Positions 1-27,469 of a stretch of DNA of 27,469 nt are shown one piece after another. Position 1 is the stretch's first letter; each line of letters opens with the position of its first letter. The notes beneath the pieces are model-generated. The model searched no databases. It saw only the letters and a program-made list of their open reading frames with translations, and was not told the origin of the DNA. This DNA is from a virus. The position numbers were made by a program, and so were the translations under genes. The DNA is taken from positions 1 to 27,469 of IMG/VR virus record IMGVR_UViG_3300032213_001650. One strand, written 5' to 3'.

Positions 1-302
1 ACAGTTACGGTTTTGTTTACGTTTGCATTTACGTTTTTTGCTTCTTCGACCGGGTTCCCCCTGTCCTACGGCTTCTACATTGCCGAGCTGTCCACTAATT
101 TACTTGTTGCCCTGTCGAATCTAGGTCAGGCCCTTCATAAAGAATCTATGTAATACTATCCAATAAAAATAGTTTAACGGAACTGCTAAACATAACAATA
201 TGTGATACCATTCAATATTCATAAACTTCCTTATGGTGGACCTGGGGGGATTCGCACCCCCGTCCAAGACACTTTTCTCTTTGCTTCATACAGCAATAAC
301 AC
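1..302 (-). ncRNA. ssrA: Circularly permuted (two-piece) tmRNA, cut by the window edge
   Basis: On the minus strand the acceptor piece comes first (about 302-234). It has a T-arm with GGGGG/CCCCC around TGCGAAT and ends CAGGTCCACCA. After a spacer of 100 nt the coding piece starts at 133 with GGGCCTGACC followed by the tmRNA-typical ATTCGACAGGG. GGGCCTG pairs with CAGGTCC over seven positions with one G-U, so the two parts rebuild one acceptor stem in permuted order. Further on, the stretch before and at the resume codon aligns with E. coli tmRNA (GCAAAAAA...GCAAACG). The resume codon is probably GCA at 26-24, giving a tag beginning ANVNKTVT before the sequence leaves the window. Permuted tmRNAs are known from alphaproteobacteria, some betaproteobacteria and cyanobacteria. 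tmRNA rescues stalled ribosomes. The processed ends are inferred. Confidence 0.88.
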
Positions 303-306
303 TTAT

Positions 307-837
307 TTATTCGTCGTCTACTTGATCAACTGGAATCCACCCTAGTTTAAAAAAGTCTTCGCGGATCTCATCTGTTACTGTACCTTCGCTAACAAAGTCG
401 CCAGGCAGCGTGGTGGGTATTGGCACAGTAAGATTGCTCGCACCACGTATACCAGAACAGTAATAATCTATATAATCACCTGATTCAACCATGTCGGCAA
501 CAATACCTCCGGCATAGCGCCATGAGCAACTGTAAGTCTCACCTTTTAAAAGTGGCCAAACTTCGTTGCGTTGCCAGTTTTGATTGCACATGGCAGCATA
601 CAGATTCTGTGCGTAAAATTCGTTGGCTTTGGCCTTGTCACATATCCATTTGGCACTGCGCAAGTCATATTCTAAGTTGTTCTTTTGCCATTCTGTATCG
701 GCCTCTCTAACCAACTTATCAATATTATGTTGTTTGTACATTGCGATGTATGACTTACTGGGCTCTTTGCCCTGTTCTTCACACCGCTTGATGTACTTTT
801 CTTTTTGAAATGTATTACGCTCAGGACTGGAGTTCAT
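307..837 (-). CDS. Conserved-looking phage protein of unknown function
   Basis: A 176-residue soluble protein with no signal peptide or membrane segment. The N-terminal half (about 1-75) is charged and probably helical. The C-terminal half holds a GGIVADM...GDYIDYYCSG stretch (residues about 110-130) and a GTVTDEIREDFFKLGW motif close to the end. This type of sequence recurs in T4-like phages from memory, but I cannot assign a function. The start is supported by an AGGAAG ribosome binding site a few bases before the ATG. The gene lies between the tRNA-fMet gene and the tmRNA acceptor piece, and its stop codon sits almost directly against the tmRNA, so transcript processing probably separates them. 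Confidence 0.8.
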   Translation of the reverse strand: MNSSPERNTFQKEKYIKRCEEQGKEPSKSYIAMYKQHNIDKLVREADTEWQKNNLEYDLRSAKWICDKAKANEFYAQNLYAAMCNQNWQRNEVWPLLKGETYSCSWRYAGGIVADMVESGDYIDYYCSGIRGASNLTVPIPTTLPGDFVSEGTVTDEIREDFFKLGWIPVDQVDDE

Positions 838-855
838 GATGCTTCCTAAGTTAGA

Positions 856-930
856 TGGTTGCGGGGGAAGGACTCGAACCTCCGGCTTCCAGGTTATGAG
901 CCTGGCGGTCTACCACTGACGTACCCCGCG
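856..930 (-). tRNA. tRNA-fMet(CAT), initiator type
   Basis: A full cloverleaf with anticodon CAT. The 5' end CGCGGGG faces CCCCGCA, so position 1-72 is a C-A mismatch, the hallmark of bacterial initiator tRNAs. The anticodon stem is CCAGG/CCTGG, so only two of the three initiator G-C pairs are kept (an A-U replaces one). CCA is encoded. Confidence 0.9.
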
Positions 931-935
931 ATAAT

Positions 936-1136
936 TGGTGCCCGGCTACTCACACCACATGAGCCCCGAACTGAGCTGTTACTCTGTCCACGTTCTTTTC
1001 TATTTAGACAGGCAATCGTCCCTGCCTTTGTGATTTCTCAAGTCGCCGACGAGGCCTTAGCGGTAGATCCAATGCACCGTGCTACTGTCGTATCTAGCAA
1101 TAACGCACTTCAATAACGGTGAAGTGTAGCCGGGGA
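936..1136 (-). other. Non-coding spacer with a candidate structured RNA
   Basis: About 200 nt between two tRNA genes without a convincing ORF. It is closed by a perfect 9-bp inverted repeat, CCCGGCTAC at 941-949 and GTAGCCGGG at 1126-1134. Inside are an AGGCA/TGCCT hairpin near 1010-1030 and a perfect CACTTC/GAAGTG hairpin at 1106-1126 with a 9-nt loop. The strand is assumed from the flanking tRNAs. I do not recognise the family; RNase P, SRP and 6S signatures were not seen. Confidence 0.5.
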
Positions 1137-1226
1137 TGGCGGAAGCGGTGAGATTCGAACTCACGAGGGACGTTAATCCCTGCTGGGTTAGTAATCCAGT
1201 GCCATCGGCCACTCGGCCACGCTTCC
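1137..1226 (-). tRNA. tRNA-Ser with predicted anticodon ACT
   Basis: Class II tRNA: acceptor GGAAGCG/CGCTTCC, discriminator G, encoded CCA, and a long variable arm AGGGA/TCCCT. The anticodon loop reads TTACTAA in a CTGGA/CCCAG stem, giving ACT (codon AGU) and an A-C mismatch at 31-39. Bacterial tRNA-Ser for AGY codons normally carries GCT, so this one is odd. A normal Ser(GCT) gene is present at 7733-7822. Confidence 0.8.
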
Positions 1227-1279
1227 TATCTTTAAATATTATTTTAACAAGAAAACGTTACAAAGTCAATGGCGATTGG

Positions 1280-1507
1280 TTAAACAACTTCTTCGACCAC
1301 TGCACTTACTACGTCAGTTTGTGCAAGTGCCCACGCACACCACGCATCTGCAGATTGGCGGTCAATCCATGTTCTCTCATGCAATTTTTGACCACCATCG
1401 AGCTCGGTTACAGCTATCGTAGATGATTCATTGTTAAACTCGACAAGTTTTGCTTGATAGTCAGGCGATACGAAATCTAGACCAACTATTACTTTTGTTT
1501 TATACAT
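1280..1507 (-). CDS. Small hypothetical protein (75 aa)
   Basis: The start is supported by an AAAGGA ribosome binding site 6-7 bases before the ATG. The protein is acidic and soluble, with several tryptophans (residues about 47-58, RTWIDRQSADAWCAWALAQ) and no signal peptide. It lies directly downstream of the YkuK-like gene in the same orientation, and tRNA-Ser follows it, so the three are probably co-transcribed. I do not recognise the family. An alternating strand and helix pattern suggests a small alpha/beta fold. Confidence 0.7.
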   Translation of the reverse strand: MYKTKVIVGLDFVSPDYQAKLVEFNNESSTIAVTELDGGQKLHERTWIDRQSADAWCAWALAQTDVVSAVVEEVV

Positions 1508-1528
1508 AATTTTTCCTTTAAAAATATG

Positions 1529-2029
1529 CTAGAATTTTTCATTAACTCTGGCACGATAACTAGCAGTTGATAACCCTTTAAACCGATCCGCCGCATAACT
1601 GGCAGCAAATGCATTAGGTTTAACTGATGGCGTCACATTACATGTTCCTTTAATGTACCCTACAGCCTGAGAGATCACACAACTCGACCCGTATTTATCG
1701 TCAGGATTGATATCCAAATGCACCTCAACATGGCGATTTTCCAACACTTCACCTAGCTTTAAGTACAGTTCGGATACTTTATACACTTCGTTCATTAGAC
1801 GCATACTTGGCCGCGATGTTTTTTGATCAAAGTCTCGTTCACGGTGTACTTCACCAAATAGCTTGCACCCGCTGTTGCCATTGATATGTACCACAACAGC
1901 CAACACATAATCAGCGTACCAGACACCGTTTACACGATGTCTTTCAGAGTCGCAACCAAGATAAATTTTAGTCTCAGGAGTTTGTTCTTCGATGAACTTT
2001 TTTACTTTGACAAGATTGATTTTTTCCAT
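1529..2029 (-). CDS. YkuK-like (DUF458) predicted RNase H-like nuclease
   Basis: A 166-residue protein resembling the YkuK/DUF458 family, which is predicted to have an RNase H-like fold. The opening strand carries KIYLGCDSE (acidic residue D27), as in RNase H-like enzymes. A second acidic cluster, EVHLDINPDDKYGSS (residues about 102-116), is followed by the YIKG segment seen in this family. The substrate is unknown; a structure-selective or RNA-processing nuclease is plausible from the fold but unproven. The ribosome binding site is weak. The gene lies between tRNA-Leu and a 75-aa small gene on the same strand. Confidence 0.75.
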   Translation of the reverse strand: MEKINLVKVKKFIEEQTPETKIYLGCDSERHRVNGVWYADYVLAVVVHINGNSGCKLFGEVHRERDFDQKTSRPSMRLMNEVYKVSELYLKLGEVLENRHVEVHLDINPDDKYGSSCVISQAVGYIKGTCNVTPSVKPNAFAASYAADRFKGLSTASYRARVNEKF

Positions 2030-2041
2030 AATGTTTTACTC

Positions 2042-2125
2042 TGGTGGGGATAGTCAGACTCGAACTGACACGCACTAGGCACTGGCTTCTAAGACCAGCG
2101 TGGCTACCAATTACACCATATCCCC
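2042..2125 (-). tRNA. tRNA-Leu(TAG)
   Basis: Class II cloverleaf: acceptor GGGGATA/TATCCCC, anticodon loop CTTAGAA in a CTGGT/GCCAG stem, T-arm GTCAG/CTGAC, discriminator A and encoded CCA. It reads CUA. Confidence 0.93.
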
Positions 2126-2132
2126 TTTTGTT

Positions 2133-2208
2133 TGGCTCCTCGACCTGGGCTCGAACCAGGGACAACTTGATTAACAGTCAAGTGCTCTACCAACTGAGCT
2201 ATCAAGGA
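2133..2208 (-). tRNA. tRNA-Asn(GTT)
   Basis: Standard cloverleaf: acceptor TCCTTGA/TCGAGGA, anticodon loop CTGTTAA in a CTTGA/TCAAG stem, discriminator G and encoded CCA. It lies 7 nt upstream of tRNA-Leu. Confidence 0.95.
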
Positions 2209-2214
2209 ATAATC

Positions 2215-2370
2215 TTACTTGCGTTCTTTCGGTGCAAATGCTACCGGGGTTGCTTGTGCATCAATCATGGCTCTTTTAAATCCGTTGCGATCGTGTTGAT
2301 CTTTAAACTTTAACAATGCCATCAATGTTTTTGTTCGTTTACTGAGTTTGAATGCGGATGTTGTTTTCAT
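2215..2370 (-). CDS. Small basic phage protein (51 aa)
   Basis: The best start is the ATG at 2370, preceded by AAGGAAATAC, rather than an upstream ATG 45 bases earlier that lacks a ribosome binding site. The product begins MKTTSAFKLSKRTKTLMALL. It is rich in Lys and Arg, has no cysteines or membrane segment, and ends APKERK. Small basic proteins of this type are common in T4-like phages, but no function can be assigned. It sits in the tRNA array between tRNA-His and tRNA-Asn. Confidence 0.65.
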   Translation of the reverse strand: MKTTSAFKLSKRTKTLMALLKFKDQHDRNGFKRAMIDAQATPVAFAPKERK

Positions 2371-2424
2371 GTATTTCCTTGTTGAGATATTTATTTGTGC
2401 AACTGTGTGATGCAATTATATGCA

Positions 2425-2500
2425 TGGGGAGTCGTACGGGAATCGAACCCATATTAACGGAATCACAATCCGTGGTGTTAACCTTTACACTAACAACTCC
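2425..2500 (-). tRNA. tRNA-His(GTG)
   Basis: Anticodon loop TTGTGAT in a CGGA/TCCG stem. The extra 5' G(-1) is encoded and pairs with C73, the identity feature of tRNA-His. CCA is encoded. Confidence 0.93.
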
Positions 2501-2505
2501 GTAAG

Positions 2506-2580
2506 TGGTCTCGCCTGCAGGAATCGAACCCACATTCAAGAGGTAGAAGCTCTTTGTATTATCCATTATACTAAGGCGAG
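2506..2580 (-). tRNA. tRNA-Arg(TCT)
   Basis: Acceptor CTCGCCT/AGGCGAG, anticodon loop CTTCTAC in an AAGAG/CTCTT stem, discriminator A and encoded CCA. It reads AGA. Confidence 0.93.
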
Positions 2581-2582
2581 AA

Positions 2583-2660
2583 TGGCAGAGGGTACTGGAT
2601 TCGAACCAGTGATCATGGAGTCAAAGTCCAATGCTTTAGACCAAACTAAGCTAACCCCCA
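2583..2660 (-). tRNA. tRNA-Gln(TTG)
   Basis: It starts TGGGGGT with an unpaired U1-U72, as expected for the weak first pair of tRNA-Gln. The anticodon loop is CTTTGAC, the discriminator is G and CCA is encoded. It reads CAA. Confidence 0.9.
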
Positions 2661-2727
2661 ATAATATTTGTTATGGCAATACAGTAGAAAATCAAGCCAA
2701 CAATCCCAACACTTTCTTTATATGACA

Positions 2728-4212
2728 TTAGCTGAGTTTTTTGTAAATGTACTTGCTGATATCAAAATTCATTAACTTTTCATGCTCCTCAAAAGTGAGT
2801 TTTAGTCTTTCAGTGACGTGCATGGGCTTGACCAATCTGTAATTTATCATAAAACCACCTGGCCTAAAATCGTGTTGTTGTTTGACTTGGTATGCATAAT
2901 TAACAAAACGCATAGCATCAAATATATTCATGTTTTCATTTTTCCAGTATATTTCGTCAAACGGTTTATACTTTCCTTTGCGTAAAAGTGTTGTCACTTT
3001 AGAATCTACAGTTAAGTCCTCTTTGGCAACTTCCTCCTTGGGCATTTCTTGATAACCATATGCCTCTAAGTTAGCTGACATATCAGACTGTTTAGTAATT
3101 TGCCCGGGTGCAGGAAGCCCCAATGGATGTATACTAAAGCCGTGCCCTTGCCAGTTTTGTACCATCCAATCTAATGTATCCCTAAGGGTATCATTGGTTT
3201 CATAAGGCAACCCAGCAATTAATCCTATGTTTGCACGAAAGAGTTTACTGCCGTTTGATTCAAAGTATTTTTTAACACCAAGTAACCCATCTTTAATTTT
3301 GGTAATCCCCATGCCTTTGCCAACTGCTTGTGCAGATTTATGGTTCATTGACTCGATGCCATAGTAATGTCCCAGTACATTCATGCGTAGTAATTCTTCT
3401 TGGTCATATGGCCGAGCGGCAAGCAAATCCAATCGCAGATAAGCACTAAACCAAGGTGTGAAATTTAATTTTTCAACAACATTTGCAAATTTTGTAATTT
3501 TTTCTGTACGGTCGTTAAACGTTTCGTCGGCTATTATGTAAGAGCTTACTCCAAATCTATTGTATGCATCTTTGAGTTGAATTTCAAAATCAACCGAATC
3601 TCTTGAGGTGTCTTCTTTGACGCCCAACACAGGGAATTGACAAAACGCACATTTAAATTTACAACCTCGTGCCAATTCTACAGTTAGCCACTCGTCGCTT
3701 TCGATGAAATCTCTATCCTCGTATTTTACCATGAGAGATTTCATTGGAAACGCTGGATAGTGTTCTATAGCCGGAATAACTTTCCTACTACCCAACATTT
3801 CAAATTTTGGGAGTAGGCCATTCCCGGCCACGTATTTTAACAAGTTTACAATTGCATGTTCACCAAACCCTTGCACGTAATAATCAATACAAGTTGATGT
3901 AAACATTGGGTTTACAGACGAACCGGATATTAACGTCACATTTGGGTAATTTTTTTTAATCCACCATCCAAATTGTTCCATGGTTTCGGACCATATACTG
4001 TATAAATGTCCAAACCCAACAAATACAACATCCTTGGTATATCGTGATCGGAAAAAATCTTGTAGTTGTTCCAATGACCACCAATTGGCCCAGTCAACTA
4101 CTTCAATGTCCCACCCTTGCTCTCGCAAATAGTGAGCTATGCGATGTCCTCCTAATGGGCGAGACAATGATGCATCTTGTGTTACATTGAACATTAATCC
4201 TTTATATTGCAT
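2728..4212 (-). CDS. B12-binding-domain radical SAM enzyme
   Basis: A 494-residue protein. Residues about 1-125 look like a cobalamin-binding (Rossmann-like) domain, with GGHRIAHYLREQGWDIEVVDW and later FVGFGH and LISGSSVNP strands. The radical SAM core follows, with the cluster motif ARGCKFKCAFCQ (C184, C188, C191) and typical later elements, such as an IIADETFNDR strand and an NIGLIAGLPYET segment. Such enzymes cleave SAM to a 5'-deoxyadenosyl radical and often methylate or rearrange unactivated carbons. The substrate cannot be read from the sequence. It is flanked by tRNA genes, and MetK and a ferredoxin later in the window could supply SAM and electrons. The ribosome binding site is weak, and an internal Met7 start is possible. 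Confidence 0.9.
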   Translation of the reverse strand: MQYKGLMFNVTQDASLSRPLGGHRIAHYLREQGWDIEVVDWANWWSLEQLQDFFRSRYTKDVVFVGFGHLYSIWSETMEQFGWWIKKNYPNVTLISGSSVNPMFTSTCIDYYVQGFGEHAIVNLLKYVAGNGLLPKFEMLGSRKVIPAIEHYPAFPMKSLMVKYEDRDFIESDEWLTVELARGCKFKCAFCQFPVLGVKEDTSRDSVDFEIQLKDAYNRFGVSSYIIADETFNDRTEKITKFANVVEKLNFTPWFSAYLRLDLLAARPYDQEELLRMNVLGHYYGIESMNHKSAQAVGKGMGITKIKDGLLGVKKYFESNGSKLFRANIGLIAGLPYETNDTLRDTLDWMVQNWQGHGFSIHPLGLPAPGQITKQSDMSANLEAYGYQEMPKEEVAKEDLTVDSKVTTLLRKGKYKPFDEIYWKNENMNIFDAMRFVNYAYQVKQQHDFRPGGFMINYRLVKPMHVTERLKLTFEEHEKLMNFDISKYIYKKLS

Positions 4213-4236
4213 CTAGTACTTACGCCTATAAAAACT

Positions 4237-4311
4237 TGGTGGTGATGAGTAGAATCGAACTACCACTGGACTCCGTATGAAGGAGGCGCACTACCGTTAT
4301 GCTACATCACC
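4237..4311 (-). tRNA. tRNA with anticodon CAT (elongator Met, or Ile2)
   Basis: Acceptor GGTGATG/CATCACC, anticodon loop TTCATAC, discriminator A and encoded CCA. It lacks the initiator C1-A72 mismatch. Whether C34 is converted to lysidine (Ile2, reading AUA) cannot be decided by eye. Confidence 0.88.
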
Positions 4312-4313
4312 GA

Positions 4314-5102
4314 TTAATCAAAGTAGTATTCAAGATCAGTAAGGCCAGCCACATTAGAGTAATCTAATCCGTGTATGTAAGATTCGCGACGCAAGACATT
4401 ACCGGGCACTAAATCTCGACGAATGTGTGTTAATTCCATACATCCAAACACGCCATCAGAATCAAACCCCACGTGATTGTTGCCGTGTACATGTACAATA
4501 GCATAGTGCTCTTGCCACCGTTCAACAGCCTGTTGCCATTGTTTACTACGATTTGCACAGTTGTGCCATTCCATTGCAACACCCACAATGCGATCTCGAT
4601 GTTGTAGAACGCTTTCAATTAAACTGTACTCGCCACCTTCAATATCCATTTTAATGAACACTTGGTCTACACCCATTCTGTCCAGAGCTCTGGCAAAGTT
4701 TTCAGGTCCAATAAACTCAGGCCAATGTTTTACATTACCTTGAAAGAATTCGTCGTACATGGCTCGAATGTCCAAGTGTCCGCGAACAGGCGTATTAATA
4801 CTAATACGCATGGTATCTCTAGTGACACTGGCGTCATACATTTGAATTGGATCTGTGGGTTTGAGATTATGCCAATCTTGATCAAATGTAAAATCGTCAC
4901 CTAGCCCAAAACTCAGCAGGCCCTGTGATTTTTCTACTGCAAGACGTGGCACAATATAGCCGCCGTCCATTTTTCCACCTAATCTAATCAGGTCAGGTGC
5001 TGCCACTGGGCAGAACCAATGTAGTTCTTGGGGTAGTTTAATTTTCATAACATTATTTATTGACTGGATTTTGCACCATATAGAAACACTCTTATTCTCC
5101 AT
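4314..5102 (-). CDS. FkbM-like SAM-dependent methyltransferase
   Basis: A 262-residue protein resembling the FkbM/Methyltransf_21 type. An N-terminal LIRLGGKMDGGYIVP segment (about 38-52) is followed by LLSFGLGDDFTFD, a plausible SAM-binding glycine motif (about 62-74). The FkbM-like KMDIEGGEY motif is at 151-159. FkbM enzymes O-methylate sugars or other small molecules; the substrate here is unknown. The stop codon is almost flush with tRNA-Met. Start choice is unsure: the ATG at 5102 has GAGAAGG too close for ideal spacing, and Met19 (ATG at 5048) is an alternative. A CTCGG/CCGAG hairpin at 5106-5123 lies just before the upstream start and could affect its translation. Confidence 0.75.
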   Translation of the reverse strand: MENKSVSIWCKIQSINNVMKIKLPQELHWFCPVAAPDLIRLGGKMDGGYIVPRLAVEKSQGLLSFGLGDDFTFDQDWHNLKPTDPIQMYDASVTRDTMRISINTPVRGHLDIRAMYDEFFQGNVKHWPEFIGPENFARALDRMGVDQVFIKMDIEGGEYSLIESVLQHRDRIVGVAMEWHNCANRSKQWQQAVERWQEHYAIVHVHGNNHVGFDSDGVFGCMELTHIRRDLVPGNVLRRESYIHGLDYSNVAGLTDLEYYFD

Positions 5103-5169
5103 ACCTTCTCGGCGATCAATCCGAGGTGTTACTTCACAGAACCTGCGTCCAGTTTAGAGTGCTTTTATA

Positions 5170-5243
5170 TGGTAGGGGTGCAGGGGAACGATCCCTGTTT
5201 TACGGATTAAAAGTCCGTTACTTCACCTTAAAGTTTCACCCCC
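5170..5243 (-). tRNA. tRNA-Lys(TTT)
   Basis: Acceptor GGGGGTG/CACCCCT with G1-U72, anticodon loop CTTTTAA in an ACGGA/TCCGT stem, discriminator A and encoded CCA. The D-stem is short. Its first 21 nt are also the 3' end of the small gene at 5223-5366. Confidence 0.88.
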
Positions 5244-5366
5244 CAATGGGTGTTGTTTTTGTGCTCGACGCAGAGCCTTGTTGCTCTTACGATGCGCACC
5301 TGCTTTGCGGAACAGTGCAAGACAAACGAAGCAGTTACGTTCGCGCACGATCGGTTTACGTTTCAT
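5223..5366 (-). CDS. Small basic phage protein (47 aa) overlapping tRNA-Lys
   Basis: The ATG at 5366 follows AAAAGGAAATTGT, a strong ribosome binding site at good spacing. The product starts MKRKPIVRERNCFVCLALFR and continues KAGAHRKSNKALRRAQKQ, a strongly basic sequence with a CxxC pair (residues 12 and 15). From memory, short proteins with an LFRKAGAHRKSNKALRR-like core occur in many T4-like phages; their role is unknown. The last seven codons and the stop lie inside the tRNA-Lys gene, so RNase P cleavage at the tRNA 5' end would cut the mRNA within the coding sequence. Confidence 0.75.
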   Translation of the reverse strand: MKRKPIVRERNCFVCLALFRKAGAHRKSNKALRRAQKQHPLGGETLR

Positions 5367-5385
5367 ACAATTTCCTTTTATAAAA

Positions 5386-5459
5386 TGGTGGAGGATGGGA
5401 GGATCGAACTCCCATAAACAGCTTGCAAAGCTGCCGTAATCCCATTATACTAATCCCCC
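5386..5459 (-). tRNA. tRNA-Ala(TGC)
   Basis: Acceptor GGGGGAT/ATCCTCC with the G3-U70 pair that defines tRNA-Ala. Anticodon loop TTTGCAA in a GCAGC/GCTGT stem, discriminator A and encoded CCA. Confidence 0.95.
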
Positions 5460-5484
5460 AAATGCTCTGCATCCCCCGGCGGTA

Positions 5485-5493
5485 ATTATAGCA
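5485..5493 (-). promoter_or_regulatory. Extended -10 promoter for tRNA-Ala
   Basis: TGCTATAAT, an extended -10 element with a perfect TATAAT, ends 26 nt before the mature tRNA-Ala 5' end. No convincing -35 box is seen, which fits an extended -10 promoter. Confidence 0.5.
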
Positions 5494-5744
5494 CATCAAC
5501 ATAGATTAATCCGGAATCTAACTCAACTAAGGTTAGCGATTCTATGCATCACACGTGCCTTCCACCCGCTTCCCGGCAGGGACCGTTATCGCATTGCCAG
5601 CGGCCTTTGGGTTCAAAGACTACCACCCGTAGCTGTCATACTACTTCTCATCGTGCGGGTCACACTATCCGGAGACACCCGGAACGTTCGGTAATACTGT
5701 TACTAACCAGTAACAGCAATAAATATTATATCAAACAATCATAT
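5494..5744. other. Non-coding, GC-richer spacer with several inverted repeats
   Basis: About 250 nt between the tRNA-Ala promoter and the plus-strand oxygenase gene, with no convincing ORF. Inverted repeats include TAGATT/AATCTA near 5512-5530 with a 7-nt loop, CATAGA/TCTATG spanning the same area, and a perfect 8-bp CTGTTACT/AGTAACAG hairpin with an AACC loop at about 5698-5717. AATAAATA at 5718-5725 resembles a T4-type late promoter for the downstream plus-strand gene. Its composition is less AT-rich than the neighbouring gene, as expected for a structured RNA. Confidence 0.4.
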
Positions 5745-6392
5745 ATGAATTACAGCCAATTAAAATTACCATCAAATCCACTGGCTATTGGAGCAATTGA
5801 GTATATTTCTGGCAGTGATGAAAAATGGGGACATCGATATGCAATAACTGATGTACCAAAAATTTTTAATTCTGATGTTCTTGAAATATTCAAAAATTTA
5901 AATATAACTCCTTACTGTGTTGTTATTCCAAAATGGAAAGTAGACATGATTAGCACTCCACAAGAACTAACAACATCGAGATTTTGCACACCAATACACA
6001 GTGATTATTTTCAAATTAATGGGCATCGTTACAGTTATCCGTGTGCAATTAATTGGGAATTAAATAACGATGCATACGTAACCTGGAGTTTCTGGAACGC
6101 ACATAACAACGAAAATGTTTCGTATCAAAATGAAACTTTTGCTGCACAGATAGGTCCATTGCCGTTTAATAAGACTTATCTTAATGGCACTAGATTCGAT
6201 GAAAAATCTACACTGTTAGAACAGGTTGACTTGCAACCATTTACTCCGTATCTTGTCAACACATCAATGCCACACTGTGTGGAATTTAATGTGCCGTCCG
6301 AAAGACGACTGGCACTAAGTTTACGATTCAACATTGAAGATATTGCCACTTGGGAACAGGCTGTGCAGATCTTTAAAAATTACTTTGTATAA
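5745..6392 (+). CDS. Fe(II)/2-oxoglutarate oxygenase-like protein
   Basis: A 215-residue protein starting MNYSQLKLPSNPLAIG; the open frame extends upstream, but that part is spacer. A candidate iron-binding facial triad is visible: HSD at 85-87 (H-x-D) and a distal His at 177 (SMPHCVEF), followed by arginines near 187-194 (SERRLALSLRF) that could hold 2-oxoglutarate. This order and spacing match small phage 2OG oxygenases, which hydroxylate proteins, nucleic acids or small molecules; the substrate is unknown. The gene is on the strand opposite to the tRNAs, is AT-rich, and has no clear Shine-Dalgarno sequence. An AATAAATA late-like element lies 20 nt before the ATG. Confidence 0.65.
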   Translation: MNYSQLKLPSNPLAIGAIEYISGSDEKWGHRYAITDVPKIFNSDVLEIFKNLNITPYCVVIPKWKVDMISTPQELTTSRFCTPIHSDYFQINGHRYSYPCAINWELNNDAYVTWSFWNAHNNENVSYQNETFAAQIGPLPFNKTYLNGTRFDEKSTLLEQVDLQPFTPYLVNTSMPHCVEFNVPSERRLALSLRFNIEDIATWEQAVQIFKNYFV

Positions 6393-6393
6393 T

Positions 6394-6478
6394 TGGTGGA
6401 GATGACAGGGATCGAACCTGTTGTGACCGAAGTCGGAAGATTTACAGTCTCCTGCCATACCATTACGGCGGCATCTCC
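6394..6478 (-). tRNA. tRNA-Tyr(GTA)
   Basis: Class II cloverleaf: acceptor GGAGATG/CATCTCC, anticodon loop CTGTAAA in a GGAGA/TCTTC stem, a long variable arm, discriminator A and encoded CCA. Its 3' end is 1 nt from the stop codon of the convergent oxygenase gene. Confidence 0.94.
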
Positions 6479-6485
6479 AAAATTG

Positions 6486-6545
6486 AACAGGACACCCCTT
6501 TGGCCTAGGTCGTTTAAGAGTACGCCTGCCCAGCGACTCTCCTGA
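6486..6545 (-). other. Candidate small structured RNA between tRNA-Tyr and tRNA-Glu
   Basis: A short spacer that can fold as nested stems. CAGGA and TCCTG (5 bp) enclose AGAGT and ACTCT (5 bp, 14-nt loop); the two 3' arms are directly adjacent. No ORF. The strand is assumed from the neighbouring tRNAs and the identity is unknown. Confidence 0.35.
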
Positions 6546-6549
6546 AACT

Positions 6550-6624
6550 TGGTACTCGATAGCGGAATCGAACCGCTCTTGCCTGGATGAAAACCAGATG
6601 TCCTAACCGATAGACGAATCGAGC
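6550..6624 (-). tRNA. tRNA-Glu(TTC)
   Basis: Acceptor GCTCGAT/ATCGAGT (G1-U72), anticodon loop TTTTCAT in a TCTGG/CCAGG stem, T-arm AGCGG/CCGCT, discriminator A and encoded CCA. Confidence 0.93.
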
Positions 6625-6632
6625 AAAAAGAG

Positions 6633-6697
6633 GAGAGCCACGGTTGCAGGACCTAGTGTCTCGTTACCGAGAGAAGTGTCCAGGCGATGTGGCTCTC
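6633..6697 (-). ncRNA. 65-nt nested hairpin, candidate small RNA
   Basis: A perfect 9-bp outer stem, GAGAGCCAC at 6633-6641 and GTGGCTCTC at 6689-6697, encloses a GGAC/GTCC stem and an apical TCTCG/CGAGA hairpin with a 4-nt loop. The layout is a rod-like three-helix RNA of tRNA size, between tRNA-Glu and tRNA-Asp. It has no tRNA T-arm and no ORF. Function and strand are unknown; minus is assumed from the array. Confidence 0.5.
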
Positions 6698-6703
6698 AAA
6701 CGT

Positions 6704-6778
6704 TGGCGGTCTGTGGGGGAATCGAACCCCCGTAAGTGGATAGACAATCCACAGTAATAACCTCTATACGAACAGACC
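6704..6778 (-). tRNA. tRNA-Asp(GTC)
   Basis: Acceptor GGTCTGT/ACAGACC, anticodon loop TTGTCTA in a GTGGA/TCCAC stem, T-arm GGGGG/CCCCC, discriminator G and encoded CCA. Only one nucleotide separates its 5' end from the 22-bp helix of the large structured RNA upstream. Confidence 0.95.
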
Positions 6779-7165
6779 TAATATTGTTAGTTTTGCTGAC
6801 GCACTATTTGCTGTACCTCAACGGAATTGGTGGCCACACTACCGTTTATCGATATAGTTACGTAGGGTTGACGTTTACCCAATGGCTTACGTCAGCAAAA
6901 CTAACAACATTAAAAATTCACTATATGAAAACACATTAGGATGTTTGATAGAAATCACAGTTTTGAACCTGCCCTACCGTGCCGTCCACGGACTTGTCTA
7001 CCATCCACATTACCGGCCAAGTTGTTCCAGCGTGACTACCGTAACTCGTGACTTTCATCACTGATACGCCCATCTTTCGTGTAACTTAGCAGAGCCTAGC
7101 CGTCACTAGGATTTAGATCTCTGCATAAGCTACCTACTGGCTTGGTAACCCGATGCGTTTACATA

Positions 7166-7192
7166 TAGTGCCCGGATCGGATCCGAGTACTA
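7166..7192 (-). other. 5' hairpin of the large structured RNA
   Basis: TAGT and ACTA form the outer pairs and CGGAT/ATCCG, with a CCG loop, the inner stem. It lies about 45 nt downstream of the predicted P1 start and just after the boxA-like element. Confidence 0.55.
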
Positions 7193-7200
7193 TACAAAAT

Positions 7201-7216
7201 TAAATTTTTAAAGAAC
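7201..7216 (-). promoter_or_regulatory. boxA-like antitermination element
   Basis: On the minus strand the sequence is GTTCTTTAAAAATTTA, close to the boxA of proteobacterial rRNA leaders (E. coli TGCTCTTTAACA). It lies 20-36 nt after the predicted P1 start and before the large RNA and the tRNA genes, the position expected for Nus-factor antitermination of a long untranslated transcript. Assignment is by motif only. Confidence 0.5.
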
Positions 7217-7220
7217 AATT

Positions 7221-7236
7221 AGTTAATTTCCTAACT
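7221..7236 (-). other. 5' GNRA-tetraloop hairpin of the P1 transcript
   Basis: AGTTAG-GAAA-TTAACT on the minus strand, 6 bp with one G-U, lying at the predicted transcript start. The same hairpin with an A-U pair instead occurs after P2 (7319-7334). Confidence 0.5.
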
Positions 7237-7243
7237 AGTCTCT

Positions 7244-7272
7244 AGTATAACACAATGGTTATATCTAGTCAA
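7244..7272 (-). promoter_or_regulatory. Sigma70 promoter P1 of the RNA array
   Basis: TTGACT (7272-7267), a 17-bp spacer, and TATACT (7249-7244). Initiation is expected near 7237, reading leftwards into the large structured RNA and tRNA-Asp. Confidence 0.85.
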
Positions 7273-7287
7273 TTTGTTTTGCAAAGT

Positions 7288-7304
7288 CCCTACAACATGT
7301 AGGG
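7288..7304. repeat. CCCTAC hairpin upstream of P1
   Basis: Perfect inverted repeat CCCTAC/GTAGGG around a 5-nt loop, extendable by GCAAA/TTTGC. A related hairpin (CCCTA/TAGGG) lies upstream of P2 at 7388-7404. Together with the promoters these form a module of about 97 bp present twice in tandem. Confidence 0.55.
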
Positions 7305-7318
7305 TTATTTGCAGATCC

Positions 7319-7334
7319 AGTTAATTTCTTAACT
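7319..7334 (-). other. 5' GNRA-tetraloop hairpin of the P2 transcript
   Basis: AGTTAA-GAAA-TTAACT on the minus strand, a perfect 6-bp stem with a GAAA loop, at the predicted start of the P2 transcript. It matches the hairpin after P1. Confidence 0.5.
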
Positions 7335-7341
7335 TGTTTCT

Positions 7342-7370
7342 ATTATAGCAAAACGGCATTTAAAGGTCAA
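7342..7370 (-). promoter_or_regulatory. Sigma70 promoter P2 of the RNA array
   Basis: TTGACC (7370-7365), a 17-bp spacer, and a perfect TATAAT (7347-7342). It lies about 98 bp upstream of P1 in the second copy of the promoter module. Confidence 0.87.
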
Positions 7371-7411
7371 CTTAATACTTTGGTATACCCTATTGTCAGT
7401 AGGGTTATTAT

Positions 7412-7485
7412 TGGCGTACCTCCAAGGACTCGAACCTTGACTGACGGTTTTGGAGACCGCGGTGCTGCCATTACACCAGAGATAC
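7412..7485 (-). tRNA. tRNA-Trp(CCA)
   Basis: Acceptor GTATCTC/GAGGTAC, anticodon loop CTCCAAA in a GCGGT/ACCGT stem, discriminator G and encoded CCA. Confidence 0.94.
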
Positions 7486-7491
7486 ATTATT

Positions 7492-7565
7492 TGGTAGCCT
7501 GTAGAGGTAACGATCCTCTGTCGCTCGATTATCAGTCGAGTGCTCTACCTTTGAGCTAACGGGCT
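7492..7565 (-). tRNA. tRNA-Ile(GAT)
   Basis: Acceptor AGCCCGT/ACAGGCT with one C-A mismatch at position 5, anticodon loop CTGATAA in a CTCGA/TCGAG stem, discriminator A and encoded CCA. Confidence 0.92.
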
Positions 7566-7570
7566 ATGTT

Positions 7571-7646
7571 TGGCGGGTCCTAGAGGAGTCGAACCCCTAA
7601 CTTACGGTTTCGAAGACCGATATGATATCCATTTCACTAAAGACCC
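7571..7646 (-). tRNA. tRNA-Arg(TCG)
   Basis: Acceptor GGGTCTT/AGGACCC, anticodon loop CTTCGAA in a TCGGT/ACCGT stem, discriminator G and encoded CCA. It reads CGA, a codon that bacterial Arg(ACG) tRNAs read poorly. Confidence 0.92.
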
Positions 7647-7650
7647 AGAT

Positions 7651-7726
7651 TGGTAGGAACGGTCGGACTCGAACCAACCACACACGGATTTTCAATCCGT
7701 TGCTCTACCTGATGAGCTACGTTCCC
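7651..7726 (-). tRNA. tRNA-Phe(GAA)
   Basis: Acceptor GGGAACG/CGTTCCT (G1-U72), anticodon loop TTGAAAA in an ACGGA/TCCGT stem, discriminator A and encoded CCA. Confidence 0.94.
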
Positions 7727-7732
7727 ATTGTT

Positions 7733-7822
7733 TGGCGGTGTGACTGAGACTCGAACTCAGAACCCGGATTACGCCGAGCGACGGTTTAGCAAACCGCTCC
7801 GATACCATTACGGGACCACACC
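7733..7822 (-). tRNA. tRNA-Ser(GCT)
   Basis: Class II cloverleaf: acceptor GGTGTGG/TCACACC, anticodon loop TTGCTAA in a GCGGT/ACCGT stem, a long variable arm, discriminator G and encoded CCA. It reads AGC and AGU. Confidence 0.93.
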
Positions 7823-7826
7823 TTAT

Positions 7827-7916
7827 TGGTGGAAGCGGTGAGATTCGAACTCACGGTGCCTTTCGGCACGACAGTTTTCAAGACTGTTGCCATAAACCAG
7901 ACTCGACCACACTTCC
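7827..7916 (-). tRNA. tRNA-Ser(TGA)
   Basis: Class II cloverleaf: acceptor GGAAGTG/CGCTTCC, anticodon loop CTTGAAA in an ACAGT/ACTGT stem, variable arm GTGCC/GGCAC, encoded CCA. The discriminator is A instead of the usual G of tRNA-Ser. Its T-arm and 3' acceptor strand match those of the Ser(ACT) gene at 1137-1226, suggesting shared origin. Confidence 0.9.
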
Positions 7917-7985
7917 TATTATTAATACCGCTAACATTTATCAAAGATTTGCCAAACTTTGCTACCGAGCCAGTTAAATACGCAT

Positions 7986-8972
7986 ATGAAAATTTATCTT
8001 GACGGCTTTTTCCATCAACTGTACCAACACCCAGACACCGCAACACTTTTAACAAACATAGATGAAATACCCAACGACTGCGATATAGTTGCTGTGAGTT
8101 TCTATAACAATCACTGGCAAGAGTATCAACAAACAATAAAAGAATTGTCAACCCGTACTAAAAAACTTTTGGTAAATCTTAGCGAACCTACGCCTGGTAA
8201 AATAGGATTTACAGACTTTGTTAACAGCATAAACTACAGCAATGTTTATCTGTTTAGCGATGTAGTGTTTAATCATACTGTATTGCCCACAGCTAACATA
8301 GAAACTATTATATCTTGGTTCATATGTAGTGAGAACTTATATGCGACCCAACACTGGGCCCACGAACGCATTGATAAATTACACCGTGGATTCGATCGTT
8401 CTAAACGGTTTGATTGCTTACTGGGCAAACAACGACAACATAGAGACATTATCAACACATACTACAACAACAGTCTACAGCGTGACAACATTGTGTTCTC
8501 ATATACAGGCTGTACCCAAACTGGTATTTGGGATCCAGATGTTGATCACCAACGACTGCATTGGGGAACTTCGACAGAAATACCTCGTGATGTATTTTTG
8601 CCGTTGACTATATACAATCAAACCTATTACAGCATTGTGGCCGAGACCACTACTGAAAATAGCTATAACCAGTATACTGAAAAAGTTGCCAAACCTTTGA
8701 TTGCTGGCAGGCCATTTGTGGCATTTGCCGGACAAAATTATTTGTCTAATTTACAGCGTCTGGGATTTAAAACTTTTTCGACTGTGGTAGATGAAAGTTA
8801 CGATTCCATTGGTGATTTAAATCAACGCATGAAGGCTGCATGGACTCAAGTTGAGTGGTTGTGTAGTCAGGATCCTGCCCAGGTGTACAGTGAACTCGAG
8901 GAGGTGTTGCAACATAACCACCAACATTTCTTAACTACTGACTGGCACCAGGCCATTCGAAAACATTTTTAA
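7986..8972 (+). CDS. Putative glycosyltransferase (exostosin/GT-B-like C-terminus)
   Basis: A 328-residue protein beginning MKIYLDGFFHQLYQHPDT; a start nine codons earlier is less likely. The C-terminal half has TYYSIVAETT (about 213-222) and then YTEKVAKPLIAGRPFVAFAG (230-249) and LQRLGFKTF. That TEK-KP-GxPF pattern is typical of exostosin-like and other GT-B glycosyltransferases that bind a nucleotide sugar there. The N-terminal half has alternating strands such as DCDIVAVSFY and is not diagnostic. No membrane segment or signal peptide. It is a plus-strand gene inserted in the minus-strand tRNA array, with no Shine-Dalgarno sequence but a TTAAATA element at 7974-7980 resembling a late promoter. 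The acceptor is unknown. Confidence 0.65.
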   Translation: MKIYLDGFFHQLYQHPDTATLLTNIDEIPNDCDIVAVSFYNNHWQEYQQTIKELSTRTKKLLVNLSEPTPGKIGFTDFVNSINYSNVYLFSDVVFNHTVLPTANIETIISWFICSENLYATQHWAHERIDKLHRGFDRSKRFDCLLGKQRQHRDIINTYYNNSLQRDNIVFSYTGCTQTGIWDPDVDHQRLHWGTSTEIPRDVFLPLTIYNQTYYSIVAETTTENSYNQYTEKVAKPLIAGRPFVAFAGQNYLSNLQRLGFKTFSTVVDESYDSIGDLNQRMKAAWTQVEWLCSQDPAQVYSELEEVLQHNHQHFLTTDWHQAIRKHF

Positions 8973-8978
8973 AACACT

Positions 8979-9070
8979 TGGTACCCCCGGCGGGAATTGA
9001 ACCCACATGAACCAATTATCTGTTGCTTACGGGATATAAATCCGCCGTTTTACCATTAAACTACAGGGGC
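8979..9070 (-). tRNA. tRNA with long variable arm, predicted anticodon TAT
   Basis: Acceptor GCCCCTG/CGGGGGT, D-stem GTTT/AAAC, T-arm GTGGG/CCCGC, discriminator A and encoded CCA. The anticodon loop reads TTTATAT in a GCGGA/CCCGT stem with an A-C mismatch at 31-39, giving TAT (Ile, AUA). The variable region is about 22 nt, which is unusual for an isoleucine tRNA and more like Ser, Leu or Tyr types. Amino acid identity is therefore uncertain. Confidence 0.75.
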
Positions 9071-9078
9071 AAATTTAT

Positions 9079-9153
9079 TGGAGCACAGGACAGGACTCAA
9101 ACCTGCATAGTACGGATTTGCAATCCGTTGCGTAATCATTCCGCCACCTGTGC
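9079..9153 (-). tRNA. tRNA-Cys(GCA)
   Basis: Acceptor GCACAGG/CCTGTGC pairs perfectly. Anticodon loop TTGCAAA in an ACGGA/TCCGT stem, discriminator T (U73, the Cys identity base) and encoded CCA. Confidence 0.95.
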
Positions 9154-9154
9154 A

Positions 9155-9337
9155 TATCGGTCAAACACACTCTTGCGAATGTGTATATTGAAACATACTG
9201 AGTATCTTCCTTTCGGCGGTCACCCGGGTACCCTATTGGGTCTGCAGACGGATTGCCAATATGCTTCAATATGACGAATTTTTTTATCTACAAGAAGATA
9301 AGCCATCCTCGTCACCGCCCGTTTGTGCCAAATTATA
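9155..9337 (-). ncRNA. Candidate structured RNA upstream of tRNA-Cys
   Basis: No ORF. On the minus strand a 13-bp helix joins 9260-9272 and 9185-9197, with one G-U pair. Its loop contains an ACCC/GGGT hairpin. GGCGGT inside the loop (9215-9220) can pair with ACCGCC outside the helix (9314-9319), forming a possible pseudoknot. A smaller ACAC/GTGT hairpin lies at about 9165-9184. A TATAAT box at 9337-9332 without a clear -35 could be the start signal. The sequence ends directly at tRNA-Cys. Family unknown. Confidence 0.5.
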
Positions 9338-9377
9338 GTGCGGCACAGGACCTCGTTTCCTGTTGACACCTGGGTAT

Positions 9378-9539
9378 CTATGCAAGAAGTTGATTCTTAA
9401 CTCGTTTACGAGTTTCGAGCATCGACCTAGCACGTTCAATCTTTTCCTGGATCAACTTTTCACGTTGTTCCGGAGTCAGCGTGTACTCTGTTGTATACTT
9501 TACTTCACGCATTCGTTGTTCTAAATCTAATTTCTTCAT
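9378..9539 (-). CDS. Small charged helical protein (53 aa)
   Basis: The ATG at 9539 follows AAGGAAAA, a good ribosome binding site. The product starts MKKLDLEQRMREVKYTTEYT and continues LTPEQREKLIQEKIERARSM, then ends KNQLLA. It is almost entirely charged and predicted helical or coiled coil, with no cysteine and no membrane segment. A LTPEQ turn separates two helices. No family is recognised; a small regulator or binding protein is possible. It lies just after the terminator at 9551-9586. Confidence 0.65.
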   Translation of the reverse strand: MKKLDLEQRMREVKYTTEYTLTPEQREKLIQEKIERARSMLETRKRVKNQLLA

Positions 9540-9550
9540 TTTTCCTTTCT

Positions 9551-9586
9551 TAAAACAAAAAACCCTAGGGTTTTTAATCCTAGGGT
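9551..9586 (-). terminator. Rho-independent terminator
   Basis: On the minus strand an 8-bp stem, ACCCTAGG/CCTAGGGT with a 9-nt loop, is followed by six T, one G and four T. This is a textbook intrinsic terminator. It ends the unit started by the promoter at 9803-9831 and precedes the 53-aa gene. Confidence 0.9.
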
Positions 9587-9796
9587 CCTTGGAGTTTAAA
9601 TGTAAACTGTTGCTTACAATATGGTCTCCTGGACCCTGGTAACCTCTGGTGTGCGATTATATGACATGCTATCGATTGCTGACCAAATAGAGGGCACGAA
9701 GCCGGCCTGTTTGGCTGAACAATTTGATATAGAATGTAATACGTTTGTTTGCATTTTTGTTTCTTTATGTTTACATACACCTTTTTATTGGCGCAT
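9587..9796 (-). ncRNA. Candidate small RNA (or 66-aa protein) transcription unit
   Basis: About 210-240 nt lie between a perfect sigma70 promoter and a strong terminator, with no conserved gene. A 66-codon ORF (9780-9580, ATG preceded by AAAAAGG) ends at the terminator stem. Its composition (clustered Cys, Gln, Pro, His) does not look like a natural protein. The RNA can form a TGTAA/TTACA hairpin near 9600-9617 and a GGTCTCC-type stem near 9621-9640. A regulatory RNA is the simpler reading. Confidence 0.5.
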
Positions 9797-9802
9797 GTGT
9801 GT

Positions 9803-9831
9803 ATTATATAGAGTTATTTATACATTGTCAA
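9803..9831 (-). promoter_or_regulatory. Consensus sigma70 promoter with overlapping late-like element
   Basis: TTGACA (9831-9826), a 17-bp spacer and TATAAT (9808-9803), exact consensus in both boxes. Within the spacer, 9822-9815 reads TATAAATA, identical to the T4 late-promoter core. The unit could be used early by host RNA polymerase and later by a phage sigma factor. Confidence 0.85.
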
Positions 9832-9871
9832 CCACTGGATTGACGAATTTAACCTTTTTAACAAAATATTT

Positions 9872-10819
9872 TTACCTTGGAGGTGCAAATGAAGGAATCT
9901 TCCGAGCATAGTCTTTGTAGATGTCAATTTGCTGTTGGATAAACTCCGGCTTGAGTATAACATTCTTGGGATCAACTTGCAAGTCGCTTATTTCACTAAA
10001 GCGTTCTCTTTGGGCAGGATTGTTGTACAGCTTGACCAACGCACGTTGTACTGTTTTAACTACTTCAGGATCTGTACCGGGACTGGCAACTACGATTTGC
10101 CATACAGGTAACCACGCATCACTCATGCCAATTTCGTTAAGAGTAGGCACATCGGGCAAAGACTTAATGCGTTCGTGGCCTGCTACTGCAAAAGGAATAA
10201 CTGTACCATCCCGGATAAAGTCTTGTATTTCTAGTCTAAAACTGTAGGCAGTTTTAATTTGTCCTGTTAGCAACTCGGGCATCAACATGGCACTGCCACG
10301 ATAGGGAACATGCAACATTTTCTTATTGCCGCGATAAAATAGCACTTCGCCATCTAGGTGTGTGCCTGCACCGATGCCGCTACTGCCAAAAGTGACAGGT
10401 ACGGTGGGATCTAACCGGTCCCAGTCTGACTTGTTTCTAATCGGCATGCTTTTGTGACTTACAAAGATCATGGGTGTAGTGCCCAGATATGCCACTGGTA
10501 CCAAGTTACGATAGTTGTAGTTGGGGTTAGGAGAGATGTTCCACCACGGCAAGTTGATGTTGGTTAACAACAAGTTGTTTTCTTTGCTGTGATCTCTGGC
10601 CACTGCGCCCACTGCTAAGTCGCCGCCTGCTCCAGGTTTGTAGTCAATGATGATCCTGTTAGGAATGTCTTTTTGCAACTCAACTTGCAATGCTCGTGCA
10701 ATCTTGTCACTGTTACTGCCAGCGGCGTAACCAACGTACAGCGTAATCACTGGCAATTCTTTGGCTGTGCTAATAACTGTTAGTAGTCCTAACGCCGCTC
10801 CTATAATAATTTTTTTCAT
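9872..10819 (-). CDS. TctC/Bug-family periplasmic solute-binding protein
   Basis: A 315-residue protein of the tripartite tricarboxylate transporter receptor (Bug) family. Residues 1-20 form a signal peptide (KK, hydrophobic GAALGLLTVIST, AKE). The family pattern follows: YAAGSNSDKIARAL, the DYKPGAGGDLAVG segment (about 60-72), VPVTFGSSGIGAGTHL (about 124-139), VPYRGSAMLMPELLTGQI (about 156-173) and a SLPDVPTLNEIG stretch. Such proteins bind carboxylates or other small organic ligands in the periplasm for a TctAB permease. No permease gene is near, so the protein would serve a host transporter or have another role. Bug proteins are greatly expanded in betaproteobacteria, which may hint at the host. 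It lies 9 nt after the PP-loop gene; no strong ribosome binding site is seen. Confidence 0.93.
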   Translation of the reverse strand: MKKIIIGAALGLLTVISTAKELPVITLYVGYAAGSNSDKIARALQVELQKDIPNRIIIDYKPGAGGDLAVGAVARDHSKENNLLLTNINLPWWNISPNPNYNYRNLVPVAYLGTTPMIFVSHKSMPIRNKSDWDRLDPTVPVTFGSSGIGAGTHLDGEVLFYRGNKKMLHVPYRGSAMLMPELLTGQIKTAYSFRLEIQDFIRDGTVIPFAVAGHERIKSLPDVPTLNEIGMSDAWLPVWQIVVASPGTDPEVVKTVQRALVKLYNNPAQRERFSEISDLQVDPKNVILKPEFIQQQIDIYKDYARKIPSFAPPR

Positions 10820-10828
10820 TTTAACAAC

Positions 10829-11974
10829 TTATTCTATAAAATAATTTTTACTAACTGAACTCTTAAGACCTTTTGAAATATTTGTTGGATCATTCTTCCA
10901 ATAATCTGGAATAGTATTCCATACCTTTTCTAATCCAAACTGCCAATTTAACAAATACTGGCTGGTTGATTCTAATTTAAAAAACCATTCGTCTCTATCG
11001 GCAAATATAATACTTCTAGGTTTTGCCGCAGTAATGCCCATGCCTGGATTCCAATCTGGGTAAATCAATGCGTGTAATCCGTTGTTAGTCAATCCATACT
11101 TTTTACCATCAATAATCTTATATACCAAGTCTGCCTTGCCTTCAACTACATAAGGTAAGTCTTTTGCATTTGGTGCATCCAAATATCGTTTAACCAAGTG
11201 CGCTTGTTTGATAACAATTTCTGGTTTGTCCGGAGTCCAAAAGAATAGTTCATCTGTGTAGGGCTGTTGCCCGGCAATGCTGGTAACGTCCGGAATAAAC
11301 CCGATTGTGTCTTGGAACCGCAAACAGAACCGGCCGTCTACATGATGAATTCTGGGCTTGTCTGCTCCGTATATTATGCAGATCTTTTTACCTGCATGAA
11401 TCATGTCAGCCCACTCTTTAACTTTCATACCAAGGGATTCTTTGGCCAGTACAATTGGCGTTAAAATCATATTGGCTTGATATATCCAATTAAATTTGTT
11501 TGTTGAGCTACTGAAGTAATCTAACATCAAATCAGTAAAATCAATAATACGATGTTTAAGCCAAGGTCTTGTTTCTGTTAGACGTTTAATAGTAGGTATT
11601 GCTACTTCAACAATCTCTTTGTTTTGTACGTTGTTTTTGTCGCCTGTTGCACGATAGTTAGTAAAGCTCACTACTTCGTCCAGTTTGATATCGTTATTAA
11701 TAAACGCATCTAGCACTGTTTGACTGTCTGCACCACTGCTGTAATTTAATATAACATAGTCGTATTGGTCTCGTATTTGTTGGGCACGTTCTCTGTACAA
11801 CTCTAAAATAGAAGTAACAGGTTCTTTGGTCCAATCATAACTGCTGAACACTGCTTCGTTAAAATCCCAATGCGGATGGATACCTGTTTTGGCATGCATT
11901 TCAATTGCTTCAAATTTGCTGTGAAATTTAAGGTCACCGACTCGGTAGACGCCCATTTTGTCTTGGTGTGTCAT
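10829..11974 (-). CDS. PP-loop ATP pyrophosphatase-like protein
   Basis: Start ATG at 11974 (MTHQDKMGVYRVG...); a TTG two codons upstream is less likely. The 381-residue protein carries YVILNYSSGADS at about 73-84, a variant of the PP-loop SGGxDS motif that binds ATP in N-type ATP pyrophosphatases (asparagine synthetase, QueC, TtcA, PAPS reductase). The second position is Ser rather than Gly. Following strands (LDEVVSFTNYR) fit the fold. The C-terminal 250 residues, with many aromatic residues, match nothing I know. Such enzymes activate a carbonyl or tRNA base by adenylation; the substrate is unknown. It lies between the TauD-like and TctC genes. A TATAAATT late-like element at 11988-11981 precedes the start. 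Confidence 0.75.
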   Translation of the reverse strand: MTHQDKMGVYRVGDLKFHSKFEAIEMHAKTGIHPHWDFNEAVFSSYDWTKEPVTSILELYRERAQQIRDQYDYVILNYSSGADSQTVLDAFINNDIKLDEVVSFTNYRATGDKNNVQNKEIVEVAIPTIKRLTETRPWLKHRIIDFTDLMLDYFSSSTNKFNWIYQANMILTPIVLAKESLGMKVKEWADMIHAGKKICIIYGADKPRIHHVDGRFCLRFQDTIGFIPDVTSIAGQQPYTDELFFWTPDKPEIVIKQAHLVKRYLDAPNAKDLPYVVEGKADLVYKIIDGKKYGLTNNGLHALIYPDWNPGMGITAAKPRSIIFADRDEWFFKLESTSQYLLNWQFGLEKVWNTIPDYWKNDPTNISKGLKSSVSKNYFIE

Positions 11975-11988
11975 TCTCAAAATTTATA

Positions 11989-13185
11989 TTAATATGATCC
12001 GATGGTACTGTAACTAGGATCAGACTTTAACAAATCTTTAACTTGATCTTTTGGAAATCTATTTAAAAATTCCCTACGCTCGTCGCCTGCTAGTTCGCTA
12101 ATAGTGGTTTTCATTTCACGGAGTTGATTTAATTTTCCAACTTCTAATATTAGCTTCATAGATTCATTACGTTTGCTAATATATGGTTCTTGAAAATATG
12201 GATTATAATCTTCTAGTCCTGCATAATCCATTGGGCAACGATATCCTAGTCTTTGCGTTAGCTCTTTGGTCATGTCAAGTCCTGGACGAATACTTCTGTT
12301 ATGAACCATTATGGTATTATCAAACAATAGTAAATCGCCACTGTCATTTTCCCACCAGTGATCGTAAACGTATGTTTCGTTAAAAACTTCTGTGCGTATG
12401 CGATCTACTAACTTATCGGACTCTGTTTGACTCATGCCTTTAAATCCAATAATGGTGTGCTCGCTGAAATGTAATCCGGTTATACCGCCTGGACTTTTTA
12501 TTACTAACGGCATTTCGACCATATCGTCAGAGCTCCCGGTGAAATTACCTTTCATTGCAATATCATAACGATCGTCTGCTTGCGGCTCAATTGCTTTGGG
12601 TTTCCACTTGTGTTGCGCTACTAATTCTTTTAGCTCACTTTGAAATGCCTGTGTTTGTTGTTCATACCAATCAGTCATTTGACAAAAGCCAGTGGCACTA
12701 GTACTCATGTGCTGTGCGCCGTACAGTGCAACCAATGGAGCAAAACTATAAATGCCGCTTTCGTTGCTGTGCCACAGCAATTCTGTATCACCAAAGATAC
12801 CAGTTAAGTCACCCTGTGCATCTCGTTTACCGGTTACTCGTGACCAATTATGAGGGCTAAGTCCGTAATCCTCGGTCATTTTCCATTTACTTACAACTGA
12901 AAAACTGATTTGGTCGTCCTCGTCCCATGAATCAAATTTGTTAATAAAGTCTGTGCCATATTTTTTAATGTAATAGGCGTCACGACTTCGGCGACTTGTG
13001 CCTAGCAAGTATATGTTCTTGATAATAGATCTAAAATTCTGTGTTGTCCCATTTCCTCGAACTACAGTTAGCAATGTTTTAAGATTAACCTCTTGTAGTT
13101 CTTTCCAAGCATCGATGCTATCCCATTCGAAGTTGTCAACATACGCACCGAAACTACCGAGTCCGTTAATTTTTGTGATTTTCAT
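11989..13185 (-). CDS. TauD/TfdA-like oxygenase with altered iron motif
   Basis: A 398-residue protein with TauD/TfdA-type organisation. The proximal metal motif is LLWHSNESG (H139, S140, N141), where the family has WHTD. The distal part has DLLLFDNTIMVHNRSIR, with His295 as the distal ligand and Arg297 or Arg300 as a 2-oxoglutarate-binding candidate. Family members are Fe(II)/2OG dioxygenases of taurine, herbicides or amino acids. Asn in place of the metal-binding Asp is unusual; loss of this carboxylate is known in 2OG halogenases, but there it becomes Ala or Gly. The ATG is preceded by AAGGA and a perfect TATAAATA at 13211-13204. Substrate unknown. Confidence 0.78.
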   Translation of the reverse strand: MKITKINGLGSFGAYVDNFEWDSIDAWKELQEVNLKTLLTVVRGNGTTQNFRSIIKNIYLLGTSRRSRDAYYIKKYGTDFINKFDSWDEDDQISFSVVSKWKMTEDYGLSPHNWSRVTGKRDAQGDLTGIFGDTELLWHSNESGIYSFAPLVALYGAQHMSTSATGFCQMTDWYEQQTQAFQSELKELVAQHKWKPKAIEPQADDRYDIAMKGNFTGSSDDMVEMPLVIKSPGGITGLHFSEHTIIGFKGMSQTESDKLVDRIRTEVFNETYVYDHWWENDSGDLLLFDNTIMVHNRSIRPGLDMTKELTQRLGYRCPMDYAGLEDYNPYFQEPYISKRNESMKLILEVGKLNQLREMKTTISELAGDERREFLNRFPKDQVKDLLKSDPSYSTIGSY

Positions 13186-13203
13186 TGATGTGTTCCTTAA
13201 AAA

Positions 13204-13211
13204 TATTTATA
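13204..13211 (-). promoter_or_regulatory. T4-type late promoter core
   Basis: TATAAATA, the T4 late consensus, ends 18 nt before the ATG of the TauD-like gene. It lies in the 67-bp divergent spacer shared with the plus-strand radical SAM gene. Confidence 0.6.
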
Positions 13212-13252
13212 GATATTGCCAATGGTGCAATAGATTTACTAAGTATACTCAC

Positions 13253-14878
13253 ATGAAGATTAAATTTTTGCTTAATCAAGTTAACAACCCTTATCAGATT
13301 ACAATCAATCCGTTGTTCTTTTTTATAAAAACATATTACGATATGTATGGAATGAATGATCTAGTTGAGTGGCTAAGGTGCGAGCACGTGATATTTGATT
13401 CTGTTGAAAAATCGGCAGAAGCTATTGTAGCAGCCGGCGTTGATGTGCTTGGCTTATCTGTATTTATATGGAACGAAGATTATCAATATGCAATGGCTAA
13501 ACGAGTCAAAGAACTTGATCCTAGTATTGTAATTGTGTTCGGCGGTCCTCAATTGGACGCACACAAGAACCCTGACTTCTTTAAGACACATCCATATGTA
13601 GATTGGGTGTGTTATGGAGACGGTGAAAAAGCATTCCAATTATTAGTAGATAAAATTAGTAATTTGTACAATGGCCCGCTGATCAACATGGTTGAAAATA
13701 TCAATGGTACTACAGTAGTACATGACTATGAAATTATCAGTGATGAAAAATATCTGAGCATAGGTTCGTTAACTGCTCAAAAAGATATCATTTTAGATAC
13801 GCTTGAATATCTTAAAAAGCATGATATAACAAATAAACAACTTTATTTTGCTGTAGAGTTTGCTCGCGGGTGCATGTACAGTTGTAGTTTTTGTGACTGG
13901 AGTCAAAATTTAACTAAAAAAGTTAAACGTAGAACACACAACTGGCGTGCCGAAATAGACTTATTACATGAAATTGATGTGAGTGTTCGTGAAACTGATG
14001 CAAACTTTGGACAATGGAAAGAAGACCTTGAAATATTTGACTATGCAGTAAGTCTGTACGATCCTGCTAGGACCTTTAAATTTGTTGTAAGCAATACTTC
14101 TAAACTAAACAAAGATGCAACTTTCCACATTATGACTACCCAAGCAAAAAAGTACAATGCACCTGCAGTAGTAAGCATTCAAGACTTTGATGCCGATGTT
14201 CTTAAAAATATAGATCGTCCTGGACTTAATTACGAACAACAAGTAGATTTTATTAAAAGATTGTTTGTTGAGCTGTACGATCAAACCCATTTAGTCACTA
14301 TACAGATTATCATTGGGCTGCCTGGGCAAACATATGAAAGTATTAAAGATACTGTTATTAAAACATATGAACTAGGTATTTCTAATCATATGATTTTTCC
14401 ATTTGCTTATCTAATAAACAGTCCGTCTGCTGATAAACTGTATGAAAAAATGCACGGGTTAAAGTGGAAAAAAACTTTTGGGTTGAATGGCTATTTTGAA
14501 AGCGTTAACTATTCTGACATACCAGTGAACACAGACGATTTAGAATCTTTGTACATAAAAGCTAAAGATAACGAACTGATCGAAGGCATGTGGGCGTCAA
14601 GTACTACACTGTATGAAACAAATACATTAAGTTTCCGTGACTATATACGATCGCATATTTTTATAACACTTAGTAAACAGTTTCAAAGAAAAATGGTAGA
14701 AAACAAGTTGCCTGTAAACTATAAAAAAATGTACACTGTGTTTGACTCTAAAGTCAATCAGTTGACTGATCATTATTTAAGAGTACATGGACCGTTAATT
14801 GAAAAATATAATGTGTATATGATGGCCATTCCGGAAATAGATAGCAAAGTACTTAACAGATTCTCGGCGTTGATTTAA
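13253..14878 (+). CDS. B12-binding-domain radical SAM enzyme (second)
   Basis: The start is the ATG at 13253 (MKIKFLLNQV); the frame is open further upstream across the divergent gene, which is not coding. The 541-residue protein has an N-terminal cobalamin-binding-like domain (VDVLGLSVFIWN about 63-74, IVIVFGGPQLD about 92-102, VDWVCYGDGE about 116-125), without the DxHxxG cobalt-ligand motif. The radical SAM core has ARGCMYSCSFCDW (C207, C211, C214) and IIIGLPGQTYESI downstream. It differs from the rSAM protein at 2728-4212 and is not a duplicate. The layout is that of class B methyltransferases and similar enzymes. Substrate unknown. Its stop overlaps the stop region of the convergent 14875 gene by 4 nt. 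Confidence 0.9.
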   Translation: MKIKFLLNQVNNPYQITINPLFFFIKTYYDMYGMNDLVEWLRCEHVIFDSVEKSAEAIVAAGVDVLGLSVFIWNEDYQYAMAKRVKELDPSIVIVFGGPQLDAHKNPDFFKTHPYVDWVCYGDGEKAFQLLVDKISNLYNGPLINMVENINGTTVVHDYEIISDEKYLSIGSLTAQKDIILDTLEYLKKHDITNKQLYFAVEFARGCMYSCSFCDWSQNLTKKVKRRTHNWRAEIDLLHEIDVSVRETDANFGQWKEDLEIFDYAVSLYDPARTFKFVVSNTSKLNKDATFHIMTTQAKKYNAPAVVSIQDFDADVLKNIDRPGLNYEQQVDFIKRLFVELYDQTHLVTIQIIIGLPGQTYESIKDTVIKTYELGISNHMIFPFAYLINSPSADKLYEKMHGLKWKKTFGLNGYFESVNYSDIPVNTDDLESLYIKAKDNELIEGMWASSTTLYETNTLSFRDYIRSHIFITLSKQFQRKMVENKLPVNYKKMYTVFDSKVNQLTDHYLRVHGPLIEKYNVYMMAIPEIDSKVLNRFSALI

Positions 14879-15237
14879 TAGTTAATCAAGAACTTTTCTA
14901 AATCGCCATACAGTTGTGCCACCACTGCTTCACGACTGCCAAACATATAAACACTGATCGGTATGCGTTTATCTATTCTAATGTAATACGGGCTTTGTAG
15001 TTTGCGATCAAGGGTTAACACAATGCGCCTATTACCGGGCGTCGGTTTTATCTCTAACTCGTAATGTGCTAAATCCAACACACGACTAAACACATAAAAT
15101 CCATGTTCAGTCAGTCTCATTCCGCCTGTTTTGCGAATGTTTGACCACCAGGTCTTACGTGCAACTTCAACGGGTTCAGCAAACTCTGCCGGTAGGCTTG
15201 CTACCAGTGTTTCGGTTAGTTTTAGTTTATCACGCAC
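14875..15237 (-). CDS. Conserved-type phage protein (120 aa)
   Basis: It begins with GTG at 15237, overlapping the stop of the upstream gene, so translation is probably coupled. It has a WWSNIRKTGGMRLTEHGFYVF segment in residues 30-50 and a KLQSPYYI...VAQLYGDLEKFL C-terminus. Proteins with this pattern occur in T4-like marine phages from memory; no enzyme motif is visible. It ends convergently with the plus-strand radical SAM gene. Confidence 0.78.
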   Translation of the reverse strand: MRDKLKLTETLVASLPAEFAEPVEVARKTWWSNIRKTGGMRLTEHGFYVFSRVLDLAHYELEIKPTPGNRRIVLTLDRKLQSPYYIRIDKRIPISVYMFGSREAVVAQLYGDLEKFLINY

Positions 15238-15526
15238 CGCTGGGCTGAACTGTGTCGCCCTGTGTCAACAATACCACAGTGAACTTGTCTGTTCTGAACT
15301 GTGCGTTTAGTTTCTTTGAAAGATTGTGTGCGTGACCCGGATTAGAGAAACTAACTTTCTTGTACTTTGGTCCAGGATGTTGTACTAGCATGTTGCTGGT
15401 TTTGAGATTGATAGGAGTGTTATCGTAAAATACAGCCCACACTCCTGCCGACGATAAAACCTGCTCAGTTTTGTATGTGGTTTTGTTTGTCAGTTCCAGA
15501 ATAACTTTGGGTTTTGGTCTACTCAT
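15230..15526 (-). CDS. Hypothetical protein (98 aa)
   Basis: The ATG at 15526 is preceded by TAGGAG at good spacing and by a CATAAATA late-like element at 15554-15547. The small soluble protein is rich in Lys, Thr and Val, with a single predicted mixed alpha/beta domain and a Gly-Ala end. No motif is recognised. It leads into the GTG-started 120-aa gene with an 8-nt overlap. Confidence 0.7.
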   Translation of the reverse strand: MSRPKPKVILELTNKTTYKTEQVLSSAGVWAVFYDNTPINLKTSNMLVQHPGPKYKKVSFSNPGHAHNLSKKLNAQFRTDKFTVVLLTQGDTVQPSGA

Positions 15527-15546
15527 ATCATTAAACTCCTACATTT

Positions 15547-15554
15547 TATTTATG
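15547..15554 (-). promoter_or_regulatory. Late-like promoter element
   Basis: CATAAATA, seven of eight matches to the T4 late core TATAAATA, ends 20 nt upstream of the ATG at 15526. Confidence 0.4.
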
Positions 15555-15571
15555 ACAAATATAGGTACTTT

Positions 15572-15778
15572 TTAGAATGATCCGCCCTTCATTTCCACTG
15601 TGATTGCACTGTCTTGTACAGCATCTACCACAGATTCTCTTGCTGCCTGTAGTGTTATTAACAGTCTAGTAAGGTCAGCATGGAGGTCTTTGGCATCCTT
15701 GATGGGCATGGTAAAGTCTCTGGCGCCACGTGCTTCAAATCCTTGTAAGCGTTCAATAAATTTTTGAATGTGTATCAT
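15572..15778 (-). CDS. Small phage protein (68 aa)
   Basis: The ATG overlaps the MazG-like gene's stop (ATGA), indicating translational coupling. The product starts MIHIQKFIERLQGFEARGAR and has a DFTMPIKDAKDLHADLTRLL segment, predicted to be a two-helix protein. The pattern is familiar from T4-like phages; function unknown. Confidence 0.75.
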   Translation of the reverse strand: MIHIQKFIERLQGFEARGARDFTMPIKDAKDLHADLTRLLITLQAARESVVDAVQDSAITVEMKGGSF

Positions 15779-16143
15779 TTTGTTAGGTATCCTGTTAAGT
15801 CTGGCGCAACCCAGCCCACCGGCTTGAGAACTTTACCATCTTCTCGCTTGCGCACCCGGCCTGTTTCACGATCGACCTTGGCAAAGTTAGTGGCCATGAC
15901 TTCTTTCCAGGCACCTTCGCCGTCAAAGCCTGCAGAATGAATGGCGCCAATTGTAACAACCAAGATGTCAATCAGTGCATCCAGTTGCTCAACCAAGTTG
16001 TCGGCTTCGACAGCTTCTTGAAGTTCTTGGTGTTCTTCGTCTATTAGACTCAAATACATTTTATATTGTGATATTGCATAAGCAGATGTGTATTGGTCAC
16101 ATGCCTTCATGAATTTTTCTTGGTCTCGAAACGGATTTGTCAT
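15775..16143 (-). CDS. mazG: MazG-like NTP pyrophosphohydrolase
   Basis: A 122-residue all-alpha protein with the MazG/PRA-PH metal-binding pattern: DEEHQELQEA (E36, E37, E40) and, about 15 residues on, DALIDILV (D55, D59). These residues bind Mg2+ for hydrolysis of nucleoside triphosphates to monophosphates and pyrophosphate. Single-domain phage MazG proteins of this size are thought to alter host nucleotide or ppGpp pools, or to clear modified nucleotides. It has ATGA overlaps with both neighbours, so it is part of a coupled operon. Confidence 0.88.
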   Translation of the reverse strand: MTNPFRDQEKFMKACDQYTSAYAISQYKMYLSLIDEEHQELQEAVEADNLVEQLDALIDILVVTIGAIHSAGFDGEGAWKEVMATNFAKVDRETGRVRKREDGKVLKPVGWVAPDLTGYLTK

Positions 16144-16577
16144 AGTGTTACTTGTTCTTTGGTCTTAAAAGGTCCTTGGTAAGGATAGCGTTGCAATGCA
16201 ATTAGTTTGGGATCTTGAATGATCTTCCACGTGCGCCCACGTTTGATAGAATACCAACCGGCAGCAAACCATGATTTGCTTTTGGATGTTTTGGTATAGA
16301 TTGGCAAATGATGTACCACGTCCCACACAGGATTGTAACAACGACCTGCTACCGGGAATCCGTGTACAGCGGTGTTGTCGGGCTTAGAAGCTGTCTCTTC
16401 TTTGGCAAACACAATGTTTGATTCACGTGCCGCAAGTTTAATTGTTTTAAATTGTTTTACTTGATTGTTAATGCGAACTTGGTATCCGCCATTCCATGCT
16501 TCGATGTTGCCAACTTTGCGATCATCTTCTTGTAAGATCCAAAACTGTTTATCTGCTACTACTTTAGCTACTAACAT
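16140..16577 (-). CDS. Conserved-type phage protein (145 aa)
   Basis: The ATG at 16577 follows AAAGGAG at ideal spacing. The N-terminus (KQFWILQEDDRKVGNIEAW, residues 10-28) looks like a small beta domain. The remainder has tryptophan-rich segments (SWFAAGWYSIKRGRTWKII). From memory this kind of protein is common next to the RNase H gene in T4-like phages. No function is assignable. It overlaps RNase H upstream and MazG downstream. Confidence 0.78.
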   Translation of the reverse strand: MLVAKVVADKQFWILQEDDRKVGNIEAWNGGYQVRINNQVKQFKTIKLAARESNIVFAKEETASKPDNTAVHGFPVAGRCYNPVWDVVHHLPIYTKTSKSKSWFAAGWYSIKRGRTWKIIQDPKLIALQRYPYQGPFKTKEQVTL

Positions 16578-17571
16578 TCAAAACTCCTTTATATGTTTCA
16601 TTTAACCAACTACCAAAGCCTTCGGCATTTTCACTGCAACGTATCAAATCATACTTGCCGCAAAACTGCATAAATCTTACGCCAACCTGTCCAATGTCCT
16701 TGTGCGATACCTGTTCAATAATGGCAAGATCCACTGTGTCTTTCACTGCTTGCGGTTGATGTGTAAGATCAATCAATTGACGATTGCGTTCGTAGTCGTC
16801 TAGCACACGGTGTTCTTCACCATTGTGGTCTGTCCAACGTTGCAACATCATATTGTTCCAATTGTAGCCTTTGGTTGTGCGGTCTGCAAATGCTTCTTGA
16901 AGACCTACCTTGTTCTTGGTGCCTTTTGTGCGCACACCAGGAAATGCAGAAAACACATTGTCGCTTGTATCGCCACGCATACATTTCTCGAACAACAACC
17001 ATTGTGGATCAGGAATCTGTTTAGGTTCTTTGGTCTTCTTATCAACTACGGGTCGACCTTTGGCATCATAGATGCCTTCTGTGGTGATAAGTTCGTCGGT
17101 GATACCATTGTATTGTTTTACGTTTGCGGCCACTAACTGCACAAAATCTGTGTCGCTACTGATCACAATGTGTTCGTCTTGGGGATGCAGGGCAATCCAA
17201 CGGGCAATAATGTCATCGCCCTCTGCAGTGGGACATCGAATCACACTGCAATTGGTTCTTTCTGACAAGTATTTAGTCAAATTATCATACGTTTCCCAGA
17301 ACATTTTATCTTCTTCTGCTTCCGCTTCTGTTAGAGCGGCACGGGCTACTACACGATTTGCTTTGTAGGGTTTATAGTGATCTTTGCGCCATGATCGCCC
17401 TTCTAGTGCAAATACAACATGGTCTGCTTCAAATCGACGCACAACTTTGTTGGCACTCATCAAGGTAGTATGTAGTGCAACGCCAACCTTTTCCCACGGA
17501 TCAGACGCACGAAATGCAGTGTGCCTGGCACGGAAAAACATATTAGCTGTGTCAATTAACACATAACGCAT
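16564..17571 (-). CDS. rnh: T4 RNase H-like 5'-3' exonuclease (FEN family)
   Basis: A 335-residue flap-endonuclease/5'-3' exonuclease resembling T4 RNase H, which removes RNA primers during lagging-strand synthesis. Metal-binding acidic residues are visible in the expected order: D7 (VLIDTANMFFRAR), E117-x-D119-D120 (TAEGDDIIARW) and D140-x-D142 (SSDTDFVQL), then D-rich GDTSDNVF further on. Arg and Lys residues at 60-73 (RSWRKDHYKPYKANR) match the helical-arch region. AAGGGT precedes the ATG. This is the clearest DNA-replication gene in the window. Confidence 0.93.
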   Translation of the reverse strand: MRYVLIDTANMFFRARHTAFRASDPWEKVGVALHTTLMSANKVVRRFEADHVVFALEGRSWRKDHYKPYKANRVVARAALTEAEAEEDKMFWETYDNLTKYLSERTNCSVIRCPTAEGDDIIARWIALHPQDEHIVISSDTDFVQLVAANVKQYNGITDELITTEGIYDAKGRPVVDKKTKEPKQIPDPQWLLFEKCMRGDTSDNVFSAFPGVRTKGTKNKVGLQEAFADRTTKGYNWNNMMLQRWTDHNGEEHRVLDDYERNRQLIDLTHQPQAVKDTVDLAIIEQVSHKDIGQVGVRFMQFCGKYDLIRCSENAEGFGSWLNETYKGVLNVSS

Positions 17572-17579
17572 AGGAACCC

Positions 17580-18281
17580 TTAAACTTTGTTATTTGTATT
17601 GATATATTGTAACATAAAACGATTCCAAAAGCTATGGCCATCCTTGCCAAAATGCCACGAATTGGGCGTAACTGTTTCTATTCCTGCGGCTTTAATTCGA
17701 GCATTATAAGTGCCTTCTGCACTGTATGGATCAATGTAACTGTTGCTCCATTTTTTTGGTTTCTTGATACTGCTGAAATCATTATTGCCGTTAAAGAAAA
17801 TATGATTCACACCCAAATCGTCTAATTCGGTATGTAACTGCCAAATCTCTTCATGTGCTTGCTGGGTCTTTTGTTTCCAATCTACACCAATCACAAACTC
17901 TTTGTAGCGTTGCTTATGATCGTCTGGAACATCGTCCATTCCGCTAGCACCAATTTGGTAATACACACCATCAATCAGCCACTCTTCTCGTTCCCACGTT
18001 GACCATTGTATCACCATCAGCACTTCTTCTGGGTGATGTATTCGTTTTAACCAATCTCTTGTTGTGCGCAAGATTCTTGTGTTGCTACTGGCGCTTTCTG
18101 CGTCGCAGTGAAAACTAGCACGTAGTGCATCACTTAATCGTCTGCCCCAACTGACTGCCAAGTTTTCTGGATGCGGAGCACGACCCATATAAAACAACTG
18201 CCCATCATCCATGGCAAATGCATGAGGATTAACTGCTTCGGCAGCCGCAGTATGGCTGTCACCGTTTACATATAAAATCAT
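17580..18281 (-). CDS. SGNH-hydrolase-like protein
   Basis: The start is most likely the ATG at 18281, one base after the upstream stop; a start 30 nt earlier would overlap that gene. The 233-residue protein begins MILYVNGDSHTAAAEA, where GDSH is the GDSL-like nucleophile block, and has GKDGHSFWNRF near the C-terminus, matching the block V Asp-x-x-His pair. Asn-containing FFNGNNDF could be the block III Asn. Family members hydrolyse esters or remove acetyl groups from glycans. The substrate is unknown, but the many sugar genes in the window fit a carbohydrate role. Confidence 0.72.
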   Translation of the reverse strand: MILYVNGDSHTAAAEAVNPHAFAMDDGQLFYMGRAPHPENLAVSWGRRLSDALRASFHCDAESASSNTRILRTTRDWLKRIHHPEEVLMVIQWSTWEREEWLIDGVYYQIGASGMDDVPDDHKQRYKEFVIGVDWKQKTQQAHEEIWQLHTELDDLGVNHIFFNGNNDFSSIKKPKKWSNSYIDPYSAEGTYNARIKAAGIETVTPNSWHFGKDGHSFWNRFMLQYINTNNKV

Positions 18282-18282
18282 A

Positions 18283-18672
18283 TCAGGACACTTCGGATCG
18301 TCCGTCGCCAATGTCTCGACTTTTTACCACACGGTTGGGATTATTAGCCATTTCTTGTTCCCATGTTTCCATTACCACATGACGGCAAACATTTTGGAAC
18401 CAACGATCAACAATGTCTGAATCTTTGTCATCGGGTTTGCCTTGGTATCCTGCACGAACCAAGTTGGCAACAAACTTATCATTCCAGTCTAATTCAAATG
18501 CACCTTGGTGCATGTTTTCAGGATCTACATGCATACTGAGAATTGCCACATAAGGTTCGCCTTTTTCTGTAGCAAGTTCTTTTTCAGTCTTTACTGGTGC
18601 TTTGGGTTTAGGCTCAGCCCGTGGTTTAGGCTCAGGCGCCGGTTGCTTTTTAAATCTATCAAAAAATCCCAT
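18283..18672 (-). CDS. Conserved-type phage protein with Pro/Lys-rich N-terminus
   Basis: A 129-residue protein. Residues about 8-36 are a low-complexity Pro-Lys-Ala linker (APEPKPRAEPKPKAPVK). The rest is a compact domain with GEPYVAILSMHVDPENMHQ (38-56), ELDWNDKFVANLVRAGYQG and DIVDRWFQNVCRHVVMETWE. This domain is frequent in T4-like marine phages from memory, function unknown. AAGGAAA precedes the ATG. It lies between MetK and the SGNH gene, with a TGATATG junction to the latter. Confidence 0.8.
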   Translation of the reverse strand: MGFFDRFKKQPAPEPKPRAEPKPKAPVKTEKELATEKGEPYVAILSMHVDPENMHQGAFELDWNDKFVANLVRAGYQGKPDDKDSDIVDRWFQNVCRHVVMETWEQEMANNPNRVVKSRDIGDGRSEVS

Positions 18673-18681
18673 ATAGTTTCC

Positions 18682-19782
18682 TTAGAATAAATCTACAGTT
18701 TCCCAGGGCAAATAGTCTTTACCAAAGTGTCCGTAGTTTGTTGTTGAACTGTAGATAGGACGGAAGAGATCAAATCGTTCAATAATACCTTTTGGAGTCA
18801 AATCAACGTTGTCTTGCACCCACTTGGTCAATTCACGACTTTGTGGTTTGTGATCTGTTTCAACATAAAAGCTCATGGGCTGTGCCATGCCAATAGCGTA
18901 GCTAATTTGGACTGTTGCCCAGTCTGCTTGGCCACTTGCCACAATATTCTTGGCAATCCAGCGTGTTAAGTAGGCAGCACTGCGATCCACTTTAGTAGGA
19001 TCTTTGCCACTGAAGGCTCCGCCACCATGAGGGCTATAGCCACCATAGGTATCAACAATAATCTTGCGGCCAGTAAGCCCAGTATCACCATCGGGACCAC
19101 CAATAACAAATCTACCAGTGGGGTTAATATAAAATTCAGTTTTGTCATCAACGTATTTTTCAGGAAGAATACCGCGGATTACACTTTCAACAGACATTCG
19201 AACTTGATCAATGCCCACGGACTCATGATGCTGAGTTGAACATACTACTTTGGCAATGCGTTTGGGAGTACCGTTGTCGTTGTATTCAAACGTTACTTGA
19301 CTTTTGGCATCTGGGCCCAACCAAGGTAGTGCTAAACTTTTTCGTACGCGAGTCAATGTTTCTACAATACGATGGCTCCAATAAATTGCACTGGGCATAT
19401 GATTATCGGTTTCGTTGCAGGCATACCCAAACATCAAGCCCTGATCGCCTGCGCCAAACGTATCCGTACCGAGTGCAATGTCTGCACTTTGTCCGTGTAA
19501 CAAGTTGGTAATTTCTGCCGTACGCCAATCAAAACCTGATTGTTCGTAACCCACATCCTTGATAACTTTTCGCACTGCTGATTCAACTTCTTCGTTGTGC
19601 AGAATGCCTTTGTATTCTCCTGCCACTACCACACGATTGGTAGTAACTAATGTTTCGCATGCGCAACGTAGAGCGGGATCTTGTTTAGCCATCACAATGT
19701 CTAGTACTGCATCGCTAATGGCGTCTGCAATTTTGTCCGGGTGCCCTTCTGATACTGACTCACTTGTAAATAGATAACTCAT
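18682..19782 (-). CDS. metK: S-adenosylmethionine synthetase
   Basis: Makes SAM from methionine and ATP. At 366 residues it is a little shorter than E. coli MetK (384) but complete. Diagnostic segments are present: SVSEGHPDKIADAISDAVLD (9-28, catalytic His14), the GAGDQGLMFGYA P-loop-like motif (about 110-121) and GGGAFSGKDPTKVDRSAAY (about 251-269). AAGGGAATCA precedes the ATG, which overlaps the stop of the upstream 84-aa gene. A phage copy would maintain SAM supply for the radical SAM enzymes and methyltransferases in this window. SAM-degrading enzymes of other phages make opposite use of this pool. Confidence 0.96.
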   Translation of the reverse strand: MSYLFTSESVSEGHPDKIADAISDAVLDIVMAKQDPALRCACETLVTTNRVVVAGEYKGILHNEEVESAVRKVIKDVGYEQSGFDWRTAEITNLLHGQSADIALGTDTFGAGDQGLMFGYACNETDNHMPSAIYWSHRIVETLTRVRKSLALPWLGPDAKSQVTFEYNDNGTPKRIAKVVCSTQHHESVGIDQVRMSVESVIRGILPEKYVDDKTEFYINPTGRFVIGGPDGDTGLTGRKIIVDTYGGYSPHGGGAFSGKDPTKVDRSAAYLTRWIAKNIVASGQADWATVQISYAIGMAQPMSFYVETDHKPQSRELTKWVQDNVDLTPKGIIERFDLFRPIYSSTTNYGHFGKDYLPWETVDLF

Positions 19783-20033
19783 TGATTCCCTTTAATTTTA
19801 AAAATAAGATGTTCGTTTTTATCATGCCACCGATGTTCTATTATATTGTCACCAGGACCGGTTAATATTGCAGTGCCACGATACGCGAGTTTGAACCATA
19901 TGATACTGTTACTAATATCGCAACGTCTTGGCCAAATTGTAAATTTTAATTCCCATCCTAGGCATCGGCGATAAAACCAATCATCTCTGCCCTGTGCCAT
20001 TGCTCGTTTGCTTTGGTAGCCGGCGCCCATCAT
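19779..20033 (-). CDS. Hypothetical protein (84 aa)
   Basis: The preferred start is the ATG at 20033, overlapping the QueE stop (ATGA); a TTG 9 bases upstream is less likely. The product begins MMGAGYQSKRAMAQGRDDWF and holds several Trp, Arg and Cys residues, then a DKNEHLIFKIKGNQ tail. No motif is recognised. Coupling to QueE upstream and MetK downstream suggests one operon. Confidence 0.68.
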   Translation of the reverse strand: MMGAGYQSKRAMAQGRDDWFYRRCLGWELKFTIWPRRCDISNSIIWFKLAYRGTAILTGPGDNIIEHRWHDKNEHLIFKIKGNQ

Positions 20034-20926
20034 TTGCCCCAACCGTTACCCCATAAGTCCACGTGTAGTCGTGGACTGTAATAGTACCCCTTGCTACAAG
20101 CCCAGTCTGCAACCCGAACACGATTTTGTGCATAAGGAGTAACAACACCACCCTGTGGCATAACATAAACAACACCAGTAAAGCCACCTGCACGGAATTC
20201 CTTAACAGCACGTTCTACTTCTGCAAAGTGTTCCGTTGTTTCAACTACAAACTTCAAATAGGTTGTGCCTAGTTCTTGATAAGAAGCAACAATATCTGGA
20301 CAGATTGCTTCTTCCCACTTCTCTCCGCTTGCGCTTAGTTTTGCACTGACACTAAATGTAAGGTTATTAGGAGTACGTTTTTTACCTTCGCTGTTTAGTG
20401 TACTGTTTAATGTCCAGTTAAGCAGATACTGTCTGAATTTGGGTTGTAACTCTTGTGTGCCGTTTGTTTCAAATGTAAGATTTTGTAAATCCTTCATGCT
20501 ATCGTGTGCCAGCAATTCTTCGTATGTACGTTGCCAACCTAACAACGGCTCTCCGCCGGTGATAACCAAGTGTACGTCATTGCCATTGTCTTGCACCCAT
20601 CGGTGATTGGGTGTCAGGGCTAGCATTTGATCTACTAGCTTATCGGTATCAATAGTTGGACTTAGATCTTTAAAGTCTGGATGCCAACTGGCATAGCTGT
20701 CACATCCGGTATTGACCAATGGCAAGTCTTCAAACTTTGCAAAAGGTTGGATCATGGTGTGTGTTGCCGCAATGTCTGTGGCTTCGTGGCTCAGTTCGCC
20801 AGGCGGCATACCAAAGCCGGCACACTTAAAGTTACACCCAAATGTGCGTAAAAACACACTGGGTACACCAACAAAGCGACCTTCGCCTTGTGCCGAATAA
20901 AATAGTTCTGATACTTTTAATTTCAT
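20030..20926 (-). CDS. queE: QueE-like 7-carboxy-7-deazaguanine synthase, variant Cys motif
   Basis: A 298-residue radical SAM enzyme of the QueE type, which contracts 6-carboxytetrahydropterin to 7-carboxy-7-deazaguanine for preQ0. The N-terminus has the QueE signature YSAQGEGRFVGVPSVFLR (10-27), and GGEPLLG lies at 124-130. The cluster motif is altered: CNFKC (C31, C35) is followed by AGFGMPPGE, not by the usual close third Cys, and the next Cys is C75 in TGCDSYASW. From memory this pattern occurs in phage QueE relatives, so it is not sequencing damage. The C-terminus HVDLWGNGWGK is QueE-like. Its promoter is almost at the ATG (see 20932-20961). Confidence 0.9.
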   Translation of the reverse strand: MKLKVSELFYSAQGEGRFVGVPSVFLRTFGCNFKCAGFGMPPGELSHEATDIAATHTMIQPFAKFEDLPLVNTGCDSYASWHPDFKDLSPTIDTDKLVDQMLALTPNHRWVQDNGNDVHLVITGGEPLLGWQRTYEELLAHDSMKDLQNLTFETNGTQELQPKFRQYLLNWTLNSTLNSEGKKRTPNNLTFSVSAKLSASGEKWEEAICPDIVASYQELGTTYLKFVVETTEHFAEVERAVKEFRAGGFTGVVYVMPQGGVVTPYAQNRVRVADWACSKGYYYSPRLHVDLWGNGWGK

Positions 20927-20931
20927 GTACT

Positions 20932-20961
20932 ATTATACAATAACTAGTCAGGATTTGTCAA
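20932..20961 (-). promoter_or_regulatory. Sigma70 promoter of queE, possibly leaderless
   Basis: TTGACA (20961-20956), an 18-bp spacer, and TATAAT (20937-20932), both perfect. The queE ATG begins 6 nt after the -10 box, where transcription should start, and no Shine-Dalgarno sequence fits. The -35 box overlaps the end of the upstream epimerase gene. Confidence 0.7.
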
Positions 20962-21859
20962 CTAAATTTTTAATAATTCGTTTGACACCTTGCTCAAATG
21001 ACATTGGTTTATAATCAGCCATGACCGATTTCAATTTAGTAATGTCGGGTCTCCTTGTTGCAGTACTGCCTGCCATTCCTGGGGTAGTGCTCCAATCTGG
21101 ATCTTTGTGCCCTAACTCTTGAGCAATGACTTTTACTGCATCCATGATGGTGATTTCTCTATCATTGCCAATGTTAAACAATTGGTTAACTTGTGTTTCG
21201 GCGCAAAAGATGCTGGCTCGAACAGCGTCTTCTACATGGCAAAAACTGCGTGTCTCTTCTGGACCAACCACTTGAAATACACCATTTTGTATCTTGGCAA
21301 TTTGATCTGCTAAGAAATGCCCGGCTTTAGAGTTATCACCATACACATTAAAGTAACGAATCATCACATAAGGCAAGGGTGAATTGACCAAGTAATTTTC
21401 TGCACAGATCTTGGGCAGTCGATAACTCCATCTAGCATTATGGATATTGTTGATTGTGATATCTGTGTGCTCGGCCACTGGACTAACAGGATCGTCACTG
21501 ACTACTTCACTGCTGGAAGCATACACTAGTTTCTTTAACTGTTTGTTCATGCCGGCAAACTCAAACACATTGAAGTCGCCAACCATGTTGTTCCATAACA
21601 CTTGGTTTGGACGCTCGTAAAAGTTTTTAGTTCCGTTGATTGCACCATAGTGATAGATGTAATCAAAGTCCACGGGCAGGTCTGCATAGGCCACATCACC
21701 GGCAGTCAAGTCTACATCAATGAACTTGTCGCAAGGCGGAATAGTTGAGCTACGACTATGGTTATCCATTGCCCATACTACATTTTTTTTATTGTTTTTA
21801 AGTTGGCGGCAGATTTCTGTGCCCAACAAGCCGCTGGCACCAGTTACTAATATTTTCAT
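20948..21859 (-). CDS. NAD-dependent sugar epimerase/dehydratase
   Basis: A 303-residue extended SDR of the nucleotide-sugar type. The NAD-binding TGASGLLG is at 6-13. YASSSEVV (113-120) contributes the catalytic Ser region, and Y146-x-x-x-K150 (SYRLPK) is the catalytic pair. RYFNVYG and RSFCHVEDAVRA (about 215-226) are typical of UDP-glucose 4-epimerase and dTDP-glucose 4,6-dehydratase relatives. The precise reaction is not determined. It overlaps the upstream UDP-sugar dehydrogenase gene by 4 nt and belongs to the sugar operon. Confidence 0.88.
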   Translation of the reverse strand: MKILVTGASGLLGTEICRQLKNNKKNVVWAMDNHSRSSTIPPCDKFIDVDLTAGDVAYADLPVDFDYIYHYGAINGTKNFYERPNQVLWNNMVGDFNVFEFAGMNKQLKKLVYASSSEVVSDDPVSPVAEHTDITINNIHNARWSYRLPKICAENYLVNSPLPYVMIRYFNVYGDNSKAGHFLADQIAKIQNGVFQVVGPEETRSFCHVEDAVRASIFCAETQVNQLFNIGNDREITIMDAVKVIAQELGHKDPDWSTTPGMAGSTATRRPDITKLKSVMADYKPMSFEQGVKRIIKNLVDKS

Positions 21860-22629
21860 TTGATAAATTTCTCGTTGTCGTCGATTACACTTTGAATCAG
21901 TTTAAAGTCAAGACCTAGCGTTTTAATTAAATTGTTCCAGGCACTGGTATCTTTGGGCAGGCAATGTCCGCCGTAACCGCGTGTGTTTTTATTGGCCATC
22001 AAGTATGCAGGGTTGATACAATCACGTTGTGTAATTGCATTGTACACATTCATATAGTTGGCATCTAATTTTTGACATACTTCGTATGTGACATTGGCAA
22101 AGGTCACTTGCATGGCATGGTGAACATTGTTAAAGTACTTGACAATTTCTGCTTCTGTAGGTTTAACGCATGCCACATGTTTGGGATAGAACCCATGAAT
22201 CTTCTTAATCAATTCAAAATCTTCTTCACGGTGACTACCAATGATCAACAAATCATGATTGTGAATAAAGTCTGCTAGTGCAGTCTTTGCACGTAGAAAC
22301 TCCGGTACACTACAGATTTTCATACGTGGATACTCTGCACTGAGCCGTTCGCTTGTGCCAGGCACCACTGTACTTTTAACTGCAATCAATCCTTTGTAGT
22401 TTAACCCATCTAGCTCATTGATTACATTTTCTACAATACTGGTATCGCAATCGCCATTGGCTGCTTGGTTAGTTGGCACACTGACGAACACGCAGTCAGC
22501 GTCGATTACATCCATGATGGTGGATCCTTCGTATGCAGGATCAAAGAAACACATGTTGTGTCCCAAATACTCTAAACCTTCGTACACTGCTTTGCCCACA
22601 GTGCCTTTGCCAATAATACCTACATTCAT
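21856..22629 (-). CDS. Short UDP-glucose/GDP-mannose dehydrogenase-like protein
   Basis: A 257-residue protein with the NAD-binding N-domain (GIIGKGTVG, 4-12) and the central helical domain, including SVPEFLRAKTAL (107-118), EIVKYFNN (161-168) and the catalytic Cys motif GYGGHCLPKD (C223). It ends shortly after, so the C-terminal UDP-binding domain of full-length enzymes (about 390-450 aa) is absent. It oxidises a nucleotide sugar to a uronic acid if active. The TGAATG junction couples it to the upstream cupin gene. Confidence 0.85.
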   Translation of the reverse strand: MNVGIIGKGTVGKAVYEGLEYLGHNMCFFDPAYEGSTIMDVIDADCVFVSVPTNQAANGDCDTSIVENVINELDGLNYKGLIAVKSTVVPGTSERLSAEYPRMKICSVPEFLRAKTALADFIHNHDLLIIGSHREEDFELIKKIHGFYPKHVACVKPTEAEIVKYFNNVHHAMQVTFANVTYEVCQKLDANYMNVYNAITQRDCINPAYLMANKNTRGYGGHCLPKDTSAWNNLIKTLGLDFKLIQSVIDDNEKFIK

Positions 22630-23042
22630 TTGTCATCTCCTGGAATAATTGAATCTACTCGATACGTGTCAGTTTCATAGTCTTCGCCACCACGTGGGCC
22701 TTCTGCAAAGGCAATAAATGTACAACCATCCACTGTGGTTTTCATGGCATGAATTTCATTTGGCGGGCTAATGATAAAGTCGCCTTTTCTTGCCAGGAAT
22801 TCAGTGGGAGTTCCGTCACTGTCTACGGGCTTGCTGTAATATACCATGCTGCCTGTTAGCACATAGGTGTATTGAGTGGTGTGTTTGTGATAGTGATTGC
22901 CACGTACTGCACCGGCTGCATTGGTAATCAAGCAAGCGTGGTTCATGCCTGCTTTGTAAAAAATGTCAGTAATAGTGCCGCGATCGTCAGTAAACGTGCC
23001 TAGTCCTGATTCGTTGTTGTTGTAAATGTTGTATTGTTTCAT
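22626..23042 (-). CDS. Cupin-fold protein, sugar isomerase/epimerase-like
   Basis: The start is the ATG at 23042 overlapping the methyltransferase stop (ATGA), giving 138 residues; a longer frame to 23111 is only open reading. A cupin core is visible: GNHYHKHTTQYTYVLTGSM (about 52-70), with His residues in the usual metal or substrate positions, then GDFIISPPNEIHAM (about 88-101). It resembles the WxcM/FdtA type or dTDP-sugar 3,4-isomerase cupins, or a WbtX-like protein. It lies within the nucleotide-sugar operon, and its exact reaction is unknown. Confidence 0.75.
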   Translation of the reverse strand: MKQYNIYNNNESGLGTFTDDRGTITDIFYKAGMNHACLITNAAGAVRGNHYHKHTTQYTYVLTGSMVYYSKPVDSDGTPTEFLARKGDFIISPPNEIHAMKTTVDGCTFIAFAEGPRGGEDYETDTYRVDSIIPGDDK

Positions 23043-24271
23043 TGTGATATAAACCTTGTATTGGGATTGATGCGTAATAATGCTTGCTTTAGACCTTCGC
23101 CAATGTTCCAACTTAAAATTAGAGCATATGGATTAGGATACTTTGCGAATTCATTATCATCCAGGATTGGTATACGGCTAAGAGGAGTATACTTACCTTG
23201 CTTGTGTTCACTGGCATCAGTGATACAATGCAAGTGTGTTTTATTCAGTCCATGCCACGCAAGCCATGTATTTGCTTTGGCGGCAGCACCTACGCCAATG
23301 ACAACAGCGTCGGGCTCTTCGTTGAGTATTTGATAAAATTTAGCCAACCATGCGTTGCGTTGTTGTTCAAACTTCTTTTGAAGACCCACATAGAAGCCAG
23401 GATCAAACAAGCCGGCAGTGGTTTCTGTGTGAATAGCATTTGACACTTTTTCTAGCACACCTGCACCTGTGGTTTTCCTTGCTACCACACGTAGACTGCC
23501 GCCGTGATAATCAACTACATCATAGTCGACAATTTCTAATCCGGCAATTGCCAACAAGTTGTGTAGGCTCTTGATTGTAAAATAACTGATATGCTCGTGG
23601 TACACCATGTCTGTGAAGCGTCCGCTACGGACCATTTCAAGCCAGTAAGGTACTTCAAACACAAATATGCCGTCCTTGTCCAATAAAAAACTCACAGCGT
23701 GTGCAAACTCCACAGGATCGTTAGCATGGTTAAACACATTGTTGGCAATGACAACTGAGGCACGGCCATATTTGGGAACAACATCATATGCAACATTGGG
23801 ATGAAATAATGCCTGTAGTGCATCGACTCCTTGTGCTTTGGCCAATTCACACATTGCACTGCTTGAATCAATGCCCAGCGTGGTTGTTGATTCTTTGTTG
23901 AATTGTTTGATCAAGTATGCATCGTTACTACCAATTTCAACCACAAGACCCGCAGTATTATATTTTGATTTGATAGTTGTGGCAAACTCGTCCCAGTGAT
24001 TTCTTGCTGTCTTTGAGTTGCTGGACGTGTAACTGTAACTGTACAAGTTATATCTTGCTTCAGCATTGCTGACATAGCCTAATTGCAACATGCCCGAGTT
24101 GGGATTCAAATGAACTTGTAATGGGAACACTGGCTCGCTTAGATTTAATTGATCCCGGGATACAAATGTATCTGCGTAGGCGTGTTGTCCAAAATCTAAT
24201 ACCTTGGTCACCGGTTCTACGGTGATTAGACATGTGTCTAACTGTCTGCTGTGTGTTATGTCTGTGGTCAT
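23039..24271 (-). CDS. Sugar C-methyltransferase-like SAM methyltransferase
   Basis: A 410-residue protein matching the three-part TylC3/NDP-hexose C-methyltransferase layout. An N-terminal domain (about 1-60, VTKVLDFGQHAYADTFVS) aligns with the Zn-binding domain of that family but has only Cys14. The central SAM domain has VVEIGSNDAYLI (about 109-120) and YHEHISYFT (about 224-232), and the C-terminal domain has VIGVGAAAKANTW (about 323-335) and LSWNIGEGLKQAL. The YHEHISYFT motif is highly diagnostic. The missing Zn cysteines are notable. It is coupled by ATGA overlaps to its neighbours. Confidence 0.88.
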   Translation of the reverse strand: MTTDITHSRQLDTCLITVEPVTKVLDFGQHAYADTFVSRDQLNLSEPVFPLQVHLNPNSGMLQLGYVSNAEARYNLYSYSYTSSNSKTARNHWDEFATTIKSKYNTAGLVVEIGSNDAYLIKQFNKESTTTLGIDSSSAMCELAKAQGVDALQALFHPNVAYDVVPKYGRASVVIANNVFNHANDPVEFAHAVSFLLDKDGIFVFEVPYWLEMVRSGRFTDMVYHEHISYFTIKSLHNLLAIAGLEIVDYDVVDYHGGSLRVVARKTTGAGVLEKVSNAIHTETTAGLFDPGFYVGLQKKFEQQRNAWLAKFYQILNEEPDAVVIGVGAAAKANTWLAWHGLNKTHLHCITDASEHKQGKYTPLSRIPILDDNEFAKYPNPYALILSWNIGEGLKQALLRINPNTRFISQ

Positions 24272-25089
24272 TGTGGAAGTTTAAATTGTGCTGTTTGATT
24301 GTTTGGATCGTTGGATTTCATAATTGCCCATGGATCAATTTTTCCTGCGGCAGCCGAGTCCCAATGGGAGGTGTCGATATTTTTAGATCTCATATACTTG
24401 GCCAGTTTGCCAACATCAACCAGCCGATTATGTATAACATACTTGTTATGGAAGTCTTCGGGATTTTTTGGATTGCCTTCAAAATACTTTTTCTTTTTGG
24501 CATTTTCATCTGCATTATTACCAGTTAAATCATGACGGTCGTGTGTGACATCTACTTCAATGATTTTCATTATGTCTAACAAGTAAGCCATCTGACTAAC
24601 TTCGGCATCAATCAATTGATGCTTGCTAAGATAACCTGTTAGCTCTGGCCACTCTGCTGGTATGATAGGAAATATGCTATAAGGATGTTCGTTGTGCGTG
24701 TGTACTTTTAACAACTTAAACTCGCCAGTGCATTCTATAATACGCTGATCCCATGCTTGGGTTGACATGATAGCATCGTCACACCACACAAACAACCAAT
24801 CGGCGTTGGCCTGTGTGGCAAGTGTATTAAAGTAACGATTAAGTGCTCCGTAACCCAGTGGTTCAAATTCAAGTGCTGTGTATGTTACATCTTGTTCGTC
24901 TAGCCGGGGTTGAATTGCGTTAACAAAATGTTCACGTCCAATTTCATCATTACTGTCGATTCCAAATATAAACTGTATTTGACTCAAGTCAGCGGCATTG
25001 TCCAGCAGGCTAAACACACTGCGACTCAGCGCATCTGTACGTTTATGTGTGGGAAGTAGTACGGCTATTTTAAATTCACGATTTGTCAT
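24268..25089 (-). CDS. Glycosyltransferase-like protein (GT-A type)
   Basis: A 273-residue protein. IAVLLPTHKRTDALSRSVFS (8-27) is the typical nucleotide-sugar-binding opening of GT2-type enzymes. VWCDDAIMS at 101-109 gives a candidate DxD-type metal motif (D104, D105). The C-terminal half is charged and not diagnostic. It overlaps the SDR gene upstream by 14 nt and the C-methyltransferase gene by 4 nt. The acceptor may be a phage glycan, host surface or modified DNA; the sequence does not tell. Confidence 0.72.
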   Translation of the reverse strand: MTNREFKIAVLLPTHKRTDALSRSVFSLLDNAADLSQIQFIFGIDSNDEIGREHFVNAIQPRLDEQDVTYTALEFEPLGYGALNRYFNTLATQANADWLFVWCDDAIMSTQAWDQRIIECTGEFKLLKVHTHNEHPYSIFPIIPAEWPELTGYLSKHQLIDAEVSQMAYLLDIMKIIEVDVTHDRHDLTGNNADENAKKKKYFEGNPKNPEDFHNKYVIHNRLVDVGKLAKYMRSKNIDTSHWDSAAAGKIDPWAIMKSNDPNNQTAQFKLPQ

Positions 25090-25696
25090 GGGGAGTTATT
25101 GTGATTTGTTCTAGCCTGTATTTAATAGCAGTCGCAATGGCCTCGGCAATATCTGCAGGCTCTAATACAGGCCCATTGGCATAGAGTTCTTCAATTTCAT
25201 CTGGGGTTTTTGCCCCTTGATAATTTTGATTTAGCATATTACTGCGTATTTTTCCTGGCCTGATTTCCGTGATAAGCATGCTAGGGTACTGCTTTCGCAC
25301 AGTATTCATACTGTAATGCAATGCGGATTTGGCAGCGGTGTAAAATATGTTGTATACAATTGGATCATCAATGTTACTGCTGGTAACATAAATGAAATGT
25401 CCTGTGGGACGTTGTTGTACATATTGCTTGGCCAATAGTAATGCACCAGTGAAGTTTACATCAACTTGATTTTTTTGATTTTGCCACGTGTTATCTTGCC
25501 AACCCCGGAACGCACCAACGTTTGCACCTGCACAGTTTATAACAATGTCGTATTGAGATAAATCCAATTGATCTATTGCTTCAAAATTGGATAAATCTAA
25601 TTCATCTCGAGGCGGCGCCGTGATGCGGTATTGATCAAACAGTTCGACACACGCTTGACCAACACCAGAACTACCACCGGTTACGAATACGTTCAC
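25076..25696 (-). CDS. Short-chain dehydrogenase/reductase
   Basis: A 206-residue classical SDR beginning with GTG, which overlaps the queD stop (GTGA). Cofactor motif TGGSSGVG (6-13), NCAG (54-57), a Ser in VTSS (about 104-107) and Y119-x-x-x-K123 (FYTAAKSA) are all present. The enzyme is likely active on an alcohol or ketone with NAD(P). Its position between queD and the glycosyltransferase gene suggests a sugar or pterin substrate, but this is inference. Confidence 0.88.
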   Translation of the reverse strand: MNVFVTGGSSGVGQACVELFDQYRITAPPRDELDLSNFEAIDQLDLSQYDIVINCAGANVGAFRGWQDNTWQNQKNQVDVNFTGALLLAKQYVQQRPTGHFIYVTSSNIDDPIVYNIFYTAAKSALHYSMNTVRKQYPSMLITEIRPGKIRSNMLNQNYQGAKTPDEIEELYANGPVLEPADIAEAIATAIKYRLEQITITPHDKS

Positions 25697-26199
25697 GCAA
25701 ACAAGTCCTCATTCCACTCACGGTGACCTTCTCTGAAAGCCATATTGCTCTGTGTCTCTCGCACTTCTACACGATAGCACCACAACCGTGCCGCTTCGCC
25801 TGGTCCCCACATCTCTGGAATATAAACACCATTTACATATTTGTAAAGCATATCGCTAAGACCCTCGCAACCTAACCTAGGCAGTACCACCACTTTAGCC
25901 ATTTTCTTTTCTACTAAAAGATTGTATGTGGCCATTTCTGGATCGTCTGCTGAGACAATAAGTGTGTGGTCAAACTGATCTTCCAAAGTTTTCTTGAGTT
26001 CTTTAAGTCCACCGTAGTCGGCAGCCCAGTTACGAACATCTAAGTCGTTTGTGCCAAAGTAAAACTTCATACTGAATGAATATCCATGTATTAAATTACA
26101 ATGACTGTCTGCCCTCCACTGTCTATACGCACACGGAAATGCGTCGTGGTACTCTTTGGTTGAGGTGTATTTGTAAACTACGGGATTTAATGTTGTCAT
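25693..26199 (-). CDS. queD: QueD-like 6-carboxytetrahydropterin synthase
   Basis: A 168-residue protein of the QueD/PTPS family. It keeps the catalytic-Cys region SHCNLIHGYSF (C34, H38), the DYGGLKELK segment (about 61-69), FDHTLIV (about 75-81) and the terminal VEVRET (Glu) segment. The zinc site differs: the family's first His (FxAAH) is Tyr25 here (FPCAYRQW), and the HGH is HGY (Y40). His33 may compensate. The enzyme would turn dihydroneopterin triphosphate (from FolE) into 6-carboxytetrahydropterin. AGGAG precedes the ATG, with an extended -10 promoter upstream. Confidence 0.82.
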   Translation of the reverse strand: MTTLNPVVYKYTSTKEYHDAFPCAYRQWRADSHCNLIHGYSFSMKFYFGTNDLDVRNWAADYGGLKELKKTLEDQFDHTLIVSADDPEMATYNLLVEKKMAKVVVLPRLGCEGLSDMLYKYVNGVYIPEMWGPGEAARLWCYRVEVRETQSNMAFREGHREWNEDLFA

Positions 26200-26217
26200 G
26201 CTGTTTCTCCTATGTTA

Positions 26218-26226
26218 ATTATAGCA
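26218..26226 (-). promoter_or_regulatory. Extended -10 promoter of queD
   Basis: TGCTATAAT, an extended -10 with a perfect TATAAT, 18 nt before the queD ATG. The same 9-mer precedes tRNA-Ala. No clear -35 box is seen. AATAAATA near 26276-26286 could be an additional late-like element. Confidence 0.5.
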
Positions 26227-26289
26227 TAGGCGGCAGAGTTTGTATACCGGGATGAACGCCGAAGGCCGGTTAAAAGAATATTTATTGCG

Positions 26290-26694
26290 TTACGCATCAG
26301 GATGTTTATAACTACCTGTGCGGTAATTACCTTGCCCTGGAATGGTGTTACGAACACCACCAATGGGATCTACTACATCTCCAGTTCTTCGTGGAATCAA
26401 ATGCACATGTGGCCAAGCTACAGTCTGTCCGGCAGCGGCACCATAGTTAAGACCCACATTAAATCCATCCCACTTGCCTGAGTCAACTTGTTCTTGTCCG
26501 TGGTGGATTGCATCTTGCATGGCATCCATCAGTACACTTACTGTGTTGTATTTAGGTACAAACAACAAGTGTCCTGGTGTCACAGGATAGATATCCTCAA
26601 ACACCTGTACATGGAAATCTTCTCGCACCAGTTCTGTCCACGGTGCTAGTTGTTTGTTAATTTCTGGACCAAGTCCTGGAATAATTTCTTTCAT
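26290..26694 (-). CDS. HIT-family protein
   Basis: A 134-residue histidine-triad protein (nucleotide hydrolase or transferase). The DIYPVTPGHLLFVPK segment (34-48) and AAAGQTVAWPHVHLIPRR (86-103) define the family. The usual H-x-H-x-H is W-P-H-V-H (W94, H96, H98): the first His is Trp, while the nucleophilic middle His is kept. Family enzymes act on dinucleoside polyphosphates or AMP conjugates. AAAGGA precedes the ATG. It lies between the ferredoxin and queD. Confidence 0.88.
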   Translation of the reverse strand: MKEIIPGLGPEINKQLAPWTELVREDFHVQVFEDIYPVTPGHLLFVPKYNTVSVLMDAMQDAIHHGQEQVDSGKWDGFNVGLNYGAAAGQTVAWPHVHLIPRRTGDVVDPIGGVRNTIPGQGNYRTGSYKHPDA

Positions 26695-26702
26695 TGGGTC
26701 CT

Positions 26703-27032
26703 TTAATTTCCGCGATCTAAGTGTTGTAGTTTATCGGGCACATTAGTCCATTTCTCGTGATCGGGCAATGGGTCTTTGCGTTTGGTAATGGCAGGCCATT
26801 TTTTTGCCAGTTCAGCATTGATATCTACAAACACTCGTTGCGTTTCCGGAACATCCTCTTCAGCATAAATTGCATTTACCGGACATTCTGGAACACACAC
26901 GGCACAGTCAATACATTCGTCAGGGTCGATTGCTAGAAAATTTGGGCCTTCTACAAAGCAATCTACAGGACATACTTCGACACAGTCTGTGTGTTTGCAT
27001 AAAATGCAGTCGTCAGTTACTACATAGGTCAT
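26703..27032 (-). CDS. fdxA: 7Fe ferredoxin (FdxA/FdI type)
   Basis: A 109-residue ferredoxin very close to Azotobacter FdI in pattern. With the initiator Met counted, C9, C17 and C50 match the [3Fe-4S] ligands, and C21, C40, C43 and C46 match the [4Fe-4S] ligands. [19 protein letters not shown] (38-56) and the DPLPDHEKW tail are typical. It could donate electrons to the radical SAM enzymes in the window; partnership is inferred. Its ATG overlaps the folE stop. Full-length ferredoxins of this type are normally cellular, so the gene was probably acquired from a host. Confidence 0.95.
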
Positions 27033-27469
27033 CTTGGAGCAAAGTCCTGTTGTAATTTAATATTGTCAAAGAATTCTTTCTTTGTACTTTGGTCCGTGTT
27101 GAACGCACCCTTGAGTACTGTGGTCTGTGTAAGACTACTGTGTGCCATAATGCCGCGATTTTCACAGCATCCATGTACAGCCTGAATGTAAACACCCACA
27201 TCCGTAGCATCTGTGGCTCGCATTATTTCTCGGGCAATGTCGTTAGCAAGTTCTTCTTGTAGTGTGCCACGACGAGCACACCACTGAGCAATACGAGTGT
27301 ACTTGCTAAGGCCAATGAGCTTTTGAGCGGCAATAATCCCGATATAAGCAACGCCACTGACAGGTTGGTGGTGATGACTGCACATACTGCGAAGCTCACT
27401 ACGCACCACAAGCATTCCTTCATATCGATCCGTTGAGTCATTTGGGAAAGCGGTTGCATCTGGTTCTGG
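27029..27469 (-). CDS. folE: GTP cyclohydrolase I, N-terminus beyond the window
   Basis: The frame is open to the right edge, so the true start lies outside the window. The visible 146 residues hold the C-terminal catalytic half. MCSHHHQP gives the Zn ligands Cys and His (of the CEHH motif), and HGCCENRG holds the third Zn-ligand Cys with its RG partner. [16 protein letters not shown] (KxxR) binds substrate. It converts GTP to 7,8-dihydroneopterin triphosphate, feeding QueD here (or folate). It overlaps the ferredoxin gene by 4 nt. Confidence 0.93.

Follow-up and report, generated by a model that had tools for sequence, protein, structure and literature searches.

Phage tmRNAs were known to exist, and a phage's need for one was unexplained. 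The locus considered here lies at the left end of a stretch of viral DNA of 27,469 bp, hereafter the window, and belongs to a lineage that combines a conserved, seemingly private tag with a ClpX altered at the residues that read ssrA. This raises the question of which protease degrades the products that are tagged in phage rescue. The original prediction, made from the letters alone, had asked more generally whether the RNA was taken from the host and whether it redirects tagged proteins.

The covariance model RF04321 (tmRNA_permuted) matches window positions 295-13 on the minus strand with 97.4 bits against a gathering threshold of 47 (E = 4.7e-18), and a search of the whole record places the match at 5-295 (-). 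The claim of a two-piece permuted form, in which the 3' half with its CCA precedes the 5' half, is borne out by this match. ARAGORN, the second program named in the original prediction, calls no tmRNA in the window; the most likely reason is that the left contig end cuts the tag. The gene, its parts and its immediate neighbours are as follows.

1..295 (-): permuted tmRNA gene, from RF04321; its 3' end is cut by the contig end
234..295 (-): acceptor piece (3' tRNA half: P2 strand, T arm, acceptor 3' strand and encoded CCA), from the covariance-model alignment and the sequence
238..244 (-): acceptor 3' strand CAGGTCC, from the sequence and covariation in relatives
237-234 (-): encoded ACCA, directly after the acceptor 3' strand
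134..233 (-): intervening segment of 100 nt
121..222 (-): hydrophobic ORF of 33 aa (MNIEWYHILLCLAVPLNYFYWIVLHRFFMKGLT) in the intervening segment, reaching 13 nt into the 5' piece
127..133 (-): acceptor 5' strand GGGCCTG, from the sequence and covariation in relatives
1..133 (-): coding piece (5' tRNA half, structured region and resume site), truncated, from the covariance-model alignment
1..26 (-): first part of the tag frame (ANVNKTVT and a further GT), the 26 nt of the tag left in the window
307..837 (-): neighbouring protein of 176 aa, used as the query for finding relatives
856..9153 (-): array of 21 tRNA genes

The seven-pair acceptor stem that the two halves were said to share (GGGCCTG with CAGGTCC) is present. 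Its third pair is G-U, i.e., the G3-U70 alanine signal, which the window shares with the fully paired relatives (GGG...TCC). In a set of 82 phage genes located via the resume site and the T arm, with acceptor pairing not required, all seven pairs are formed in 72 genes, representing 12 fully paired strand combinations (e.g., GGGCCTG/CAGGTCC, GGGGATG/CATCTCC, GGGCCAT/ATGGTCC and GGGTCCG/CGGATCC). The mean is 6.63 of seven pairs, compared to 5.64 with shuffled partners (maximum 5.89 in 1000 shuffles). As the acceptor stem covaries across phages, the tmRNA assignment is not due to chance. The resume codon GCA stands directly after CGTAAAT, and the resume site CGTAAATGCA is followed by eight tag codons. 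Window 1-295 (-) is confirmed as a real phage-resident, circularly permuted tmRNA, and its carrier is a huge bacterial virus.

The position beside phage tRNAs, also part of the original prediction, holds with 21 tRNA genes in the window. In the tRNA-rich part at 9872-14878, genes for a TctC-type binding protein, a TauD-type dioxygenase and a B12-binding radical SAM protein lie near one another. QueE-like and QueD-like genes at 20030-20926 and 25693-26199 (-) suggest a 7-deazaguanine pathway, serving queuosine or DNA modification. A megablast search for the nearest known phage returned a tRNA gene as its sole match, and a window protein picked as a marker for the same purpose turned out to be MetK, a methionine adenosyltransferase with three Pfam domains (18682-19782, minus strand). 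PHROG 1569, which matches this MetK, carries the label 'unknown function'.

The window contains neither the tag end nor any clp gene. Since its own tail is absent from the contig, the full tag of 27 residues was inferred from two relatives. The closest large relative is a contig of 346,856 bp (G001; L015/L189) that is collinear with the window, with segments mostly 76-95% identical. Its tmRNA is complete and encodes the tag ANVNKTVTVSGKNIKFSARSAKEALAV, comprising 27 residues and ending in LAV, not LAA. At the tmRNA gene, another relative (L150) is closer than G001, with 87.8% identity over the shared 304 nt and the tag ANVNKTVTVSGKNLKFSARSAKEALAV. The tag reading frame is complete with its stop in L015 and L150 and truncated in the window. 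After the window's ANVNKTVT, the relatives continue with VSGKN[ILV]KFSAR[ST]AKEALAV, a tail that the window's phage presumably has as well. The tag had been called unusual from its first residues, and the relatives' full sequence agrees with that description, while the AA-type C-terminal degron proposed as a sign of normal tagging is absent from it. The tags of G001, L150, L187 and L190 all end in LAV and lack the C-terminal Ala-Ala of the canonical ClpXP degron (ssrA LAA). The last residues of other related tags are VLA, LV or, in L669, even LAA, showing that the C-terminus is not fixed.

The 33-aa frame in the intervening segment is kept in L150 with seven base changes, four of which are silent. 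In 43 of 158 distinct phage intervening segments with a length of 40 nt or more, an ATG located 6-17 nt after the CCA opens at least 20 codons (mean 8.2 and maximum 17 upon shuffling). A sequence resembling a ribosome site accompanies 37 of these 43 ORFs, part of which could serve precursor pairing instead. Small genes of this kind occur in L004, L121, L222, L112, L019 and others. The products are unrelated among phages and include membrane peptides and a CxxCxxCC protein (PF03692). In G001 (L189), the intervening segment contains a reading frame whose product has an oxidoreductase-like domain (PF09791, E = 4e-11); no standard start codon was found for it in this segment.

The 5' signature GGGCCTG-N4-6-TTCGACAGGGCAA is present in at least 120 viral contigs, whereas 257 Gb of bacterial and archaeal genomes yield two matches, both in MAGs and neither a tmRNA. 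The distribution is that of a phage lineage and not of a recent host copy. Recent capture, one answer to the question of host origin raised in the original prediction, was rejected on these grounds. The class around one matching MAG offers no useful host control, with one permuted tmRNA in 369 sampled genomes. Most members of the phage tmRNA lineage keep tags of 10 aa. The commonest among the relatives, ANDEQFALAA and ANDSQFALAA, resemble tags of Betaproteobacteria, which makes an ancient bacterial origin of the tmRNA likely. As far as is known, the genus Xanthomonas uses a one-piece tmRNA; its phages X1 and Rb1 (L214, OQ427096.1; L215, PQ569993.1) carry unannotated permuted tmRNAs with the ARAGORN tags VAANDADYSVARYA and ANDDNFRPALRLAA.

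Phage tag lengths are bimodal. In a first census, 69 genes had 10-aa tags and a further set had tags of 24-33 aa; the long set later spanned 22-34 aa. Three long classes can be distinguished: the window's class (ANANT..VTVSGKNVKFSAR..LAV/FAV/VLA), which is basic and poor in aromatics, an aromatic class with an ALAA-like end (ANANTFEYFQVP..ANDEFALAA; L103, L169, L404 and others) and an acidic class (..VALDLSALADSDM..; L388, L409, L411 and L420). Fifty-nine viral contigs match a degenerate pattern describing the core of this first class, and in all 59 the match lies at the TAAATGC resume site of a tmRNA. In core sequences collected without this pattern, pN is 0.19 and pS 0.47 (pN/pS 0.4). Nucleotide identity amounts to 0.79 for the tag and 0.63 for the flanking RNA. 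The class has a conserved module, TVTVSGKNVKFSAR, which is basic and beta-strand-like. One could still suppose an ordinary phage tmRNA with a drifted tag and selection confined to the RNA or to ribosome rescue, as tmRNA mutants with altered tags remain able to rescue ribosomes. Yet the peptide core is kept while acceptor stems and flanks diverge, and both the pN/pS of the core and the bimodal lengths speak against drift, which we deem very improbable.

Comparison of the tag with Pfam, PDB and INPHARED gave no match, and in six-frame translations of the collected loci a tag model recovered nothing other than tmRNA tags above the HMMER inclusion threshold. The idea that the tag mimics a protein was dropped accordingly. 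A supposed likeness to the C-terminus of HU was not supported, and weak matches of the tag model in three contigs with altered ClpX (G057, G027 and G035) were attributed to chance.

Several of the relatives encode Clp proteins. ClpP was found in 10 of the 21 phage records, all of at least 214 kb, and six of these ten, including G001 and G013, have a ClpX over the NCBIfam cut-off. G001 encodes ClpX (313,908-315,107; 472 bits against TIGR00382, with a cut-off of 371), two ClpP-like proteins and a ClpA-type ATPase. In its ClpX, the Walker A motif, the GYVG pore-1 loop, the zinc-binding domain and the [IM]GF ClpP loop are intact. The second ClpP-like protein of G001 (335657-336232) is divergent and separated from the first by about 4 kb; a divergent second copy also occurs in several other records surveyed for ClpP. 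A 432-aa gene beside ClpP in G001, initially read as ClpX, is a radical SAM protein. Two genomes of the aromatic tag class (G006 and G018) have ClpP and no ClpX above the cut-off. SmpB is absent from 12 phage records, so host SmpB would be needed.

Canonical phage ClpX forms carry SIT in pore-2 together with RKH, KKH or RKN. An altered clade has TV[STA] in pore-2 and has lost the His of RKH: TVS with RKT in G001 and TVT with RKV in G013, in which SIT and His230 are absent. These altered proteins are monophyletic with a support of 99 (54 rows, loop columns left out), and the clade keeps GYVG, Walker A, the zinc-binding domain and the [IM]GF ClpP loop. Considering the 244 columns conserved in canonical phage ClpX, four of the six most changed (S197, I198, P231 and H230, in E. 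coli numbering as for T199) fall in the pore-2 and RKH loops, an enrichment (p = 0.001) that rests on an estimated 26 loop columns; T199 ranks 13th. In E. coli ClpX, T199, V202, R228 and H230 contact the ssrA degron, and the H230A mutation raises the KM for GFP-ssrA from 1.3 to 140-240 uM, about a hundredfold (PMC7652416). In human ClpX, positions 199 and 230 are both leucine, and ssrA substrates are not degraded by it (PMC7652416). A different reading of the same data is that the tag stabilises its products or at least does not lead to their degradation, such that ribosomes are rescued and products spared or diverted, while the ClpX change concerns other substrates. The loss of the LAA end would fit, as would the lack of likeness to any known family, structure or other protein in the collected loci. 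We consider it unlikely, given that the tags keep a short, non-polar end (LAV, FAV, VLA or LV), as would be expected of a C-degron, and that this lineage also shows changes in the ClpX loops responsible for reading C-degrons.

Altered ClpX and the window's tag class lie on one contig in G001 and G013, although the distance of 200 kb between the two genes in G001 counts against the pairing. Two contig pairs, each from one metagenome, add to this. G054 and G121 (148,970 and 197,025 bp) hold complementary sets of G001 genes, 101 and 98 with four shared, and sum to 346.0 kb. For G052 and G014 (111,611 and 228,286 bp), the numbers are 60 and 125 genes with two shared and 339.9 kb. The tetranucleotide correlation is 0.99 within both pairs, and each is best read as probably two parts of one genome. 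The tags that accompany altered ClpX in these pairs are AKASTGEVTVSGKNVKFSARTVKAESFAV and ANANTGEVTVSGKNVKFSARTAQRQSLAV. The window's tag class is consequently present in four of the four genomes that link altered ClpX to a known tag, two of the four being pieced together from complementary halves. Canonical ClpX loops occur with short tags (10-14 aa) in 14 genomes. At the level of metagenomes, a contig of the tag class was found in 13 of 42 where altered ClpX is the sole form and in two of 71 where the canonical form is (p = 4e-5), a comparison that habitat confounds. A further 70 long-tag records, mostly fragments below 100 kb, contained no ClpX. As altered ClpX arose once, the association of tag and ClpX amounts to about one correlated evolutionary change, not many.

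Long ssrA tags also occur in Mycoplasma and Mesoplasma, where they are read by Lon. They are similar in length to the phage tags and of a different sequence class. By analogy, the long phage tag might serve another host protease (Lon, FtsH or ClpAP), with phage ClpX unrelated to it. The aromatic-rich second phage class with its ALAA-like end and the ClpA-type ATPase of G001 can be cited in favor. Nonetheless, Lon is absent from the 21 phage records, the window's class is basic with few aromatics and the matching change sits in the loops of ClpX, making this explanation distinctly unlikely in our view.

With moderate confidence, we favor a phage-resident tmRNA engaged in ordinary trans-translation, whose tagged products would go to the phage's own ClpXP, this pair being partly insulated from that of the host. 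Host SmpB and host alanyl-tRNA synthetase would deliver and charge the phage tmRNA, which would enter stalled ribosomes, with translation resuming at GCA. The ribosome would then append 27 residues ending in LAV to the stalled polypeptide. Instead of the host LAA degron, this tag would have an AV-type C-terminus and contain TVTVSGKNVKFSAR, the basic module that resembles a beta strand. The tagged polypeptide would then pass to phage ClpX, in which the pore-2 and RKH loops are altered and ClpP docking is intact. For this scheme, we infer that the window's phage has the same ClpX as its relatives, as well as translation of the tag and its recognition by phage ClpX. Tentatively, the huge-phage lineage may have evolved an orthogonal pathway, in which the tmRNA writes a private degron and a re-specified phage ClpXP reads it, uncoupling turnover from the host ssrA-ClpXP route. 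Redirection of tagged proteins, as raised in the original prediction, went beyond the evidence then at hand; through the altered ClpX of the relatives, it becomes a concrete hypothesis.

The permuted two-piece tmRNA of Alpha- and Betaproteobacteria and Cyanobacteria (RF04321; PMC11915505) shares with the phage gene the permuted order, the encoded CCA, the 7-bp acceptor stem with G3-U70, the intervening segment and the GTAAATGC-type resume site. In contrast, the phage lineage has its own acceptor/D signature, a tag of 27 aa ending in LAV (about 10 aa ending in LAA in bacteria) and, often, a small protein encoded in the intervening segment. Marine phages such as Melnitz (PMC9004378) and huge phages (PMC7162821) likewise carry a tmRNA on lytic or huge phage genomes, and the Melnitz survey counts 53 two-piece forms among 133 unique tmRNA structures from 402 phages. 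The parts of these two reports covered here describe neither this tag class nor a link between phage tmRNA and phage ClpXP. They do record SmpB in some huge phages (PMC7162821), unlike the 12 records surveyed here. Jumbo genomes are also known to encode ClpX, ClpP and ClpA (Atu_ph07, PMC6102473; survey, PMC7824862), and the roles proposed for these proteins are replication, assembly of virions or attack on proteins of the host. The covered parts of either paper describe neither altered ssrA-reading loops nor a tie to a phage tmRNA tag.

What sets this permuted phage tmRNA apart is its tag class and the linked ClpX change, for which a private tag-protease pair is the best-supported, albeit unproven, reading. 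If true, it would represent a natural orthogonal degron-protease pair, useful for synthetic biology, and would mean that a virus takes over protein quality control in addition to translation.

Follow-up and report, generated by a model that had tools for sequence, protein, structure and literature searches.

The locus analysed here raises the question of what a strong, short transcription unit does at the head of a phage tRNA array. The window, i.e. the whole stretch of DNA that was analysed, comprises the 27,469 bases of an IMG/VR virus record; 21 tRNA genes lie between 9153 and 856, every one of them on the minus strand. A sequence-only reading had described the promoter and terminator upstream of these genes as an isolated, untranslated unit with no conserved gene between the two signals, and as a candidate for a regulatory RNA. 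Here we report that the unit is very probably a ribosome-mediated transcription attenuator, which heads the tRNA array and tests every aminoacyl-tRNA. The features on which the analysis is based are as follows.

12998-14878 (+) and 9872-13185 (-): host-like metabolic genes beside the array (TctC-type receptor, TauD-type dioxygenase, B12-binding radical SAM protein)
9803..9831 (-): sigma-70-type promoter, TTGACA at 9831-9826, 17-nt spacer, TATAAT at 9808-9803; 12/12 match
9815..9822 (-): TATAAATA, T4-type late promoter core within the spacer, proposed from TAAATA conservation and the T4-type Gp23 capsid in relatives
9775..9798 (-): 5' UTR hairpin ACAUGCGCC(aauaaaaa)GGUGUAUGU, just 3' of the predicted start site
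9614..9754 (-): leader ORF MQTNVLHSISNCSAKQAGFVPSIWSAIDSMSYNRTPEVTRVQETIL, 46 codons plus TAA, with all 20 amino acids by codon 37
9626..9636 (-): antiterminator 5' arm, GGGTCC-A-GGAG, inside the ORF end
9583..9594 (-): antiterminator 3' arm, CTCC-AA-GGACCC, 3' of the stop codon; the terminator uses its ACCC as well
9562..9586 (-): intrinsic terminator, stem ACCCTAGG at 9586-9579, N9, CCTAGGGT at 9569-9562; T run at 9562-9557
9378..9539 (-): first gene behind the putative attenuator, encoding a 53-aa protein (..TLTPEQREKLIQEKIERA..)
9153-9079 (-) and 9070-8979 (-): tRNA-Cys (GCA) and tRNA-Ile (UAU), the first tRNAs of the array, which extends to 856 and comprises 21 tRNAs
7959-8972 (+) and 5544-6392 (+): long plus-strand ORFs inside the array, 337 aa and 282 aa, without family match
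4212-2728: another radical SAM protein
13..295 (-): permuted (two-piece type) tmRNA at the far end of the tRNA block (Rfam RF04321, 97 bits)

The promoter is exactly what the sequence-only reading had claimed, and it is the sole 12/12 match to TTGACA-17-TATAAT within the 20 kb scanned. All 106 distinct leaders collected from relatives, as described below, have a promoter of the type TTGACA-17-TA[TC]AAT in which the spacing is 17 nt and 10 or more of the 12 bases match. The late promoter core reported within the spacer is likewise present, and a core resembling TATAAATA is found at -10, as in T4-type late promoters. By itself TATAAATA is not rarer in the window than chance predicts (3 seen versus 1.7 expected), but its placement is conserved: TAAATA occurs in 65 of 105 promoter spacers versus 2.4% of shuffled spacers. 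Late use of the promoter is plausible for T4-type phages. Many of the spacers without TAAATA (e.g. L152, L196, L065 and L186) carry short inverted repeats with changing arms, such as GCGT-TGAAAG-ACGC, GTGT-TGAAAG-ACAC and ATGC-TGAAAG-GCAT, as if an alternative control element stood in place of the late promoter.

The RNA between promoter and terminator folds with a z score of -5.2 relative to shuffled sequences. Its 5' UTR hairpin, which possibly serves RNA stability or pausing, is conserved only in part among relatives and is absent from leaders with a 5' UTR of 0-4 nt. In L015, L017, L072, L078, L083 and L138 1-4 nt separate the leader ATG from the predicted transcription start, so that in this group the ORF, if translated, would be carried by a leaderless mRNA.

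A search with the 53-aa product retrieved 17 contigs, each with a promoter-terminator unit directly upstream of the corresponding gene. Their alignment revealed a conserved gene between the two signals, where none had been recognised: a 46-codon ATG ORF at 9754-9614 (-). Its frame differs from that of the 66-codon GTG ORF at 9780-9580, whose conservation had been proposed as a check. The latter is not the conserved frame. When the window and L015 are compared over the 46-codon ORF, pS is 0.45 versus a pN of 0.13 and the differences fall mostly in third positions, a pattern that is less clear in other pairs. Such a synonymous pattern, indicative of coding, had been named as evidence against a regulatory RNA if it appeared in the 66-codon ORF; it does appear, but in the 46-codon frame. 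The unit is thus probably translated, contrary to the earlier description, as the short ORF is conserved and its stop codon is built into the antiterminator hairpin described below.

A peptide-profile search extended the set to 71 loci, and an independent search with the RNA pattern GGGTCCNGGAG...AAGGACCCNAGG alone returned 116 stretches. Nearly all of the RNA-pattern stretches examined contain an ATG ORF of 41-51 codons with its stop 3-12 nt past GGAG, and this ORF persists even where the peptide is barely recognisable. Both searches, made on IMG/VR contigs, were pooled into the 106 distinct leader peptides, with 51 loci contributed by the RNA scan only. Mean identity among the peptides is 43%. 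AKQAGFMPxYW and DRTPE are recurrent motifs, and between the window and L015 their codons differ synonymously; in L154, L188 and L136 there is little peptide similarity, and the length, the complete amino acid content and the stop position are kept. Neither Pfam nor PHROGs contains a match to the leader peptide, and the leader RNA fits no Rfam family, including T-box, at gathering or relaxed thresholds. Sub-threshold matches to SpF39, t44, the rimP leader and IsrM at the relaxed threshold were judged to be chance.

The textbook terminator reported downstream of the promoter was confirmed at 9586-9557 (-), between the leader ORF and the operon. Every relative has the terminator stem and T run, with a compensatory T-A to C-G change. 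GGGTCC lies near the ORF end in 70 of the 71 leaders of the peptide-found set, and GGACCC follows the stop codon in every leader, continuous with the terminator stem. The antiterminator is composed of GGGUCC:GGACCC, GGAG:CUCC and an apical stem; it overlaps the leader ORF and takes up the ACCC that the terminator requires, such that the two structures exclude each other. In nearly all folds inspected the stop codon is within or borders the apical stem. This stem is diverse in sequence, yet each of the 95 distinct inner segments is more stably folded than its shuffled versions (mean z -3.9). RNAalifold applied to the whole leader recovered the antiterminator and no pause hairpin within the ORF.

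Two further observations concern the conservation of the antiterminator itself. Among relatives GGGTCC occurs in all three reading frames of the leader ORF (75, 26 and 5 leaders), and is therefore kept as RNA and not as peptide. The base 5' of GGGTCC covaries with the base 3' of GGACCC (A-U 60, G-C 37, G-U 8, C-U 1, A-C 0), with a Fisher p of 7e-21 and at least 8 changes on the tree; the same GGACCC-flanking base also covaries with its terminator partner (T-A 28, T-G 41, C-G 37, C-A 0; p 1e-6), both p values being inflated by closely related sequences, so that the count of independent changes is the safer figure. Covariation is restricted to these neighbouring pairs, since the core GGGTCC/GGACCC does not vary and served in part to find the leaders.

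The fold of the free downstream RNA was computed for each codon in the ribosomal A-site, taking RNA as free from +12 nt of the first base of the codon (assumed footprint). With the A-site up to codon 36 of the window leader, the predicted probability of the antiterminator is at least 0.86 and mostly about 1; from codon 37 onwards that of the terminator is about 1. Across all leaders the flip to the terminator is predicted four to five codons upstream of GGGTCC. With the flip at codon 37, a stall on almost any earlier codon would leave the antiterminator free to form, and full reading would force termination. For RNA without ribosomes the antiterminator is predicted, and not the terminator expected under superattenuation of an untranslated leader.

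At codon 37, the predicted flip point, the window peptide has the glutamate with which its set of 20 amino acids becomes complete. The complete set is present in 93 of the 106 leaders, while 11 lack one amino acid and 2 lack two (15 residues missing overall); because of these 13 leaders the rule is strong and not absolute. Several null models were compared with this figure. All 20 amino acids are contained in 2.6% of the 46-residue windows of long proteins from the same loci and in 2.7% of peptides drawn at random from the composition of the leaders. Shuffling within alignment columns gave 21.9 +/- 3.6 complete peptides (maximum 35) and 140 missing residues. Simulation along the peptide tree, in which each column kept its own profile and the ancestor had all 20, gave 24.6 +/- 8.7 (maximum 53). 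At loci found by the RNA scan only, 45 of 51 peptides are complete.

Trp, Cys, His and Tyr are each present as a single copy in 85-92 of the 106 leaders, and among the listed peptides that were inspected Cys, His, Tyr and Lys shift sites, a residue lost at one position being carried at another. The set is filled upstream of the GGGTCC arm in 80 of the 93 complete leaders versus 28% of permuted peptides. When Leu, Arg, Ser and Ile are each split into two codon classes, all 24 isoacceptor classes are represented in 55 of 106 leaders, compared with 17.8 (maximum 30) when synonymous codons are redrawn and 5.8 (maximum 18) in the tree simulation. Judged by these sequence comparisons, selection keeps all 20 amino acids in the peptide ahead of the switch point, and often each of the 24 main isoacceptor classes as well. 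Codon choice in this sensing part is skewed: GAT, CAT and TAT account for 0.95-0.99 of Asp, His and Tyr codons versus 0.56-0.63 in long ORFs, and GAG for 0.90 of Glu codons versus 0.19, possibly for slow decoding or RNA structure.

The unit is also not isolated, as had been supposed, but is the leader of the tRNA array. At least three same-strand tRNAs (median 16) lie behind all 76 leaders that have at least 2 kb of downstream sequence, and eight contigs of 215-383 kb contain the element exactly once each, with tRNAs behind it. The operon supplies tRNAs of many specificities, matching the codons of the leader. Its first product, the 53-aa protein, has no match in Pfam or PHROG. In most relatives a protein family of 50-58 aa (..TLTPEQ..KLI..K.ERA..) begins about 40 nt past the terminator; as the first operon gene it may act on translation or tRNA. 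The tmRNA would rescue stalled ribosomes, and its presence in the block fits with expression of the block upon translation failure. The array contains candidate internal promoters, e.g. at 7370-7342 and 7272-7244, and together with the plus-strand ORFs listed above these possible promoters imply that the leader may govern only part of the array. Altogether, the comparisons of sequence establish the conserved ORF, the alternative structures, the constraint to a complete amino acid set and the association with tRNA arrays.

Other explanations account for parts of these data. The same architecture would respond to any stall, and antitermination is predicted for the untranslated RNA, both of which are compatible with a general translation-speed attenuator that senses any slow-down of the ribosome (poor initiation, ribosome-targeting stress) and for which the peptide content is irrelevant, in the manner of leaders ahead of antibiotic resistance genes; bmrB of Bacillus subtilis (PMC4191407) and mef(E)/mel (PMC4335068) are known cases. 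We consider such a device unlikely, as it leaves unexplained both the complete amino acid content of 93 of 106 divergent peptides and the over-coverage of isoacceptor classes. That content is equally unexplained if the peptide AKQAGFMPxYW...DRTPE itself stalled the ribosome on a ligand in the manner of TnaC. The conserved Trp- and Pro-containing motifs are loosely TnaC-like, but L136, L154 and L188 retain them only in altered form or not at all, and the distance from W to the P of DRTPE varies from about 9 to 15 residues. The likeness to TnaC (W...D..P) was dropped on account of this inconstant spacing, and nascent-peptide arrest is highly improbable.

The ORF might instead encode a small functional phage protein of about 46 aa, translated from a monocistronic mRNA that ends at an ordinary terminator, in which case the tRNA genes would have promoters of their own. 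The recurrence of the two motifs with synonymous changes between the window and L015 is what such a protein would show; however, L154, L188 and L136 have little peptide similarity and still keep length, amino acid content and stop position, the C-terminal codons are in three frames among relatives, the stop codon belongs to a conserved hairpin, and the protein databases gave no match, all of which makes this reading very unlikely. A trans-acting, untranslated regulatory RNA transcribed from overlapping early and late promoters would agree with the strong promoter, the strong terminator, the stable fold and the conservation of early and late core elements. It leaves aside that in nearly every relative an ATG ORF of 41-51 codons ends between the antiterminator arms, with all 20 amino acids in about 88%, that the position ahead of tRNA arrays is invariant and that no Rfam family matches, and its probability is next to negligible. 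What stands of the sequence-only reading is a strong, short, terminated unit in which elements of an early-type promoter and a late core overlap, and whose conservation marks it as regulatory; it is, in all likelihood, a cis-acting translated attenuator leader and not a trans-acting sRNA.

How the attenuator would respond when tRNA is short, which way it would switch in vivo and how the phage would profit are inferred as follows. RNA polymerase would initiate at the strong promoter and a ribosome would start on the leader ORF of 46 codons. Given prompt decoding of every codon class, this ribosome would reach the ORF end and cover GGGUCCAGGAG, leaving the GGACCC strand free, whereupon the terminator would form and transcription would stop ahead of the tRNA genes. 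A stall on almost any codon for want of the charged tRNA, or the absence of a loaded ribosome, would instead let GGGUCC pair with GGACCC; no terminator would form and the polymerase would read through into the 53-aa gene and the tRNAs. The array would thus be off while translation runs well and be released when any charged tRNA is short. The proposed benefit is the replacement of host tRNAs exhausted or destroyed in infection, e.g. by tRNA-cleaving defences. Since all 20 amino acids are placed upstream of the switch, the leader would test the whole tRNA pool and not one amino acid. We lean towards the wider reading that giant T4-type phages carry a single-copy, universal sensor of aminoacyl-tRNA sufficiency, with a peptide selected for every amino acid and most isoacceptor classes, which releases the phage's own tRNA array once any tRNA becomes limiting, e.g. 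under a tRNA-cleaving defence of the host.

Seven of the eight large contigs that carry the leader encode a T4-type Gp23 capsid. For the one contig tested by capsid similarity, the nearest cultured phages are Vibrio phage 2.275.O, Sinorhizobium phage Phosso, PA5oct and Serratia phage BF. The GGGTCC...GGACCC element is absent from Vibrio phage 2.275.O, PA5oct and Serratia phage BF, and Sinorhizobium phage Phosso has one match, which looks unrelated. A non-exhaustive inspection of small ORFs with 19-20 amino acids near the tRNA arrays of the cultured relatives gave no convincing leader, nor did a search of a phage collection with three leader peptides, three leader DNA stretches and two versions of the 53-aa product give a convincing match. 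In these searches, accordingly, no cultured phage with this leader was found. Five matches to the RNA pattern in genome contigs have no matching ORF or terminator and were judged to be chance.

The leader shares a short leader ORF, an intrinsic terminator, a mutually exclusive antiterminator and a decision by ribosome position with the attenuators of amino acid operons (trp, his, leu, thr, ilvGMEDA, ilvBN, pheA). In amino acid operons the regulatory codons of the leader specify one amino acid, or a few, made by that operon, whereas the phage leader covers all 20, most of them with one or a few codons each, and would control a phage tRNA array. bmrB of Bacillus subtilis and mef(E)/mel of Streptococcus pneumoniae also combine a leader peptide with terminator read-through on a ribosome stall; unlike the phage leader they respond to ribosome-bound drugs, and to our knowledge they have neither the complete amino acid content nor tRNA targets. 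T-box riboswitches are alike in that uncharged tRNA is sensed and termination is controlled. They bind tRNA directly, without translation, whereas the sensing element of the phage leader is an ORF, and no Rfam T-box match was found. In trp-type leaders the terminator forms without translation (PMC1183508), while the untranslated phage leader is predicted to antiterminate, the trp-type behaviour being a feature that is not common to all attenuators.

Phage tRNA arrays have been described as a counter-defence against tRNA-cleaving systems that replaces lost host tRNAs (PMC10264068, PMC11555353). Both of these studies deal with the tRNAs themselves, and PMC10264068 makes no mention of an attenuator or leader. 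The open-licence literature contained no precedent for a leader peptide with all 20 amino acids or for attenuation of phage tRNA genes, and as far as we found this would be the first leader peptide under selection for all twenty. If the mechanism holds, the tRNAs would be an emergency supply upon tRNA loss and not a constant compensation for codon usage, and the leader would offer a ready-made reporter of charging across the whole tRNA pool. An ordinary-looking promoter-terminator unit thus appears to be a new variety of ribosome-mediated attenuator, one that tests the whole tRNA pool before it holds back or releases the phage's own tRNAs.
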